Source of the DNA: Falsiroseomonas stagni DSM 19981
GTDB taxonomy: Bacteria; Pseudomonadota; Alphaproteobacteria; Acetobacterales; Acetobacteraceae
Length of the DNA stretch: 64,000 bases
Direction of reading: 5' to 3'
Assembly: GCF_900114315.1 (NCBI RefSeq)
Contig: NZ_FOSQ01000007.1
Location: 160,282-224,281 of the forward strand
Shown: positions 1-64,000 of the stretch, piece after piece
Layout: each line of letters opens with the position of its first letter
How positions within the stretch are numbered: the first letter of the stretch is position 1
Position numbers and translations under genes: made by a program
The notes under the pieces: model-generated
The model's input: the letters and a program-made list of their open reading frames with translations, nothing else
Told to the model about the DNA's origin: nothing
The model's database searches: none

Positions 1-581
1 CGCTCCTGCATGGAGGTCGCGACGAAGCCCGGGCAGACGCAGTTCACGCGGATGCCGTTCGGTGCGACTTCCTTCGCGATGGCCTGGGTGAAGCCGGCGA
101 CGGCGAATTTGCTGGCGGAGTAATGCGCCAGCAGCGGCGCGCCCACCTTGGCGGCGAGCGACGCGGTATTGACGATCGCGCCTTTGGTTCCCGCCGCCAG
201 CATGTGGCGCACCACCGCCTGGTTCGTCAGGAACACGCCCTTGGCGTTGACGTCCATGTTGAAGTCCCACTCGGCCTCCGTCAGGTCCACCACGCGCCGC
301 ATGGTGGAGACGCCGGCATTGGCCACCGCCGCATCGATCCCGCCCATCGCTGCCACGGCCTCGTCTACCGCCGCGGCCGTCGCCGCGGCATCGCGCACAT
401 CCAGCGCCAGGCCGAAGGCGCCGCCCCCGGCCTCCGCCGCCACGCGCGCCGCCGCGCCCGCGTCCAGATCCGTCACGCAGACCCGCGCGCCCGCGGCCGC
501 CAGCGCCAGCACGATGGCCCGCCCGATCCCAGCGCCGCCCCCCGTGACGAAGGCGCGGCGCCCTTCCAGCACGCGACTCAT
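1..581 (-). CDS. SDR-family oxidoreductase (3' end outside window)
   Basis: A classical short-chain dehydrogenase/reductase that reads from an ATG at 581 and runs off the left edge, leaving about 193 codons. The N-terminus carries the Rossmann cofactor motif TGGGAGIG. Further on are NAG (in VANAGVS) and the catalytic YxxxK as HYSASK, preceded by a Ser in NTASLA. This is the normal family order, so the enzyme looks active with NAD(P)H. The substrate cannot be told from sequence. It is divergent from the amidohydrolase starting 33 bases away, so the two probably share a promoter region and may belong to the same catabolic block. Confidence 0.85.
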   Translation of the reverse strand, partial: MSRVLEGRRAFVTGGGAGIGRAIVLALAAAGARVCVTDLDAGAAARVAAEAGGGAFGLALDVRDAAATAAAVDEAVAAMGGIDAAVANAGVSTMRRVVDLTEAEWDFNMDVNAKGVFLTNQAVVRHMLAAGTKGAIVNTASLAAKVGAPLLAHYSASKFAVAGFTQAIAKEVAPNGIRVNCVCPGFVATSMQE

Positions 582-614
582 GCGGGGTAGCCTGTTCGTG
601 ACGAAGGGGTCGCC

Positions 615-2114
615 ATGTCCATCCTGATCCGCAATGCCCGAATCCTGACCTTCGACGACGCCGCCACCGAATGGCCGGAGGGCGACATCCTCATCGAGGG
701 CAACGCCATCGTGGCCGTCGGCCCCGCGCTTTGTCCAGACCGCAGGCCCGACCGCGTGATCGAGGCGCGCGGCATGCTGGCCATGCCCGGCCTCATCAAC
801 GCGCATTTCCACAGCCCCGGCAACTTCCTGCGCGGCATGGTGGATGGCCTGCCGCTCGAAGTCTTCATGCTCTACGAGGTTCCGCCCCTGATCGAGGGTG
901 CGCCGGTCAAGCGCCTCAACTACGTCCGCACCATGCTGGGCGCGATGGAGATGCTGCGCCACGGCGTCACCACCGTGATGGACGATGCCTTCCACGTCCC
1001 CGTGGCCGACCGGGACGGCATCGACGGCATCATGGAGGCCTATCGCGACAGCGGCATGCGCGCCCGAATCGCCATCGACCAGCCGCAGCTGGTGGAATAC
1101 GAGAAATACCCCTTCCTCAAGGAATTGCTGCCGCCCGAGGCCATCGCGGCGATGGAGGCCGCGCCGCGGCAATCGACGGAGGAGCTGCTCGCCCTCTATG
1201 ACCACCTCATCGGCCGTTGGGACAACACGTCAGGCGGCCGCATCGCCGCCGCCCTCTCCTGCTCCGCCCCGCAGCGATGCGAAATCCCCTATCTCCAGGC
1301 GCTGTCGGCGCTCGCGCGGAAGCACGACCTCCCCTTCAACTGCCACATCCTGGAGACAAAGCTCCAGCGCGTGCTGGGGGAGGAGAAATTCGGCCGCAGC
1401 CTGGTGAGGCTCGCGCAGGATCACGGCATCCTCGACGAATTCCTTGTCATCATTCACGCCATCTGGGTGGATGACGCGGATATCGCCCTGATCGCGCGGT
1501 CCGGCGCGACGGTCGCGCATAATCCGCTCTGCAACCTCCGCCTCGGCAGCGGGGTTATGCCGTTCCGCGCGCTGCGCGATGCCGGCGTGCCCATCGCCAT
1601 CGGCACGGATGAGGCAGTGGCCGATGACGCCATCAACCCCTGGGCCGCGATGAAGATGGCGGGGCTGGTGCACACGCTCTCCGATGTGGATTACCGCCGC
1701 TGGCCCGGCGCGAAGGAGATTTTGCGCTGCGCCATGCAGGGCGGCGCGCGGGCGCTGCGCTGGCCCGGGATCGGGCATCTCTCGCCCGGCGCCAAGGCGG
1801 ATGTGATCCTGCTGGACCTCGACACCCTGCCCTTCACGCCGCTGAACGACCTGCACCGCCAGCTCGTCTTCTGCGAACCCGCGTCCAGCGTCCGCACCAC
1901 CATCGTCGATGGTGTCGTGGTCTTCGAGGATGGCCGCGTCACGACGATGGACGAGGCCGCGCTGCGGCAGGAGGCCCGCGACCTCACCGCCGGCTACCGC
2001 GAAGCCTTCGCCCCCGCCATCGACGCCGCGCGCCGGCTGGAACCCGCCTACCGGGAGATGGTGCTGCGCGCCCATGCCCGCGATGTCGGCCTGCAACGCC
2101 GCCTCACGCGCTGA
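615..2114 (+). CDS. Amidohydrolase, ATZ/TRZ (cytosine deaminase-like) family
   Basis: A 499-residue cytosolic metal-dependent hydrolase of the subfamily that includes atrazine chlorohydrolase, cytosine deaminase and SAH/MTA deaminases. The metal and catalytic set is complete: H64-x-H66 in NAHFHSPG, H244 with E247 in CHILETK, H281 in IIHAIW, and D332 in GTDEAV. These fall at almost the same positions as the known AtzA residues. Such enzymes remove an amino group or halide from an N-heterocycle or guanidine-like substrate. The isomerase-like gene starts 20 bases downstream, probably as one transcript. The substrate is unknown, and deaminase versus other hydrolase cannot be decided from the motifs alone. 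Confidence 0.85.
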   Translation: MSILIRNARILTFDDAATEWPEGDILIEGNAIVAVGPALCPDRRPDRVIEARGMLAMPGLINAHFHSPGNFLRGMVDGLPLEVFMLYEVPPLIEGAPVKRLNYVRTMLGAMEMLRHGVTTVMDDAFHVPVADRDGIDGIMEAYRDSGMRARIAIDQPQLVEYEKYPFLKELLPPEAIAAMEAAPRQSTEELLALYDHLIGRWDNTSGGRIAAALSCSAPQRCEIPYLQALSALARKHDLPFNCHILETKLQRVLGEEKFGRSLVRLAQDHGILDEFLVIIHAIWVDDADIALIARSGATVAHNPLCNLRLGSGVMPFRALRDAGVPIAIGTDEAVADDAINPWAAMKMAGLVHTLSDVDYRRWPGAKEILRCAMQGGARALRWPGIGHLSPGAKADVILLDLDTLPFTPLNDLHRQLVFCEPASSVRTTIVDGVVVFEDGRVTTMDEAALRQEARDLTAGYREAFAPAIDAARRLEPAYREMVLRAHARDVGLQRRLTR

Positions 2115-2134
2115 CCATTCCGGAGAAGCCCCGC

Positions 2135-2848
2135 ATGATCCCCGCCATCGGCACCATCACGCCATCCTCCAACCGGGTCGTGGAACGGACACTGGCCGGG
2201 ATCATGCGCCACATCCCTGGCGTGGACAGCTGTATCGCCCGCATCACCTACTACGGCGCCGGCATCGGCCAGCCGAAGGACGGCTATGAGGCGGAGGCCT
2301 ATCGCCATGCCGCCTGGCAGCTCGGCCATGCCGGCATCGGCGCCCTCTCCTGGAACGGCACGCGCGGCGCGGGGCTCGGGCTCGATGCCGATCGCCGCCT
2401 TTGCGCCATCATGGCAGAGGCTGCCGGCTGCCCCGCCACGACCGCCGCGCTGGACACGGCCAGGCTGCTGGACCGGATCGGTGCAAGGCGCATCGGCTTC
2501 GTCACCCCCGGCGACACCGTCTATGCCGCGGAAGCCGCCGCCGGCTTCGGCCTTACCCTCGGCCCCGTCCGCAGCCTCGACCTGAAGGACAATCTCGCCG
2601 CCGCTTCCGTCCCGCCGGACCGGATCGCCGCCCTGGTGCGGGAGGTCGCGCGGGAAGGCGGGGTGGACGCGATCCTGCTGTGGTCCACCAACCTGCCGGG
2701 CCTCGACACCATGGCCCCGCTGGAGGCCGAGACCGGCATCCCCATCCTCGACAGCGCCGCGATCGGAGTCTGGGGCACGCTGCTGGCCGCGGGGATCGAC
2801 CCGACCCCGGCGGCGAGCCTCGGCCGGATCTTCACCATCGCGATGTAG
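2135..2848 (+). CDS. Asp/Glu racemase / maleate isomerase-fold protein lacking both catalytic cysteines
   Basis: A 237-residue protein of the Asp/Glu racemase superfamily, closest in layout to maleate cis-trans isomerase and arylmalonate decarboxylase. The start IGTITPSSN is the usual first strand and phosphate-loop region. In active family members each half carries a cysteine, usually in CTSG-like and CTN-like motifs. Here the corresponding stretches read SWNGTRG (around 72-78) and LWSTNLPG (around 182-189). The only cysteines (33, 90, 99) are elsewhere. It follows the amidohydrolase by 20 bases and converges on the Rieske gene with 3 bases between. It could be a Cys-independent isomerase or hydrolase, or a binding protein. 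Confidence 0.75.
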   Translation: MIPAIGTITPSSNRVVERTLAGIMRHIPGVDSCIARITYYGAGIGQPKDGYEAEAYRHAAWQLGHAGIGALSWNGTRGAGLGLDADRRLCAIMAEAAGCPATTAALDTARLLDRIGARRIGFVTPGDTVYAAEAAAGFGLTLGPVRSLDLKDNLAAASVPPDRIAALVREVAREGGVDAILLWSTNLPGLDTMAPLEAETGIPILDSAAIGVWGTLLAAGIDPTPAASLGRIFTIAM

Positions 2849-2851
2849 CGC

Positions 2852-3871
2852 CTACTCCGCCGCTTCCGCAGGCACCTTCGCCTGATGCTCCGCGATCATC
2901 CGCGCGAGCATCCGGCGCATCAGCACGCCGGGCCGGTCGGAGGGCATGTTCATCTCGATGCCCGTCTGGTCCAGCGGCACGTCGAATTCCGTGCTCTCCA
3001 GGATGTCGCGGTCCTCATCCGTCACGACGCGGTCGAAGGCGATCACATCCTCGGCCTTCGCCTGTTCCTCCGTGTCGTTGCGGTAGACAAACTGCACCAC
3101 CATCGATGACGCATCGTCGATCGGCGTCGCGCAGGTGACGATGCTGTGGCTGAGCCCGTTGGGGTAGCGGATGCGCAGCTTGCGCAGGAAGGGCGCGTAC
3201 CACCGGCCGCTCATGTGGCGCACCGTGGTGTCGCTCTCCATGTTCAGCACCTTCTTCTGGATCTCGGGATTCCGTACCGGAACCTCCGTGATCATCATGA
3301 AGCCGTCGGCGTGCTCCTCGATCTCCAGCTTCGCGGGTTCCGGGTGGCCCTGGTCGCCGAAGCTGGCGCGGTGGACGAAGGCGAAATGGGCGTTGTCGAA
3401 GCTGTTCTCCATCAGCCGCAGCCCGGCGCAGTTCCACACCTCGTAGAACTCGTCGATGCGGCGGAAGCCCAGGCCCTCCTCCTCGAATTCCGGCAGGCCG
3501 TAGACCGGGTCTTCCAGCGCCACCCAGACATAGCCGTAGCGCGTTTCCGCCCGGTAGGACGGCACCCGCATGTTCGTCTGCCCCTGCCGGTCCACGGGCC
3601 GCTGCGGCACCCGCATCACCCGGCCCTCGGAGGAGAACTCCCACCCATGATACCCGCAGGCGAGCCAGCCATTGCTGTAGAAGCCCTTGGAGAGCTTGGC
3701 CGTGCGGTGGCAGCAGCGGTCATCCATCGCCGCCGCCTTGCCCTCCCCATCCAGCCACAGGACCAGGTCGCGGCCCAGCAGCCTGAAGGGCTTCGGCCCA
3801 TCCTTCAGGTGGCTGACGGGGATGACGGGGTACCAGAATCGCTTCAGCAGCGGCGTGGCGGTGGCGAGCAT
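2852..3871 (-). CDS. Rieske [2Fe-2S] aromatic ring-hydroxylating oxygenase, alpha subunit type
   Basis: A Rieske non-haem iron oxygenase of 339 residues when started at 3871, where AAAGGG lies 9 bases before the ATG. An in-frame ATG at 3913 has no such site. The Rieske cluster ligands are C53-x-H55 and C72-x-x-H75. The mononuclear iron site follows as N156, D159, H162 and H167 in NSFDNAHFAFVH. The length fits single-component alpha subunits of the VanA/phthalate-oxygenase class that do O- or N-demethylation or ring hydroxylation. No ferredoxin reductase partner is nearby, so electrons must come from elsewhere. It is divergent from the transporter-protein operon at 4099. Confidence 0.88.
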   Translation of the reverse strand: MLATATPLLKRFWYPVIPVSHLKDGPKPFRLLGRDLVLWLDGEGKAAAMDDRCCHRTAKLSKGFYSNGWLACGYHGWEFSSEGRVMRVPQRPVDRQGQTNMRVPSYRAETRYGYVWVALEDPVYGLPEFEEEGLGFRRIDEFYEVWNCAGLRLMENSFDNAHFAFVHRASFGDQGHPEPAKLEIEEHADGFMMITEVPVRNPEIQKKVLNMESDTTVRHMSGRWYAPFLRKLRIRYPNGLSHSIVTCATPIDDASSMVVQFVYRNDTEEQAKAEDVIAFDRVVTDEDRDILESTEFDVPLDQTGIEMNMPSDRPGVLMRRMLARMIAEHQAKVPAEAAE

Positions 3872-4098
3872 CCGGGGAGGCCCTTTCGCAGGAATGTGGC
3901 CCCCAGGGTGCAAATCCCGCCTGCCCGGCGCAAGCGCCCATTCGCGCGCCCCATCGCGAAACCGCCCATTCCATCACCATTCCGCCCAATCCATCGGCAG
4001 AATACGGGCCGCACGCCCCGGCCTGCGGCAAATCCCCCCTCCACCCCCTGCCCGCCGCTTGCTAACAGCGCCGCAACCACAACCTGCCGGGAACCGCC
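3872..4098. promoter_or_regulatory. Divergent intergenic region with three direct repeats
   Basis: This is the only sizeable non-coding stretch in the first 8.7 kb. It lies between the Rieske gene (leftward) and the substrate-binding-protein operon (rightward). It contains CGCCCATTC at 3935-3943 and again at 3963-3971, then the variant CGCCCAATC at 3983-3991. The last two copies are 20 bases apart, two helical turns. That pattern fits a tandem regulator site, but no regulator gene is adjacent and the function is inferred only. Confidence 0.35.
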
Positions 4099-5118
4099 AT
4101 GATCCGCCGCCGCCACGCCCTTGCCCTGTTCGGCTCCGCCGCCCTCGCCGCCCCCGCGGTGCATGCGCAATCGCTGCTGGATGTCCGCTTCACGCTGGAC
4201 TGGGCCTTGCAGGGCCCGCAGGGCGCCTTCCTGCTGGCACTGGACCGCGGGTATTTCCGCGAAGCCGGGCTGAACGTGACCATGGATCGCGGCTTCGGCT
4301 CCGGCGACGTGCCGGTGAAGATTTCCGCGGGTGCCTATGATGTCGGCGTCGCCGACCTGAACCCCACCATCCGCATGCGCCTCGAACGGCCGGAAAGCGA
4401 CCTCTTCACCCCCTTCATCATCCATGACGCCACGGCGATGGCGATCATGACGCTCCGGCGGGAGAATATCCGCACCCCCGCCGACCTGGTCGGCAAGACC
4501 CTGGCCAGCCCCGAATCCGATGCCGGCCGCCAGCTGTTCCCCGCCTTCGCCAAGGCGGCGGGCATCGACCCGAACAGCGTGCGCTGGACCACCGTGACGC
4601 CGCAGCTGCGCGAACCCATGCTGGTGCAGGGCCGCGCCAATGCCATCACGGGTTTCATCACCTCCGGCATCTTCTCGCTCCGCGGCCTCGGCATCCCGGA
4701 GCAGGACATCGTCACCATGCTCTACAGCGATGTCGGGGCGGATTTCTTTGCGACGTCGCTGATCACCACGCGCCGCTGGGCCACCGCCAATCCCCGCGCC
4801 GTCACGGGCCTGATCCGCGGCCTGGTCCGCGCGCAATACGACAGCCTGCGCGACCCCGCCGCCACCATCGCCAACCTGCGGCGGCGCGAAGCCCTGACCG
4901 ACGTGGCGCTGGAGACGGAGCGCCTGCGCATGGCGCTGGACCGGCTGACCTTCACGGACCATGTCCGCCGCAACGGCTTCGGCCAGGTGGACATCCCCCG
5001 CCTGCAGCGCAGCATCGATGCGGTGAGGGAGGCCTTCGCCATCTCGCGCCCGATGCCGGCCTCGGATATCTACGACCCGTCCTACCTCCCCCCGGCCACC
5101 GACCTTCGGCTGGCCTGA
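4099..5118 (+). CDS. ABC transporter substrate-binding protein, NMT1/SsuA-like
   Basis: A 339-residue periplasmic binding protein. It has an N-terminal signal peptide with RRR followed by a hydrophobic stretch and a likely cut after VHA (around 22-24). The mature part begins FTLDWALQGPQGAFLLALDRGYF, the usual opening of the NMT1/SsuA/ThiY family that captures sulfonates, pyrimidine precursors or aromatic acids. Neither a permease nor an ATPase gene is adjacent, so it must share a remote transporter. It is the first gene of a four-gene run with the creatininase-family protein and two FAD enzymes, and so probably brings in their substrate. Confidence 0.85.
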   Translation: MIRRRHALALFGSAALAAPAVHAQSLLDVRFTLDWALQGPQGAFLLALDRGYFREAGLNVTMDRGFGSGDVPVKISAGAYDVGVADLNPTIRMRLERPESDLFTPFIIHDATAMAIMTLRRENIRTPADLVGKTLASPESDAGRQLFPAFAKAAGIDPNSVRWTTVTPQLREPMLVQGRANAITGFITSGIFSLRGLGIPEQDIVTMLYSDVGADFFATSLITTRRWATANPRAVTGLIRGLVRAQYDSLRDPAATIANLRRREALTDVALETERLRMALDRLTFTDHVRRNGFGQVDIPRLQRSIDAVREAFAISRPMPASDIYDPSYLPPATDLRLA

Positions 5119-5142
5119 GGCGCTTCACGAAAGGTCCTGCCC

Positions 5143-5961
5143 ATGGCCCCCCTTCCCACCCGCTATTGGCAGGACCTGCCCTGGCCGGCGTTCAAGACGC
5201 TGCCGGCCAATACCGTCGCCGTGCTGCCCGTCGCCTCGATCGAGCAGCACGGCCCGCACCTCCCGGTCTCCGTCGACACCACCATCAACCAGGGCGTCGT
5301 CGCCCGCACCCTGAAGGTCATCCCGGACGATTTGCCCGTGCTGGTGCTGCCGACGCAATCCGTGGGGTGTTCGGTCGAACACCTCCGCTTCCCCGGCACC
5401 GTCACCACCACGCCGGAGACGCTGCTGGCCATCGTGGCCGATATGGGCGCCTCCGTCGCCCGCGCCGGCGTGAAGCGCCTGGTGATCGTGAACAGCCATG
5501 GCGGCAATGTCTCGGTCCTCGACATCGCCTGCCGCCGCCTTCGCATCCAGCACAACATCCTGGCCGTGAACGCCATGTGGGCGCGCATGGGCAAGCCGGA
5601 TGCGCTGAAGGATGAGGTTGAAGGCCGCTACGGCATCCACGCCGGCCGCGACGAGACGAGCGTGATGCTCGCCCTCACGCCGCATCTGGTTCACATGGAC
5701 AAGGCGGTCAACTTCGTGAGCCGCTGGCAGGGCGTCTCCAACGTCGCCCCGCGGATGGCCCCCGATGGCGGCGCGCCGCTCGCCTGGCAGGCGCAGGACC
5801 TCAACCCCGCCGGCGCCGTGGGCGATGCGTCCCTCGCCACGGCAGAGATTGGCGAACAGCTCCTCGATTTCGCGGCGGAACGCATGGCCGCGCTCTGGAC
5901 GCAGGTCGCCGCCTTCGATGCGGAATCCTTCCTGGCGAATGAGCTCTCCGCCCATGGCTGA
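5143..5961 (+). CDS. Creatininase-family amidohydrolase
   Basis: A 272-residue metal-dependent amidohydrolase. The metal ligands are all present: E34-x-H36 in EQHGPHLP, D45, H119 in NSHGGN, and E171 after H166 in the GIHAGRDET stretch. E34 and H36 sit where Pseudomonas creatininase has them. The family opens cyclic amides such as creatinine and also includes GTP cyclohydrolase-like and mycofactocin maturation members, so the exact substrate is open. It begins 24 bases after the binding protein. Its stop overlaps the next start by 8 bases (ATGGCTGA), indicating translational coupling. Confidence 0.85.
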   Translation: MAPLPTRYWQDLPWPAFKTLPANTVAVLPVASIEQHGPHLPVSVDTTINQGVVARTLKVIPDDLPVLVLPTQSVGCSVEHLRFPGTVTTTPETLLAIVADMGASVARAGVKRLVIVNSHGGNVSVLDIACRRLRIQHNILAVNAMWARMGKPDALKDEVEGRYGIHAGRDETSVMLALTPHLVHMDKAVNFVSRWQGVSNVAPRMAPDGGAPLAWQAQDLNPAGAVGDASLATAEIGEQLLDFAAERMAALWTQVAAFDAESFLANELSAHG

Positions 5962-7315
5962 CATCGCCGGGCTCCTCGCCGCGCTGGACGGGATCGAGGT
6001 CTCGACCGATCGTGCGCTGCTGCGCCAGAAGTCGCGCGACTTCTACTGGTACAGCCCCATCCTGAAGGCGATCCTCGACGGCAAGGCGGGCGAACTCTAC
6101 GCCCGCCCGAAGGATGAGGCCGAGGTGCTGCGCATCCTGGCCGCCTGCCGCGCGGCCCGCGTGCCCGTGACGACGCGCGGCGGCGGCACTGGCAATTACG
6201 GGCAATGCGTGCCACTGGAAGGCGGCGTCATCCTGGACATGACGGCGATGGCGAAGCCCATCTCTCTCACCGATGGCGTCGTCGATGTCGAATGCGGCAT
6301 GAAGATGATCGACCTCGACCTCTGGGCGCGTGACCAGGGGTGGGAACTCAAGCTCTGGCCCTCCACCAAGCGCACCGCGACCATCGGCGGCTTCGTGGCC
6401 GGCGGCGGCGCGGGGGTCGGCGGCATCGCCCATGGCACGATGCGGGAACGCGGCAACCTCGTCGGCGCCCGCGTCGCCACCATGCAGGACCCGCCGGTGG
6501 TGCTGGACCTGGAAGGGGACGATGCCTCCCCGGTCAATCGCACCTATGGCACCACGGGGATCATGACGCGCATCCGCCTGCCGCTGACGCCGGCGCAGGA
6601 ATGGCGCGACATCGCCATCGGCTTCGAGAAGTTCACCGATGCCTCCGCCTTCGCCCTCGCGCTGGCTTTCGCCGATGGCATCCCGAAGAAGATGTGCGCG
6701 GTCTTCGACAGCCAGCTTCCGCCCTTCTTCCGCGCCATCGCGGATAGCGTCCCGGCCGGGCAGTCACTGGTCCTGACCATGGTCGCGCCCTCGGGCCTCC
6801 GCGCGCTGCGCGACCTGGCCCGCGACCACAACGGCACCTTCCTGGTGGAGCAATCGACCGTCGAGGCCGAGCGCGACCCGGACAAGACGCCCTTCTACGA
6901 ATACTGCTGGAACCACACGACGCTCCAGGTCCTGAAGAAGGATCGCGGCGTCAGCTACCTGCAATGCCGCTTCCCCTTCGAGGATACGCTGGCGGCGATC
7001 GAGGCCGTGCGCGTGCCCTTCCGGGACGAGGTCTGGATGCACACGGAATGCGTCCGCTTCGGCGGCCGCACCACCATGTCGGCGCTTCCCGTCATCCGCT
7101 GGACCAGCGCCGAGCGGATGCATGAGATCATGGCGGCCTTCGAGGCCGTGGGCATCGGCATCGCCAACCCGCATGTCCTCACCATCGAGGAAGGCAGCAA
7201 CTACCGCCGCGTCCCCGGGGACCAGCTCGGCTTCAAGCAGCGCACGGACCCGCTCGGCCTGCTCAACCCCGGCAAGATGCGCGATTTCGTTCCAGCGGAG
7301 ACCACCCCAGCATGA
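5954..7315 (+). CDS. FAD-binding (PCMH/VAO-type) oxidoreductase, copy 1
   Basis: A 453-residue flavoprotein of the GlcD/vanillyl-alcohol oxidase superfamily. The ATG at 5954 is chosen because it overlaps the upstream stop. The FAD-binding half shows TRGGGTGNYGQ and STKRTATIGGFVAGG, where the PCMH fold binds the pyrophosphate. The C-terminal half ends in LNPGKMR, typical for this family. It is a paralogue of the next gene, sharing QKSRDFxWYSP, GTGNYGQ, STKRTA-IGGF and WNHTTLQ. No Fe-S subunit accompanies them. Probable role: oxidation of a hydroxy acid or a ring-opened product, using quinone or cytochrome as acceptor. Confidence 0.82.
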   Translation: MADIAGLLAALDGIEVSTDRALLRQKSRDFYWYSPILKAILDGKAGELYARPKDEAEVLRILAACRAARVPVTTRGGGTGNYGQCVPLEGGVILDMTAMAKPISLTDGVVDVECGMKMIDLDLWARDQGWELKLWPSTKRTATIGGFVAGGGAGVGGIAHGTMRERGNLVGARVATMQDPPVVLDLEGDDASPVNRTYGTTGIMTRIRLPLTPAQEWRDIAIGFEKFTDASAFALALAFADGIPKKMCAVFDSQLPPFFRAIADSVPAGQSLVLTMVAPSGLRALRDLARDHNGTFLVEQSTVEAERDPDKTPFYEYCWNHTTLQVLKKDRGVSYLQCRFPFEDTLAAIEAVRVPFRDEVWMHTECVRFGGRTTMSALPVIRWTSAERMHEIMAAFEAVGIGIANPHVLTIEEGSNYRRVPGDQLGFKQRTDPLGLLNPGKMRDFVPAETTPA

Positions 7316-8721
7316 CCGTCCAGGCCGTCATCGACTCGCTGCCGGGCATCCAGTGGATCACCGATCCCGCCCTCGTCCGGCAGAAGTCGCGCGACTTCTT
7401 CTGGTACTCGCCTGTCCTCAAGCGCCAGCTCAACGGCGTCACCGCCGAAGCCGTCGCCTGCCCGCGTGACGAGGCCGAGGTCATCGCCATCCTGAGCGCC
7501 TGCGTGAAGCACCAGGTGCCGCTCACGCCGCGCGGCGCCGGCACGGGCAATTACGGCCAGGCGATGCCGCTGAAGGGCGGCATCGTCCTCGATCTCATGG
7601 GCCTCGACCGCGTGGTCTGGACCAAGCCCGGCGTGGTGCGCGCCCAGGCGGGCGTGAAGCTCATCGACCTCGATGCCCATACGCGGCGGGAGGTGCGCGG
7701 CGAACTGCGCTTCCACCCCAGCACCAAGCGCACGGCGAGCATCGGCGGCTTCATCGCCGGCGGGTCCTCCGGCATCGGGTCCTGCACCTATGGCAAGCTG
7801 CGGGAATTCGGCAACATCCTCGGCCTTCGCGTCATCACCATGGAGGCCGAGCCCCGCGTGCTCGAACTCCGCGGCACCGATATCGACAAGGCCAACCACG
7901 CCTACGGCACCAACGGCATCATCACGGAAGTGGAAATGCCCCTCGCCCCCGCCTGGGACTGGGTGGATGTGCTGGCGGGCTTCCCGGACACGATCTCGGC
8001 AGCGCGCTTTGCCGAAGCCCTGATCGCCTCCGACGGCATCGCGAAGAAGATGGCGGGCGTGGTCGCGCCCGGCGTGGCGCAGACCTACTTCAAGATGCTC
8101 CAGCCCTACGTCCCCGCCGGCGCCGCCTGCTCCCTGGTGATGGTGGCGGAGCCCTTTCTCGAATTGCTCAAGCCGCTGCTGGAGCGCTTCGGCGGCACGG
8201 AGTTGTATCGCTGCGAGACGGAGAAGGCGGAGACGCCGCTCTATGAATTCACCTGGAACCACACGACGCTCCAGGCCCTGAAGGTCGATCGCAGCCTCAC
8301 CTATCTCCAGACCCTCTACCCCGCGCCCAACCACTTCGCGCTGATCGAGAAGATGGAGAAGACCTTCGGGGACGAGGTGCCGATCCATCTGGAATTCGTC
8401 CGCCTCGGCGGCGTCGTCAGCTGCTTCGGCCTCCAGCTGGTCCGATACACGACGGAGGAGCGCCTGGCCGAGATCATCGACATCCATGAGGATGCCGGCT
8501 GCCCCGTCTTCAACCCGCATGCCTTCACGCTGGAAGAAGGCGGCATGAAGCGGATCGACAGCGAACAGCTGGACTTCAAGCGCGTGGCGGACCCGCACGG
8601 CCTGCTGAACCCCGGCAAGATGCTGGCCTGGGACGACCCCGACTGGACGCCCGACCGTAAGCGCAGCTTTTATCTGTATGGCCAGGCCGATGCGCCGGAA
8701 GTCGAGGAAGTGCTGGAATAG
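7312..8721 (+). CDS. FAD-binding (PCMH/VAO-type) oxidoreductase, copy 2
   Basis: A 469-residue paralogue of the preceding gene, starting inside it through an ATGA overlap. It has the same landmarks: QKSRDFFWYSP near the N-terminus, PRGAGTGNYGQ, STKRTASIGGFIAGGSSG and a C-terminal LNPGKML. A tail of about 20 residues extends beyond copy 1. Strict stop-start coupling of two paralogues suggests that they are made in equal amounts and may form a heterodimer, or that they act on successive intermediates. This is the last gene of the operon; a strong hairpin follows at 8733. Confidence 0.82.
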   Translation: MTVQAVIDSLPGIQWITDPALVRQKSRDFFWYSPVLKRQLNGVTAEAVACPRDEAEVIAILSACVKHQVPLTPRGAGTGNYGQAMPLKGGIVLDLMGLDRVVWTKPGVVRAQAGVKLIDLDAHTRREVRGELRFHPSTKRTASIGGFIAGGSSGIGSCTYGKLREFGNILGLRVITMEAEPRVLELRGTDIDKANHAYGTNGIITEVEMPLAPAWDWVDVLAGFPDTISAARFAEALIASDGIAKKMAGVVAPGVAQTYFKMLQPYVPAGAACSLVMVAEPFLELLKPLLERFGGTELYRCETEKAETPLYEFTWNHTTLQALKVDRSLTYLQTLYPAPNHFALIEKMEKTFGDEVPIHLEFVRLGGVVSCFGLQLVRYTTEERLAEIIDIHEDAGCPVFNPHAFTLEEGGMKRIDSEQLDFKRVADPHGLLNPGKMLAWDDPDWTPDRKRSFYLYGQADAPEVEEVLE

Positions 8722-8732
8722 CCTGCCTGAAG

Positions 8733-8763
8733 CCCTCTCCCCCCCCACCGGGGGAGGAGAGGG
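8733..8763. terminator. Strong GC hairpin between convergent genes
   Basis: A 14-bp stem with one mismatch closes over a 3-base ACC loop (left arm 8733-8746, right arm 8750-8763). It lies between the FAD operon (rightward) and the DUF5675 gene (leftward), so it could stop transcription from both sides. No T-tract follows. The CCCTCTCC...GGAGAGGG type also occurs as an interspersed palindrome in GC-rich proteobacteria, so a REP-like repeat is an alternative. Confidence 0.55.
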
Positions 8764-8788
8764 TTGGGTGAGGGGGTACGCGTGACGG

Positions 8789-9319
8789 TCACGCCGTGTA
8801 GACCCAGGGCGTGCAGGCGCTAAGGGCGGGCATGTGGCCCTCCACCACCAGGGTCAGCGTCACCGGTGTCGCCTTCGGCACGCTGGCGCCGCCGGCCTGG
8901 TCGCGCAGCACGTCGAAGCAGTATTTGCTGTCCTCCAGCTTCCCATTGGCATTGAAGAAGCCCACCGCGATGCAGCCCTGCACATGGGATGGCTTGCTGC
9001 CCGGGTGCATCAGGATGTTGCCCTTCTTCGTCTCCTGCTCCTCCAGCCCCGGATTGATGACGAAGGACTTGTACTTCTCGTGCCAGTAGATGGCGGAAGC
9101 GGGATAGGTCCGGTTGCCCTTCATGTGCATGTAGCCATCCATGCGCTCGATCGTCTCGAACATCAGGCCGTGCACCCATAATTCGCCGACCAGGCCATGC
9201 GCCACCGCCATGGCGGGCTTGCCCCCCTCCATCACCGGGTTCCCGTCCTTGTCCTTCACGGCGTAGGTGTTCTTCACGAAGCGGTCGGTGCGCTTGTAGG
9301 TGAGGATGGCGGTGCTCAT
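8789..9319 (-). CDS. DUF5675-like protein
   Basis: A 176-residue cytosolic protein with no signal peptide. The diagnostic stretch ILMHPGSKPSHVQGCIAVG matches the H-x(n)-GCI-xG signature of DUF5675, a small family with a fold resembling L,D-transpeptidase and often found near phage or secretion genes. No phage or type VI genes are nearby, and it stands alone with 247 bases of its own upstream region. The N-terminal third (residues 1-60) is hydrophilic and unlike anything I recognise. Function is unknown; the family call rests on a single motif. Confidence 0.55.
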   Translation of the reverse strand: MSTAILTYKRTDRFVKNTYAVKDKDGNPVMEGGKPAMAVAHGLVGELWVHGLMFETIERMDGYMHMKGNRTYPASAIYWHEKYKSFVINPGLEEQETKKGNILMHPGSKPSHVQGCIAVGFFNANGKLEDSKYCFDVLRDQAGGASVPKATPVTLTLVVEGHMPALSACTPWVYTA

Positions 9320-9566
9320 CGGGGTGGCTCCTCGGGAGGGGTTGTCCTGGGGGCCATGATGCGGCGCCGTGACGGGCGCGGCTGTTCCGCGGGGAACAGG
9401 GCGGAAAGGCTGGACAGCGGCGGCGGCACGGGTCTATTCTGGGAATATCATCCCACCAACACCATCCAGGCGCGCCGCTCCACCCCCCGCGAAAAGCGGT
9501 GCTAAATGCGCATAATCGGCATAATCGGCTAAAGTCATAGTAGCCTTTAGTGGCCCGAAAGCCACA
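9320..9566. promoter_or_regulatory. Intergenic region with palindrome, tandem 9-mer and a hairpin
   Basis: This region lies between the start of the DUF5675 gene and the end of the Anbu gene. Three structures are visible. CTGTTCC/GGAACAG arms flank a 4-base centre at 9382-9399 and could be an operator for the DUF5675 gene. CATAATCGG is perfectly duplicated at 9511-9528 in an unusually AT-rich patch. GTGGC/GCCAC arms at 9550-9565 lie just past the Anbu stop, probably a transcription end signal for the Anbu operon. Confidence 0.4.
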
Positions 9567-10301
9567 TCAGCCCAGCCAATCCGGCCGCGGCAGGGCCTGG
9601 TAGGCTTCCCGCAGGCTCTCCGACCAGCGCTGGCGGAGGAAGGCGAAATACGGGTCATCCTCCCCGATCCGCCGCCGCAGCCCCACCTGCAGGGCATCGC
9701 GCCGGATCACCGTCAGGTCGATGGGCAGGCCCACCGTCAGGTTGGACCGCAAGGTGCTGTCCATGCTGATCAGCGCCAGAGTCACGCCATCCGCCAGCGG
9801 CGTGGCGGGCGTCAGCACCCGGTCCAGGATCGGCTTGCCGTATTTGTGCTCGCCGATCTGGAGGAAGGGCGTATCCGCCGTCGCCTCGATGAAGTTGCCC
9901 GCGGCATACACAAGGAAAAGGCGGGGCGCGCTGCCCGCGATCTGCCCGCCGAGCATGATGGAGACGTCGAAGCTGATGCCCTGCGCGCGCAGCGCCGGAC
10001 CATCCGCATCGAAGACCTGGCGCACCGCCTCCCCCACCAATTGCGCGGCGCGGAACATGGTCGGCACGGAGGCCAGGGTCTGCCTCTGCCCGCCCAGCGT
10101 CACGCCTTCCTGCAGCCGGTTCCACACGGCCTGCGTCACGGCCAGGTTCCCGGCGGTGAGCAGCGCCATCACGCGCTCCCCGGGCACCTGTTCCACGAAG
10201 GTCTTGCCGAAGACGGAGATGTTGTCGACACCGGCATTGGTCCGCGTGTCGGACAGCAGCACCATGCCCGCATCCAGCAGCAGGCCGACGCAATAGGTCA
10301 C
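9567..10301 (-). CDS. Anbu-type proteasome-like peptidase (ancestral beta subunit)
   Basis: A 244-residue Ntn-hydrolase. The N-terminus MTYCVGLLLDAG is characteristic of Anbu. After Met removal, Thr2 becomes the nucleophile, with the SDTRTNAGVDNIS segment and a following Lys supplying the rest of the site. Anbu assembles into open-ring or helical cytosolic particles of uncertain natural substrate. The gene is last in the typical four-gene Anbu operon: ATP-grasp, alpha-E, transglutaminase-like, then Anbu. It overlaps the upstream gene by ATGA. The operon is often linked to nitrogen or stress responses, but nothing in this sequence tells which. Confidence 0.88.
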   Translation of the reverse strand: MTYCVGLLLDAGMVLLSDTRTNAGVDNISVFGKTFVEQVPGERVMALLTAGNLAVTQAVWNRLQEGVTLGGQRQTLASVPTMFRAAQLVGEAVRQVFDADGPALRAQGISFDVSIMLGGQIAGSAPRLFLVYAAGNFIEATADTPFLQIGEHKYGKPILDRVLTPATPLADGVTLALISMDSTLRSNLTVGLPIDLTVIRRDALQVGLRRRIGEDDPYFAFLRQRWSESLREAYQALPRPDWLG

Positions 10302-11062
10302 GCGCGGTCCACCCGGACGCTATGCGCGAAATGCCCCGCACCCGGGCCGCGGCGGATGCCGCGCACCGCGCCGGCCTCGCTCTCATCAAGCCCGATGGCG
10401 AGGCGGATATGCGCCTGCGGCGGTGCCTCCCGTAGCACCTCCACCGCCTGCCAGGCCGCGCCATCCCAGTATTCCGCCCAGAGATGCGGCGCCGCCGCCT
10501 CCTGCCCATTCGCCCCGTCCCAGACGTAGCCGGAGACCATGCGCGCCGGCGTCCCGCCCGCCCGGACCACCGCGAGGAACAGATGCAGCAGCCCCGCATC
10601 GCTGCCCTTGCGCGCGGCCAGCACCTCCGCCGCCACCTCCGCCGCCAGGGGCTCGACCTCGACCATCCCGCGCAGCGTCGCGGCCAGGGCGGCGGGCGCG
10701 GGGGCGCCGGCGGCCAGGGCGCGGATCGCGTCGTCCAGCGTGGTCAGCGCGGTCTCCCGCTTGAAGACCTCCGCCGGCAGCGTCTCCTCAAGGCCGGAGG
10801 GGCCTGATTCCAGCCGCAACTCCACTTCCCCGTCCACGGTCACGGACAGGCCGCGATGCGGCAGGTTGCGTGTCAGAAGCAGGGTGGTGTTGCCGTAGCC
10901 ATCCTCGAAGCCCGGCATGGCGCCGCCGCGGTCGCCCGCGATGCGCCAGTGGCAGATGGTCAGCCCGGCCTCGTCCCGCGGCGTCAGGCGCAGCGCCTGG
11001 ACGGTCATGGAATGGGGCTCGTCGAACTCCCAGTGCAGGCGGTGGCGCACACGCAGGCGCAT
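10298..11062 (-). CDS. Transglutaminase-like protein of the Anbu operon, catalytic Cys missing
   Basis: A 254-residue protein with the N-terminal beta domain (RVRHRLHWEFDEPHSMTVQALRL) and the transglutaminase core ending in TPARMVSGYVW. In active homologues the core begins with a Cys shortly before a His-rich helix. Here that stretch reads KGSDAGLLHLFLA, with no Cys. The only Cys (in LTICHWR) is in the N-terminal domain. The His is kept (PHLWAEYW), and the Asp position appears as Glu in AVEVL. The protein is therefore predicted not to be a thiol protease or cross-linker, and may be a scaffold for the other Anbu-operon products. Confidence 0.78.
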   Translation of the reverse strand: MRLRVRHRLHWEFDEPHSMTVQALRLTPRDEAGLTICHWRIAGDRGGAMPGFEDGYGNTTLLLTRNLPHRGLSVTVDGEVELRLESGPSGLEETLPAEVFKRETALTTLDDAIRALAAGAPAPAALAATLRGMVEVEPLAAEVAAEVLAARKGSDAGLLHLFLAVVRAGGTPARMVSGYVWDGANGQEAAAPHLWAEYWDGAAWQAVEVLREAPPQAHIRLAIGLDESEAGAVRGIRRGPGAGHFAHSVRVDRA

Positions 11063-11078
11063 CGTGGCGACCCTTCTC

Positions 11079-12020
11079 TCAGCCGTGCAGGTAGAAGGCG
11101 GTGATCTCCCGCCCCAGGTCGATGTTGCGGTTGATGGCCTGGGTCAGGAAGGCGTGCAGGCCGCCCTCCATGATCTCCTCGATCCGGCCGTAGCGCAGGC
11201 GCGCATGGATCTCGCCGGCCAGGCGATGCGCCTCCCCGCGCCGTCCGCCATTGGATTCGGCGATGCGGTCCAGCACCTGTTCCACGCGGCTGTGGCAGGA
11301 CAGCAGGGATCGCGGCAGTTCCGGGCGCAGGATCAGCAGGTCCGCCACCAGCTTGGGCTGGAGCCTGGTGTGGTAGATCCACTGGTAGGATCGCAGGGCG
11401 GAGACCGATCGCAGCAGCGCCTGCCACTGCGCGTAGGCGACGGCGCCTTCACTGCCCTCCCCGCTGATGGTCTCGTGCTTCGCGTCCAGCAGTCGGGCCG
11501 TGTTGTCCGCGCGTTCCAGCATCACGCCGAGATGGGTGAAGCGCCAGCCATCGTTGCGCAGCATCGTGTCCGCCGCCGCGCCGTTGAACAGCAGGGTGCG
11601 GGCGCGCACCCATTCCAGGAATTGCGGCAGCCGGTCGGGCTCCGCCGCCGTCGGGGCCTGGGCGCGCATCTCCCGCCAGGTGTCGTTCAGCGCTTCCCAC
11701 ATGTCGACGGTCAGCGCGGTGCGGACGGCGCGGCCATTGCCGCGCGCGGCCTCGATGCAATTGGCGATGGAGGAAGGGTTGTCCGCGTCCAGCGCCAGCC
11801 AGCGGATCACCGCTTCCGGCGTGACTTCCTTGTGCTTCGCCAGGAAGCCGGGCTCCGCGCCCGCGGCGACGAGCAGCGTGCGCCATTCGTCGACGCCGCC
11901 GCCGAGGCTGCTGGCGAGCCCCGCCATGCGCAGCGCCACCTGCATGCCACGCGCGAGGTTGCCGGCGCGCTCCACATAGCGGCCCATCCAGTAGAGGCTG
12001 TCGGCGGTGCGGGAGAGCAT
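11079..12020 (-). CDS. Alpha-E domain-containing protein
   Basis: A 313-residue, mostly alpha-helical protein beginning MLSRTADSLYWMGRYVERAGNLAR, the standard opening of the alpha-E family. The domain is almost always coded with the circularly permuted ATP-grasp and transglutaminase-like proteins. Together they are thought to make or modify a small peptide or amine conjugate, although no reaction has been proven. It lies 5 bases after the ATP-grasp stop and 16 bases before the transglutaminase-like start, consistent with a single transcript. Confidence 0.88.
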   Translation of the reverse strand: MLSRTADSLYWMGRYVERAGNLARGMQVALRMAGLASSLGGGVDEWRTLLVAAGAEPGFLAKHKEVTPEAVIRWLALDADNPSSIANCIEAARGNGRAVRTALTVDMWEALNDTWREMRAQAPTAAEPDRLPQFLEWVRARTLLFNGAAADTMLRNDGWRFTHLGVMLERADNTARLLDAKHETISGEGSEGAVAYAQWQALLRSVSALRSYQWIYHTRLQPKLVADLLILRPELPRSLLSCHSRVEQVLDRIAESNGGRRGEAHRLAGEIHARLRYGRIEEIMEGGLHAFLTQAINRNIDLGREITAFYLHG

Positions 12021-12025
12021 GGCGT

Positions 12026-13528
12026 TCAGCCCCCCATCTTCTGGGACTGTGATTGGGTGGGCGCAGGCCCGTCATCCAGCACCCAGGTGTCCTTGGTGCC
12101 CCCGCCCTGCGAGGAGTTCACCACCAGCGACCCTTCCCGCAGCGCCACGCGGGTCAGCCCGCCGGGCACGATCCGCACATCCTTGCCGGTCAGGATGTAG
12201 GGGCGCAGGTCCACATGCCTCGGCGCGATGCCGCTGCCCGCCAGGGTCGGCACGGTGGACAGCGCCAGCGTCGGCTGCGCGATGTAGTCGGCCGGCCGCG
12301 CCTTGATGCGGCGGGCGAATTCCTCGCGCTGTTCCGCCGTGCTGTGGGGCCCGATCAGCATGCCATAGCCGCCCGATCCCCGCGCCAGCTTCACCACCAG
12401 CTCATGCAGGTGTTCCAGCACATAGGCCCGGTCGGATTCACGTTCGCACAGATAGGTCGGCACGTTCTGCAGCAGCGGCGCCTCGTCCAGGTAGAAGCGG
12501 ATCATGTCCGGCACGAAGGGGTAGATCGCCTTGTCGTCCGCGATGCCCGCGCCCGGCGCATTGGCCAGCGTGATGTTGCCGGCGCGATAGGCCGCGAAGA
12601 TGCCGGGCACGCCCAGCATGCTGTCCGGCCTGAACACCAGCGGATCGATGTAGTCGTCATCCAGCCGCCGATACAGCACATCGACGCGCTTCGGCCCGGC
12701 GGTGGTGCGCATGTAGACGACGGCGTCCTCGACAAACAGGTCGAAGCCCTCGACGACCTCCACGCCCATCTCATCGGCCAGGAAGCAGTGTTCGTAATAG
12801 GCGCTGTTGTAGTGGCCGGGCGTCAGGATCGCGACGCAGGGCTCCCCCTGGCAGTTCGGCGGCGCGGCTTCCTTCAGCGTCTCCAGCAATTCCTCGGGGT
12901 AATGCCCGACGGGCATCAGGCGATGGCCGGCGCAGAGCTGCGGGAACAGCCGCAGCATCGCCTCCCGGTTCTCCAGCATGTAGGAGACGCCGGAGGGCGT
13001 GCGGCAATTGTCCTCCAGCACGTAAAAGTCGTCGGGCCCGGTGCGGACCAGGTCGATGCCGCTGATGTGGGTGTAGACGCCGCCGGGCGGCGTGAAGCCC
13101 TGCATCTCCGGGCGGAAGGCCTCGTTCTGCAGCACCAGGCTCGGCGGGATCAGGCCGGCGCGCAGGATCTCCCGCTTCGAATAGACATCGGCCATGAACA
13201 TGTTCAGCGCCTTCACGCGCTGGGTCAGGCCGCGCGCCAGGCGGTCCCATTCCTGGCGGGCCAGGATGCGGGGGATGACGTCGAAGGGGATCAGCCGCTC
13301 GGGGTCCCCCCCCTCGCCATAGACGGCGAAGGTGATGCCGACGCGGCGGAACAGCGCCTCGGCCTCCGCCCGCTTGGCGGCCAGGGCTTCCAGCCCATGG
13401 GCTTTGAGCCAGGCTTCTATCCCGGCATAGGCCGGGCGCACGCCGCCCCCGGCATGCATCTCGTCGAAGGCGCGGCGCGATTCGTTCACGTGGTTGATCC
13501 GGAAGCCACTTTCCCTTCCCCCGACCAT
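12026..13528 (-). CDS. Circularly permuted ATP-grasp type 2 protein
   Basis: A 500-residue ligase-like enzyme and the first gene of the Anbu operon. Family landmarks are DFYVLEDNCRTPSGVSYMLENRE, YPFVPDMIRFYLDEAPLL and VNSSQGGGTKDTW near the C-terminus. These correspond to the nucleotide- and metal-binding parts of the permuted ATP-grasp fold. ATP-grasp enzymes join a carboxylate to an amine through an acyl phosphate. The acceptor here is unknown, and a peptide or polyamine conjugate has been suggested for the family. An alternative start at residue 24 (MHAGGGVRPAY) is closer to homologue starts. Confidence 0.85.
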   Translation of the reverse strand: MVGGRESGFRINHVNESRRAFDEMHAGGGVRPAYAGIEAWLKAHGLEALAAKRAEAEALFRRVGITFAVYGEGGDPERLIPFDVIPRILARQEWDRLARGLTQRVKALNMFMADVYSKREILRAGLIPPSLVLQNEAFRPEMQGFTPPGGVYTHISGIDLVRTGPDDFYVLEDNCRTPSGVSYMLENREAMLRLFPQLCAGHRLMPVGHYPEELLETLKEAAPPNCQGEPCVAILTPGHYNSAYYEHCFLADEMGVEVVEGFDLFVEDAVVYMRTTAGPKRVDVLYRRLDDDYIDPLVFRPDSMLGVPGIFAAYRAGNITLANAPGAGIADDKAIYPFVPDMIRFYLDEAPLLQNVPTYLCERESDRAYVLEHLHELVVKLARGSGGYGMLIGPHSTAEQREEFARRIKARPADYIAQPTLALSTVPTLAGSGIAPRHVDLRPYILTGKDVRIVPGGLTRVALREGSLVVNSSQGGGTKDTWVLDDGPAPTQSQSQKMGG

Positions 13529-13627
13529 CGCGGAATACGATCGCCCTGGGAAGGGGCGCGCATCACGAGGACCCGCTTGCGGAAACCCGGCCTGCCCGCC
13601 GCTTGGGCAGGGCTGCCGCCGGTGCGG

Positions 13628-14329
13628 TCATCCGGCGCGGGGTCCCGGCGCCAGCGCGACCTCCCGGATCAGCTTGGCGCGCAGCGCCCGGGCGAAGTCG
13701 CGGCGATCCTCCGCCCGCATCACGAAGGCACCGGGGCCGCCGATCACATCCCGCTCATAGGCCGCGGCCAGCACCCCGCCGGACCAGGAGGACGCGACCT
13801 CGATGGCGAGCGCGTTGATGGTGATGCCCTGGGCCACCACGCGGTCCCGCGCCTCCGGCGCCGGCACGCGGCTTCGCATGTCCGGGCCATCGCCGGAGAC
13901 GTCGATGGTGCGCTCCGTCGCCGCCCAGGGAGCCGCGGCGATCAGGGCGGCGCTGTGCAGGATGGCGTCGCCGATGGCGTTGTAGGATTGGCGGGACCGC
14001 GGCGCATCGCGCATCGCCGTGGCGGCCACCGCCGCGCTGGCGGCGTCCGAGACGCGGTGCCAGTCCACCACCGTCGCCGCGCCGCCGGGCGAACCCCATT
14101 CCACCATGGCGATGCCGATGGCGCCGCGGGGTTGGGACCGGATGGCAGCCAGCACGGCGGGATGGGCGATGGCCTCCGCGATGCCTTCCCGCTGGAGGGC
14201 GAATTCATCGGCATCGATGGAGCCGGAGGCATCCACCGCCAGCACCAGCAGCGAATCGACCGGCGCGCCTTGCGCAGCGGCGGGCAGCGCCACGAGCGCG
14301 GGGGCGGCCAGCAGGGCGCGGCGGCGCAT
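13628..14329 (-). CDS. DUF1194 (von Willebrand A-like) secreted protein
   Basis: A 233-residue protein with a signal peptide (MRRRALLAAPALVALPAAAQG) and a vWA domain whose metal-binding motif DASGS (around 34-38) is intact. The rest (RSQPRGAIGIAMVEWGS and RTIDVSGDGPDM) matches the DUF1194 family of periplasmic vWA proteins. They are presumed to bind a protein or ligand through the bound metal. The start overlaps the stop of the gamma-glutamyltransferase gene by one base (TGATG), so translation is likely coupled, though the two have no obvious common task. Confidence 0.82.
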   Translation of the reverse strand: MRRRALLAAPALVALPAAAQGAPVDSLLVLAVDASGSIDADEFALQREGIAEAIAHPAVLAAIRSQPRGAIGIAMVEWGSPGGAATVVDWHRVSDAASAAVAATAMRDAPRSRQSYNAIGDAILHSAALIAAAPWAATERTIDVSGDGPDMRSRVPAPEARDRVVAQGITINALAIEVASSWSGGVLAAAYERDVIGGPGAFVMRAEDRRDFARALRAKLIREVALAPGPRAG

Positions 14330-16029
14330 CAGTTCGCGATGGCATAGGCCGGGCGGCGGGGATCCGCGCCGGCATGGATCAGCCCGGTGGAGGGCTCGCT
14401 CAACACCACCTCCACGCTGCCGGCCAGCCAGGTCGTGGCCGGCCAGTCCTTCACCTCATGGCCCAGCGCCGACAGCGCCGCGCGCGTCTCCGCCGGGATG
14501 CGCGATTCCACCGCGAGCCGCCCGGGGAAGTATTCGTAGGGCGCGAAGGAGGAGGGGAAGGAATAGGTCGCGACGCGCGGCGCCTCGATCGCCTCCTGCA
14601 CCTGCATGCCGAAATGCAGGATGTTCAGCATGACCTGGAGCATGGCCTGTATCTGCACATCGCCGCCCGGCGTGCCGAAGGGCATCACGCCGCCCTCCTT
14701 CGTCAGCACCATGGCCGGGTTGGGCGTGAGGCGCGGCCGCTTGCCGGGCGCCACGCCCGCGGGATGGCGCGGGTCGGGCCGGTTCTGGGAGCCTCGGCCG
14801 GAGATGACGAGCCCCGTCCCCGGCACCACCGGCACGTTCCAGGACCCGTCGCTGGGCGTCGCGCTGAAGGCGTTGCCCCAGCGATCCACCACCGCGACGT
14901 AGGAGGTATCGGCCTCGATCTTCGGCAGCGGCTCCTCGGTCGCGGGCGGCAGTTCGGTACCGTTGCCGAGGATGGGCTCCGGCAGGCCGGGATGCGCGCG
15001 GGTGAGGTCGATGGCCGCGGCCCGGCGGGCGATATGGGAGGGCGAGAGCAGCGTCTCCAGCGGGACGTCGGTGAAGGCAGGGTCGCCGAAATGATATTCG
15101 CGGTCCGCCAGCGCGCCCTTCAGCGCCTCCGTGATGACATGCAGGTACTGCGGCGAGTTGTGCGCCAGGCCGTCCAGGCCGAGCTTCTCCGCGATCAGCA
15201 GCGCCTCCAGCAGCGCCGGGCCCTGGCACCAGGGACCGCAGGTGATGACCTCATGCCCCCGCCAGGGGCGGCGCACCACGGGTTCGATGCAGGACGCGAA
15301 GCCGGCCATGTCCTCGGCCGAGAGGAACCCGCCTTCCGCCTTGATGAACCGCACGATCTGCTGCGCCAAATCGCCCTTGTAGAAGGCGTCATGCGCGGCC
15401 TGGAGCCCGGCCTCACGCCCCTTCGAGGCGGCCGCGCGTTCCTGGTCCACCATGTAGGAGAGGCTGTTGGCGAGGTCCGTCTGGCGGAACAACTCCCCGA
15501 TCCGCGGCGGGCGGCCATCCGGCAGGAAGATGGCGGCGTTCTGCGGCCAGCGGGCGTACGCGGCCTTCTGCTTCTCGATGCTCTCGGCCAGCAGCGCATA
15601 GGTCGCGTAGCCGTCGCGAGCGTAGCGGATGGCGCCGGCGGCGATGTCGCCGAAGCTCATCGTGCCGTGGCGGCGCAGCGCGGTGATCCAGGCATCGGGC
15701 GCCGCCGGCACCACCATGCGCCGCACGCCGATCGGCATGGTGCCGCCATGCTCCCGCATGAAGACATCGGGCGGGGTCGAGGCCGGCCAATGGCCGAGGC
15801 CCGCGATGCTCTCCACCGTGCCATCGGCCTTGCGGATCAGGATGGGCGCCACGCCCGCGACGCTGACGAGGTCCGGCTGCAGCACGCCGAGCGCGAGGCC
15901 CGCCGCGCAGCCCGCATCCACCGCGTTGCCGCCCCCTTCCAGGATGGCGAAGCCCGCCGCCGCGGCCAGGTAGTGCCCCGCGCTGATGGCGTGGCGCGTG
16001 CCGCTGATGGTGGGGCGTCCGGCGGTCAT
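14329..16029 (-). CDS. Gamma-glutamyltransferase-family hydrolase
   Basis: A 566-residue Ntn-hydrolase proenzyme. The large-subunit part opens HAISAGHYLAAAAGFAILEGGGNAVDA. Self-cleavage should occur before the Thr of ADTSYVAVVDRWGN, which starts the small subunit. The small subunit shows GRGSQNRPDPRHP and PFGTPGGDVQIQAM, where family members bind the gamma-glutamyl group. Unlike periplasmic Ggt, there is no signal peptide, so it is probably a cytosolic gamma-glutamyl or acylase-type hydrolase. It is followed by the coupled DUF1194 gene. Confidence 0.85.
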   Translation of the reverse strand: MTAGRPTISGTRHAISAGHYLAAAAGFAILEGGGNAVDAGCAAGLALGVLQPDLVSVAGVAPILIRKADGTVESIAGLGHWPASTPPDVFMREHGGTMPIGVRRMVVPAAPDAWITALRRHGTMSFGDIAAGAIRYARDGYATYALLAESIEKQKAAYARWPQNAAIFLPDGRPPRIGELFRQTDLANSLSYMVDQERAAASKGREAGLQAAHDAFYKGDLAQQIVRFIKAEGGFLSAEDMAGFASCIEPVVRRPWRGHEVITCGPWCQGPALLEALLIAEKLGLDGLAHNSPQYLHVITEALKGALADREYHFGDPAFTDVPLETLLSPSHIARRAAAIDLTRAHPGLPEPILGNGTELPPATEEPLPKIEADTSYVAVVDRWGNAFSATPSDGSWNVPVVPGTGLVISGRGSQNRPDPRHPAGVAPGKRPRLTPNPAMVLTKEGGVMPFGTPGGDVQIQAMLQVMLNILHFGMQVQEAIEAPRVATYSFPSSFAPYEYFPGRLAVESRIPAETRAALSALGHEVKDWPATTWLAGSVEVVLSEPSTGLIHAGADPRRPAYAIAN

Positions 16030-16132
16030 GGCTGGCCTCGATGCTTTCTGGTGCGGAAGGCTCGGCGCCCCGGGGCGGCGCTGTCAATGGCCGGGAACCA
16101 TCGGGCGGCTCGGGCGTCGGCACCGCGGACCG

Positions 16133-17176
16133 ATGCGCGATACCCAATCCCCCACCCTGCCCGCCGTCACCCACGGCGCGACGCTGCTGCGCGGCCTCCG
16201 CGTGGAGGCCTGCGGCAACGCCCTGCCCGGCCTGCCCGCCGGCGCGGAGCGGGATTTCGACGCCATCCTGGCCGCCTGGCGCCTGCGCCACCGCCGCGGG
16301 GGCGGCCGCGACCCCTTCGGCGACATCGTGCCCGAAGCGGTGGAGGCCGAGGCGCTGGAACAGGCGCTGTCCGGCGGCATGCCGGTGGCCGCGGGCCTGG
16401 TGCAGGGCGCGATCGAGGATGTGGCCCACAACCTCGTGAAGATCATCCGCGGCTGCCTGGTGCGTCCGGAATGGCAGGGCACGCAGCGCGTCGTCGTCGG
16501 CGGTGGCTTTCGCGTCGGGCGCATCGCGGAACTGGCGCTGGGCCGCGCTGGCGTGCTGCTGCGGGCGGAGAAGCTGGGCAGCGCCGTCGCCGCCATCCGG
16601 CACGATCCGGCGGAGACGGGCCTGCTCGGCGCCGCACGCCTGTTGCCCATGCGGATGCTGGAGGGGTCGGACGCCGTGCTCACGGCCGATCTTGGCCGCC
16701 GGAGCTTTCGCGCGGGGCTGGTGCTGCCTCGGCTCGGCGTGGCGCCGGACCTGGCGGCGGCCAGCGTCTGGCGAATGCGCCACTGGGTTCATGCCGGAGA
16801 AACGCCAGACCGCGCCGTGGCGCTGCGCAGCCTGGCGGCCATGCTGCGCGACCTGGTCGGGATGGCGGAGCGTGCGGGCCTGTCCATCGCCCCCGCCATC
16901 GCCCTGGGCCTGCCCGCGCCGGTGGCGCAGGACGGGACGCTCGGCGAGGGGGCGGAGGCGCTGCCGGGTGACTGGTCCGCCCCCGGCTTCCGCCCGGCCG
17001 AGGCGATCGAGGCATTGCTGCCCGGCGGGGGCGCCGACGTGGTCCTGCACCACGCCGCCGTCACCTTTGGCCTGTCAGAGGCGCCCTTCCACCGGGACAT
17101 CGCGCGCTGGGGCGTGCTGCGGATCGGGGCCGATCCGGGACACGCCCGCTTCACCAACCTGCCGCTGCGGCGATGA
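16133..17176 (+). CDS. ROK-like (ASKHA-fold) protein with degenerate phosphate-binding motif
   Basis: About 347 residues from the ATG at 16133; the same frame is open further upstream without a better start. The section RVVVGGGFRVGRIAELALGRA, followed by IRHDPAETGLLGAARLLP, matches a group of proteobacterial proteins annotated as ROK family. Those carry a sugar-kinase DIGGTN-x-RAG motif in the middle of the chain. Here that motif reads ADLGRRSFRAG, so the GGTN that holds the ATP phosphates is lost. It may be a non-catalytic or altered-substrate relative. It is convergent with the giant RTX gene, 15 bases away. Confidence 0.5.
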   Translation: MRDTQSPTLPAVTHGATLLRGLRVEACGNALPGLPAGAERDFDAILAAWRLRHRRGGGRDPFGDIVPEAVEAEALEQALSGGMPVAAGLVQGAIEDVAHNLVKIIRGCLVRPEWQGTQRVVVGGGFRVGRIAELALGRAGVLLRAEKLGSAVAAIRHDPAETGLLGAARLLPMRMLEGSDAVLTADLGRRSFRAGLVLPRLGVAPDLAAASVWRMRHWVHAGETPDRAVALRSLAAMLRDLVGMAERAGLSIAPAIALGLPAPVAQDGTLGEGAEALPGDWSAPGFRPAEAIEALLPGGGADVVLHHAAVTFGLSEAPFHRDIARWGVLRIGADPGHARFTNLPLRR

Positions 17177-17191
17177 GGGAAGCGCCGCGCG

Positions 17192-20100
17192 TCACGCGAT
17201 GACCTGGATCTCCGTGCTCACGAAGCCCGACACCCCGAAAAGGACGGCGATCTGCGTGGCACCGCCGGCACCCGTGCCGTTGGCATCCCACCACAGGATC
17301 CGGTCGTCAGTGTCGAAGACGAACTGCCCGGTCCCCGCCACCGTCGCAACCCCCGCTGCGTTGGCGACGTAGAGATTATTGGCGACCAGATCGATGCCGA
17401 TGGTCAGCGGGCCAGCAAACCCGCTGGCGGAAACCTGGATCGAATCCTCCGCCACGTTGTAGTCGGCGATGCGATCCGGCGCCTCCCCGATGCTTCGGAA
17501 CAGGAAGACATCGCTGCCGGTGCCGCCCAGCAGACTGTCGTTGCCCGCGCCGCCTGTCAGCGTGTCATTCCCCGCGCCGCCATTCAGCGTGTCGTTGCCA
17601 TCGGCGCCATCCAGCGCATTCGCCCCCCCATTGCCGACCAGCGAATTGCTCTGGGCGCTGCCCGTGCCGTCGATGCTCGCCGTACCTGTCAGACTCAGCA
17701 CTTCAATGAAGTCGGACAGGGTGTAGCTGACGGAGGAGGCGACCTGATCGCTTCCCTCCCCGTTCAGTTCGAGGATCGCATCAGCCGCCGTGTCCACGAA
17801 GTAGACGTCGTTGCCAACGCCGCCGACAAGACTATCGGCCCCAGCGCCGCCATCCAGCCTGTCATTGCCGGCGCCGCCCGACAGGGTGTTGCCGGCGACA
17901 TTACCGGAAAGCGTGTTGTCCTGTGCGTTGCCCGTGCCGGCGATCGTGTCCGTCCCGCGAAGGAACAGCGCCTCCGTGAAGGCGGACAAGGTGTAGGACA
18001 CGCTTGCATAGACCTGGTCAGCGCCCTCGCCATCAAGCTCGACGACCGTATCGCCGGAGTTGTCGACGAAGTAGATGTCGTTGCCGGCGCCGCCAAGCAT
18101 GGCATCGGCTCCGGCACCCCCATCGAGGCGGTCATGGCCGCCCTGACCGTACAGGCGATTGCTTCCGGCATTGCCTGTCAGGGTGTTGTTTCCATCATTG
18201 CCGGTACCATCAGTGTTGCCGGCACCGCGCAGCACGAGTGTCTCGAGGAAACTCGACAGAGTGAACGTGGCTGTCGAGAAGACCTGATCGGTCCCCTCCC
18301 CATTCAGTTCAAGAATCCTGTCGCCGGCATTGTCGACGTAGTAGACATCATCGCCCACACCGCCGGCGATGCTGTCCGCCCCCGTGCCGCCGTCCATCGT
18401 GTCATTGCCCACGCCGCCCGCAAGCGTGTCGCCATCCGTGCCACCGGAAAGCTGGTCGTTGCCTTCGCCGCCGACCAGGCTGTCCGCGCCCGCGCCGCCG
18501 TTCAGGTTGTCGTTGCCGCCGCTGCCGAGCATGATGTCGTTGCCACCACTGCCGTTGATGGCATCCTGGCCCGCCCCGCCGTCGATGGTGTCGGCCCCCC
18601 CTGACCCGGTGATCGTGTCACTGCCGGCACCGCCCTCGATGACGTTGCCGACAGTGATGGCGACGGCCTTGGTGGCGGTGAACTCGCCATCGGTGGCGGA
18701 GACCATGAAGTCGTAGACGTTGTCGCCACCGGCATCGAGCGGCGTCTCGAAGTCCGGCGCGTTGACGAAGGACACGGCGCCCGTGATGCTGTCGATGGTA
18801 AAGATCGCCGCATCCGTACCGGAGATGCTGTAGTTCAGCACCGTGCCCGCATCGATATCAACACCAACCACCGTGTAGGCCGGGCTGGTCACGTTCTCTG
18901 TGAAGGCGACAGCTGCGGCGGAGGTGATGCTCAGGCCCTCATTCACGTTGGTGACGGTGATCTGGACCTGCTTGCTTCCCAGCGTGCCGACGACGGTCGG
19001 GACACCCGCGACATCGATGATGTCCTGGACAAAGACCTGGATCGTATAGACCGGGCTGCGCGGCGCTTCGAAATTCGGCGACGCCTTGAACGTGATGACG
19101 CCCGTATCGGCATCCAGGTCGAAGTTGGCGGCGTCGGCTCCACCGATCGCGAGCGCGTGAGTCCCGCCGGCAACATTCTCGTCATCCGTATAGGTGATCG
19201 CGTAGACCGTGCCGGTCGTATTCTCCTGGAAGGTGGCAGAACCAGCGGAGCCGATGATCGCCGGCGCATTCGCGTCCGTGATCGTCAGCGACAGGTTGAC
19301 GTTGGAACTCAGTGCTCCGTCAGAGGCTGTGATGGTCACGTCGTAGATGTTGTCGCCGCCGTCGTCCTGCGGGTTCTCGAAGTCCGGGGCATCGATGAAG
19401 GTGGCAACACCGGTTGCGGTGTCGAAGTCGAACAGCGCCGCATCCGCGCCGCCGAGGGAGTAGACGAGGGTGACCGGACCCGCGGCCGAAGGGCCGCCAG
19501 TATCGGTCGCAGAGACAGAGAAGGCCGTACCGGTGCCGTTCTCCGCGAAGGTCGCCGGCCCCGTGCTCGTGACGACCGGGGCCAGGTTCTCATAGACGTC
19601 GGTCACGGTGATCGCGACGTTACGCGTCGCGGTGAAGGCGCCGTCGCTCACCGTGAAGGTCAGCCGGTACACATTCGCCAGGGTATCGGCCAGGCTGTCG
19701 ACCGGCACTTCGAAGTCCGGAGCCGCCAGGAAGTGGACCTGCCCCGTGCCGGAATCGTAGCTGAAGAGGTCGGCATCCGCCCCGCCCATGGTCACGGCCA
19801 GATACGAATTGTCACCACCCGCGGGTCCCGCCGCACCGCCCGTATCGACGATGACCAGCGTGTAGGCAGCGCCCGTGCCATTCTCCGCGAAGTTCGCGGT
19901 GGCGGCGGAGGTCACGACCGGGGCGACATTCTCATAGACGTCGGTGACGGTGATCGCCACCGCCTGGGTCGCGGACCTGCTGCCATCGCTGCTGGTGACG
20001 GTGATATCGTAGATGTGGTCGCCATTCGAATCATCCGGCTGCTCGAAATCCTTCGCCGAACTGATCGAGACGGCGCCTGTGGCGGCGTTGATGCTGAAAT

Positions 20101-22126
20101 GCCCGGCATCGGTACCGCCGAGGGTGTAGACGAGCGCGACCGGGCGCGGCCCGAGTTCATCGCCATCGTCGGTCGCGGCAGCGGTGTAGACCACACCGGT
20201 CGCGTTCTCGACGATCGAGCCGGTGTCGCCGGAGGTGAAGACGGGTGCCTTGTTCTCATAGACCAGGTTGGTGACCCGGATCGCGACCTGCTGCACCAGG
20301 GGCTGGTAGCCATCGCTGACGGTGATGCTGACGTTGTAGACGTTGTCGGCGCCGGCATCGGCCGGTGCCTCGAAATCAGGTGCCGTCTTGAAGCTGAGGT
20401 CGCCGGTGGTCGTGTTGAGGTTGAACAGCGCGGCATCGGTGCCGCCGAGCCGCAGGGTCAGCGGATCGCCATCCGGATCGTCGCCGATCACCGTATAGAC
20501 GGCGCCGGTCGTGTTCTCCGGCACGCTGATGCGGGTGTTGACGGCGGGCAGGTCGTTGGTGCCCTGGATGGTCACCGTGACGGTGCCGGTGCGCTGAACG
20601 CCCTCCCCATCTTCCATGACGTACTGGAAGTAGGTCGCCGTCGTCTGCCCTTGCTTCAGCGACTGGAAGTTCAGGCCGGGGTCGTAGACGACCTTGCCGT
20701 CAACGATGCTGGCGCTGCCGATGAGATTCGCGGTGTTGAGTGACACCAGCGTCTTCGAGGATCCGGCCGTCGCCGTCTCGTCATTCGCCAGGACGTCGAT
20801 GGTGACGGCGGCACCGTCCTCGATGGCGGTCGCTCGGTCAGGCAGGGCAACGGAGGACGGCTCGAGGGTGACGACGAAGACGTCGTAGTCGAAGCCCACA
20901 TCGCTGTCGTCGGCGTAACCGTTACTCTTGTTAGAAGCCAGAACCAGCTTGCTGCCATCCGCGGACAGGGCGGCGGCGGACTGCTCCTTCGCGATCCAGG
21001 TGATCGAGCCGGTGTCGCGGTCCAGCACGTAGACGTTGGTTGCGCCATCGGTATGGTCAGGATCAAGATTCCTGGCCGAGCTCAGGAAGACGAGCTTCCT
21101 GCCATCAGCCGACAGCGCGCCGAGGTCGCTGAACACGAAAGCGCTGCTCGTGGTGAAGTCACCGTCGGGAATGGTCGCGCCGGCCGCTGCGAAGACATCC
21201 GTCAGCTCCCCGGTGACGAGGTCCTTCTCCATCAGTGTGGTTCTGGTGGTGGAACCAGTGTCCACGGTCAGCCGGAAGAAGATCTTGGCGCCGTCGGGGG
21301 AGAAGCTCACCCCCCGCGCCGCCGCAGTCTCCAACTCGCTGCCATCGCTCGCCGTGCTGACGCGGGTGATCGCGCCCGTCAGCAGGTCCTTGATGAAGAT
21401 GTCATAAGTGTAGGGAAGGTTGCTCGACGGGGTGCCATTGGTGTCGTTAGGCACGAGGTTGCTGGCTGGGGAAGCGAAGGCGATCTTTGTGCCATCCGGC
21501 GAAAAGACCGGGAGTTCGACGTAGTTGTTCGCATTCGCTCCCGCCGCATTGCTGGATACCAGCGTGTAGGCGCCAGTCGCCAGGTTCTTGACGTACACGT
21601 TGTCGAAGCCGCCGGTAACGCCGGGGACGAGCGTCGTCGCGTTCGACACAAAGGCGATGCTCTTGCCGTCCGGAGAATAGGCCAGATGGGAGAAATAGGC
21701 GTTCGGCTCGGCTCCGCCCGGGATGACCGACTCCAGCGTCACGGCGCCCGTGATCAGGTCCTTGATGTAGAGGTCCGTGCGGTTGTTCGTATCGGTGGGA
21801 CCGAGATTGGTGGCGTCGCTGTAGAAGGCCAGCTTCGTTCCATCAGGAGAGAAGAGGAAACCGATGTACGCGGCGCCGTTGGCTTCGGCGCCGGAGACCC
21901 CCCGCGAAACGATGGTCAATTCGCCGGTGTAGAGATCCTTGACGAAGATGTCCCGCTTGCCGTTCGTGTCGCCGGGAACGAGGTTCGACGCCTCGGTGAC
22001 GAAGGCGATCTTCGTGCCGTCCGGCGAGATGGCAAAGACGTCAGTTCTGTTGTTCGCCTTCACACCCGCGGCGGTTTCGGTCACGCGGGCGAAGCCCCCG
22101 ATGGTGGGGGAGAGGATGGAGGTCAT
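17192..22126 (-). CDS. Giant secreted PD40-cadherin-RTX calcium-binding protein
   Basis: A 1644-residue surface or extracellular protein. Residues about 1-425 are PD40/TolB-like propeller repeats (FSPDGTKIAF...DIFVKDL-TG). About 430-540 is a VCBS/cadherin-like linker (AIEDGAAVTIDVLANDE). About 540-1160 holds six cadherin-type repeats, each beginning -ENxTGxxYT and ending in VTVTDVYEN-like linkers. From about 1165 come RTX nonapeptides (GGxGxDxLx). These alternate with three ~90-residue modules built on YFVDNxGD...ELNGEGxDQV. The last ~80 residues resemble a type I secretion signal; there is no N-terminal signal peptide. Probably an adhesin or matrix protein. No HlyB/HlyD/TolC genes are adjacent. 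Confidence 0.85.
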   Translation of the reverse strand: MTSILSPTIGGFARVTETAAGVKANNRTDVFAISPDGTKIAFVTEASNLVPGDTNGKRDIFVKDLYTGELTIVSRGVSGAEANGAAYIGFLFSPDGTKLAFYSDATNLGPTDTNNRTDLYIKDLITGAVTLESVIPGGAEPNAYFSHLAYSPDGKSIAFVSNATTLVPGVTGGFDNVYVKNLATGAYTLVSSNAAGANANNYVELPVFSPDGTKIAFASPASNLVPNDTNGTPSSNLPYTYDIFIKDLLTGAITRVSTASDGSELETAAARGVSFSPDGAKIFFRLTVDTGSTTRTTLMEKDLVTGELTDVFAAAGATIPDGDFTTSSAFVFSDLGALSADGRKLVFLSSARNLDPDHTDGATNVYVLDRDTGSITWIAKEQSAAALSADGSKLVLASNKSNGYADDSDVGFDYDVFVVTLEPSSVALPDRATAIEDGAAVTIDVLANDETATAGSSKTLVSLNTANLIGSASIVDGKVVYDPGLNFQSLKQGQTTATYFQYVMEDGEGVQRTGTVTVTIQGTNDLPAVNTRISVPENTTGAVYTVIGDDPDGDPLTLRLGGTDAALFNLNTTTGDLSFKTAPDFEAPADAGADNVYNVSITVSDGYQPLVQQVAIRVTNLVYENKAPVFTSGDTGSIVENATGVVYTAAATDDGDELGPRPVALVYTLGGTDAGHFSINAATGAVSISSAKDFEQPDDSNGDHIYDITVTSSDGSRSATQAVAITVTDVYENVAPVVTSAATANFAENGTGAAYTLVIVDTGGAAGPAGGDNSYLAVTMGGADADLFSYDSGTGQVHFLAAPDFEVPVDSLADTLANVYRLTFTVSDGAFTATRNVAITVTDVYENLAPVVTSTGPATFAENGTGTAFSVSATDTGGPSAAGPVTLVYSLGGADAALFDFDTATGVATFIDAPDFENPQDDGGDNIYDVTITASDGALSSNVNLSLTITDANAPAIIGSAGSATFQENTTGTVYAITYTDDENVAGGTHALAIGGADAANFDLDADTGVITFKASPNFEAPRSPVYTIQVFVQDIIDVAGVPTVVGTLGSKQVQITVTNVNEGLSITSAAAVAFTENVTSPAYTVVGVDIDAGTVLNYSISGTDAAIFTIDSITGAVSFVNAPDFETPLDAGGDNVYDFMVSATDGEFTATKAVAITVGNVIEGGAGSDTITGSGGADTIDGGAGQDAINGSGGNDIMLGSGGNDNLNGGAGADSLVGGEGNDQLSGGTDGDTLAGGVGNDTMDGGTGADSIAGGVGDDVYYVDNAGDRILELNGEGTDQVFSTATFTLSSFLETLVLRGAGNTDGTGNDGNNTLTGNAGSNRLYGQGGHDRLDGGAGADAMLGGAGNDIYFVDNSGDTVVELDGEGADQVYASVSYTLSAFTEALFLRGTDTIAGTGNAQDNTLSGNVAGNTLSGGAGNDRLDGGAGADSLVGGVGNDVYFVDTAADAILELNGEGSDQVASSVSYTLSDFIEVLSLTGTASIDGTGSAQSNSLVGNGGANALDGADGNDTLNGGAGNDTLTGGAGNDSLLGGTGSDVFLFRSIGEAPDRIADYNVAEDSIQVSASGFAGPLTIGIDLVANNLYVANAAGVATVAGTGQFVFDTDDRILWWDANGTGAGGATQIAVLFGVSGFVSTEIQVIA

Positions 22127-22389
22127 GGGGTGCCGTCCCTGGTCTGAGCGTTGCTGCGACGACGGCGCACCCGATGAGCGGCCGTGCGATTTATGCGAAG
22201 GCTCCCACGGATCTACCGGCTGCTCAATAATTCATACGGTCTTTTATCGAGGACATTGCAAGAAGAGACTCAGTCTAGAGCATGAAATTCTTGAAATAAT
22301 TGGCTGATATCGCCTTTTGATTGTACGCCGACGCCTCATTCCCGCTTGCCGGGAAAATTCTGGCCGACAACCCGCCCGTGGCCACCCAT
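22127..22389. promoter_or_regulatory. AT-rich leader of the RTX gene
   Basis: The stretch 22220-22330 is markedly poorer in G and C than any other part of the window and precedes the 1644-codon gene on the minus strand. On that strand TTGCAA and TATGAA lie 19 bases apart around 22256-22226, a possible but imperfect -35/-10 pair. AGGGA stands about 9 bases ahead of the ATG. The low GC may mark silencing by a nucleoid protein or acquired DNA. The right part (22331-22389) only trails the nucleosidase-like gene. Confidence 0.4.
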
Positions 22390-22956
22390 TCAACCGTTGC
22401 GGGTGGCCAGCGCCTTCAGGCACGCCTCGAAGCCCGTGAGGTCGGACCAGCGCTGCGCGGCCGGCACCGCGCGGCGCACCAGCATCCCATCCGCCGCACG
22501 GATGCCGCCATCGATCATCAGATTGTCGGTGAGGCCGAAGGATTCGAGTGAGAGTCCCTCCCCATCCACCCACTCGCCTTCAGCGTCACGGCGCGCGGCA
22601 TCGCCGAGGAAGCGGCGCGTGCGGGTGCTGAAATCGGCGTCGTCGTTGCTGTAGCCCAGCACCGGACGGCCGAGCGCCCGCATGAAGCCCAGTTCGTAGA
22701 CGGTGCCGGCATCGGCGGATGGGCCTCGGAAGGGCGTCAGATTCGCCACCAGGGCATCGCAGGCGCGGATATGCGCCTCGTTCCGCAGGTAGATGGCGTA
22801 CCAGAGATCGGGCGCCGCATCGGCGGCGGGATCGGGCCGCGGATCGGTGGGGAAGACCCCCTCCAGCCCGTACAGCGCGCAGAGGCGCTTCTTCTCCGCC
22901 GCCATGGCGGCAGCATCGGGCAGGAAGACGTCGGGGCCGGCGAGGTAGACTTTCAT
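22390..22956 (-). CDS. Nucleoside 2-deoxyribosyltransferase family protein
   Basis: 188 residues from the ATG at 22956, which has an AGAGGGGG ribosome site. The N-terminus KVYLAGPDVF is the standard opening of the family. DLWYAIYLRN and CDALVANLTPFRGPSADAGTVYELGFM follow, the latter containing the catalytic Glu of YELG and the substrate Asp. Family members swap bases between deoxynucleosides or hydrolyse the N-glycosidic bond, usually for nucleoside salvage or detoxification. The start is divergent from the alpha/beta hydrolase gene 79 bases away. Confidence 0.88.
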   Translation of the reverse strand: MKVYLAGPDVFLPDAAAMAAEKKRLCALYGLEGVFPTDPRPDPAADAAPDLWYAIYLRNEAHIRACDALVANLTPFRGPSADAGTVYELGFMRALGRPVLGYSNDDADFSTRTRRFLGDAARRDAEGEWVDGEGLSLESFGLTDNLMIDGGIRAADGMLVRRAVPAAQRWSDLTGFEACLKALATRNG

Positions 22957-23035
22957 GGCCCCCTCTTGCCTCAAACAGGGGTGGTTGTGGAACGGGGGGC
23001 TTGCCGCGCGCGGCGGCCCCGCGTGCAATGCGGCC

Positions 23036-23839
23036 ATGGACCCCGAAGCCGAATACAACAACCGCGCCCGCGTGCCCGAACACCCCGCCGTGATGGCGGG
23101 ATGGCAAAGGGACGCCAGCGCCTGGCGGGAAGCCTGCCCGCGCGCCGAACTCGGCCTCGTCTACGGGATCGGGGAACGGGAGCGGCTGGACCTGTTCTGG
23201 CCAGAGGGAGAGGCCGTCGCCATGGCCGTCTTCATCCATGGCGGATACTGGATGGCACTCGGGCGCGAATGGGTCAGCCATTGCGCGCGGGGGTTGAACG
23301 GCCATGGGATTGCGGTGGCGGTACCGTCCTATGACCTGGCGCCAGGCGTCACCGTCAGCACCATCGTCGCGCAGATGCGCGCCGCCTGCGCCTTCCTGTT
23401 CCGCCGGCACGGCCGGCGCCTGATGGTGACGGGCCATTCCGCCGGCGGGCAATTGGCGGCGATGATGCTGGCGACGGAATGGCGCGCGATGGATCCGGCA
23501 CTGCCGGCGGACCTCGTGCCCGCCGCGCTGCCGATTTCCGGCGTGTTCGAGCTGGAGCCGCTGCTGCCCACGACCATCGGCGCGGGCCTGCGGATCACGC
23601 CGGCAGAGGCCCGCGCCGTGTCGCCCCGCTTCCTGCCGAAGCCCCCGGGCACTCTCCACTGCGTGGTTGGCGGTGACGAAAGCCCGGAGTACCTGCGCCA
23701 GACACGCGACATGGCGGCCGCCTGGGGCGGCAAGGCAGAGGCGCTGCCGGGGTTGAACCACTTCACAGTCATCGCGCCGCTGGCCGATCCGGGCAGCGCG
23801 CTGGTGGGGCATGCAAAACGGCTTGCATGTCGCCGATAG
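23036..23839 (+). CDS. Alpha/beta hydrolase, kynurenine formamidase-like
   Basis: 267 residues from the ATG at 23036. The oxyanion-hole motif FIHGGYW and nucleophile motif GHSAGGQ (Ser) are in family order, with a probable acid in GGDESPEYL and His in LNHFTVI. HGGYW plus GHSAGG is typical of the esterase/kynurenine-formamidase group, which cleaves N-formylkynurenine or small esters. The context supports the first: anthranilate is a product of kynurenine breakdown, and an anthranilate-CoA type cluster lies 7 kb downstream. No kynureninase gene is in the window, so this remains inference. Its stop codon touches the operator of the liv operon. Confidence 0.72.
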   Translation: MDPEAEYNNRARVPEHPAVMAGWQRDASAWREACPRAELGLVYGIGERERLDLFWPEGEAVAMAVFIHGGYWMALGREWVSHCARGLNGHGIAVAVPSYDLAPGVTVSTIVAQMRAACAFLFRRHGRRLMVTGHSAGGQLAAMMLATEWRAMDPALPADLVPAALPISGVFELEPLLPTTIGAGLRITPAEARAVSPRFLPKPPGTLHCVVGGDESPEYLRQTRDMAAAWGGKAEALPGLNHFTVIAPLADPGSALVGHAKRLACRR

Positions 23840-23853
23840 TTCAAGCTTAAAAT
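23838..23853. promoter_or_regulatory. Putative MarR-type operator upstream of the liv operon
   Basis: The core TTCAAGCTTAAA (23840-23851) is a near-perfect palindrome with 10 of 12 bases paired. It matches 9 of 12 bases of the site TTTAGGCTTCAA at 33412 in front of the aromatic-CoA genes. It ends 24 bases before the first liv start codon, a position from which a bound repressor would block expression. Confidence 0.55.
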
Positions 23854-23875
23854 ATCTACGGGAGACGGAGGAACG

Positions 23876-25066
23876 ATGATGCGGTTCGAACTGGGCCGGC
23901 GCGCGGCGCTGGGCCTTGGCGCCTCGGCGCTTGCCATGCCGCTGGTGGCACGCGCGCAGGCGGCGCCGGTGAAGGTGGGGCTGGTGGCGGTTCTGACGGG
24001 GCCGCAGGCCTCGCTGGGGACGCATCTGCGGGACGGCTTCATGCTGGGCATGCGGCACCTGGAGAACCGCCTCGGCGGCCGCGGCGCGGAGGTGCTGGTG
24101 ATCGATGACGAGCTTCGCCCCGATGCCGCCGTGACCAAGGTGCGCGCGGCGATCGAGCGCGACCGCTGCGACGTGATCGTCGGTGTCGTCTTCTCCAACA
24201 TCCTGGCCGCCATCATGCGACCGGTGACGGAGACGCAGACCTTCCTGATCTCGACCAATGCGGGCCCCTCCCCCTTCGCCGGGCGCGGCTGCAACCCGTT
24301 CTTCTTCGCGACCTCCTACGTCAATGACCAGAACCATGCGGTGATGGGCCAGGCGGCGCAGGATGCCGGCTACCGCCGCGTGATGATCATGACGCCGAAC
24401 TACCAGGCGGGGCGCGATGCCGCGGCCGGCTTCAAGTCCCGCTTCCGGGGCGAGGTGGTGGACGAGATCTACACGCCGCTGACGCAGCTCGACTTCTCGG
24501 CGGAGCTGGCGCGGATCGCGGCGGCGCGGCCGGATGCGCTGTTCACCTTCATGCCGGGCGGGCTCGGCGTGAACCTGGTGCGGCAGTACCGCCAGGCGGG
24601 CCTCGGCAACATCCCCTTCCTCTCCGCCTTCACGGTGGATGAGGCGGTGCTGCCGGCGCAGGGCGAAGCCGCGGTCGGCTTCTTCACCGGCACCACCTGG
24701 ACGCCGACGCTGCCGAACGAGCAGAACGCCCGCTTCGTGCGGGACTTCGAGGGGCAGTTCAACTACGTCCCCGCCAGCTATGCGGCGCATGCCTATGACA
24801 GCGCCTTCCTGCTGGACAGCGCCATCCGTCGCACGGGTGGCAACCTGGCCGACAAGGGCGCGCTGCGCGCCGCCATCCGGGCGGCCGATTTCCGCAGCGT
24901 GCGTGGCAATTTCGCCTTCGGCGCCAACCACTTCCCGGTGCAGGATTTCTGGCTGGCCAAGGTGGCCCGCCGCGCGGATGGCAAGTTCCAGACGGAGCAT
25001 GAACGGAAGGTCTTTGACAACGTCGTCGATCCCTTCGCGGCCGAGTGCCGCATGCCCGCGGCCTGA
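23876..25066 (+). CDS. Branched-chain-type ABC transporter substrate-binding protein
   Basis: A 396-residue LivK-type periplasmic protein. The signal peptide contains twin arginines (LGRRAALGLGASALAMPLVARA), so Tat export is possible. The mature part starts VKVGLVAVLTGPQASLGTHLRDG, the family's first binding lobe. It heads a complete five-gene transporter with the two permeases and two ATPases. The ribosome site GGAG lies close to the start; ATG at 23876 and at 23879 are both possible. With the aromatic-acid operons sharing its putative operator, an aromatic carboxylate or amino-aromatic is a likelier ligand than leucine. Confidence 0.87.
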   Translation: MMRFELGRRAALGLGASALAMPLVARAQAAPVKVGLVAVLTGPQASLGTHLRDGFMLGMRHLENRLGGRGAEVLVIDDELRPDAAVTKVRAAIERDRCDVIVGVVFSNILAAIMRPVTETQTFLISTNAGPSPFAGRGCNPFFFATSYVNDQNHAVMGQAAQDAGYRRVMIMTPNYQAGRDAAAGFKSRFRGEVVDEIYTPLTQLDFSAELARIAAARPDALFTFMPGGLGVNLVRQYRQAGLGNIPFLSAFTVDEAVLPAQGEAAVGFFTGTTWTPTLPNEQNARFVRDFEGQFNYVPASYAAHAYDSAFLLDSAIRRTGGNLADKGALRAAIRAADFRSVRGNFAFGANHFPVQDFWLAKVARRADGKFQTEHERKVFDNVVDPFAAECRMPAA

Positions 25067-25081
25067 GGGACGGGACGAGGG

Positions 25082-26005
25082 ATGTCGACGACGCTCCTGC
25101 TGGTGCAGGGCCTGAACGGCCTGCAACTCGGCATCCTTCTCTTCCTCATCGCGGCGGGGCTGACGCTGGTCTTCGGGGTGATGGATTTCATCAACCTGGC
25201 GCATGGCGTGCAGTACATGGTGGGCGCCTATTTCGCCGCCTTCTTCGCCGCGCAGACCGGCAGCTTCTGGCTGGCCTTGCTGCTGGCGCTGCCGGCGGCG
25301 CTGCTGTTCGGCCTGCTGCTGGAATTCCTGGTCTTCCGGCATCTATATGACCGCGATCACATGGCGCAGGTGCTGGCGACCTTCGGCGTGATCCTGGTGC
25401 TGAACCAGGGCGTGAAGATGGTCTTCGGCGCGGCGCCGCTGCAGGTGCCGCTGCCCGATGCGCTGACGGGCGGCATCCGCGTGATGGACGGCCTGCTCTA
25501 TCCCACCTATCGGCTCGCCATCATCGCGGGTGGGCTCGCCACCGCCGGGCTGCTCTGGTGGCTGGTGGAGCGCACGAAGGTCGGCATGCTGGTGCGCGCG
25601 GGCGCGACGAACGCACCGATGGTGGCGGCGCTCGGCGTCGATATCCGGCGGTTGTTCATGATCGTCTTCGGCTTCGGGGCGATGCTGGCGGGCTTCGCGG
25701 GGGTGCTGGCGGCGCCGATCCTGTCGGTGGAGCCCGGGATGGGCGACAACCTGCTGATCCTGGCCTTCGTCGTCATCGTCATCGGCGGCATCGGCAGCAT
25801 CCGCGGCGCCTTCCTGGCGGCGCTGCTGGTCGGGCTGGTGGAAACGCTGGGGCGGTCCATGATGCCGGACCTGATGCGGCTGTTCCTGTCACCGAGCGAG
25901 GCGCGGCAGGTCGGCGCGGCGCTGTCCTCCATGCTGATCTACATCGCCATGGCGGCGATCCTGGCCTTCCGGCCCGCGGGACTGTTCCCGGTGCGGGCGT
26001 CCTGA
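25082..26005 (+). CDS. Branched-chain-type ABC transporter permease, LivH family
   Basis: A 307-residue inner-membrane protein with about eight hydrophobic segments. It opens GLNGLQLGILLFLIAAGLTLVFGVMDFINLAHG, which is characteristic of LivH. The C-terminal part IGSIRGAFLAALLVGLVETLG is the cytoplasmic coupling region that meets the ATPases. The ATG follows the binding-protein stop by 15 bases. It pairs with the LivM-type permease in the next gene to form the translocation path. Confidence 0.88.
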   Translation: MSTTLLLVQGLNGLQLGILLFLIAAGLTLVFGVMDFINLAHGVQYMVGAYFAAFFAAQTGSFWLALLLALPAALLFGLLLEFLVFRHLYDRDHMAQVLATFGVILVLNQGVKMVFGAAPLQVPLPDALTGGIRVMDGLLYPTYRLAIIAGGLATAGLLWWLVERTKVGMLVRAGATNAPMVAALGVDIRRLFMIVFGFGAMLAGFAGVLAAPILSVEPGMGDNLLILAFVVIVIGGIGSIRGAFLAALLVGLVETLGRSMMPDLMRLFLSPSEARQVGAALSSMLIYIAMAAILAFRPAGLFPVRAS

Positions 26006-26007
26006 CG

Positions 26008-26955
26008 ATGCGCCAGCTGCGATCCGAGTTGCCCGCCCTGCTGCTGCTGGGTGCGCTCGCCCTGGCCCCCTTCGTGGGGTTCGGCGAGGGCTATGTGCTG
26101 ACGCTGCTGGCGCGGGCCATGATCCTGGCGATGGCGGCGGTCGCGCTGTCGCTGCTGGTCGGTGGCGCGGGCCTCGTCTCCATGGGCCATGCCGCGATGA
26201 TGGGCTTCGGCGCCTATGCCGTGGTGATCCTGGATGATGCGCGCATCGTGGAGGCGCATGTCGTGCTGCCCGTCGCCATCCTGGCGGCTGCCGGCTTCGC
26301 GCTGGTGACGGGCGCGGTCGCGGTCAGGACCAGCGGCGTGCACTTCATCATGATCACGCTGGCCTTCGGGCAGATGGCCTTCTTCACCGCGACCTCGCTC
26401 GCGGGCTATGGCGGCGACGATGGCTACACGCTCTATGCGCGGAACACCGTGGCGGGCGGGCGGCTGCTGGAGAACAAGCTGGCCTTCCACTACGTCTGCC
26501 TGGGTGCGCTGACGGCTTCCTGGCTGCTCTGCCGCATGCTGCTGGCCTCCCGCTTCGGGCGCGTGCTGCGCGCCGTGAAGGGCAATCCGATGCGGGCCCA
26601 GGCGCTCGGCTTCGACCCCTATCCCTACCGCCTGACGGCCTATGTCATCGCCGGCGCGATCGGCGGCGCGGCGGGGTTCCTCTTCGCCAATGCCGCGGAG
26701 TTCGTCGCACCGGCCTACATCTCCTGGCAGCGCTCCGGCGAATTGCTGTTCATGGTCATCCTCGGCGGGCTGTCCGGCCTGCATGGCGCGCTGCTCGGCG
26801 CGCTGGGCTTCGTGCTGCTGGAGGAATGGCTGTCCCATCAATGGGAGCATTGGCGCATCCTCTTCGGCGTGCTGCTGATCCTGGCCGTGCTGTTCCTGCC
26901 GAACGGCCTGTCCGGCATCCCTGGCCAGGTCGCGAAGGGGTTCCGCCGTGGCTGA
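26008..26955 (+). CDS. Branched-chain-type ABC transporter permease, LivM family
   Basis: A 315-residue inner-membrane protein. The start at 26008 sits 2 bases after the LivH stop; the frame is open further upstream but overlaps LivH. GGAGLVSMGHAAMMGFGAYA is the LivM landmark, and the later GGLSGLHGALLGALGFVLLEEWL is the coupling loop. About ten hydrophobic stretches are visible. The end overlaps the ATPase gene by 8 bases (GTGGCTGA), indicating coupled translation. Confidence 0.87.
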   Translation: MRQLRSELPALLLLGALALAPFVGFGEGYVLTLLARAMILAMAAVALSLLVGGAGLVSMGHAAMMGFGAYAVVILDDARIVEAHVVLPVAILAAAGFALVTGAVAVRTSGVHFIMITLAFGQMAFFTATSLAGYGGDDGYTLYARNTVAGGRLLENKLAFHYVCLGALTASWLLCRMLLASRFGRVLRAVKGNPMRAQALGFDPYPYRLTAYVIAGAIGGAAGFLFANAAEFVAPAYISWQRSGELLFMVILGGLSGLHGALLGALGFVLLEEWLSHQWEHWRILFGVLLILAVLFLPNGLSGIPGQVAKGFRRG

Positions 26956-27718
26956 GGCGCTCCTTTCGCTGCGCAACCTGAGGAAACGCTTCGGCGGCCT
27001 GGCCGTCACCGACGACGTGTCGCTCGATGTCACGCCGGGGGAGATCCACGCGATCATCGGCCCCAACGGCGCGGGGAAGACAACCCTGATCAATGAGATC
27101 AGCGGCGTGCTGCCGGTGGATGCGGGCCAGGTCTTCTTCGCCGGGCGGGACATCACCGCGCTGCCGCTGCATCGCCGCGCCAGGCTCGGCCTGGCGCGCA
27201 GCTTCCAGATCACCTCCGTCATCCCCGCCTTCACGGCGCTGGAGAATACCGCGCTCGCCGTGCAGGCGGGCGCGGGGTCCAGCTTCCGCTTCTTCCGCCC
27301 GGCCTCCACCGAACAGCGGCTGAACCAGGCAGCGATGGCGGCGCTGGAGGCGGTGGGCCTCGGCGCCCGCGCGCAGGTGCCGGCGGGGGCGATGAGCCAT
27401 GGGGAGAAGCGGCAGCTCGAACTCGCCATCGCCCTCGCCACGGAGCCCCGCCTGCTGCTGCTGGACGAACCGCTGGCCGGCGCGGGGCCGGAGGAGACGG
27501 AGCGGCTGATCGGCATCCTGCGATCCTTGCGCGGCCGCTACACCATCGTGCTGGTGGAGCACGACATGCAGGCGGTCTTCGCCCTCGCCGACCGGATCTC
27601 CGTCCTCGTCTATGGCCGTGTCATCGCGACCGGCGCCACGGAGGAGATCCGCGCCAACCCCGAGGTGAAGGCCGCCTATCTCGGCGAGGACGAGATGACG
27701 CTGGACCATGTGCCATGA
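26948..27718 (+). CDS. ABC transporter ATP-binding protein, LivG family
   Basis: A 256-residue ATPase that begins with GTG inside the end of the LivM gene. It has Walker A GPNGAGKTT, signature MSHGEKRQLELAIAL, Walker B LLLLDEPLAG, and a switch His in LVEHDMQ. The slightly non-standard signature (SHGEK in place of SGGQ) is common in LivG. With LivF it powers the transporter on the cytoplasmic face. Confidence 0.88.
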   Translation: MAEALLSLRNLRKRFGGLAVTDDVSLDVTPGEIHAIIGPNGAGKTTLINEISGVLPVDAGQVFFAGRDITALPLHRRARLGLARSFQITSVIPAFTALENTALAVQAGAGSSFRFFRPASTEQRLNQAAMAALEAVGLGARAQVPAGAMSHGEKRQLELAIALATEPRLLLLDEPLAGAGPEETERLIGILRSLRGRYTIVLVEHDMQAVFALADRISVLVYGRVIATGATEEIRANPEVKAAYLGEDEMTLDHVP

Positions 27719-28431
27719 TCCGCCTGGCCGGCCTGACCGCGGGCTATGGCGGCAGCCAGGTCCTGTTCGGCATCGACCTCGCGATCGGCGCCGGGGAGGT
27801 GGTGACCCTGCTCGGCCGCAACGGCATGGGCAAGACCACGACCATCCGCGCCATCATGGGCCTGCTGCCCTCGGTCGGCGGGCGCATCTGGGGGGGCGAT
27901 ATCGCGCTCGATGGCGCCTCCGTCGCGGGCCTGCCGGCGCACAAGGTGGCGCGACAGGGGCTCGGGCTGGTGCCGGAAGGGCGGCAGGTCTTCCCGACCC
28001 TGACGGTGGAGGAGAATCTGCTGGCCACCGCCGCGCATCGGGGCCCCGGCGCGCCGCGCTGGACGCTGCCGGCGGTGTATGACTTCTTCCCCCGCCTGCG
28101 GGAGCGTCGCCACAACCCCGGCGCCAAGCTCTCCGGCGGCGAACAGCAGATGGTCGCGATCGGCCGCGCCCTGATGACCAATCCGCGCCTGCTGATCCTG
28201 GACGAGGCGACCGAAGGCCTGGCGCCGCTGATCCGCGCGGAGATCTGGCACGTGCTGGCGCAGCTCAAGGCCGAGGGCCAGGCGATCCTGCTGATCGACA
28301 AGAACCTGGCGGCCGTGACGCGCCTGGCCGACCGGCATGTGGTGATCGAGAAGGGCCGCACGGTCTGGACCGGCACCAGCGCCGATCTGGCCGCGGCGCC
28401 GCAGGTCCGGGACAGCTACCTGCACCTGTAA
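27715..28431 (+). CDS. ABC transporter ATP-binding protein, LivF family
   Basis: A 238-residue ATPase overlapping LivG by ATGA. It has Walker A GRNGMGKTT, signature LSGGEQQMVAIGRAL and Walker B LLILDEATEGL. The switch region reads LLIDKNLAA in place of the common LVEQN form, a variant seen in proteobacterial LivF proteins. It closes the transporter operon. The 129-base gap to the Bug gene has no T-tract terminator, so read-through is possible. Confidence 0.88.
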   Translation: MIRLAGLTAGYGGSQVLFGIDLAIGAGEVVTLLGRNGMGKTTTIRAIMGLLPSVGGRIWGGDIALDGASVAGLPAHKVARQGLGLVPEGRQVFPTLTVEENLLATAAHRGPGAPRWTLPAVYDFFPRLRERRHNPGAKLSGGEQQMVAIGRALMTNPRLLILDEATEGLAPLIRAEIWHVLAQLKAEGQAILLIDKNLAAVTRLADRHVVIEKGRTVWTGTSADLAAAPQVRDSYLHL

Positions 28432-28560
28432 ACCCTTTACCGCTTTACAGGCGGCGGAGTCGGTGGCTTCACAGCTTTCACCGCGCCCACGCAATCATCC
28501 TATAGAACTGCGCGCACCCACGATGCATTTGAACGCCAGACGAGTTCTGGAGGTTCGATC

Positions 28561-29523
28561 ATGTCGCAGCTCAGCCGCCGTAGCATCCTCGGTGCCTTCC
28601 TCACGGCCCCCCTCGCCGCCCCCGCCTTCGCCCAGCCCTGGCGGCCGGACCGACCGGTCGAACTCGTCGTCGGCTTCGCCCCGGGCGGTGGCACGGACAT
28701 CGTCGCGCGGCTCTTCGCCAAGCACCTGGAAACGCGCCTCGGGCAGCCCATCACGGTAGTGAACCGGCCGGGGGCGTCCAGCGAGGTGGCGCTGACCTAT
28801 GTCGCGCGGTCGCGGCCGGATGGGCAGGTGCTGGGGCTGACCAACATGCCGTCCTTCGTGACGGTGCCGGTGGAGCGGCGGGCGCAGTACAACCTCGACA
28901 GCTTCGGCTTCATCGGCAACATCATGACGGACCCGACGGGCCTGATCGTGCGTGCCGACAGCCCGATCAGGGATGTGCAGGATCTGGTGCGCCGCGCGCT
29001 GGCGGATCCCGAGGGGATTGTCGTCTCGACCTCCGGCATCGGCACCGACGATCACCTGATGATGGCGCAGATCTCGCGGCTGACGGGCGCGCGCTTCACG
29101 CTGATCCACTACACCGGCGCGCCGATCCAGCGGACGGCGCTGATCGCCGGCCAGGTGCAGGCGAATTGCGTCTCCATCGGCGAATACGCGCCCAACCCCG
29201 ATGGCGTGCGCTTCATCGCGCATGGCGGGGCGGAGCGCAGCCGCTTCACGCCGGAGACGCCGACCTTCAGGAGCCTCGGCCTCGATTTCGAGATGTATTC
29301 GGAACGCGGCCTGGTGGTGCCGGCCTCCACGCCTTCCCGCATCCTCGAAAGGCTGCGCGACGCCGTGCAGGAAGCCGCCAGCGATCCCGCCACCCGGCGC
29401 AGCTTCGAGGCACAGTTCATCGAGCCGACGCTGGAGCCCGGCGCGCAGTGGGAAGCGCGGATGCGGGCGACGCAGACCCAGTATGCTGACCTGTGGCGCC
29501 GCGCGCCCTGGATCAACAGCTGA
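28561..29523 (+). CDS. Bug-family (TctC-like) solute-binding protein
   Basis: A 320-residue periplasmic protein. The signal peptide carries SRRSILGAFLTAP, a good twin-arginine motif, and ends at AFA-QP. The mature part VELVVGFAPGGGTDIVARLFA is the Bug family hallmark that binds carboxylates. TctA/TctB membrane partners are absent, as is usual for Bug proteins, which often act as sensors or share distant transporters. It lies between the liv genes and a LysR regulator, so it may bind the same aromatic or carboxylic substrate. Confidence 0.87.
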   Translation: MSQLSRRSILGAFLTAPLAAPAFAQPWRPDRPVELVVGFAPGGGTDIVARLFAKHLETRLGQPITVVNRPGASSEVALTYVARSRPDGQVLGLTNMPSFVTVPVERRAQYNLDSFGFIGNIMTDPTGLIVRADSPIRDVQDLVRRALADPEGIVVSTSGIGTDDHLMMAQISRLTGARFTLIHYTGAPIQRTALIAGQVQANCVSIGEYAPNPDGVRFIAHGGAERSRFTPETPTFRSLGLDFEMYSERGLVVPASTPSRILERLRDAVQEAASDPATRRSFEAQFIEPTLEPGAQWEARMRATQTQYADLWRRAPWINS

Positions 29524-29638
29524 GTGGGGGGTGGCCCGCGTCATGAAGCCGTTCTTGTGCCAGCGGTCGAAGAACCGCGGCGGGGCCCGGTGGTGACGAC
29601 AAGGGAGCCGTCGCCAGACCGGCGCGGGCCACCGATGG

Positions 29639-30529
29639 TCAGTCCCTGAACTCCGCGGGCAGCACCGCGGCCAGGTGGTCGAAGACGGCGCGGTAGCGCC
29701 GTCCCTGGCGCACATCCGCATGGGCCACCAGCCAGACCGCCGTGCGCGGCGCGAATTCCGCGGCCAGCAGCCGGCGCAAACCCGGCGCGCGCCTTGCCGA
29801 GCGCGTTTCGAGGACACCCATGCCGAGGCCGCTCGCGATCGCTTCGCGTTGCGCCAGCAAGCTGTCGGTCTTGAACGCGAAATGCGTCCTGCTGACGTCG
29901 AGCTTAAGGCGTTCGGCCGCGCGCGGGCCGAAGGCATCGCGGTCGAAGCCCACCCAGGCATGGGCGACCACCTGGTCGATCCCGGATGGCTCTCCGTGGC
30001 GTGCCAGATAATCCTCCGACGCGAAGAAGCCGAGTTCCACCATGCCGATCTGCCGCGCGATCAGCTCAGGCTGCTCGGGCCGGGAGAAGCGGATCGCGAT
30101 GTCGGCGTCGCGGCGCAACAGGTTCTCCACCTGCATGCCGGTCGACACCTCGATGGTGATCCCCGGATTGCTGAGCAGGAAAGGCCGCATCAGCGCCGGG
30201 AGGCGTTCGACGCCGAAGACTTCCGTCGTCGTGATTCGCACCGTGCCGGTCGGGCTCTCCGGCTTGCCGGTGATGGAGGCGGACAGCGCCTGCGCGGCCT
30301 GTTCCAGATGCTCGGCGTGTTCCATCAGCGCCATGGCGCGGTCCGTGGGGCGAAGGCCCTGCGGCGTGCGGTCGAACAGCGCCTCCCCCACCTGGTCCTC
30401 CAGCGTGCGGATCTGGCGGCCGACGGTCGGCTGCGTCAGGCGCAGGGTCTGGGCGGCGGCTGAGAGGCTGCCTGACCGCATCACCGCGACGAAGGCCTGG
30501 AGAAGGCTCCAGTCCAGGCTGTTTGTCAT
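29639..30529 (-). CDS. LysR-family transcriptional regulator
   Basis: 296 residues. The N-terminal helix-turn-helix reads LLQAFVAVMRSGSLSAAAQTLRLTQPTVGRQIRTLED, typical of LysR proteins. It is followed by the two-lobed effector domain (TVRITTTEVFGVERLP to the end). It is convergent with the Bug gene and divergent from the small secreted protein at 30682. A 19-bp palindromic site begins one base before its start codon, suggesting autoregulation. The ligand is unknown. Confidence 0.88.
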   Translation of the reverse strand: MTNSLDWSLLQAFVAVMRSGSLSAAAQTLRLTQPTVGRQIRTLEDQVGEALFDRTPQGLRPTDRAMALMEHAEHLEQAAQALSASITGKPESPTGTVRITTTEVFGVERLPALMRPFLLSNPGITIEVSTGMQVENLLRRDADIAIRFSRPEQPELIARQIGMVELGFFASEDYLARHGEPSGIDQVVAHAWVGFDRDAFGPRAAERLKLDVSRTHFAFKTDSLLAQREAIASGLGMGVLETRSARRAPGLRRLLAAEFAPRTAVWLVAHADVRQGRRYRAVFDHLAAVLPAEFRD

Positions 30530-30530
30530 G

Positions 30531-30549
30531 CCGTTACCGCATGTAACGG
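30531..30549. promoter_or_regulatory. Palindromic operator at the lysR start
   Basis: CCGTTAC and GTAACGG form perfect 7-base arms around a 5-base centre CGCAT. The site abuts the LysR start codon on the minus strand and lies upstream of the divergent small secreted-protein gene. The position suggests that the LysR protein represses itself and acts on the divergent promoter. Confidence 0.55.
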
Positions 30550-30681
30550 TTAAGGGTCATGCATTTCCGCATGCCGGAGGAAGAACAATCGGCAATCCCG
30601 CGACGACGGCCGCGGACGCATCTTCCGGCCACGGACGGCGACATCGGGTCGCCACCCCGACTGAGAAGAAAGCCAACGACC

Positions 30682-31020
30682 ATGACCACCCTCTCCTCCA
30701 AGCTGACCCTGGCCGCCGCGCTGTTCGGCACGGCCCTGGCCTTCGGTGCCGCGACCGCGCAGGCCGCCGAGGCGACTTCCTACCCCCGTTCGGTGGGCAC
30801 CGGCGAGAATAGCGAGATCGTCTATGCGCCGGGTTACCAGGGCAACATCGTCGGCGGCGGCCGCATCGTGACGCAGCAGATGCCGGGCAACGAGGTCGCC
30901 GTGACCTATCTGGATGGCCAGTTCGCCCAGCGCCAGGCCCCGGGCGTCGCGGCGCGGTCGATCAGCAACGGCGAGAACACGGATTTCGTGCTGGCGCCGA
31001 TCGCCGCGCCCCGCGGCTGA
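30682..31020 (+). CDS. Small secreted protein of unknown function
   Basis: 112 residues from the ATG at 30682, placing a signal peptide (LTLAAALFGTALAFGAATAQA, cut before AEATS) at the N-terminus. The frame is open upstream to 30559 but would bury the signal. The mature part of about 88 residues is polar, has no Cys, and contains two similar segments: GTGENSEIVYAP and SNGENTDFVLAP. The latter pair suggests an internal duplication. I do not recognise the family. It is divergent from lysR and may be its target. Confidence 0.65.
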   Translation: MTTLSSKLTLAAALFGTALAFGAATAQAAEATSYPRSVGTGENSEIVYAPGYQGNIVGGGRIVTQQMPGNEVAVTYLDGQFAQRQAPGVAARSISNGENTDFVLAPIAAPRG

Positions 31021-31044
31021 TGACCGTCCAGCGGGCGGCGGAGG

Positions 31045-33381
31045 CTACTCCGCCGCCCGCGGAAGCGACGCCGCCTCCGGCTTGTGGCTCTTCGGCCGGG
31101 CCTTGAGCTTCAGGTCCCGCAGTTCCGCCTGATCCTTCGCCGCGTTGCGCAGCAGCGCATCCTTGCCCCAGAGGTATTGCGGCGGGCAGGCGATATCCTT
31201 CACGCCATACTGCGCCGCGGCGTGCAGGGTGAAGGATGGGTTCGTCAGATGCGGCCGGGCCAACGCCACCAGATCCGCGCGGCTGGCGGCGACGATGGTG
31301 TTCACCTGGTCGGCGCTGGTGATGTTGCCGACGCACAGGGTCGCGATGCCCGCCTCGTTCCGGATCATGTCGGACCAGGGCAGCTGGAACATCCGGCCAT
31401 AGGTCGGGCTGGCATCGGCCACGGTCTGGCCGGTGGAGACATCGATCAGGTCCGCGCCGGCTGCCGCGAAGGCGCGCGCGATCGCCAGGCAATCCCCGTC
31501 CGTCAGGCCGCCCTCCGCCCAGTCGGTCGCGGAGATGCGGACCGACATGGGCTTTTCCGCCGGCCAGACCGCGCGCATGGCCGCGAAGACCTCGATCGGA
31601 TAGCGCAGCCGGTTCTCGACGCCGCCGCCGTAGTCATCGTCCCGCCGGTTGGTGAGCGGCGACAGGAAGCTGGCCAGCAGGTAGCCGTGCGCGCAATGCA
31701 GTTCCAGCATGTCGAAGCCGCAGGCGATGGCGCGCCTTGTGGCGACGACGAAATCGGCCTTCACCGCATCCATGTCCTCGCGGGTCATGGCGCGCGGCAC
31801 CTGGCTTTCGGGGTAGTAGGGGATCGCGCTGGCGGAGAGGATCGGCCAGGCGCCTTCCTTCAGCGGCTTGTCCATCCCTTCCCACATCAGCCGCGTCGCG
31901 CCCTTCCGCCCGGCATGGCCGAGCTGGAGGCAGAATTTCGCGTCTGATGTCGCATGCGCCAGCGCGACGATGCGCGTCCAGGCGGCCTGCTGCTCATCGT
32001 TCCAGAGGCCGGCGCAGCCCGGGGTGATGCGGGCGGTCGGGCTGACGCAGGTCATCTCCGTGAACAGCAACCCGGCCCCACCCATGGCGCGGGCGCCGTA
32101 ATGCGCGATGTGGAAGTCACCGGGCACGCCTTCCGGCGCCGAATACATGCACATCGGGGAGACGACGACGCGGTTCGCGAGCGTCATGTCGCGCAGCCTG
32201 AAGGGCTGGAACATGGGCGGCTTGCGCGGGTCGGCCGGCAGGCCGGCGGCCTGGGCTTCCTCCGCCACCGCGCGCTGCGTCTCGGCCACGAATTGCGGGG
32301 CGCGCAGCGCCAAATTGTCCCAGGTAATGGCCTTCGACCGCGTCATGACACCGAAGGCGAAGCGGGTCGGAGAGAACTGCCAGAAACGCTTCACATGTTC
32401 GAACCACACCAGGGAGACGCCGGCGGCGTGCTGCGTCTTCTCCACATCCTCGCGCCGGTCGGTCTCGTAGCGGTGCAGGCATTCGGCCACGCTGCCGCCG
32501 GCGCGGAACGCCTTGTGGAGGCCGATCGCATCCTCCATCGCCAGCTTGGTGCCAGATCCGATGGAGAAATGCGCGCTGGCCTTGGCATCGCCCAGCAGGA
32601 CCATGTTGTCCTTCACCCAGCGGCCGCAGGTGATGGTCGGGAATTGCCGCCACATCGATCTGTTGGTGATCAGGCGGTGGCCCTGCAATTCCTCGGCAAA
32701 GACGCCTTCGAGATACGCGGCCGACTCCGCCTCGTTCATCCGCTCCAGGCCGGCACGGGCAAAGGTCTCGGGATCGGTCTCCAGCACCCAGGTGCTGGCG
32801 CCGGCCTCGTACTGGTAGCAATGGGCGATGAAGATGCCCTCGGGCCGTTCCTTGAAGAAGAAGGTGAAGGCGTCGAAGGGGCGCGTGCTGCCCATCCAGG
32901 CGAAGCGGTTCGGGCGGAGGTCCACTTCCGGCGCGAAATGGTCGCGGAAGCGTTCGCGGATGGGGGAATTGATGCCATCGGCGGCAACGATCAAATCGGC
33001 ATCCGGGAAATCCTCCGGCGCGGCCTCCCGCCGGTATTCGAGTTCGACGCCCAGCGCGCGGGCGCGGTCGGAGAGCAGCATCAGCAGGGTGCGGCGGGAG
33101 CAGCCGCAGAAGCCGTTGCCGCCGATGCGGTGTTCCTGGCCCTTGGCGACAATGGCGATGTCGTCCCAATAGGCGAAGCTCTCCGTGATGGCGCGGTAGC
33201 TGGGTTCATCCGCGGCCTGGAAGGTGTCGAGCGTCGCGTCGCTGAAGACGACGCCGAAGCCGAAGGTATCGTCCGGCCGGTTGCGCTCCACCACCGTGAT
33301 GCGCGCCTGCGGGAAATCCCGCTTCATCAGGATGGAGAAATAGAGGCCCGCCGGGCCGCCGCCGATCACCGCGATGCGCAT
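31045..33381 (-). CDS. Fused 2-aminobenzoyl-CoA monooxygenase/reductase (salicylyl-CoA 5-hydroxylase type)
   Basis: A 778-residue fusion starting at 33381, where GGAGG lies 7 bases ahead of the ATG. Residues 1-~390 are a flavin monooxygenase: [11 protein letters not shown], then [10 protein letters not shown] and [26 protein letters not shown]. From ~400 is an Old Yellow Enzyme-type NADH:flavin oxidoreductase: [31 protein letters not shown] and [17 protein letters not shown]. This architecture is known for the anthraniloyl-CoA monooxygenase/reductase of Azoarcus evansii and related 'salicylyl-CoA 5-hydroxylase' proteins. It hydroxylates and then reduces the ring of the CoA ester. It is divergent from the ligase and beta-oxidation operon. 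Confidence 0.88.
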
Positions 33382-33410
33382 CGATGCACCTCCGCCCCTG
33401 ACACCCGATA

Positions 33411-33426
33411 GTTTAGGCTTCAAAGA
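33411..33426. promoter_or_regulatory. Putative MarR-type operator, monooxygenase side
   Basis: The core TTTAGGCTTCAA (33412-33423) lies 30 bases before the monooxygenase/reductase start on the minus strand. It is an imperfect palindrome centred on GC and matches the copy at 33474 at 11 of 12 bases. Confidence 0.6.
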
Positions 33427-33471
33427 TTGGGCGGGCAACCGGATTGCAAGGTTGCGCCGCCGCCGGATGAT

Positions 33472-33487
33472 GTTTTAGGCTTGAAGC
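33472..33487. promoter_or_regulatory. Putative MarR-type operator, SDR-operon side
   Basis: The core TTTAGGCTTGAA (33474-33485), with extended arms GTTTTAGGC/TTGAAGC, ends 14 bases before the SDR start codon. It is in the same orientation as the copy 62 bases upstream. A repressor bound here would cover the ribosome-site region of the first gene of the operon that contains the marR-type gene. Confidence 0.6.
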
Positions 33488-33499
33488 ATCGGAGGTCGG

Positions 33500-34234
33500 A
33501 TGGAAGCGTCGCCACTCCTCGGCAAGGCCGCGCTCGTCACGGGCGGCGGCACGGGCATCGGGCTCGCCTGCGCGCAAGCGCTGACGCGCGCGGGGGCGGT
33601 GGTGACGGTGCTCGGGCGGCGGGAAGCGCCGCTGCGGGCCGCACTGGATGCCGGCGATGCGGCGGGCCTGCTGGTGGCGGATGTGACCGCCCTGCCCGCG
33701 CTGCCGCGCTTCGACATCCTGGTGAATGCCGCCGGTGCGGCGGAAAGCGCGCCTTTCCTCAAGTCTGATGCCGCGCTGTTCGACCGGATGTGGCGGGTGA
33801 ATGTGCTGGGCGCGGTTGCGGCGGCGCAGGCCGTGCTGCCGGGGATGCTGGATGCCGGCGCCGGGCGCATCGTGATGGTGGCCAGCACCGCGGCGCTGAA
33901 GGGCTACCCCTATGTCACCGCCTATACCGCCGCGAAGCACGGGCTGCTCGGCCTGGTGCGGGCGCTGGCGCAGGAAGTGGCGATGAAGGGCGTGACGGTG
34001 AATGCGGTCTGCCCGGGCTTCACGGATACCGCCATCGTGGCGGAGAGCGTGGCCCGCATCGTTGCCAAGACCGGGCGCGGCGAGGATGAGGCCCGCGCCG
34101 AACTCGCGAAGCACAACCCGCAGAAGCGCCTGGTGCAGCCGGCGGAGGTCGCCGCCGCGGTGCTCGCCCTCTGCCTGCCCGGCAGCGCCGCCATCAACGG
34201 GCAGGCCATCGCGGTGGATGGGGGGGAGACGTGA
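33500..34234 (+). CDS. SDR-family dehydrogenase of the aromatic-CoA operon
   Basis: A 244-residue short-chain dehydrogenase: TGGGTGIGLACAQ for cofactor, NAAGAAE, a catalytic Ser in MVASTAALKG, and Tyr/Lys in YTAAKHG. The C-terminal KRLVQPAEVAAAVLALCLPGSAAINGQAIAVDGG is typical of 3-hydroxyacyl-CoA or 3-oxoacyl reductases. In this operon it most likely oxidises a 3-hydroxyacyl-CoA in the beta-oxidation-like steps. GGAGG precedes the start. It overlaps the MarR gene by GTGA. Confidence 0.85.
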   Translation: MEASPLLGKAALVTGGGTGIGLACAQALTRAGAVVTVLGRREAPLRAALDAGDAAGLLVADVTALPALPRFDILVNAAGAAESAPFLKSDAALFDRMWRVNVLGAVAAAQAVLPGMLDAGAGRIVMVASTAALKGYPYVTAYTAAKHGLLGLVRALAQEVAMKGVTVNAVCPGFTDTAIVAESVARIVAKTGRGEDEARAELAKHNPQKRLVQPAEVAAAVLALCLPGSAAINGQAIAVDGGET

Positions 34235-34752
34235 CCCCGGACGACATGATGCCCGCCGCCGTGGATGCGGAGACCGCCCTGGCTGGCGCGCCGCCTGGCC
34301 ACAAGGACGATCTTCGCCTCTGGCTGCGCCTGCTGACCTGCGCGACGCTGATCGAGGGCGAGATCCGCACCCGCCTGCGCCGCGACTTCGACACGACCCT
34401 GCCCCGCTTCGACCTTCTGGCGGCGCTGGACCGCGCGCCGGCGGGCCTCACGCTCGGCGATGTGTCCCGCCGCATGATGGTCAGCAACGGCAACGTCACC
34501 GGCCTGGCCACGCGGCTGGAGGCCGAGGGGCTGGTCGAGCGCCGCGCGCGGCCTGGCGACCGCCGCGCCCAGATGCTGCGGCTGACGGCCAAGGGGAAGC
34601 GCGAATTCGCGCGGCAATCGGCGGCGCATGAGGGCTGGGTCGCGGAACTGCTCGGCGGGCTGGATGGCGCCGACCGCGCCGCGCTGTTCCGTCTGCTGGG
34701 CCAGGCCAAGGGTTCCGTCCGCGCGGCCCTTTCACCCGAGGAAACACCATGA
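34231..34752 (+). CDS. MarR-family transcriptional regulator
   Basis: 173 residues starting with GTG inside the SDR stop; an ATG at 34246 is an alternative. The winged helix-turn-helix reads [56 protein letters not shown], standard for MarR proteins, flanked by dimerisation helices. Many MarR proteins in aromatic-acid clusters sense the aryl-CoA thioester and release DNA. Three copies of one palindrome at 23840, 33412 and 33474 are the obvious candidate binding sites. It overlaps the hydratase gene by ATGA. Confidence 0.88.
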
Positions 34753-35576
34753 TCACGGCCATCAGCGGCCCCTTGGCCAGCTACGCCGCGCAGCATCTTC
34801 GCCTGGATATCGAGGGCGGCGTCGCGACGCTGACGCTCAACCGGCCGGAGCGGAAGAACCCGCTGACCTTCGACAGCTACGCGGAGATGGCCGCGATCCT
34901 GCGCGCCGCCACCCATGATGATGCGGTGAAGGCTTTCGTCGTGACAGGCGCGGGCGGCAATTTCTGCTCGGGCGGCGATGTGCATGAGATCATCGGCCCG
35001 CTGCTGGATCGCGACACCAAGGGGCTGATGCAGTTCACGGCCATGACGGGTGAGCTGGTGAAGGCCATGCGCGCCTGCCCGCAGCCCATCATCGCCGCCA
35101 TCGATGGCATCGCCGCCGGCGCGGGCGCGATCATCGCCATGGCATCGGACATCCGCCTCGGCACCGCGCGGGCCAAGACCGCCTTCCTGTTCAACCGCGT
35201 GGGCCTCGCCGGCTGCGACATGGGCGCCTGCGCCATCCTGCCCCGCATCATCGGCCAGGGCCGGGCGAGCGAGTTGCTTTATCTCGGAAGATCGCTCGGC
35301 GGGGAGGAAGCGCTGGCCTGGGGCTTCTTCAACGCAATCCACGAGCCCGATGTGCTGCAAGGCGCCGCCGCGAAGCTGGCGCGGGAGATCGCGGAGGGGC
35401 CGAACTTCGCCCATGCCATGACCAAGCGCATGCTCCAGATGGAATGGGCCATGTCGCTGGACCAGGCGATCGAGGCCGAGGCCGTGGCGCAGGCGCTGTG
35501 CATGACCACGCAGGATTTCCGCCGCGCCTATGACGCCTTCGTCGCGAAGCAGCGTCCGCAGTTCAAGGGCGACTGA
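34749..35576 (+). CDS. Enoyl-CoA hydratase/isomerase family protein
   Basis: A 275-residue crotonase-fold enzyme. The oxyanion-hole peptides are GNFCSGGDV and [17 protein letters not shown]. The usual catalytic Glu region reads [19 protein letters not shown], with Asp rather than Glu, a form also seen in aromatic-pathway members. It probably hydrates, or opens the ring of, the cyclic enoyl-CoA made by the monooxygenase/reductase. It overlaps both neighbours (ATGA upstream, TGATG downstream), showing tight coupling. Confidence 0.85.
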
Positions 35577-36763
35577 TGGCCGACCGCAGCTTTCTCCAGT
35601 GGCCCTTCTTCGAGGATCGCCACCGCGCCTGGGCGCAGGAGGTCGAGGCCTGGGCGGCCACGCATGCCGAGGCGCTGTCCGACGAGCATGACGCCGATGG
35701 CAGCGTGCAACGCCTGGCGCGCGCCATGGGCGAGGCCGGGCTGCTGCGCGTGCCCTGCCCTGCCGATGGCCGGCTGGATGCGCGCAGCCTGTGCATCGCG
35801 CGGGACATCCTGGCGCGGCACAGCGGCCTGGCGGATTTCGCCTTCGCCATGCAGGGCCTCGGCACCGGGCCCGTCACGCTGTTCGGCACGGACGCACAGC
35901 GCGAACGCCTTCTGCCCGGCGCGCGGGCGGGCACCTCGCTGGCCGCCTTCGCGCTGAGCGAGCCGGAGGCCGGCAGCGACGTGGCCGCGCTGGCCACCAC
36001 CGCGACGCCGGACGGCAACGGCCACTGGCGGCTGAACGGCCGCAAGACCTGGATCAGCAATGGCGGTATCGCGGCGTCCTACATCGTCTTCGCCCGCACC
36101 GGGGAGGCACCCGGCGCGCGGGGCCTTTCCGCCTTCATCGTCGGCGCCGATGCGCCGGGGCTGACCATCGAGGCGCGCATCGACGTCACCGCGCCGCATC
36201 CCCTGGCGACCTTGGCCTTCGCGGATCTGCGCGTCGCCGTCGACGACCTCATCGGCAAGCCCGGCGAGGGCTTCAAGGTCGCGATGGGCACGCTCGATGT
36301 CTTCCGTGCGACCGTCGGCGCCGCCGCGCTGGGCTTCGCGCGCCGCGCCTTCGACATGACGGTGGAACGCGCCAGTTCGAGAAAACTGTTCGGCGGCGCG
36401 CTGTTCGACCAGCAGATGAGCCAGGCCGCCATCGCCGACAGCGCGGTGGATGTCGAGGCTTCCGCCCTTCTCGTCTATCGCGCGGCCTGGCTGAAGGATT
36501 CCGGCCAGCCGCGCGTCACGCGCGAAGCCTCCATGGCCAAGCTGCACGCAACGGAAGCAGCCCAGCGCTGCGCCGACCGCAACGTGCAGATCCATGGCGG
36601 CCTCGGCGTCACCAAGGGCCACAAGGCCGAAGAACTCTACAGGGAAGTCCGGGCGCTGCGTGTCTATGAAGGCGCCTCGGAGGTCCAGCGCGTGGTCATT
36701 GCCCGCGCGGAGCGCGAAAAAGCGCCAGGGGCCGAACGCGACAGTCGCACATCCACATCATGA
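35576..36763 (+). CDS. Acyl-CoA dehydrogenase
   Basis: A 395-residue flavoenzyme with the family's FAD/acyl-CoA motifs: [34 protein letters not shown], and C-terminal [37 protein letters not shown]. The Glu of YEGASE is the expected catalytic base. It should introduce a 2,3-double bond in an aliphatic or alicyclic CoA ester after ring reduction. It passes electrons to ETF, whose genes are not in the window. It overlaps the ligase gene by ATGA. Confidence 0.87.
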
Positions 36764-38412
36764 ACCGGGAGACGGGGATGGACGGGATGATGACGCAGGC
36801 GATGGGCGCATCCGCCCACCAGGACAGCTTCTGCCGGGACAATCTGCCCCCGCGCGACCAGTGGCCGGTCTTCCTGCTGGACCGGCCGGAATTCCAGTAT
36901 CCCGCGCGCCTCAACTGCGCGGTGGAACTGCTGGACCGCAACATCGAACGCGGCCGCGGCGACCACCCCGCGCTGGTGACGCCGGCGGAGACGCTGACCT
37001 ACCGGCAATTGGCGGAGCGCGTGGACCGGATCGCGCATGTGCTGGTCTCGCGCCTGGGCATGGTGCCGGGCAACCGCGTGCTGCTGCGCAGCGCCAACAA
37101 TGCCTGGATGGTCGCTGCCTATTTCGCCGTGCTGAAGGCCGGCGGCGTCGTCGTCGCCACCATGCCGCTGCTGCGCGCCAAGGAATTGTCGCAAGTTCTC
37201 CGCAAGGGCCGCATCACCCATGCGCTCTGCGATGCGCGGCTGGTGGAGGAATTGCGCAAGGCGGAAGGGCCGGACCTCCGGCACCTCGTCACCTGGGGCA
37301 ACGGGATGCTGGAGGCAATGGTCGCGGAGGCGCCCGGCACCTTCGCAGCCTGCGACACGGCCGCCGACGATGTCTGCCTGATCGGCTTCACCAGCGGCTC
37401 CACGGGCGAACCCAAGGGCACGCTGCATTTCCATCGAGACATGCTGGCGATCTGCGATGGCTACGCCCTGCAGGTGCTGAAGCCGGAGCCGAGCGACATC
37501 TTCATCGGCTCCCCGCCGCTGGCCTTCACCTTCGGCCTTGGCGGCCTCGTCCTCTTCCCCTTCCGCGTCGGCGCCACCGCCGTGCTGCTGGAGAAGGCGC
37601 CGCCGGAGGAATTACCCGCGGCCATCGCGCGGCACCGCGCCACCGTCTGCTTCACCGCCCCCACCGCCTATCGGGTCATGGCCGCGAAGGCCGGGGAGCA
37701 TGACCTGTCCAGCCTCCGCAAATGCGTCTCGGCCGGGGAGACCCTGCCGGTGCCGATCCTTGAGGCCTGGCGGAAGGCAACGGGCCTGACGCTGATGGAC
37801 GGCATCGGGGCGACGGAGATGCTGCACATCTTCATCGCGGCGCGGGAGGACCAGATCCGCCCCGGCGCCACCGGCATCCCCGTGCCGGGCTACCGCGCCA
37901 GGGTGGTGGACGATGCCGGGCAGGAGGTGCCGCGCGGCACGCCGGGGCGCCTGGCGGTGCAGGGGCCGACCGGGTGCCGCTACCTCGATGATCCGCGCCA
38001 GGCGCAATACGTCCAGGCTGGCTGGAACATCACCGGCGACACCTACATCCAGGACGCGGATGGCTACTTCTGGTACCAGGCGCGGAACGACGACATGATC
38101 GTCTCCGCCGGCTACAACATCGCGGGGCCGGAGGTGGAATCCGCCCTGCTGACCCATCCCGCCGTGAAGGAATGCGGCGTGGTGGGCGCGCCGGATGCGG
38201 AAAGGGGGATGGTGGTGCGGGCCTATGTCGTGCTGAAGGACGCCATCGCCGGCGACGCCATGCTCGTGAAGGCGCTCCAGGACCATGTGAAGGCGGAAGT
38301 GGCCCCGTACAAATACCCGCGCAGCGTCGTCTTCGTCCCCGCCCTGCCGCGGACGGAGACCGGCAAGCTGCAACGCTTCGCGCTTCGCAAGCAGGCCGAA
38401 AGCGGCGCATGA
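36760..38412 (+). CDS. Benzoate/2-aminobenzoate-CoA ligase family (AMP-forming)
   Basis: A 550-residue ANL-superfamily ligase. The ATP loop is [16 protein letters not shown]. The aromatic-acid signature [14 protein letters not shown] is specific to the benzoate-CoA ligase branch. The hinge [14 protein letters not shown] and C-terminal Lys in [13 protein letters not shown] complete the set. It activates an aromatic acid with ATP and CoA as the entry step of the pathway. Together with the fused monooxygenase/reductase, anthranilate is the best candidate substrate, though salicylate or benzoate cannot be excluded. Confidence 0.87.
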
Positions 38413-38873
38413 GCCGCCCGCAACCGATCCCGGCCGCCGCCCTGCCGCCCCGCGCCTTCCGGGGCGCGGTGCGAATCCGCTTCGGCGATTGCGACCCCGC
38501 GGGTATCGTCTTCTTCCCCGCCTTCTTCGCCATGGCGAATGGCATTGTGGAGGACTGGTTCACCGAGGATCTCGGCATCGACTTCCATGCCCTGCACGGC
38601 ACACGCCGGATCGGCACGGGCTTCGTCCATGCGGAGGCCGATTTCTTCCGCCCGGGCTTGATGGGCGACCGCATCGCGCTGACGCCGATCCTGACGCGGA
38701 TCGGCGGCGGTTCCTATGCGTTGACCGTCCACATCCATCGCGGGGAGGAGGAGCTGGCGAGGCTTTCCCTCGTCACCGCCACGACCGACCTCGATGCCCG
38801 CCGCGCCGTGCCGATCCCGGCCGACCTGCGCGCGGCGCTGGTCGCCTATCAGGAGCGTTGCGCCCATGGCTGA
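38409..38873 (+). CDS. Acyl-CoA thioesterase, 4-hydroxybenzoyl-CoA thioesterase-like
   Basis: A 154-residue hot-dog-fold protein starting at ATGA on the ligase stop. RIRFGDCDPAGIVFFPAFFAMANGIVEDWF is the 4HBT signature, with the catalytic Asp before PAGIVFF. In anthranilate-type clusters such a thioesterase is thought to release CoA from dead-end aryl-CoA or from the final product. Alternatively it frees gentisate if the monooxygenase makes gentisyl-CoA. It overlaps the next gene by 8 bases (ATGGCTGA). Confidence 0.85.
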   Translation: MSRPQPIPAAALPPRAFRGAVRIRFGDCDPAGIVFFPAFFAMANGIVEDWFTEDLGIDFHALHGTRRIGTGFVHAEADFFRPGLMGDRIALTPILTRIGGGSYALTVHIHRGEEELARLSLVTATTDLDARRAVPIPADLRAALVAYQERCAHG

Positions 38874-39279
38874 CAGCCCCCTTACCGCCCTCCAGCCACC
38901 GGGCTGGCCGGCGCCGCGCGGCTACGCCAATGGCATGGCGGGCCAGGGTCGGGTCGTGCTGGTGGGCGGGCAGATCGGCTGGGACGCCGAAGGTCGCTTC
39001 GCCGCGGGCTTCGTGCCGCAGGTCCGCCAGGCGCTGGAGAACATCCTGGCGGTGGTGAAGGAAGCCGGCGGCGGCCCCGAACATATCGGTCGCCTGACCT
39101 GGTATGTCACCGACATGGCCGAGTACCGCGCGAGCCTGGCGGAACTCGGCCCGGCCTATCGCGCCGTCATGGGGCGCAACTTCCCCGCCATGGCGCTGGT
39201 TCAGGTGGTCGCGCTGGTGGAGCCCGAGGCGAAGGTCGAGATCGAGGCCACCGCGATCATCCCGGGACTACACACCTAG
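38866..39279 (+). CDS. RidA-family protein lacking the catalytic arginine
   Basis: 137 residues, YjgF/RidA fold: VLVGGQIGWDAEG, QVRQALENILAVVKEAGGGPEHIGRLTWYVTD and C-terminal VEIEATAIIPG. Canonical RidA imine deaminases carry an Arg in PAR-x-x-V-x-V before the last strand. Here the stretch is FPAMALVQVVAL, with Met in its place. The operon context (an enamine-containing CoA intermediate is expected from anthranilate) would favour an imine or enamine hydrolase, but the missing Arg argues for an altered mechanism. It is the last gene of the operon, and its TAG overlaps the TAG of the convergent gene. Confidence 0.82.
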   Translation: MADSPLTALQPPGWPAPRGYANGMAGQGRVVLVGGQIGWDAEGRFAAGFVPQVRQALENILAVVKEAGGGPEHIGRLTWYVTDMAEYRASLAELGPAYRAVMGRNFPAMALVQVVALVEPEAKVEIEATAIIPGLHT

Positions 39280-39491
39280 GCCGCGGGCGCTTCCGGCCCC
39301 GGTTCGTCGGCGACGTCGATCGGCGCGTCCACGGCCTCATCCGCGTCCTTCTTCCAGCCGCGGCGTTCCTCGCACAGGCGTCGCGCCAGCAGCGCGGCGC
39401 CGATCGCCCCGGCGCCCAGCGCCAGGGTTGCCGTCGCGGCGGTCGCCACCGCCATGCCCACCATCGTGCCCGTCGCCATTCGCAGCAGCAT
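39276..39491 (-). CDS. Small single-pass membrane protein
   Basis: 71 residues from the ATG at 39491, with GAGGAG eight bases upstream. An in-frame TTG two codons earlier is less likely. A hydrophobic, Ala/Gly-rich segment (around 10-37) is followed by RRLCEERRGWKKDADE and an acidic tail. It is predicted to be membrane-anchored with the charged tail in the cytoplasm. I do not recognise a family. It is convergent with the RidA-like gene, with stop codons interlocked in CTAG. Confidence 0.6.
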   Translation of the reverse strand: MLLRMATGTMVGMAVATAATATLALGAGAIGAALLARRLCEERRGWKKDADEAVDAPIDVADEPGPEAPAA

Positions 39492-39515
39492 GGCCAAGTC
39501 TCCTCTTTGTGGGGT

Positions 39516-39677
39516 CTATCTGGGGCCGGGTCGCCGTGGGGCAAGCGGAATGGGGGGTGGCGGCAGGGACCGTTCCGCCGCGCAGGAACACACGATGGCG
39601 CCATCGGCCAGGCGATTCGGCATGGTGGGCTCCCCGCAATGCGGGCATTCCACCGGTTCGGGACGCGTCAGTTCCAT
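39516..39677 (-). CDS. Small zinc-ribbon protein
   Basis: 53 residues. CPHC (residues 11-14) and CSC (30-32) give Cys ligands for a small zinc ribbon, followed by a Pro-rich basic tail. The start at 39677 lies 10 bases inside the end of the PAS-HPt gene, with AGGA about ten bases upstream, so it is probably co-translated. It ends 24 bases before the small membrane-protein start. Function unknown. Confidence 0.6.
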   Translation of the reverse strand: MELTRPEPVECPHCGEPTMPNRLADGAIVCSCAAERSLPPPPIPLAPRRPGPR

Positions 39678-40540
39678 GCGGCGGGATCCTGCGGCAGGCC
39701 CGCGGTCAGCAGGCGGAGTTGCGTGAGCGCGCCGGCGGCGGCCGTCTCCTCGATCCCCTCCATCGCGGCGGCCGCCCGTGTCCAGCCGGCATTGGCAGCC
39801 ACGCCGCGCAGCGCATGGGCCACGGCGCGGGCTTCCGCCACATCGCCATCCGCGGCGGCGGCGGTCAGCCGGGGGATCCGGCTGGTCCATTCCTGGCGGA
39901 AGGCCGCCTGCATCGCATCGCCGGCTGCTGCGGCGGCGGGGGCGAGAATGGGCGTGTAGAGGGTGACATAGCCGCCGCCCGGCAGCGGCGTGCGGCGAAG
40001 TTCCAACCGGCTGCCATCAGGCCTCTCGCGCTGGAGGCGCTGCGGCGCGGTACCGTTGTGGAACATGGCCATCCGGCGCTCCGTCTCCGCCTCCGGGTCC
40101 ACCATGCCGAATTCGCCCGCTTCCGCCTGCAGGCGAATCACCTCCCTCAGTGGCATGCCGATGCGCAGCGCGCGGCGCGGCACGCCGGCATAGTCGGGGA
40201 AGCGGGGATTCCATCCGGCCAGCCGCAGACCCGCATCGACCACCAGGATGCCATCGGCCATGGCGGCCAGCACGCCATCCAGCATCCGGGCCTTGGCTTC
40301 CGCACGTTCCGTCACCTCGCGCAGTTCCGCATTGGCCGCGGCCAGATGGGCATTGCGTGCATGCAGCTGCATGTCCCGCCGTCGCAACCGCCGGGCCTGC
40401 ACCAGCAGCGCCAGTGCCGCCAGGACGGCAGCGAACGCCAGCAGGGCGCCCACCATGAGGCTGGCGCGCGGTTCATCCATGCCCCGCGCGAGCGCCGGGG
40501 CCGGGAGAACCCCCGCCAGGGCGATCAGCGGGATCAGCAT
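39668..40540 (-). CDS. Membrane PAS-HPt signalling protein
   Basis: 290 residues. A signal-like stretch (1-19) and a transmembrane helix (27-48) are followed by a coiled coil (51-88). A PAS domain (about 86-200, WNPRFPDYAGVPRRALRIG) comes next, then a C-terminal HPt domain. In the HPt, AVAHALRGVAANAGW places the phospho-accepting His at 242. There is no kinase or ATP-binding domain, so it should receive phosphate from another kinase or act as a phosphate sink tuned by PAS ligand binding. It is divergent from icd, with 209 bases between. Confidence 0.75.
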   Translation of the reverse strand: MLIPLIALAGVLPAPALARGMDEPRASLMVGALLAFAAVLAALALLVQARRLRRRDMQLHARNAHLAAANAELREVTERAEAKARMLDGVLAAMADGILVVDAGLRLAGWNPRFPDYAGVPRRALRIGMPLREVIRLQAEAGEFGMVDPEAETERRMAMFHNGTAPQRLQRERPDGSRLELRRTPLPGGGYVTLYTPILAPAAAAAGDAMQAAFRQEWTSRIPRLTAAAADGDVAEARAVAHALRGVAANAGWTRAAAAMEGIEETAAAGALTQLRLLTAGLPQDPAAWN

Positions 40541-40749
40541 CGTCGTCTCCCGCCAGAAGGTTGCCGGTTAACCCCTGCCTTCTACCCGCGCGTGCCGAAG
40601 GCCGGCAAGGTCGCGCATCGGTCAGCCTTCGGACCGGCGGGCTTCAGGCGGGCTTGCCCCCGGGGGGTCCCATTGGCATGTTCCGCCCACTCCCAACCCC
40701 AGGGCGCGATCGAGGTGTCCCGGCACGGGCGTTCGGCAAGGAATGAGGC

Positions 40750-41961
40750 ATGGCCAAGATCAAGGTGAAGACCCCCGTCGTTGAGATGGACGGGGACGAG
40801 ATGACGCGCATCATCTGGGGGTTCATCAAGGACCGCCTGATCCTGCCCTACCTCGACATCGACCTGAAGTACTACGACCTGGGCGTCGAGTACCGCGACC
40901 AGACCGATGACCAGGTGACGGTGGATGCCGCCAACGCGACCAAGCAGTACGGCGTGGGCGTGAAGTGCGCGACCATCACCCCGGATGAGGCGCGGGTGAA
41001 GGAGTTCGGCCTGAAGAAGATGTGGCGGAGCCCGAACGGCACCATCCGCAACATCCTGGACGGCACGATCTTCCGCGAGCCGATCATCATCAAGAACGTG
41101 CCCCGCCTGGTGCCGCACTGGTCGAAGCCGATCGTCGTCGGCCGCCACGCCTTCGGCGACATCTACCGCGCGGTGGAGATGAAGGTCCCGGGCGCCGGCA
41201 AGGTGACCATGACCTACACGCCGGAAGGTGGCGCGCCGCAGGAGATCGGCGACTTCGTCTTCAAGGGCCCCGGCGCCTTCATGGGCCAGCACAACCTGAA
41301 CGCCTCCATCGAGGGCTTCGCCCGGGCGTCGTTCAACTACGGCCTGCAGCGTAGCTATTCCGTGTACTTCAGCCACAAGAACACGATCCTCAAGGCCTAT
41401 GACGGCAACTTCAAGGACATCTTCAAGTCCATCTTCGACGCGGAGTTCGCCGACCGCTTCAAGGCGAAGGGCCTGGTCTATGAGGACCGCCTGATCGACG
41501 ACATGGTGGCCAGCGCCCTGAAGTGGGAAGGCGGCTACATCTGGGCCTGCAAGAACTACGACGGCGACGTGCAGTCCGACATCGTCGCCCAGGGTTTCGG
41601 CAGTCTCGGCCTGATGACCTCCGTGCTGCTCTCCCCGGACGGCAACACCGTCGAGTCCGAGGCCGCGCACGGCACGGTGACGCGCCACTACCGCGAGCAC
41701 CAGAAGGGGCGCGAGACCAGCACGAACCCGATCGCGTCCATCTTCGCCTGGACGCGCGGCCTGTCCTATCGCGGCAAGTTCGACGGCACGCAGGATGTCG
41801 TCGACTTCGCCGACGCGCTGGAACAGGTCTGCATCGAGACGGTGGAAGCCGGCCACATGACCAAGGACCTGGCCCTGCTGATCAGCAAGGACCAGCCCTA
41901 CCTGAACACGCAGGATTTCCTCGCCAAGCTGGACGAGAACCTGAAGAAGAAGATGGGCTGA
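40750..41961 (+). CDS. icd: NADP-dependent isocitrate dehydrogenase
   Basis: A 403-residue TCA-cycle enzyme of the homodimeric type II (eukaryote/rhizobial-like) subfamily. It converts isocitrate to 2-oxoglutarate with NADP and Mg2+. Landmarks are [18 protein letters not shown], the substrate-loop region [30 protein letters not shown], and the metal Asp region [20 protein letters not shown]. The C-terminal [15 protein letters not shown] binds NADP. The start at 40750 is followed by the conserved [23 protein letters not shown] hairpin follows at 41994. Confidence 0.95.
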
Positions 41962-41993
41962 TCCCCTTCCGGGGACAGGCCATCGGCTGCGTC

Positions 41994-42023
41994 GCGGCCG
42001 CCAGGGGAAATCCTGGCGGCCGC
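41994..42023 (+). terminator. Hairpin downstream of icd
   Basis: Perfect 12-base arms GCGGCCGCCAGG and CCTGGCGGCCGC close over a 6-base loop. The right arm is followed by TTCCGTTCC rather than a clean T-tract. It stands between icd and the DUF599 gene and probably reduces read-through. Confidence 0.6.
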
Positions 42024-42049
42024 TTCCGTTCCGGCGCTAGACAGGCTGG

Positions 42050-42733
42050 ATGAGCGAACTCACCACCTTCGATATCGCCGGCCTGATCGTCTTCGCCGCC
42101 TGCTGGGCTGGCTATGCCACCGCGGTCGGCCGCGTGCCGCGATTTCGCGACGCCAGCGTGATCGCCGCCATGGATGAACACCGGCGCCGCTGGATGCGCG
42201 CCATGCTGGACCGGGAGAACCGGATCGCCGACATGGCCGCGATCGGCAACCTGATGAACAGCACCAGCTTCCTGGCCACCACCAGCATCTTCATCCTGGG
42301 CGGCCTGGTGGCGCTGCTGGGGGCCCCGGACCTCGGCCGCCGCGTCGTCTCCGCGCTGCCCTACGCCATGGTGCCTGATGAGGTGGTGTGGGAGCTGAAG
42401 ATCGCGCTGCTGCTGCTGATCTTCGTCAACGCCTTCTTCGAGCTGACCTGGGCGCTGCGGCAGTTCAACTACAGCTCCATCCTCGTCGGCGGCATTCCCG
42501 GCGCGCCCGCCACGGCGGAGACGATCGCCCAGGCGGACATCGCGGCCCGCGTGCTGAACCGGGCGGCGCGGCACTTCAATACGGGGCTCCGCAGCTACTA
42601 TTTCGGCCTCGCCGCGCTGGCCTGGATCGCCCATCCCGCCCTGCTGATCCTGGCCAGCCTGCTGGTCCTGCGGGAGCTGTACCGACGGGAGTTCCGGTCG
42701 GAGGTGCGGGACGCCGTGCAGCCGACGGGCTGA
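42050..42733 (+). CDS. DUF599 integral membrane protein
   Basis: A 227-residue inner-membrane protein with about four hydrophobic segments. The first is FDIAGLIVFAACWAGYATAV; later ones include TSIFILGGLVALLGA, IALLLLIFVNAFFELTWALRQFNY and YYFGLAALAWIAHPALLILASLLVL. The sequences RWMRAMLDRENRIADMAAIGNLMNSTSFLA and RAARHFNTGLRSYYFGLAAL are typical of DUF599. The family has no known function. Only a short spacer of 26 bases separates it from the icd hairpin. Confidence 0.85.
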   Translation: MSELTTFDIAGLIVFAACWAGYATAVGRVPRFRDASVIAAMDEHRRRWMRAMLDRENRIADMAAIGNLMNSTSFLATTSIFILGGLVALLGAPDLGRRVVSALPYAMVPDEVVWELKIALLLLIFVNAFFELTWALRQFNYSSILVGGIPGAPATAETIAQADIAARVLNRAARHFNTGLRSYYFGLAALAWIAHPALLILASLLVLRELYRREFRSEVRDAVQPTG

Positions 42734-42780
42734 GCGGGACCGCCGGCGGGGCAGCGGCCATGAAGCCGCGCCCCCCCCCC

Positions 42781-43242
42781 TCAGGCGCGCTCGATCCGGC
42801 GCAGCACGTCCCAGAATTCCTTGAACACGGCGGCGCGGATGGCGCTGTCCGCCGCGCCCTCGGGCAGGCGGTCCGGATGGAAGGCGCGGGCGAAGGCCAG
42901 CTTGGCCTGGTGGAAACGGTCATCGACCGGGCGTCGCCAGGGCCATCGCACCCCTGTCCCGGGCCGCGCCGCCTCCAGCACCGCCAGTTCGGCCCGGGCG
43001 ACCCGCAGTTCCGCCCTCAGCCGCGCCACCTCCTCCACCAGCACCGCCGCATCCGGCCCTTCCCCCGAAAGCCCGGCAGGAGGCCGACGGAGCCGCACGC
43101 GGCCCGCCCGCGCCACCAGCACGCCAAACCGCATCCGCGGCTGCCGCAGCAGCCGCCAGACCATGCGCATCAGCCGCCAGAGGGCATAGGCCACCAGCAC
43201 GGGCAGGATCGCGATCAGGGTACCGGCGAGGGTGACGAGCAT
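42781..43242 (-). CDS. Membrane protein with C-terminal J-like domain
   Basis: 153 residues. A transmembrane helix (about 2-22) and basic juxtamembrane stretch are followed by a coiled coil (LVEEVARLRAELRVARAELAVLEA) and a short C-terminal domain. That domain reads DRFHQAKLAFARAFHPDRLPEGAADSAIRAAVFKEFWDVLRRIE. The HPD motif, flanked by helices, is the DnaJ signature that stimulates Hsp70. It lacks G/F and zinc regions, so it may recruit DnaK to the membrane. A 38-base spacer separates it from the start-to-end neighbours on both sides. Confidence 0.65.
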   Translation of the reverse strand: MLVTLAGTLIAILPVLVAYALWRLMRMVWRLLRQPRMRFGVLVARAGRVRLRRPPAGLSGEGPDAAVLVEEVARLRAELRVARAELAVLEAARPGTGVRWPWRRPVDDRFHQAKLAFARAFHPDRLPEGAADSAIRAAVFKEFWDVLRRIERA

Positions 43243-43299
43243 CGGGCCTTCCCTCCCCGGAAGGCTGTGGGAGGCTCCGCCAGTTTCCTCGCCCCGTTG

Positions 43300-44388
43300 T
43301 TAACAGCCCCGCAACGCGAGGACGCGATCGAGCGGGAGTGAGCGCCCGACCACCCGCCGGCCCGCGACCCGGCCTTCGATGGTGGTCGCCATGGTCAGCG
43401 CGTTCAGCACCGCCTCCTCCGTCGCCTCCGACGCTGCCACGAACAGGGGCGAGGCCTTGTCATTCGGCAGGTCCGCGTAGCGGGCGATGGCGGCGCGGCG
43501 TTCCGCGGTGCGGATGACATCCAGATGGGTCGCGAAGGCCAGCGCATAGTCGCCCGACCCGTCGGAGAAGGCGGCGCCGGTACGCGCGATGCCGGCCATG
43601 GCGCGGCGCGCCAGGCGCTGGAGGTTGCGGTCCGACAGCGGCGCGTCAGTCGCCAGGATGACCATGACCGACCCATCGGCATCGGCCTGCTGGGCCACAT
43701 GCTCCGCCAGGAAGTATTTTCCCAGGCGTCGCCCGACCTCGAGGCCCGCCATGCACAGCGCGCCGCCGTAATTCGCCTGGACCAGCGCGCCGACCGTCCA
43801 ACCGCCGAGGGCGGCCGGCAGCACGCGGCTGGACGTGCCGATGCCACCCTTCCAACCGAAGGCCATGGTGCCGGTGCCGGCGCCCACGCTGCCTTCCGCC
43901 ACCGGGCCGGTGGCCGCCGCCGCCAGGGCCTCGGCGCAATGCGCGCCGGTCACGCCGCGGATGCGGATGTCGTTCAGGCGGCCGTCATTGGTCTCGCCGA
44001 CCACGGCATTGACGCTGCGGACCTGCTCGTTCCCAGGCTGGGCCAGGGTCCAATCCACCAGCGCCTCCATCGCCCGCCCGACGGCGAGTGTGTTGGTCAG
44101 CAGGATGGGCGTTTCCAGCTCGCCCAGTTCCTGCACCTGCGTCACCCCCGCCATCTTGCCGAAGCCGTTCATGGCGAAGAGGCCGGCGGGAACGCGGTCC
44201 GCATAGGGATTGCCGGGATGCGGGCGGATGGCCGTGACGCCGGTGCGCGTGCCCTCCCCCTCGATCACCGTCACCTGGCCGACCAGCACGCCGGCGACAT
44301 CGGTGATGGCGTTCAGCGGACCGGGCGTGAGGATGCCGGGCGCGAAGCCGAGGGTGCGGGCGCGCTGCCTGGTGGTCGCGTCACCCAT
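43300..44388 (-). CDS. P1-family peptidase (DmpA/BapA-like)
   Basis: 362 residues from the ATG at 44388. It is an Ntn-like aminopeptidase or beta-aminopeptidase that cleaves itself into two chains. Landmarks are ITDVAGVLVGQVTVIEGEGTRTGVTAI near the N-terminus and SVNAVVGETNDG. The Ser/Thr nucleophile region KGGIGTSSRVLP comes before GGWTVGALVQANYGG. Family members release N-terminal D- or beta-amino acids from peptides. It lies 25 bases after alaS and is probably co-transcribed with it. No signal peptide is visible. Confidence 0.85.
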   Translation of the reverse strand: MGDATTRQRARTLGFAPGILTPGPLNAITDVAGVLVGQVTVIEGEGTRTGVTAIRPHPGNPYADRVPAGLFAMNGFGKMAGVTQVQELGELETPILLTNTLAVGRAMEALVDWTLAQPGNEQVRSVNAVVGETNDGRLNDIRIRGVTGAHCAEALAAAATGPVAEGSVGAGTGTMAFGWKGGIGTSSRVLPAALGGWTVGALVQANYGGALCMAGLEVGRRLGKYFLAEHVAQQADADGSVMVILATDAPLSDRNLQRLARRAMAGIARTGAAFSDGSGDYALAFATHLDVIRTAERRAAIARYADLPNDKASPLFVAASEATEEAVLNALTMATTIEGRVAGRRVVGRSLPLDRVLALRGC

Positions 44389-44413
44389 GCGCCAGCCCTG
44401 CCGCCTGCGTCCT

Positions 44414-47062
44414 TCAGCCGCCGAGCGCGGCCCGGATCGCCGCGAGTGCCTCCGCCGCCTTCGCCGCATCCGGCCCGCCGGCCTGGGCCATGTCCGGCTT
44501 GCCGCCGCCGCCCTTGCCGCCGATGGCGGCGCTGGCCGCGCGGACCAGCGTCACGGCATCGGTCTTGCCCTTCGCGGCCTCCCCGATGCCGACGAAGACG
44601 CTGGCCTTGCCTTCCGCGGTCGCGACCACGCCGACGACATCGGCGGTGCCGGATTGCAGGATGGCCTCGACCACGCCCTTCAGGTCCTTGGGCGGCATTT
44701 CGCCGAGTTCACGCAGCGCCACGCGGAGCCCGGCGATGGTCTCGACCTCCGCCGCCGCACCACCGGTCGCGAGCTTCTTGCGGAGGTCGCTGACCTCGCG
44801 CTCCAGCTTCTTGCGTTCCTCCAGCAGGTTGGCGATGCGCTCCGCCAGTTCGGCCGGCCTGGCCTTCAGGACGGAGGACGCCTCGTTCAGCTGGCGGTCG
44901 CGCTCCTCGATCACCTTCAGCGCGGCCTCGCCGGTCACGGCCTCCACGCGCCGGATGCCGGCGGCGACGGCGCCCTCGGCCACGATGCGGAACAGGCCGA
45001 TATCGCCGGTGCGCTTCGCATGCGTGCCGCCGCAGAGTTCCAGCGAATAGACGCCGAAACGCTCCGTGGCACTGGGGTCATGCCCCATGGAGACGACGCG
45101 CACCTCCTCCCCGTACTTCTCGCCGAACAGCGCCATGGCGCCGATCTGCACGGCGGCGTCAGGGGTCATCAGGCGGGTGACGACTTCCGCATTCTCGCGG
45201 ATGCGGCTGTTCACCTCCGCCTCCACCCAGGCGAGGTCCGCATCCGTCATGGGCACGGGCTGGCTGACGTCGAAGCGCAGCCGGTCCGGCGCGTTCAGCG
45301 ACCCCTTCTGCGCGACATGGGTGCCGAGGCGACGGCGCAGCGCCTCATGCAGCAGGTGCGTCGCCGAGTGATGGGCCCTGATCGTGGAGCGGCGTGCGTG
45401 ATCGACCTCCGCCTGCACGGCGAGGCCAAGCTTGGCCTCCCCATGCGCGACGACGCCGACATGGACGAAGAGGTCGCCGAGCTTCTTCTGCGTGTCGCGG
45501 ACGTTGATCCGGCAGCCCTCGCCGGCCGAGATCAGCCCGGTATCGCCGACCTGGCCGCCGGATTCCGCGTAGAAGGGCGTCTGGTTCAGGATGACGGAGA
45601 CCTCGGTCCCCGCGACCGCGCTGTCCACCACCTGGCCATTGGCGACGATGGCGAGGATCTCGCCCTCCGCCGTCTCGGTGGAGTAGCCGAGGAATTCGGA
45701 GGCGCCGAGCTTCTCCTTCAGGTCGAACCACAGCGTTTCCGTCGCGGCCTCGCCCGACCCGGCCCAGGCGGCGCGGGCGCGCTTGCGCTGCTCGGCCATC
45801 GCGGCCTCGAAGCCCGCGGTATCGACCGTCTTGCCCTCGCCGCGCAGCGCATCCTGCGTCAGGTCGAGGGGGAAGCCGTAGGTGTCGTAGAGCTTGAAGG
45901 CGACGTCGCCCGGCAGCGTCCCGCCGTCTCCAAGCCGGCCCGACTCATCGGCCAGCAGGCCGAGGCCGCGTTCCAGCAGGGACCGGAAGCGGGTCTCCTC
46001 CAGCCGGAGGGTTTCGACGACCAGCGCCTCGGCGCGGAGAATCTCGGGATAGGCGGCGCCCATCTGGCGGGTCAGCGCGGGCACCAGGCGGTGCAGCAGC
46101 GGCTCCCGCGCGCCCATCATGTGGGCGTGGCGCATGGCGCGGCGGAGGATGCGGCGCAGCACATAGCCGCGGCCTTCATTGGACGGCATGACGCCGTCGG
46201 CGATCAGGAAGGTGCCGGCGCGGAGGTGGTCCGCCACCACGCGGTGGCTGGTCTTCCACTGGCCGTCGGGATCCTGGCCGGTGGCCTCGCTGCTCGCCAG
46301 GATCAGGGCGCGCAGCGTGTCGGTGTCGTAGTTGTCGTGCTTGCCCTGGAGGATGGCGGCGAAGCGCTCGAGGCCCATGCCGGTGTCGATCGAGGGGCGC
46401 GGCAGCGGCACGCGGGTGCCGGGGGGGCCTTCCTCATACTGCATGAAGACCAGGTTCCAGATCTCGATGAACCGGTCGCCATCCTGGTCCGCGCTGCCGG
46501 GCGGGCCGCCGAAGATCTTGTCGCCATGGTCGAAGAAGATCTCGGAGCACGGGCCGCAGGGGCCGGTATCGCCCATCCGCCAGAAATTGTCGGAGGTCGG
46601 GATGCGGATGATGCGGCTGTCGGGTAGGCCGGCGATCTTCTTCCAGTAGACGGGGGCTTCCTCGTCCTCCGAATAGACCGTCACCAGCAGGCGGTCCTTC
46701 GGCAGGCCGAAATCGCGGGTCAGCAATTCCCAGGCATGGCCGATCGCCTGTTCCTTGAAGTAGTCGCCGAAGCTGAAATTGCCCAGCATCTCGAAGAAGG
46801 TGTGATGGCGGGCGGTATAGCCGACATTGTCCAGGTCGTTGTGCTTGCCGCCGGCGCGGACCGACTTCTGCGCGGTGGTGGCGCGTGAATAGGGCCGCTT
46901 CTCCTGCCCCGTGAAGACGTTCTTGAACTGCACCATGCCGCTGTTCGCGAACATCAGCGTCGGGTCGTTCCGCGGCACAAGCGGGGAGGATTCAACCACC
47001 TCGTGCCCATTACGGCGGAAGTAGTCGAGGAAGGTGGCGCGGATGTCGTTGCTGCTGGTCAT
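44414..47062 (-). CDS. alaS: Alanyl-tRNA synthetase
   Basis: 882 residues from the ATG at 47062; the frame is open 71 codons upstream, but alignment starts at [23 protein letters not shown]. The class II catalytic core is present, with [26 protein letters not shown] and MQYEEG. The editing domain zinc ligands are HHSATHLLH and [15 protein letters not shown]-Ala region with coiled coil follows, then DhhA1-like [19 protein letters not shown]. It charges tRNA-Ala and is essential. It is separated from recA by an inserted block. Confidence 0.95.
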
Positions 47063-47202
47063 CGCCTGATCGCTGCCATCATTTGGAACCCCTGCCCACG
47101 GAAGGGATGCCGCCGCCACGGCCGGAAGGCCCAGGCGAAAGCCGCGTCCCTTACCGCGCGATGAACTGAACGTCGAGGGTCGGCGGTTGCGGGCGCGAAG
47201 CC

Positions 47203-47227
47203 GGAACTGCCACGCGGCCGCGCCGTT
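47203..47227 (+). promoter_or_regulatory. EcfG-type general stress promoter
   Basis: GGAAC (47203-47207), a 16-base spacer and CGTT (47224-47227) match the alphaproteobacterial EcfG consensus GGAAC-N16/17-CGTT exactly. It drives the DUF892 ferritin-like gene that begins at 47290, leaving about 55 bases of untranslated leader. DUF892 genes are frequent members of the general stress regulon. Confidence 0.65.
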
Positions 47228-47289
47228 CGGGCCGAGGAGGGGGGGCCGAGGAATGCCCCCCGGCACCGAACACACGAGGGAGGCCCATC

Positions 47290-47781
47290 ATGGCCGAAGA
47301 CTTCAAGTCGCTGATGATCGAGGCGTTGCAGGACGCCTACAGCGCCGAGACCCAACTGATCGAGGCCCTGCCCGACATGGCGGAAGCCGCGCAAAGCCCG
47401 ACTCTCCGCCAGGCCTTCGAGGATCACCTGGCCCAGACACGTGGCCATGTGGAGCGGCTGGAGCGGGCGGCGGAACTGCTGGACGCCGATCCCGAAGGGG
47501 AGGAATGCGAGGCGATGGAGGGCCTGACCGCCGAGGCGGAGGAGATCATGGACGACCATGACGAGGGCCCGGTCCGCGACGCTGCCCTGATCGGCGCCGC
47601 GCAGAAGGTGGAGCACTACGAGATCGCGACCTACGGCACGCTGCACGCCATGGCGAAGGCGGCCGGGATGCAGGAGGTCGCGGACCTCTTCGCCCAGACG
47701 CTCGCCGAGGAGAAAACGGCGGACGAGAAGCTGACCCTGCTGGCGGAGCGGGAGGTGAACCCGGCCGCCCTCGCCGCCTGA
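47290..47781 (+). CDS. Ferritin-like DUF892 (YciE/YciF) stress protein
   Basis: 163 residues forming a four-helix bundle with no signal peptide. Metal-ligand positions are visible as Glu in YSAETQLIEALP, Glu/His in HLAQTRGHVERLERA, Glu/His in KVEHYEIATYGTLHAMA, and Glu in TLAEEKTADEKL. Members of this family accumulate in stress and may bind iron or manganese. A clear EcfG-type promoter lies 63 bases upstream. The gene is divergent from alaS and convergent with an amidohydrolase gene. Confidence 0.85.
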   Translation: MAEDFKSLMIEALQDAYSAETQLIEALPDMAEAAQSPTLRQAFEDHLAQTRGHVERLERAAELLDADPEGEECEAMEGLTAEAEEIMDDHDEGPVRDAALIGAAQKVEHYEIATYGTLHAMAKAAGMQEVADLFAQTLAEEKTADEKLTLLAEREVNPAALAA

Positions 47782-47797
47782 CGGGCGCGCGGCGCCC

Positions 47798-48694
47798 TCA
47801 TGACGCGGGGGCGCCGCCTTCGGGGCCGAAGCCGTAGAGCGCCTGCGGATTGTCCACCAGGATGCGCCGCAGGGCCGCCTCATCCCGGACCCAGCCGGCG
47901 ATCCGCGCCAGGGCGCGGCCGTCATCCACGGCCTCGAAGGCCTCGGGCGTGGCAGGGTCGCCCGTCCGGACGCGACCGGGATGCGGCCAATCGCTGCCCC
48001 AGAGGAGGCGCTGCGGCGACGCCGCCACCAGGGCGCCGACCAGATCGGCCAGCACCGGCGCATCATCGGGATCGGCAACCGAGCGCTGCGGCGCCGACAG
48101 CTTGATGTGGAGGCCCTCCCCCTCGACCAGATGCACGATGTTCCGCGCTGCCGTCGCGAGCGGCGTCTCCTTCAGGCCAACCAGGCCGAAATGGTCGATC
48201 ACGACCGGAACCCCGGCCCCGCCGAGCTGGCCCCGCAGGGCCCAGAGCACCTCATGGCCGGCGAAGATCTGGAGGTGCCAGGCGCTGCAACGCAGCCGGC
48301 GCGCGAAGGCCGCTACCGTGGCACTGGCGCAATCGACGTCCGTGGCGCCGGTCGTGGCGAGGTTGAGGCGGACGCCGCGCGCGCCTGCCTCATGCAGGTC
48401 GGCCAGTGCCGCATCGCCGATCCCGGGATGCACGACGACGACCGCCCGCGCGCGACCCGCCATGCGACGCACCGCATCGAGCGTGCAGCCGTTATCCGTG
48501 CCGTAGACGCTCGGCTGCACCACGACGACGCGGGCCAGGCCGTGGTCGTCGAGGAAGCCGCGAAGCTGGTCGGCATCCGCCAGGCCCGGCGTGTAGCTGC
48601 GCCCCGGCATGAAGGGAAAACGGGCGGGATCGCCGAAGGCATGGGTGTGGCAATCGGTGCTGCCGGCGGGAAGGGCCTCCATCAGGGCTGCCAT
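47798..48694 (-). CDS. Amidohydrolase family protein, 2-pyrone-4,6-dicarboxylate lactonase-like
   Basis: 298 residues from the ATG at 48694, which overlaps the upstream Bug gene's stop (TGATG). It is a TIM-barrel metal-dependent hydrolase: DCHTHAFGD near the N-terminus, VVVVQPSVYGTDN, VVIDHFGLV and LLWGSDWPHPG before the C-terminus. These place it with the LigI/amidohydrolase-2 group that opens lactones or decarboxylates aromatic acids. Paired with a Bug protein, it probably acts on a carboxylic compound taken up by that protein. The substrate is not evident. Confidence 0.82.
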   Translation of the reverse strand: MAALMEALPAGSTDCHTHAFGDPARFPFMPGRSYTPGLADADQLRGFLDDHGLARVVVVQPSVYGTDNGCTLDAVRRMAGRARAVVVVHPGIGDAALADLHEAGARGVRLNLATTGATDVDCASATVAAFARRLRCSAWHLQIFAGHEVLWALRGQLGGAGVPVVIDHFGLVGLKETPLATAARNIVHLVEGEGLHIKLSAPQRSVADPDDAPVLADLVGALVAASPQRLLWGSDWPHPGRVRTGDPATPEAFEAVDDGRALARIAGWVRDEAALRRILVDNPQALYGFGPEGGAPAS

Positions 48695-49698
48695 CAATCG
48701 AGGGTGGCGCCCGAGGCCCGGACCACGGGACCCCAATAGGCGATCTGCTGGTCCCAGAAGGCGGTGAACTCGGCAGGGCGCGACCCCACGAGATCGAGCC
48801 CCAGATCGACCATCCGCTGGCGGCAGCCGGGTTCCGTCACGGCCTGGATGGTCGCCTCCGCCAGCCGGTCCACGATCGGCGGTGGCGTGCCGGCCGGGGC
48901 GTAGACGCCGTGCCAGATATAGGTCTCGTAGCCCGGCAGGCCGGCCTCCGCGATGGTCGGCACGCCCGGCAGCAGCGCGGCCCGCTCCGCCGTCGTCACA
49001 CCGAGCGCGCGGAAGCGCCCCTCCCGCACCTGGGGCAGCAAGGCGGGGATCACGTTCACCATGAAGTCGATCTGGCCCGCGAGCATGTCGTTGATCGCCT
49101 GCCCTTCGCCCCGGTAGGGGACATGCACGGCTTCGACCCCTGCCATGCGGGTGAACAGCGCGGCCGAGAGGTGCAGGATCGTGCCGGCGCCGGATGTGCC
49201 GTAGCTGAGGCCGCTGGGCCGCGCCCGCATCAGGTCGATGAGTTCCTGGACCGTGCGCGCCGGCAGGTCGGCCCGCACCGCGAGGACATTCGGCGCGCGC
49301 GCGACCTGGCTGACAGCGACGAAGTCCCGCCGCACGTCGAAGGGCAGGTTGCGGTAGAGGAAGCTGTTCAGCACGGCCGATGAGACGGTGTGCAGGATGA
49401 TGGTGTAGCCATCCGGCGCGGCCTTGGCCGCCGCATCCGTGCCGATGGTCCCGCCCGCGCCACCCCTGTTCTCCACCACCACAGGCTGGCCCAACGCCGT
49501 CTGCATGCAACTGGCGAGCAGCCGCCCGACGATATCGGCGGTGCCGCCCGTGGCGAAGGGGATGATCATGCGGACGGGCCGGGCGGGATAGGGCTGCGCC
49601 AGGGCCGGCTGCGGCATCGCCAGCGCCAGCACCACGGCGGCCAGGGCAGAGGCGGCGAGACGGCGGCAACCGGGCAATCGAGGATGGGCAAAGGCCAT
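48694..49698 (-). CDS. Bug-family (TctC-like) solute-binding protein
   Basis: A 334-residue periplasmic protein. The signal peptide covers about 1-34 (RLAASALAAVVLALAMPQPALA, cut before QPYPARP). VRMIIPFATGGTADIVGRLLA and ENRGGAGGTIGTDAAAKAAPDGYTI are Bug hallmarks. There are no TctA/TctB genes. It is translationally coupled to the lactonase-like amidohydrolase. A 12-base palindrome at 49754 stands ahead of it. This pair lies between alaS and recA, which are neighbours in many alphaproteobacteria. Confidence 0.87.
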   Translation of the reverse strand: MAFAHPRLPGCRRLAASALAAVVLALAMPQPALAQPYPARPVRMIIPFATGGTADIVGRLLASCMQTALGQPVVVENRGGAGGTIGTDAAAKAAPDGYTIILHTVSSAVLNSFLYRNLPFDVRRDFVAVSQVARAPNVLAVRADLPARTVQELIDLMRARPSGLSYGTSGAGTILHLSAALFTRMAGVEAVHVPYRGEGQAINDMLAGQIDFMVNVIPALLPQVREGRFRALGVTTAERAALLPGVPTIAEAGLPGYETYIWHGVYAPAGTPPPIVDRLAEATIQAVTEPGCRQRMVDLGLDLVGSRPAEFTAFWDQQIAYWGPVVRASGATLD

Positions 49699-49753
49699 GC
49701 GGATCTTCCTCCCTGGATGGCGGCATTGGCGGCGCAGCGTTCTAAAACATCAC

Positions 49754-49765
49754 GTTCCATGGAAC
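49754..49765. promoter_or_regulatory. Perfect palindrome upstream of the Bug gene
   Basis: GTTCCATGGAAC is a perfect 12-base inverted repeat 56 bases before the Bug start codon. On the minus strand it is followed closely by ATGTTTTAGAAC, AT-rich enough to hold a -10 element. It fits an IclR-like or similar operator that would control the Bug/amidohydrolase pair. No regulator gene is adjacent. Confidence 0.45.
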
Positions 49766-49813
49766 TCCGCATGGATCAAGTCCCAACCGCGCCGGCGCGC
49801 CTGCCCGGGCAGC

Positions 49814-49846
49814 AAAAAGGGGATGGGAGCCTGCGCTCCCATCCCC
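49814..49846 (-). terminator. Rho-independent terminator of recA
   Basis: On the minus strand, perfect 12-base arms (GGGGATGGGAGC and its complement) enclose a 4-base loop and run directly into TTTTT. It begins 42 bases beyond the recA stop, so recA transcription should end here. Confidence 0.85.
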
Positions 49847-49888
49847 CCTGCATCACGGATCGGCAGGCCGAAGCCTGCCCGCCAGCGG

Positions 49889-50923
<1,035 letters not shown>

Positions 50924-51116
50924 GAGGCTCGCTCTCCCGAACTCCCGGGCCCGATTCCCGGTATCAACCTGGGGGCGCAATCCCCGGCCGGATCCTCACC
51001 CGCCGGTCACACCCCGCGTCACCTTGGACCAGAAAGCGGCGCGACTCCAAGTGCCGCGCAACCCCCTGTCCCTCGGCTCGGAATATGGCCCGGAACGGCC
51101 GGCCCGACAAGAACAT

Positions 51117-52691
51117 TTAGGAAACTTTCACCACCCCCTCGGGCAGGATGCCTTTCAGTTCCGTGACCAGCGCACCCAGGCTGTAGGGCTTGGCCATCAG
51201 GCGGATGCGCTCCGCCGCCAGGTCCCGCCCCAGCGCGGCCTCCGCATAGCCGGACACCAGCAGCACCGGCAGCTCGGGCCAGCGGTCCCGCAACCGGGCG
51301 GTGAGTTCCAGCCCGTCCAGGCCCGGCATCACCACGTCCGACACCAGCGCCAGTGGCACGGCCCCGCTCCTGTCCAGCATCTCCAGCGCTTCCTCGGAAC
51401 AGCCGGCGCTCATCACCTCGAACCCCGCGCGGCGGAGCGCACGCTCCGCCAGGCGCAGCAGCGGCACCTCATCCTCCACCAGCAGCACGGCAGGGCCGCC
51501 CGGGGGGGGCTCGGGCGCCGGCGGCGGCGGGGGCGAAGCGGTGGGCGGCGCCACCATGGCGGCCGGCACCACCGGGTCCGCCGGCCCTTCATGCCGCGGC
51601 ATCCAGATGCGGAAGCGCGCCCCCTCCCCCCGCCGGCTGTCCACCGCGATGAAGCCGCCGGATTGCCGGACGATGCCATGCACGGTGGACAGGCCGAGCC
51701 CGGTGCCGCCCTGCTCGCGCTTGGTGGTGAAGAAGGGGTCGAAGATCCGGGGCAGCACCTCAGGCGGGATGCCGGCGCCGCTATCGACCACTTCCAGCAT
51801 GGCATAGCGCCCGGCGGGCAGGGTTTCAGTCCCGATCGTCTCGGGCGACAGCACCACCGCATGGCCCGTCGCGATCCGTAGGGACCCGCCTTCCGGCATC
51901 GCGTCCCGGGCATTGAGCGCCAGGTTCATGATGACCTGGTCCAGCTGCGTGGGGTCCATCCGCACGCGGCGGGACGGTTCCTCCAGCGCGATGGTCAGCC
52001 GGACCCGGCTGCCGAGCAGCCGCCGCAGCAACTCCCCCATGGCGGAGACGGCGATGTTGAGGTCCACCACCCGCGGCCGCAGCGCCTGCTGCCGGGCGAA
52101 GGCGAGCAGTTGCTTCACCAGCGCCGCGCCGCGCCCGGCGCTTTCCAGCACCTGGCGCAGTTCCGACGCCGCCTCCCCGCCCGGGGCGCGGGAAAGCGCC
52201 GCTTCAGCACTGCCGGCGATGGCGGTCAGCAGGTTGTTGAAGTCATGCGCGATGCCGCCCGCCAGCGCGCCCACCGCCTGCAGCCGTGCCGCGCCCGCCT
52301 GCTGTTCCGCGGGCCGCGCCGCGATGCGGGACAGGCGCAGCACCGCGCCACGGTCCGGCGCGGGCAGCTTGCGGTGCTCCATCTCCAGCCGCGGCGAACC
52401 CTCCGACGCCATGGCGATCGCCACGCGCTGCCCGGTGGCCAGCGCGGCCAGCGCCGCCTCCTTCCCCTCCGCCGCCATCAGCGCCGCGATCGGCAGGCCC
52501 GGGCGCGGCGGCAGGAGCGGCCCGCAGAGCCCCGCGAATTCCGCGTTCCACGTCACCAGCCGATCCTCGGCATCCAGCAGCGCGATCCCGGGCGAGGCCG
52601 CGTCCAGCACCGCGCGCACCACGGCGTCCTCGGCCGGGCGGCGGTTGCGGCCGCGGAGCAGGTCCTGCAGGGTCCGGCGCGGATCAGGCAT
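51117..52691 (-). CDS. Hybrid histidine kinase with PAS and receiver domain
   Basis: 524 residues, cytosolic with no membrane segment. An N-terminal PAS domain (about 25-125, ALLDAEDRLVTWNAEFAGLCG) leads to the dimerisation helix with H149 in GIAHDFNNLLTAIAG. The ATPase domain has N-box NLALNARDAMPEGG and GGTGLGLSTVHGIV. A C-terminal receiver has Asp452 in SDVVMPGLDG and Lys501. The arrangement resembles CckA-like kinases without their membrane part. It is transcribed after the flgB-flhB cluster in the same direction (68-base gap) and may feed motility control. Confidence 0.85.
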   Translation of the reverse strand: MPDPRRTLQDLLRGRNRRPAEDAVVRAVLDAASPGIALLDAEDRLVTWNAEFAGLCGPLLPPRPGLPIAALMAAEGKEAALAALATGQRVAIAMASEGSPRLEMEHRKLPAPDRGAVLRLSRIAARPAEQQAGAARLQAVGALAGGIAHDFNNLLTAIAGSAEAALSRAPGGEAASELRQVLESAGRGAALVKQLLAFARQQALRPRVVDLNIAVSAMGELLRRLLGSRVRLTIALEEPSRRVRMDPTQLDQVIMNLALNARDAMPEGGSLRIATGHAVVLSPETIGTETLPAGRYAMLEVVDSGAGIPPEVLPRIFDPFFTTKREQGGTGLGLSTVHGIVRQSGGFIAVDSRRGEGARFRIWMPRHEGPADPVVPAAMVAPPTASPPPPPAPEPPPGGPAVLLVEDEVPLLRLAERALRRAGFEVMSAGCSEEALEMLDRSGAVPLALVSDVVMPGLDGLELTARLRDRWPELPVLLVSGYAEAALGRDLAAERIRLMAKPYSLGALVTELKGILPEGVVKVS

Positions 52692-52759
52692 GCGGTTCTC
52701 CTCGGCAATGCCACGCGGCCACCCGGGGCGGCAGCGAGGGCACGGGCTGGTTCACGGCG

Positions 52760-53824
52760 TCAAGCATGCCGTGCGGCGGCGCCATTCTGGCGCCAGACAT
52801 AGGCGATGATCTCGGCCATCGCCTGGTAGTGTTCCGCCGGAATCTCGGCATCGATGTCCAGCCGCCAAAGCGCGCGGGCCAGCGGCGGATTGGCCACCAG
52901 CGGCACGCCGGCGCTGGTCGCTGCCTCCCGGATCCGGGCCGCCATGGCGTCGACGCCCTTGGCCACGATTCGTGGCGCCGCCTCCCCCCCGCCATAGGCC
53001 AGGGCCACGGCGTAGTGGGTGGGGTTGGTGATGACGACGGCGGCGTTCGGTACCGCGGCCATCATGCGCCGGCGCCCCTGCACCTGGCGCATCTGCCGCC
53101 GGCGCGCCTTCAGCATCGGGTCGCCGTCCGATTCCTTGGCCTCGTCCCGCAGGTCCTGGCGGCTCATGCGCATCTGGCGGGCGAAACGGAAGCGGACCCA
53201 CAACAGGTCCAGCAGCGCCACGCCCGCGAAGGCCACCAGCGCCGCCATCATCAGCCGCATGGCCACCGCCCCGGCCGCCTGGGGCAGCGCCGCCGCCGGC
53301 TGGTGCAGCGCCGCCTGCAGCGCCGCAAGGTCCGATCCCACATGCCACAGCGCCGCGCCCACGATCAGGAGCTTCAGCAGCGTGCGCAGGAACTCCATCA
53401 GCGCCTCAGGCCCCACCAGGCGCTTCAGCCCAGCCCAGGGGCTGATCTTGCTGAGCCGCGGCACCATGGGCTTGGCGGAGACCAGGCCCCGTGTCTGCGC
53501 CAGCGTCCCCGCCACGGCACCCAGCGACACCGCCGCCGCCACCGGGATCACCACCAGCGCACCCCACCAGAACAGCGTCATGGCGGCATTCGCTATGCCG
53601 AGGGTATGCGCCGATTCCAGCGCGCCGCGCATGGCGCGCATCAGGTCGAAGCCGATGGTCGGCAGCACCAGCATCGTCGCCAGGGTCCCGGCGGCCAGGC
53701 CCGTCCAGCCCACCACCTCCCGGGACAGCGCGACCTGCCCTTCCTCCCGCGCCTTCTCGAGCCGCTTCGGTGTCGCGGCCTCGGTCTTGTCGCCGGCCTC
53801 CGGGCCATCTCCCTCCTCAGCCAC
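52760..53824 (-). CDS. flhB: Flagellar export switch protein FlhB
   Basis: 354 residues starting with GTG at 53824, three bases after the FliR stop. It has four hydrophobic segments, the N-terminal PKRLEKAREEGQVALSREVV, and the autocleavage site N267-P268-T269-H270 in VVITNPTHYAVALAY. That site marks the cytoplasmic switch domain, which changes export from rod/hook to filament substrates. It lies at the end of the flgB-flgC-fliE-fliQ-fliR-flhB run, followed by the hybrid kinase. All elements for activity are present. Confidence 0.93.
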   Translation of the reverse strand: MAEEGDGPEAGDKTEAATPKRLEKAREEGQVALSREVVGWTGLAAGTLATMLVLPTIGFDLMRAMRGALESAHTLGIANAAMTLFWWGALVVIPVAAAVSLGAVAGTLAQTRGLVSAKPMVPRLSKISPWAGLKRLVGPEALMEFLRTLLKLLIVGAALWHVGSDLAALQAALHQPAAALPQAAGAVAMRLMMAALVAFAGVALLDLLWVRFRFARQMRMSRQDLRDEAKESDGDPMLKARRRQMRQVQGRRRMMAAVPNAAVVITNPTHYAVALAYGGGEAAPRIVAKGVDAMAARIREAATSAGVPLVANPPLARALWRLDIDAEIPAEHYQAMAEIIAYVWRQNGAAARHA

Positions 53825-53827
53825 CGC

Positions 53828-54610
53828 TCAGCGCACCCCGGGCAGGGTGGCGAAGCCGGTGCGCAGCGCCTCCAGCAGCGTCGCGATCATCGGCGGCGCC
53901 AGCAGGGCAAGCAGGCCGAGCCCCGCCAGGATCTGCCCCGGCACGGCGATGAAGAAGGTCTGCACCTGCGGCGCCAGCCGCGCCAGCAGGCCGAGTGCCA
54001 CGTTCAGCAGCACCGCGCCGACCACGAAGGGCGCCGCGATCCGCAGCGCGAGGTCGAGTGAATCGGCCCCCATCCGTGCCACCGCCAGCGCCGCCGACCC
54101 CGTCGGGAAGGGCGCGCCGGCCGGCATCACGGCGTAGCTTTCCGCCAGCGCCGCCAGCGGCACCTGGTAGAGGCCGGTCGACAGCACCAGCACCGCCGCC
54201 ATCAGCGCGAAGGCCCGGCCCAGCGCCGTGCCGCCCATGCCGAGCGACGCGTCGAAGGCGAAGAGGCTGGAAAGCCCGATCAGCGTCGCGACCGCCTGCC
54301 CGGCCATGGCGAAGGCCAGCACCAGGATGCGGGCCAGCGTGCCGATCCACAGGCCGATGACGATCTCCGTCACCAGCAGCCGCGTCATATCCGCCAGGTC
54401 ATCCGGCATCGGCGGCAGGCCGGGCGCCAGCACGGGCAACAGCAGCGCCACCAGCGCCAGGCCGAGCCCGAGGCGCAGCGGCGCCGGCACCTCCGCCTCC
54501 CCCAGCCCCGGCAGCAGCATCACCGCCGCGCCCAGCCGCGCAAAGACCAGCGCGGCCTGGAAGACCAGGCCGGGCAGCATCTGCAGCAGGGCGTGGTCGG
54601 CTTCCGTCAC
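53828..54610 (-). CDS. fliR: Flagellar export gate protein FliR
   Basis: 260 residues beginning with a GTG at 54610 that overlaps the FliQ stop by GTGA. It has six hydrophobic segments, with FliR landmarks LLVTEIVIGLWIGTLARILVLAF and AFALMAAVLVLSTGLYQVPLAALAESY. It forms the export-gate channel with FliP and FliQ in the inner membrane. Three bases separate it from flhB. Confidence 0.92.
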   Translation of the reverse strand: MTEADHALLQMLPGLVFQAALVFARLGAAVMLLPGLGEAEVPAPLRLGLGLALVALLLPVLAPGLPPMPDDLADMTRLLVTEIVIGLWIGTLARILVLAFAMAGQAVATLIGLSSLFAFDASLGMGGTALGRAFALMAAVLVLSTGLYQVPLAALAESYAVMPAGAPFPTGSAALAVARMGADSLDLALRIAAPFVVGAVLLNVALGLLARLAPQVQTFFIAVPGQILAGLGLLALLAPPMIATLLEALRTGFATLPGVR

Positions 54611-54882
54611 GGCATGCCGCCAAGCGCCACCATGCGGTCGAACAGCGTGCTGCTCCATCCCTGCATGACCGAGGCGGTGAAGGGGCCGAGCAGCAGCATC
54701 AGCGCGCCGCCCATCACGAGCTTCGGCAGGAAGGCCAGCGTCGCCTCCTGCACCTGCGTCAGCGCCTGCACGAGGGAGACGGCGAGGCCCACCACCAGCA
54801 CCGCGACCAGCGGCGGTCCCATCACCTGCATCGAGACCCAGATCGCTTCGCGAAGCGACTGGGCCATGGCTTCCTCGACCAT
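54607..54882 (-). CDS. fliQ: Flagellar export gate protein FliQ
   Basis: 91 residues with two transmembrane helices. It opens EAIWVSMQVMGPPLVAVLVVGLAVSLVQALTQVQEATLAFLPKL, the highly conserved FliQ core. It packs around the FliPQR export gate in four copies. It overlaps the FliR start by four bases and follows fliE by about 60 bases. Confidence 0.93.
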   Translation of the reverse strand: MVEEAMAQSLREAIWVSMQVMGPPLVAVLVVGLAVSLVQALTQVQEATLAFLPKLVMGGALMLLLGPFTASVMQGWSSTLFDRMVALGGMP

Positions 54883-54943
54883 CCCGCCCTCCTGGCAACC
54901 CGCATCCCCTCATGGGCACGGCGACACGCGCGGACAGCGCGCG

Positions 54944-55252
54944 TCAGATCGGCATCCGCATCACTTCCTGGTAGGCCGCCACAACACGGTCCCGCACAGC
55001 GACGGTGGTCTGCAGCGCCAGCTCGGCGCGGGAGATGGCGAGCACCGCCTCCGTCACGCTGCCCTGGCCCATGAGCGCCTGGGTGGAGGCCGCATCCGCG
55101 CTCCGGCCGAGTTCCACCGCACTCTCCATCGCGCGGGACAACACGCCGCCGAAGCCGCCCTGCTCCCCCCCCGGGCCTGAGGGGCCGCCACCGGCCTGCG
55201 CCGCATAGGCCGCGGCCGCCCGCAGCGGCGCGGTGGCACCCGCTACCGGCAT
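54944..55252 (-). CDS. fliE: Flagellar hook-basal body protein FliE
   Basis: 102 residues with a variable Ala/Gly-rich N-terminus and the conserved C-terminal half SVTEAVLAISRAELALQTTVAVRDRVVAAYQEVMRMPI. This half matches FliE, the adapter between the MS ring and rod. It is coded between flgC and fliQ in the usual order. Confidence 0.92.
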   Translation of the reverse strand: MPVAGATAPLRAAAAYAAQAGGGPSGPGGEQGGFGGVLSRAMESAVELGRSADAASTQALMGQGSVTEAVLAISRAELALQTTVAVRDRVVAAYQEVMRMPI

Positions 55253-55277
55253 GGCGCCCTATCCCCGTTCCGCATGA

Positions 55278-55685
55278 TCAGCGCAGCGCCTCGATCGCGC
55301 GGGTCAACATGCCGCGCGTGGTTTCCAGCACCGACAGGTTGGCGCTGTAGCTGCGCTGCGCCTCCCGCATGTCCATCACCTCCACCAGGCTGTCCACATT
55401 CGGCGTCTTGACGTAGCCGCGGGCATCGGCGGCGGGGTGGCTGGGCTCATAGCGCGTCGGGAAGTCGCCCGGCGCGGTGCCGATGCGCGACACATTCACC
55501 AGTTCCGCCCCCAGGGCACGGTCCAGGCGGTTGGCGAAATTGACGGTGCGGCGGCGATACGGATCGGCGCCCGGCGCCTCCCCCGTGCTGTCGCGGTTGG
55601 CGAGGTTCTCCGCCACCACGCGAAGCCTTGTCGATTGCGCCGCCATGCCGGCGGCCGAGATGCGAAGCGCGCGATCAAGATCCAT
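55278..55685 (-). CDS. flgC: Flagellar basal-body rod protein FlgC
   Basis: 135 residues from the ATG at 55685 (the frame is open further upstream but overlaps flgB). The N-terminal MDLDRALRISAAGMAAQSTRLRVVAENLANRDSTG is the rod-protein signature. The C-terminal VDSLVEVMDMREAQRSYSANLSVLETTRGMLTRAIEAL is the paired coiled-coil helix. It is a proximal rod subunit with FlgB. Confidence 0.93.
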   Translation of the reverse strand: MDLDRALRISAAGMAAQSTRLRVVAENLANRDSTGEAPGADPYRRRTVNFANRLDRALGAELVNVSRIGTAPGDFPTRYEPSHPAADARGYVKTPNVDSLVEVMDMREAQRSYSANLSVLETTRGMLTRAIEALR

Positions 55686-55713
55686 GCGTTGCTGCCCTCT
55701 CCTGCCGCCCCGC

Positions 55714-56145
55714 TCAGCCCTGTCGGCCGAGCGCCAGGCGGAACATGCCCATGAAGCTGCGATGCACGGCCATGGCCAGCGCATGCGCGGTATCGGTTTC
55801 GGCCACCCGGACCGCTTCGCGGTCGAGCGACACGGCATTGCCGTCCGGCACCGTTTCCTGGAGGGCGCGGTCCTGCGCCGTTCCCGCCGTGGCGCGGCCG
55901 CTGCCATGGAGATGCGCTGGCGCGGTGCGTGCCAGGGGCGGCGCCCCCGCCGCGGCCAGCACCTGCGCGAAGGGCATCACATCCCGTGGCCGGTAGGCGG
56001 GCGTGTCGGCATTGGCGATGTTCTGCGCCAGCACGACCGTCCGGCGATCGAGCCAGCCGAGCCGCCGCTGGGCCAGGGCCAGCACGTCATGCCCCCCGCC
56101 ACTGCCGCCGGCTGCCCGTCCCGTCGATGTCCCGGTCGCGTCCAT
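55714..56145 (-). CDS. flgB: Flagellar basal-body rod protein FlgB
   Basis: 143 residues. The rod signature is QRRLGWLDRRTVVLAQNIANADTPAYRPRDVMPFAQVL, and the C-terminus ends DTAHALAMAVHRSFMGMFRLALGRQG. It is the first gene of the flgB-flgC-fliE-fliQ-fliR-flhB unit, reading away from fliOP. The 130-base gap to the divergent small gene should carry its promoter. Confidence 0.92.
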   Translation of the reverse strand: MDATGTSTGRAAGGSGGGHDVLALAQRRLGWLDRRTVVLAQNIANADTPAYRPRDVMPFAQVLAAAGAPPLARTAPAHLHGSGRATAGTAQDRALQETVPDGNAVSLDREAVRVAETDTAHALAMAVHRSFMGMFRLALGRQG

Positions 56146-56275
56146 GCCTCATCCTGGCCCCGGGGTGATGAAGGAAGAGTTTCGACGACAGGGGTGCCAC
56201 ACCCCCGCGCCGCCGCGGCGCGGCGCGACACGCCCGCCGCTGCCATCACCGCGTAGAGGAAGCGTTCATCCACCC

Positions 56276-56545
56276 ATGCGCCTACTGGGCGCCATGCGGA
56301 AAAGCGCCACCCATGCCGAGGCCGTCCACGCCGCCATCGAGGCGATGGGCGGCACCGTGGCCGTCGCCCGCGCCCTGGTGGAAGGGGGCCGTCGCGTCGA
56401 CCTCGAAGGCCTGGATCGTGACGCGGCCGCGCTCTGCGCCGCCGTCATGGCGCTGTCGGCGGAGGATGCGAAGCCGCTGCGCCCGGCGCTGGAGGCACTG
56501 CTGCGCCAGGTGGATGGGCTGACCGCCGAGGTCGCCCGGCACTGA
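56276..56545 (+). CDS. Small hypothetical protein upstream of fliO
   Basis: 89 residues from the ATG at 56276, or 83 from 56294. The sequence RKSATHAEAVHAAIEAMGGTVAVARALVEGGRRVDLEGLDRDAAALCAAVMAL is largely helical with no signal or membrane segment. The length, conserved-looking composition and position ahead of fliO-fliP, divergent from flgB, suggest a flagellar accessory or chaperone. I do not recognise it as FliX or FlhX, so the function is left open. Confidence 0.55.
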   Translation: MRLLGAMRKSATHAEAVHAAIEAMGGTVAVARALVEGGRRVDLEGLDRDAAALCAAVMALSAEDAKPLRPALEALLRQVDGLTAEVARH

Positions 56546-56622
56546 CGCAGCCCTGAACCGCGGCGCAAAAGGCGCCGCGCCGTTGATACCCCTGTCTAGA
56601 CGGGACTCCAGGATGGAGCGGG

Positions 56623-56898
56623 ATGAACGACATCAGCCTTCTGACCGCGGGCCTGACCGCGGGCGCCGCGCTGGTCGCGGTGCTGGCGGCGCTGCTGCTG
56701 ACCGCGCGCATGGCGCGCGCGGCCGGGATCGGCGCCCGCGCCGGCCGCCGCCTGGCCGTGGAGGAGACGCTGGCGCTGGACAGCCGACGGCGGCTGGTGC
56801 TGCTCCGCTGCGACGGGCGGTCCCTCCTGATCCTCACCGGCGGGGCGCAGGACCAGGTGATCGGCTGGCTGCCGGAAGGCGGGCCACCGGCGCCATGA
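56623..56898 (+). CDS. fliO: Flagellar biosynthesis protein FliO
   Basis: 91 residues with one transmembrane helix (about 7-30) followed by a short cytoplasmic domain: RRLAVEETLALDSRRRLVLLRCDGRSLLILTGGAQDQVIGWL. This is the FliO signature, and it helps FliP complex assembly. The following fliP overlaps it by ATGA, as usual. It is shorter than many homologues but complete for the core. Confidence 0.85.
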   Translation: MNDISLLTAGLTAGAALVAVLAALLLTARMARAAGIGARAGRRLAVEETLALDSRRRLVLLRCDGRSLLILTGGAQDQVIGWLPEGGPPAP

Positions 56899-57632
56899 GG
56901 CTGCTGGCGCTGGCGCTGCTGCTGGCCCTCCTGGCCCCCGGCGATGGCGCGATGGCGCAGAGCATCGCCATCGACCTCGGCGCCGCCGGCACCGGCCAGG
57001 GCGGGACCACCGCGCGGCTCGTGCAGCTGACGGCCCTTGTCGGGCTGCTGTCCCTCGCGCCCTCGCTGCTCGTGATGATGACGGCCTTCGGGCGCATCGT
57101 CATCGTCCTGGCGCTGCTGCGCAGCGCCATCGGCGCACCCTCCATCCCGCCGAACCCGGTGCTGGTCGGCCTTGCGCTGTTCCTCACCCTCTTCGTCATG
57201 GAACCCGTGCTCCAGGCCTCCTGGACCCAGGGCATCCAGCCGCTGTCGGAAGGCCGGATCGGGGAGATCGCGGGGCTTCAGGCAGCGGCGGAGCCGTTCC
57301 GGCGCTTCATGGCGTCCCAGGTGCGCGAAGCGGATCTGCAGCTCTTCATGGACCTGGCGCGGCTGCCACCCTCCACGGCGGGGGAGGCACCCTGGCGCGT
57401 GCTGACGCCGGCCTTCATGGTCAGCGAGCTGCGCCGCGCCTTCGAGATCGGCTTCCTCATCTTCCTGCCCTTCCTGGTCATCGACCTGGTGGCGGCCAGC
57501 CTGCTGATGTCACTCGGCATGATGATGCTGCCGCCGACCGTGGTGGCCCTGCCCTTCAAGCTGGCCTTCTTCGTGCTGATCGACGGTTGGCGGCTTGTGG
57601 CGGGCAGCCTCGTGCAGGGTTTCGTGCCATGA
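56895..57632 (+). CDS. fliP: Flagellar export gate protein FliP
   Basis: 245 residues from the ATG at 56895. The signal peptide ([22 protein letters not shown]) is followed by the FliP core [35 protein letters not shown]. Later parts are [38 protein letters not shown] and the C-terminal LVQGFVP. It is the main export-gate subunit. It pairs with fliQ and fliR, which are on the opposite strand about 2 kb away. flhA is not in this window. Confidence 0.94.
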
Positions 57633-57660
57633 TCGCGACGAAGCCAGGGAGGACGGCATC

Positions 57661-58029
57661 ATGATCTTCACCACCACCAGCACGGTCGAGGGCCGGGAGG
57701 TCGATCGCTATCTCGGCGTCGTCTTCGGCGATGCCGTGCTCGGCGTGAATGTCTTCAAGGACCTGCTGGGCGGGCTGCGCGACATCATCGGCGGCCGGTC
57801 CGGCACCTATGAACGGGAACTCGGATCGGCGCGGGATACGGCGCTGGCCAATCTCAGCCAGCAGGCCGCGGCGGTCGGGGCGGATGCCGTGCTCGGCATC
57901 GACATCGACTACGAGGTGCTGGGCAGCGGTAACGGCATGCTGATGGTCAGCGCCTCCGGCACCGCGGTGAAGCTGAAGCCCGGCCCGGGCGCCGCCGCCG
58001 CTACGCCCTGGGGCCGCCCGCCGGGATAG
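57661..58029 (+). CDS. YbjQ-family (heavy-metal-binding-like) protein
   Basis: 122 residues from the ATG at 57661. [34 protein letters not shown] and [26 protein letters not shown] match the YbjQ/DUF74 family. Proteins of this family form cyclic multimers, and the older heavy-metal-binding name is weakly supported. It has no Cys. The gap to fliP is 28 bases, so it is probably in the fliOP transcript. A strong hairpin follows. Confidence 0.82.
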
Positions 58030-58040
58030 CGGGGCGCGCC

Positions 58041-58069
58041 GCAGGGCGCCGGCATCCCCGGCGCCCTGC
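58041..58069 (+). terminator. Hairpin after ybjQ-like gene
   Basis: Perfect 12-base arms GCAGGGCGCCGG and CCGGCGCCCTGC close over a 5-base loop. No T-tract follows. It ends the fliO-fliP-ybjQ unit just before the small repeat element. Confidence 0.55.
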
Positions 58070-58077
58070 GCACCTCA

Positions 58078-58175
58078 GAGCCTGTGAAAGAATCGAGCTT
58101 GAGCATTAATGCCCGTTGAAATCATTGGGCTTTTTCCTCGGATTCCGGCGCTTTCGGGCATTAATTCACAAGCTC
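58078..58175. mobile_element. ~98-bp MITE-like inverted-repeat element
   Basis: The outer ends are GAGCCTGTGAA (58078-58088) and TTCACAAGCTC (58165-58175), imperfect inverted repeats of 11 bases with 10 matching. Inside, longer arms at 58095-58115 and 58155-58175 agree at 18 of 21 positions and enclose 39 bases. TCA directly flanks both ends (58075-58077 and 58176-58178), which suggests a 3-base target duplication. IS5-family (IS1031-like) elements of Acetobacteraceae begin GAGCCT and make TNA duplications. It is AT-richer than its surroundings and codes for nothing. The right TCA is also the complement of the speE stop codon. Confidence 0.6.
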
Positions 58176-59042
58176 TCAGCGCGGCAGGTGCATGCTGATG
58201 TAGGGCGGCAGGTTGAAGGCGCCGACATGGATCTCCGGCGTCCAGTAGCGCGTGGTGTCCAGTACCCCCGCGACGTCGGCGCGGCGGCGGATCTCCTCCA
58301 CCGGCACCTGCCGCAGCGACGCATCCTTCGCCGCCCAGCCCAGCGTCATGAAGCCGCCGACATAGGTCGGCACCGCCGCCACATAGGCCCAGTTGTCGGG
58401 GAAGGACCTGGCGCGGCGCAGTGCCGTCTCCCGCAACTCATCGGCCTGCATCGCCGGCACGCCGCACTGGTTCACGATCAGCCCGCGGTCGGACAGCAGG
58501 CGCGCGGCATTGGCGTAGAACTCGTCGGTAAACAGGACCTCACCCACCCCGATCGGGTCTGTGCTGTCGACGATCACGACATCGAAGCTGCCCGCTTCCG
58601 CCTGACGCACATAGTCGATGCCATCGCCCACGATCACCGTCGCGCGCGGATCGGTCCAGGCATCGCCGGCGATGCCGGGCATGAATTCCTTGGCGAGGCG
58701 GATGACCTCCCCATCGATCTCCACCATCACGGCCTTCTCCACCGTGCGGTGCTGCAGGACGCGCTTCAGCACGCCGCCATCGCCGGCGCCGATGATGAGG
58801 ACGCGCTTCGCGTCGCCATGCGCCAGCAGAGGCACATGGGCGATCATCTCCTGGTAGGCGAACTCGTCCATCTCCGTGATCTGGATCACGCCGTCGAGAA
58901 CCATCACGCGCCCATGCGTGAAGCTCTCGAACACCATGATGTCCTGGAAATCGGACTTCACGCGCGCAAGCTCGCGCTTCACCAGGAAGCGCTGCCCCCA
59001 TTCGGGGTAGAGCGTCTCATTCACCCAGGTGTCGGTCGGCAT
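58176..59042 (-). CDS. speE: Spermidine synthase
   Basis: 288 residues from the ATG at 59042 (an upstream in-frame ATG at 59063 is less likely). It contains the aminopropyltransferase motifs GQRFLVKRELARVKSDFQDIMVFES, LIIGAGDGGVLKRVLQH and DVVIVDSTDPIGVGEVLFT. It transfers aminopropyl from decarboxylated SAM to putrescine. It follows speD by about 71 bases with a strong hairpin between, and ends on a TCA that is also the edge of the repeat element. Confidence 0.93.
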   Translation of the reverse strand: MPTDTWVNETLYPEWGQRFLVKRELARVKSDFQDIMVFESFTHGRVMVLDGVIQITEMDEFAYQEMIAHVPLLAHGDAKRVLIIGAGDGGVLKRVLQHRTVEKAVMVEIDGEVIRLAKEFMPGIAGDAWTDPRATVIVGDGIDYVRQAEAGSFDVVIVDSTDPIGVGEVLFTDEFYANAARLLSDRGLIVNQCGVPAMQADELRETALRRARSFPDNWAYVAAVPTYVGGFMTLGWAAKDASLRQVPVEEIRRRADVAGVLDTTRYWTPEIHVGAFNLPPYISMHLPR

Positions 59043-59064
59043 GGTCAGTCCCCGGACAGGCAAA

Positions 59065-59088
59065 GGGGCGGGCCCTGCGGCCCGCCCC
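59065..59088. terminator. Hairpin between speD and speE
   Basis: Perfect 10-base arms GGGGCGGGCC and GGCCCGCCCC close over a 4-base loop. On the minus strand it lies just after the speD stop, and only TTTG follows. It may attenuate read-through from speD into speE, or protect the speD message end. Confidence 0.5.
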
Positions 59089-59113
59089 CGTCAATGGCTG
59101 GAGGTTCGGCAGT

Positions 59114-59560
59114 TCAGCCGATCAGGCCGCGCTTGTGCTCGGCAAGCTGAACGCGTTCGGCCTGGAAGCCCTTCTTCAGGGCCGGCAGCGCCTTGTACGG
59201 ATCGCAATCGCCGCAGACGAAGATGTCGAGCGCCGCGTAGTCGCGTTCCGGCCAAGTGTGGATCGACACATGGCTCTCCGCGAGCACCAGAACACCGCTG
59301 ACCCCGCCATTCGGCGAGAAGTGGTGGAAGTGCCCGTGCAGGATGGTCGCGCCCGTTGCGAGCGCACCCTCCCGCAGGACCGCATCGATGTGGTCCGGGT
59401 CGTCAAGGTTGGTGGCGCCCCACAGATCAATGATCAGGTGGGTTCCCGCGTAGCGGACGCCATTGCGGTGGACGAAGTAGTCCTTCGTCTCACGAATCTC
59501 ATCGGTCTGGGCGTCGCTCGGGAGTTCCGAGACCATCCCCAGTTGGACGAGAGCTTCCAT
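59114..59560 (-). CDS. speD: S-adenosylmethionine decarboxylase proenzyme, class 1B
   Basis: 148 residues. It self-cleaves between E95 and S96 in LAESHVSIHTWPE, turning Ser96 into the pyruvoyl cofactor. H101 and C116 are at the family spacing of +5 and +20. It makes decarboxylated SAM for SpeE. The ATG at 59560 has AAGGAG upstream. It is longer at the N-terminus than the ~120-residue Thermotoga type, by a polar stretch of about 28 residues. Confidence 0.93.
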   Translation of the reverse strand: MEALVQLGMVSELPSDAQTDEIRETKDYFVHRNGVRYAGTHLIIDLWGATNLDDPDHIDAVLREGALATGATILHGHFHHFSPNGGVSGVLVLAESHVSIHTWPERDYAALDIFVCGDCDPYKALPALKKGFQAERVQLAEHKRGLIG

Positions 59561-59680
59561 AGTAAGGGCTCCTTCCAGCCAGCAGATGACCAGGGTGATC
59601 GAACATCGATCGGGTCAACGGCGCGCGCATATGGGGCATAGCGGGGGGGGGCGCAAGCGAAATCGGACCCCACTGGTCCG

Positions 59681-59718
59681 AAAAAAATGCGTGTCCCCCC
59701 CGGGGGGTGGCGCGACAC
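59681..59718 (-). terminator. Rho-independent terminator of the cheY-cheZ-repeat protein operon
   Basis: On the minus strand GTGTC-GCGCCA-CCCCCC pairs with GGGGGG-GACAC, and a run of seven T (59681-59687, A on the plus strand) follows shortly after. It lies 33 bases beyond the stop of the large periplasmic protein. A second small hairpin (GGACC/GGTCC, 59665-59679) lies next to the T-run. Confidence 0.7.
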
Positions 59719-59751
59719 TCCGATTGTGACACCCCGGGGGCAACAAGAAGA

Positions 59752-62700
59752 TTAACGGGTCACCGGGCCGGTTTCCCGCAACCCGTCCAGCCGGCCGGGC
59801 AGCAGGCGCGCAACATCCAGTTCCTGGCGAAGCCGTGGCAGGTCATCCAGCCCCGCGATCCGCGCCGCCGTGATGACGCCGAAGGCTTCTTCAAGCGGGC
59901 CGCCGGCCATGCGCGGCTGTTCCGCCTCCCGCAGCGCGGCCAGCGCCGATTCGTTGCCGGCCAGCGCCAGCAGCGCCGCCGTGCGCGCGATGAGCGGCCG
60001 GTGCTCTGGCGAGAGCGGCGTGCCGGCGGGCGGCAGCACGGTGGCCAGATGCGCCTGCATCGCGGTCGCGGCGCCCGCCCAATCCTGCTGCTCCGCCAGC
60101 AGCGCGGCCAGTTCCGGCGCCGCCTGCGGCCCGGCTTCACGGTAGCGTGCGACGGCTTCCGGCACGCGGCCCGCCCGCGTCAGTGCCCGGGCTTCCAGCA
60201 GGCGGCGTTCCTGCGCCAGGGTTGCCGGCAGGCCGGGCGCCGCCGTTTCCTCCAGCGCCGTGACGGCACCCGCCGCATCGCCGGCGCCGAGCGCGAGGTT
60301 GGCCAGCCGCACGCCGATGCGCGCCCGTGCCTCCGCCCCCGCCGCGCGCGCCAGGCCGCGCCGCAGCACATGGGTCGCACGATCCACCAGGTCGAGCGCC
60401 GCGAGGCGATCGGCCAGCGAGCCCAGGGCCTGTTCCGTGCCCTCTCCCGGCGGCAGCAGGTCGACATGCGAATCGAACAGGGCCACCGCCTGGATCGGCG
60501 GTTCCCGCCCGATGGCGCCGACCAGCGCCTGAGACTGGCGCGGGCGGATGGTGGCGGCCAGGTCGGGGAAGATCGTCTCCGTCTCCCGCAGCAGGTCGAA
60601 GGCCCCGCGGGGATCGCCCGCGGCCTCCCTCAGTTCCGCCAGCCGCAGGCGCGCATCGCTTTCCAGGGCGTCGCCGCGCCAGGCGGCCAGCGCCGTTTCC
60701 AGCGCCGCGGCCGCGCCGGCCGCGTCGATCCGGCCGGTGGCCAGGCGCAACTCCGCCGCGCGCCGGATCGCGATGGCGCGCGCGCGCCGGTCCCGCCCCG
60801 CGATCAACGAATCATAGCCGGCCAGCGCGGCGTCGACCTCCCCGGCCGCTTCCGCGATGCGCGCCCGCGGCAAGGCGAGGGCCGGGTCATCCGCCTCCCG
60901 CGCCGCGACCAGGCGGCGCGCCGCGGCGATCTCCCCCTGCTCCGCCAGCGCTTCCGCCGCCATCGGCAGCATCCGCGCCAGCAGCGGCTCGGGGTAGGAC
61001 AGCATCAGGGGCAGGGTCGCCGCCACGGCAGAACCGCCAGGGGCCGCGCCTGCGACCGTCCCAGCCTGGCCGCGCGCCATGGCGAGCAGCCCGCGCCACA
61101 TCGCCAACTCGTCACTGTCGGCGCCGGAATGGTCGAGGCCCGTCGCCTCCGCCACCCGGCCCGACAGAAGCGCGCTGGCGCCATGCAGGGCGCGGGCGCG
61201 CTGCGTCTCCGCCAGGCGGGGATCGTCGCGCATGGCGAGCGTCGCCATGGATTGCGCTTCCTGCGGCAGGCCCAGCGCCAGCAGCGCCTCCGCATGGCGC
61301 AGCCGCGCGGGGCCGCGGGAGAGCGGTGGCGCCGCGGCCACCGCGCTGGCGGCGTTGCGCACGCGTTCCTGGAGTGCCGCGGGGGCTTCCGCAGGCAGGT
61401 CGAACAGGCGCGACATGGCCGCGGCGGCACTGGTCGCGGCGGGCGGCTCCAGCCCCAGCACCAGCGGCGCCCCGGGCGCCCCGGCGGCGATGAAGCGGTC
61501 CTCCCGCGCCACCAGCGTCACGGAATCCGACCGCGGCAGCAGCGCGGCGCCGAGGCGCGTCGGCAGCAGGTCGAAGGCGGCACCGCGGCGGCCGAGCGGC
61601 ACGGCTTCCGCGCCCCCCTTCACGGTACCGACCAGCAGCAGACTGCCGGTTTCGGGATCGACGACATTCACGCTCGCCCCCGCCTGCGCGGCGCGCAGCA
61701 TGATGCGCGGCGGCGGCCCGGGATCGAGTTCGGGCAGGATGGAGCGCAACGCCATCGGCTCCGCCGGTGAATCGATCACCCAGGCCGGGCCTTCCCGCCG
61801 AAGCCGCGGCGCGGCGAAGGCCGCCAGCGGCAGGCGCAGCGTGGTGGCCTGCGGGCTGGCGGAGACCTCGCTGCCCGCCAGCGTCGCCTGGGGCCCGAGG
61901 GGCGAGAGGTCGAGCGCGAGCGGCGCATCCAGCACCATCACCCAGGACTGGCCACGCCGGAACAGCGCGGCGCCGGTGCCGGCAGGGCTCGGCACCGCGA
62001 TGGCAGGCCCGGCGAGCAGCCGGACCGGCGTGCCGCGAGGCGCCGCTGGCGGGGTCGCCGCCTGGGGCGCGGCGCCGGGCGCCGGCAGGGGCTGCTGCGC
62101 CACGGGAACGACCGGGGCGGTGGCGATGGGCAGGTTGGGCGGCGTGCCGGCCGCAGCGCGCGGCGCGGAGCCGGCAGCCGCAGGCGCCCGCGCGGTCTCC
62201 GGCGCGCGGAGCGGCGCGGGGGCCTCCGCGACGCGCGACGCGGGCTGGGGGGCCGGCTGCGGGGTTGGGCGGGTGGGCAGAGGCGGCGCAGGTGGGGGCG
62301 GCGGCGGTGTGGCCGCCTGACGGGACGGAGGAGCCTGCCGCGGAGCGGCGGGAGCGGCGTCGGTACCTGCCCGCGGCGCGGGCGCTGGCGTGGTGGCCGC
62401 CACCGGGGAAGGCGCGGGCGGTGCCGTCGCATCGCCAGGGTTCATCACGTCGACGATGATGCGGTTGCCCAGCCGGAAGTGCCGGGCCCGCGCGCCGGGG
62501 GCGAGGGTGAACTCCGCCACCTCCCCCTCCACCGCCAGGCTCCGCAGGTTCCGAACGGGCCGACTGCTGGCGGTGCCGTCGAATTCGGCCGGGGCGGCGA
62601 AGCGGAGCGTGAGCTTCCCCTCCGCCTCCTCCACCCGGTAGCCCACCTGCCGCGGCCAGTCGAAGACCACCCGCCCATGCGTGGGATGATCCCCGACACG

Positions 62701-62778
62701 GATGGGCACCCTGTCCTGCGCCGCCACGGGAAAGGCGGGCAGGATCAGGCACAGCAGGGTGGCGGCCTGGCGGATCAA
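59752..62778 (-). CDS. Large periplasmic AMIN-like/proline-rich/TPR-like protein coupled to cheZ
   Basis: 1008 residues starting at a TTG that overlaps the cheZ stop (TTGA). The signal peptide is RQAATLLCLILPAFPVAAQ. Residues about 25-110 (VVFDWPRQVGYRVEEAEGKLTLRF...NRIIVDVM) look like an AMIN-type beta domain, which binds peptidoglycan or pilus parts. A proline/alanine-rich linker follows to about 230, then a second beta-rich part to about 420. The remainder is alpha-helical TPR-like repeats. It is probably a periplasmic scaffold. Its co-translation with CheY/CheZ and proximity to MotE suggest a motor or stator role. I do not know a characterised homologue. Confidence 0.7.
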   Translation of the reverse strand: MIRQAATLLCLILPAFPVAAQDRVPIRVGDHPTHGRVVFDWPRQVGYRVEEAEGKLTLRFAAPAEFDGTASSRPVRNLRSLAVEGEVAEFTLAPGARARHFRLGNRIIVDVMNPGDATAPPAPSPVAATTPAPAPRAGTDAAPAAPRQAPPSRQAATPPPPPPAPPLPTRPTPQPAPQPASRVAEAPAPLRAPETARAPAAAGSAPRAAAGTPPNLPIATAPVVPVAQQPLPAPGAAPQAATPPAAPRGTPVRLLAGPAIAVPSPAGTGAALFRRGQSWVMVLDAPLALDLSPLGPQATLAGSEVSASPQATTLRLPLAAFAAPRLRREGPAWVIDSPAEPMALRSILPELDPGPPPRIMLRAAQAGASVNVVDPETGSLLLVGTVKGGAEAVPLGRRGAAFDLLPTRLGAALLPRSDSVTLVAREDRFIAAGAPGAPLVLGLEPPAATSAAAAMSRLFDLPAEAPAALQERVRNAASAVAAAPPLSRGPARLRHAEALLALGLPQEAQSMATLAMRDDPRLAETQRARALHGASALLSGRVAEATGLDHSGADSDELAMWRGLLAMARGQAGTVAGAAPGGSAVAATLPLMLSYPEPLLARMLPMAAEALAEQGEIAAARRLVAAREADDPALALPRARIAEAAGEVDAALAGYDSLIAGRDRRARAIAIRRAAELRLATGRIDAAGAAAALETALAAWRGDALESDARLRLAELREAAGDPRGAFDLLRETETIFPDLAATIRPRQSQALVGAIGREPPIQAVALFDSHVDLLPPGEGTEQALGSLADRLAALDLVDRATHVLRRGLARAAGAEARARIGVRLANLALGAGDAAGAVTALEETAAPGLPATLAQERRLLEARALTRAGRVPEAVARYREAGPQAAPELAALLAEQQDWAGAATAMQAHLATVLPPAGTPLSPEHRPLIARTAALLALAGNESALAALREAEQPRMAGGPLEEAFGVITAARIAGLDDLPRLRQELDVARLLPGRLDGLRETGPVTR

Positions 62779-63410
62779 TCGAAATCCGCCAGCAACTTGT
62801 CGATGTCGGCCTGGCTGACGCCGGCACCGGGAAGCTGCGGGCCATTGGCCAGGCGCCGCCCTTCCGTCTCCGACTCCGCCGCCGGCTTGGGCGGTGGCGG
62901 TGCAGAGGCCGGGAGGGAATGACCGGCGGCGACGGCGCTGAATCGCTCCGTCACCTGGGCCACCCGCGCCTCGATCGCCTTCAGCGCCGTCACCACCTTG
63001 CCGATGCGCTGGCCGGTGATGTCCTGGAAGCTGCAGGCCTCGTAGATTCGGGTGATGGCGCCGGACAGCGCCTCCGCCTCCCCTCCGCCGACGCGGCCTG
63101 CCACCCCTTCCAGAACCTCGCAGCAATCGAGGATCTCGTTGGTGGCCTGCGCGGTGTGGCCGACGATCGCATCCAGCTCATCCGTCGCGGACGGGATGTG
63201 GCTGATGTTGATGTCGTCCACGCGAAGGGAGGCGATTTCCTCCTTCGCCCGCGCGACGGTGCGGCCGAGCCCTTCGAGCTCCGCCAGCAGCGCCGCCTCG
63301 GTCGCCGTCAGGTCGCCCGCCATGCTGCCGAGCACGGCGCGGACCGCGGCATCGATCCGCGCCTCCTCGGGCGTGGCGCTGGCGTTCGCCGGCGCGATTC
63401 CGTCAGGCAT
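62775..63410 (-). CDS. cheZ: CheZ-type CheY phosphatase
   Basis: 211 residues. A helical hairpin with ATDELDAIVGHTAQATNEIL and the conserved ACSFQDITGQRIGKVV (catalytic Gln129 in FQD) is followed by a flexible Pro-rich linker. The C-terminal helix QADIDKLLADFD binds CheY. It dephosphorylates CheY-P. Its ATG overlaps the cheY stop by 8 bases (ATGCCTGA), and its own stop overlaps the next start. Confidence 0.88.
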   Translation of the reverse strand: MPDGIAPANASATPEEARIDAAVRAVLGSMAGDLTATEAALLAELEGLGRTVARAKEEIASLRVDDINISHIPSATDELDAIVGHTAQATNEILDCCEVLEGVAGRVGGGEAEALSGAITRIYEACSFQDITGQRIGKVVTALKAIEARVAQVTERFSAVAAGHSLPASAPPPPKPAAESETEGRRLANGPQLPGAGVSQADIDKLLADFD

Positions 63411-63783
63411 GGACCATGACCTTCTCGATCTTCTCGCGCAGGGTCTCCGCGTTGAAGGGCTTGACGATGTAGTTGGACACGCCGGCCTGCTTGGCGGCGA
63501 CCACGTTCTCCGTCTTGCTCTCCGCCGTGATCATGATGAAGGGCGTGTTCTTCAGCCGCGCATCGGCCCGCACTTCCTTCAGCAGGTCGAGGCCCGTCAT
63601 CGGCGCCATGTTCCAGTCGCTGATGACCAGGCCGAAATTGCCGGCGCGCATCTTGGCCAGCGCCTCGGACCCGTCCGTCGCTTCCTCGACATTCTCGAAG
63701 TCGAGCTGCTTCAGCAGGTTCCGGATGATGCGCAGCATCGTCTTGTAGTCGTCCACGATCAGCACCGGTGTATTCTTGTCCAT
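63403..63783 (-). CDS. cheY: Chemotaxis response regulator CheY
   Basis: A 126-residue single receiver domain. Acidic pocket D11/D12, phospho-acceptor D56 in ISDWNMAPMTGL, T86 in MITAES and K108 in YIVKPF are all present. The sequence is close to classical CheY (ILRIIRNLL and FENVEEATDGSEALAKM). It should bind FliM when phosphorylated and is reset by the adjacent CheZ. Confidence 0.92.
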   Translation of the reverse strand: MDKNTPVLIVDDYKTMLRIIRNLLKQLDFENVEEATDGSEALAKMRAGNFGLVISDWNMAPMTGLDLLKEVRADARLKNTPFIMITAESKTENVVAAKQAGVSNYIVKPFNAETLREKIEKVMVHA

Positions 63784-63841
63784 CGGCCTCGCGCCCCTGT
63801 TTCCCGTCGAATGTCCCGTCGATCCGCCATTCTGGCGCCAG

Positions 63842-64000
63842 TCACCGCACGGCCGGACGCTCGGCGCGCAGGCGCGCCAGCTCCGCCGTCAGCAGCCTCG
63901 CCCGTTCCGGGCGCATCGCGCCCAGCACCGGGGATGCCTTCGCTTCCCGCATCCGGTCCACGATGCGGACCAGCACGGGCATCTCAAGCTCATCGAAGAT
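63842..64000 (-). CDS. MotE-like protein, C-terminal fragment (5' part outside window)
   Basis: The last 52 codons of a gene entering from the right edge, ending in TGA at 63842-63844. The end reads IFDELEMPVLVRIVDRMREAKASPVLGAMRPERARLLTAEL. This pattern is that of the MgtE-N-like C-terminal domain of MotE, a periplasmic chaperone for MotC in alphaproteobacteria. Its place 58 bases upstream of cheY supports a motility role. The identification is from a short fragment. Confidence 0.6.
   Translation of the reverse strand: MFDELEMPVLVRIVDRMREAKASPVLGAMRPERARLLTAELARLRAERPAVR

Follow-up and report, generated by a model that had tools for sequence, protein, structure and literature searches.

The closest described counterpart of the locus analyzed here is the 2-aminobenzoate cluster of Azoarcus (Aromatoleum) evansii, which is said to comprise a ligase, a 2-aminobenzoyl-CoA monooxygenase/reductase (ACMR), three beta-oxidation enzymes, an ABC transporter binding protein, a MarR-like regulator, and a translation-inhibitor (Rid-type) protein. 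We know of no operator described for this cluster. In the open-licence literature, no paper on the regulation of the 2-aminobenzoyl-CoA pathway was found, and a search with the operator letters reported below returned, judged by title, no paper on this pathway; the matching passage of a salicylate paper (PMC4136779) was a primer. According to accessible excerpts of the respective papers, CouR of Rhodococcus jostii is a MarR repressor of p-hydroxycinnamate catabolism that is released by p-coumaroyl-CoA and whose operators overlap −35 boxes (PMC4737184), while IadR (MarR_73) of the Variovorax iad locus binds indole-3-acetate itself (PMC9613470). Degradation of tryptophan via an anthraniloyl-CoA monooxygenase/reductase is named in an excerpt of PMC9007349.

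The window, i.e., the whole 64 kb stretch of DNA analyzed here, contains a Liv-type transporter operon and the two arms of an aromatic-CoA cluster. On the plus strand, the Liv operon encodes a LivK-type substrate-binding protein (23876–25066; Peripla_BP_6), the LivH-type and LivM-type permeases (25082–26005 and 26008–26955, the latter with an approximate start), and the LivG-type and LivF-type ATPases (26948–27718 and 27715–28431). A gene for a TctC-type binding protein (28561–29523) follows directly after LivF; in Roseomonas oleicola (L159), no such gene was found there. The minus-strand gene at 31045–33381 encodes a bifunctional salicylyl-CoA 5-hydroxylase/oxidoreductase family protein (NF006101, 1118.7 bits, cut-off 1078), in which the match spans residues 1–753 of 778 and covers a fused FAD monooxygenase and old-yellow-enzyme-type reductase. 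We take this product to be of the 2-aminobenzoyl-CoA monooxygenase/reductase type and refer to it as ACMR. The plus-strand arm comprises a short-chain dehydrogenase (SDR) proposed to catalyze a beta-oxidation step (33500–34234), a MarR-family regulator with MarR Pfam domains and proposed to be a repressor (34231–34752), an enoyl-CoA hydratase family protein (34749–35576), an acyl-CoA dehydrogenase (35576–36763; no model over cut-off), and a benzoate-CoA ligase family protein, the proposed 2-aminobenzoate-CoA ligase (36760–38412; TIGR02262, 379.9 bits, cut-off 375.25). A thioesterase-like, YbgC-like protein (38457–38873) and a Rid-family-like protein (38866–39279) complete this arm on the plus strand, both below cut-off and with approximate starts. 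ACMR is accordingly encoded beside an aryl-CoA ligase and beta-oxidation-type enzymes, with TIGR02262 and NF006107 (the latter for the hydratase) over cut-off and the SDR and acyl-CoA dehydrogenase assigned by family. This gene set, including the MarR gene and the ABC binding protein, is the same as that reported for A. evansii; unlike that cluster as far as it is described, the genes here are joined by an operator and accompanied by a full Liv operon and by genes for tryptophan 2,3-dioxygenase (TDO) and a kynureninase-like protein.

Exact searches located the 12-mer TTYARGCTTVAA at just three positions of the 64 kb window (23840, 33412, and 33474), compared to a mean of 0.00 per window in 100 dinucleotide shuffles. 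A comparison of the flanks revealed that the three sites extend beyond this core and form near-palindromes of 22 bp. Operator 1, GATAGTTCAAGCTTAAAATATC (23835–23856), precedes the Liv operon and holds a putative −10 box, TAAAAT. Operator 2, GATAGTTTAGGCTTCAAAGATT (33407–33428), lies at the promoter of the minus-strand ACMR gene, and operator 3, GATGTTTTAGGCTTGAAGCATC (33469–33490), at the promoter of the SDR-marR operon, 62 bp from operator 2. The gap between core and start codon amounts to 24 nt for LivK (ATG at 23876), 30 nt for ACMR (ATG with its first base at 33381, minus strand), and 14 nt for SDR (ATG at 33500). A TTG at 33438 lies upstream in the same uninterrupted ACMR frame, and a start there would put operator 2 within the gene; the conserved gap favors the ATG. 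The earlier note had described a core shared by the Liv, ACMR, and SDR promoters at 14–30 bases from the start codons, with a MarR gene inside one of the controlled operons, and all of this was borne out by the matches, the measured gaps, and the position of marR in the SDR operon.

Across the genome (6,384,459 bases), TTYARGCTTVAA was found at four places versus none for the reversed pattern; Markov models of order 0–3 built from the window predict 0.5–1.4 places for the 12-mer. The 22-bp pattern with up to three mismatches occurred at exactly four places in 6.38 Mb (control: 0), namely ahead of the Liv operon, ACMR, and the SDR-MarR operon as well as between TDO and the kynureninase-like gene. 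When one mismatch was allowed in the 12-mer, 43 strand matches were obtained genome-wide versus 14 for the reversed control, and the short core alone is therefore unspecific at that setting. A symmetric matrix (symmetric consensus GATGCTTTAAGCTTAAAGCATC) was trained on 21 distinct family sites, all of them ACMR/SDR sites. With this matrix, for which operator 1 had not been used, the Liv site scored 35.9 bits, compared to 39.0 bits for the TDO site; the three window sites ranged from 33.1 to 35.9 bits, and the next-best window position reached 3.4. The genome-wide scan proposed in the earlier note yielded four places, each of them at a promoter of the pathway proposed here, and in its own genome the motif was not common upstream of unrelated genes, either as the 12-mer without mismatches or as the 22-mer with up to three.

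The fourth operator, GATAGTTTAAGCTTAAACTATC (G000:C37:62332–62353), is a perfect 22-bp palindrome that lies about 120 kb from the window sites and was absent from the earlier note. It is located between the gene for TDO (Pfam 3.4e-64; PDB 2nox, 8e-101) and a divergent gene for a class V PLP enzyme (L001 328–1476 on the same contig, minus strand), which is kynureninase-like with 24.8 bits for KYNU_C at a cut-off of 27. A relative of this enzyme in L238 reached 27.9 bits with the same model and cut-off, and the enzyme pairs with TDO in many relatives. Its PDB matches comprised no kynureninase and only weak cysteine desulfurases (9e-5 or weaker). In the genome, the kynureninase model TIGR01814 gave no match and the KynB formamidase model TIGR03035 none over its cut-off of 223 (best: 69 bits), so that a canonical kynurenine route, defined by both models over cut-off, was not detected. 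The class V PLP protein is a candidate for a non-canonical kynureninase. Regarding the preceding step, an alpha/beta hydrolase with an HGGYW motif is encoded directly upstream of LivK (22955–23839). Its PDB matches were the esterase 2pbl (1.4e-38) and the lipase 9n8r (8e-26), followed by the kynurenine formamidase 4e11 (7.8e-9); the gene adjoins LivK also in G006, G010, G011, G051, and G054, and no operator was found before it. This hydrolase is a candidate N-formylkynurenine formamidase that might fill the missing step, and candidate genes for both non-canonical activities can thereby be pointed out. The operator was present at the TDO locus of 4 of the 13 genus members having TDO, which means that the TDO arm comes and goes, and at none of the nine TDO-matching loci outside the genus in the same set. 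With TDO and a kynureninase-like protein encoded in the regulon, anthranilate (2-aminobenzoate) is a more likely pathway substrate than salicylate or benzoate. The regulon is larger than earlier proposed, and its predicted coverage of the steps from tryptophan to anthranilate is unexpectedly complete.

Operators were kept in the ACMR/SDR regions of Acetobacteraceae and of some bacteria beyond. A strong marR match was present at 24 loci, and at the 17 of them where the ACMR-SDR gap was complete, it held two sites in 14 cases and one site in three. For L030 and L033, which break off at a contig end, both sites are carried by the partner contigs (L155 and L142). Named matches to marR came from Roseomonas and other Acetobacteraceae, with ACMR/SDR sites in Roseomonas (L159, L161), Belnapia (L162), Craurococcus (L163), and Roseococcus (L164–L166); the stretches L160 and L167 stop before the ACMR-SDR gap. 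Outside the family, a site preceded SDR in L043 (one mismatch) and L046, only a degenerate palindrome was recognized by eye in L044, no site was found before SDR in L047, and L045 had neither an SDR gene nor a motif match. Sites before ACMR were further identified in G023 (41.3 bits, on another contig, L150), G025 (30.3 bits, L153), and a Burkholderiaceae MAG (30.8 bits, L170). The matrix scan gave no site or at most 18.5 bits in L168, L169, L171, and L173, and the two sites in Bradyrhizobium (L172; 24.7 and 32.0 bits) were both away from any ACMR.

The best PDB relatives of the LivK-type protein were 4evq/4evr, followed by 4zpj, 4ey3, 4evs, and 4f06. With the exception of 4zpj, we take these to be Rhodopseudomonas aromatic-acid binding proteins, of which 4evq and 4ey3 presumably bind benzoate derivatives; 4evq should correspond to RPA0668. 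An excerpt on RPA0668 (hbaE) gives benzoate, 4-hydroxybenzoate, and salicylate as its ligands (PMC3223731). A search of the open-licence literature under the code 4EVQ returned no relevant paper, and a structure model of the binding protein calculated from four sequences was set aside (pLDDT 34.4). The claim that the operator identifies the substrate class of the transporter as aromatic is made likely by these relatives, and anthranilate would be its main substrate. A substrate class is thereby suggested for a Liv transporter otherwise annotated as branched-chain amino acid uptake.

At LivK genes of at least 72% identity, the operator was found in 13 of 17 cases. All 13 loci L083–L095 have the site, 11 as exact matches to the loosened core and two with one mismatch, and the core begins 35–63 bases before the inferred LivK start. 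The copies lacking an operator are four paralogues at 81–82% identity (C30 of the own genome, G005, G012, and G013); no matrix match of at least 14 bits was obtained around the own second LivK gene, and no exact core was found for the paralogues of G005, G012, and G013. The own second copy (G000:C30:184177–185364, L154) is 82% identical to the window LivK, and its control or substrate may differ. In the draft genomes G006, G010, G014, and G051, the Liv operon lies on another contig than marR, yet has the site. Among 14 loci with distant LivK homologues (L096–L109), one, L102, showed the exact core (18.4 bits, in L148), L101 had a one-mismatch core 149 bases upstream, and L097 had a degenerate operator copy as judged by eye.

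The regulator encoded at 34231–34752 matches Pfam MarR_2 (5.2e-14) and MarR (9.2e-12). Its structure model (pLDDT 85.7) has MarR-family proteins with many different ligands as listed fold matches; CouR (5cyv, 18% identity) is one such generic match to the model. The closest solved relative by sequence is a MarR protein of Silicibacter pomeroyi (PDB 3boq; 6.5e-34 with a family profile), for which we know of neither a ligand nor an operator. With matches of E up to 1e-30 considered as orthologues, 33 of 150 family genomes were marR-positive. TTTARGCTTVAA occurred in 28 of these 33 genomes versus 22 of the 117 others (Fisher p = 4e-12, a value that overstates independence because the genomes are related), and the reversed pattern in 12 of 33 versus 56 of 117. 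A motif match was counted by eye at most 2 kb from marR in 24 of the 33 genomes; five of the 33 had no exact core match. At the sequence level, the palindrome is present at marR's own promoter as well as at the target promoters, and from the co-occurrence we infer that MarR binds the 22-bp sites. A single regulon for the Liv transporter and both aromatic-CoA arms, as postulated in the earlier note, is strongly supported because the motif is rare genome-wide, conserved even where the Liv operon lies on another contig, and co-occurs with the marR orthologue. An operator is thereby available for the anthranilate pathway, together with a regulon that can be tested.

That 12-bp cores also occur in 22 marR-less genomes could suggest that the sites arose by chance or represent a shared promoter motif without an operator role. 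Seven of these 22 genomes were scored: four had nothing of at least 12 bits, two reached 16.0 and 18.7 bits at best, and one 27.8 bits, whereas most sites in 23 stretches from marR-positive genomes scored 25–38 bits. Together with the restriction of the extended motif to four genomic places, this largely refutes such a reading, to which we assign next to no probability. The operator could also belong to another regulator, for example the product of a LysR gene (29639–30529) that sits between the two operons, or another MarR paralogue, with seven genome matches in all to the MarR protein. A LysR gene (E up to 1e-15, in the fetched stretches) was however present in L159 only among L159–L173, and LysR was rejected as the binder in view of the sites in L161–L166, where no LysR gene was found. 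As the motif co-occurs with the orthologue of the MarR gene at 34231–34752, we consider control by a different regulator improbable.

A sigma-70 consensus scan of the region found no promoter, and promoters were therefore inferred from conservation in operator-aligned sequences. LivK promoters have TTGC 8 nt upstream of the operator in 13 of 13 cases and TAAANN at operator positions 14–19. SDR promoters have TTGC 13 nt upstream (17 of 20) and TAGGCT at positions 8–13 (12 of 20, near variants in the rest), and among ACMR promoters, 13 of 14 rows show TAAACT at positions 14–19 and 10 of 14 a TTG at a constant upstream position. The operator thus overlies the likely −10 box, as would be expected if a repressor acted by occlusion. 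One repressor, rather than an activator, probably serves the uptake pump, the anthranilate-CoA breakdown genes, and the tryptophan-breakdown pair. We assign a probability of roughly 80% to the model of an autoregulated MarR repressor that acts at four promoters, with 2-aminobenzoyl-CoA as the most likely inducer. A MarR dimer would bind the 22-bp palindrome and mask the −10 box of the three window promoters and of one elsewhere, thereby also repressing its own operon. In the absence of substrate, Liv uptake, ACMR, the SDR-MarR-hydratase-dehydrogenase-ligase-thioesterase-Rid operon, and the TDO/kynureninase-like pair would be shut; in the presence of tryptophan or anthranilate, basal ligase would form 2-aminobenzoyl-CoA, which most likely frees the DNA from the repressor. 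With operator, MarR, and regulon unchanged, the inducer might instead be a free acid (anthranilate, kynurenine, or an indole acid), a serious possibility that we nevertheless doubt. Many MarR regulators take free aromatic acids, PcaV, HosA, and a Variovorax MarR from the fold search being examples with such ligands, and operators of other family genomes also precede indolepyruvate-oxidoreductase-like genes. On the other hand, the genes recurring with marR (ACMR, hydratase, and ligase) act on CoA thioesters, for which CouR, in the excerpt available, sets a precedent as inducers (PMC4737184). As far as the same excerpt describes it, the CouR system likewise combines a MarR gene, a CoA-dependent aromatic pathway, and inverted-repeat operators overlapping promoters, but its box is ATTGA-N5-TCAAT with a −35 overlap, while the box here is a different one with a −10 overlap. 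Like IadR, judging from the accessible part of that paper, the MarR protein here would control an aromatic route that derives from indole and involves anthranilate; the iad locus makes anthranilate, whereas the locus here would consume it (PMC9613470).

The 23 stretches, which surround further motif matches in marR-positive genomes, were read, with family scans on eight proteins (from L223, L232, L144, L145, L146, L230, L217, and L238) and all other genes named by eye, by likeness. Operator-linked genes included TDO/kynureninase-like pairs (G054, G066, and G150), LivK or LivK-like operons (G117, G102, G041, G051, and G054), and a ligase (G050, G085, and G099). Indolepyruvate-oxidoreductase-like genes were linked in G134, G085, G082, and G099, partly with peptide-type binding proteins, and also in G018; the protein from L223 scored 271 bits for IOR_alpha at a cut-off of 651. 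Class II aldolase-like genes were linked in G114, G143, and G122, and a luciferase-like monooxygenase in G085. The operator-like sites before indolepyruvate-oxidoreductase-like, SBP_bac_5, class II aldolase (PRK07490 in L230), and luciferase-like monooxygenase genes lie in L144, L146, L222–L225, L227–L230, and L232. A recognizable pathway context was missing in three of the 23 stretches, i.e., L218 (18.6 bits), L220, and L221, the last of which (G127) has a 25.5-bit site beside what looks, by eye, like the gene for a ribonucleotide reductase subunit. The linked genes point to a wider regulon for the breakdown of tryptophan and indole acids feeding 2-aminobenzoyl-CoA, and the operator may mark further genes of this kind in Acetobacteraceae. 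At slightly less than even odds, we tentatively suggest that one MarR repressor sensing 2-aminobenzoyl-CoA rules a self-contained route with its own uptake, leading from tryptophan (in other genera probably also from indole acids) via anthranilate to aminobenzoyl-CoA, with the non-canonical class V PLP protein and the HGGYW hydrolase serving the kynureninase and formamidase steps. As a separate observation, the minus strand of the window encodes at 17192–22126 a 1644-aa protein that, by reading, looks secreted and seems to carry cadherin-like and calcium-binding repeats.
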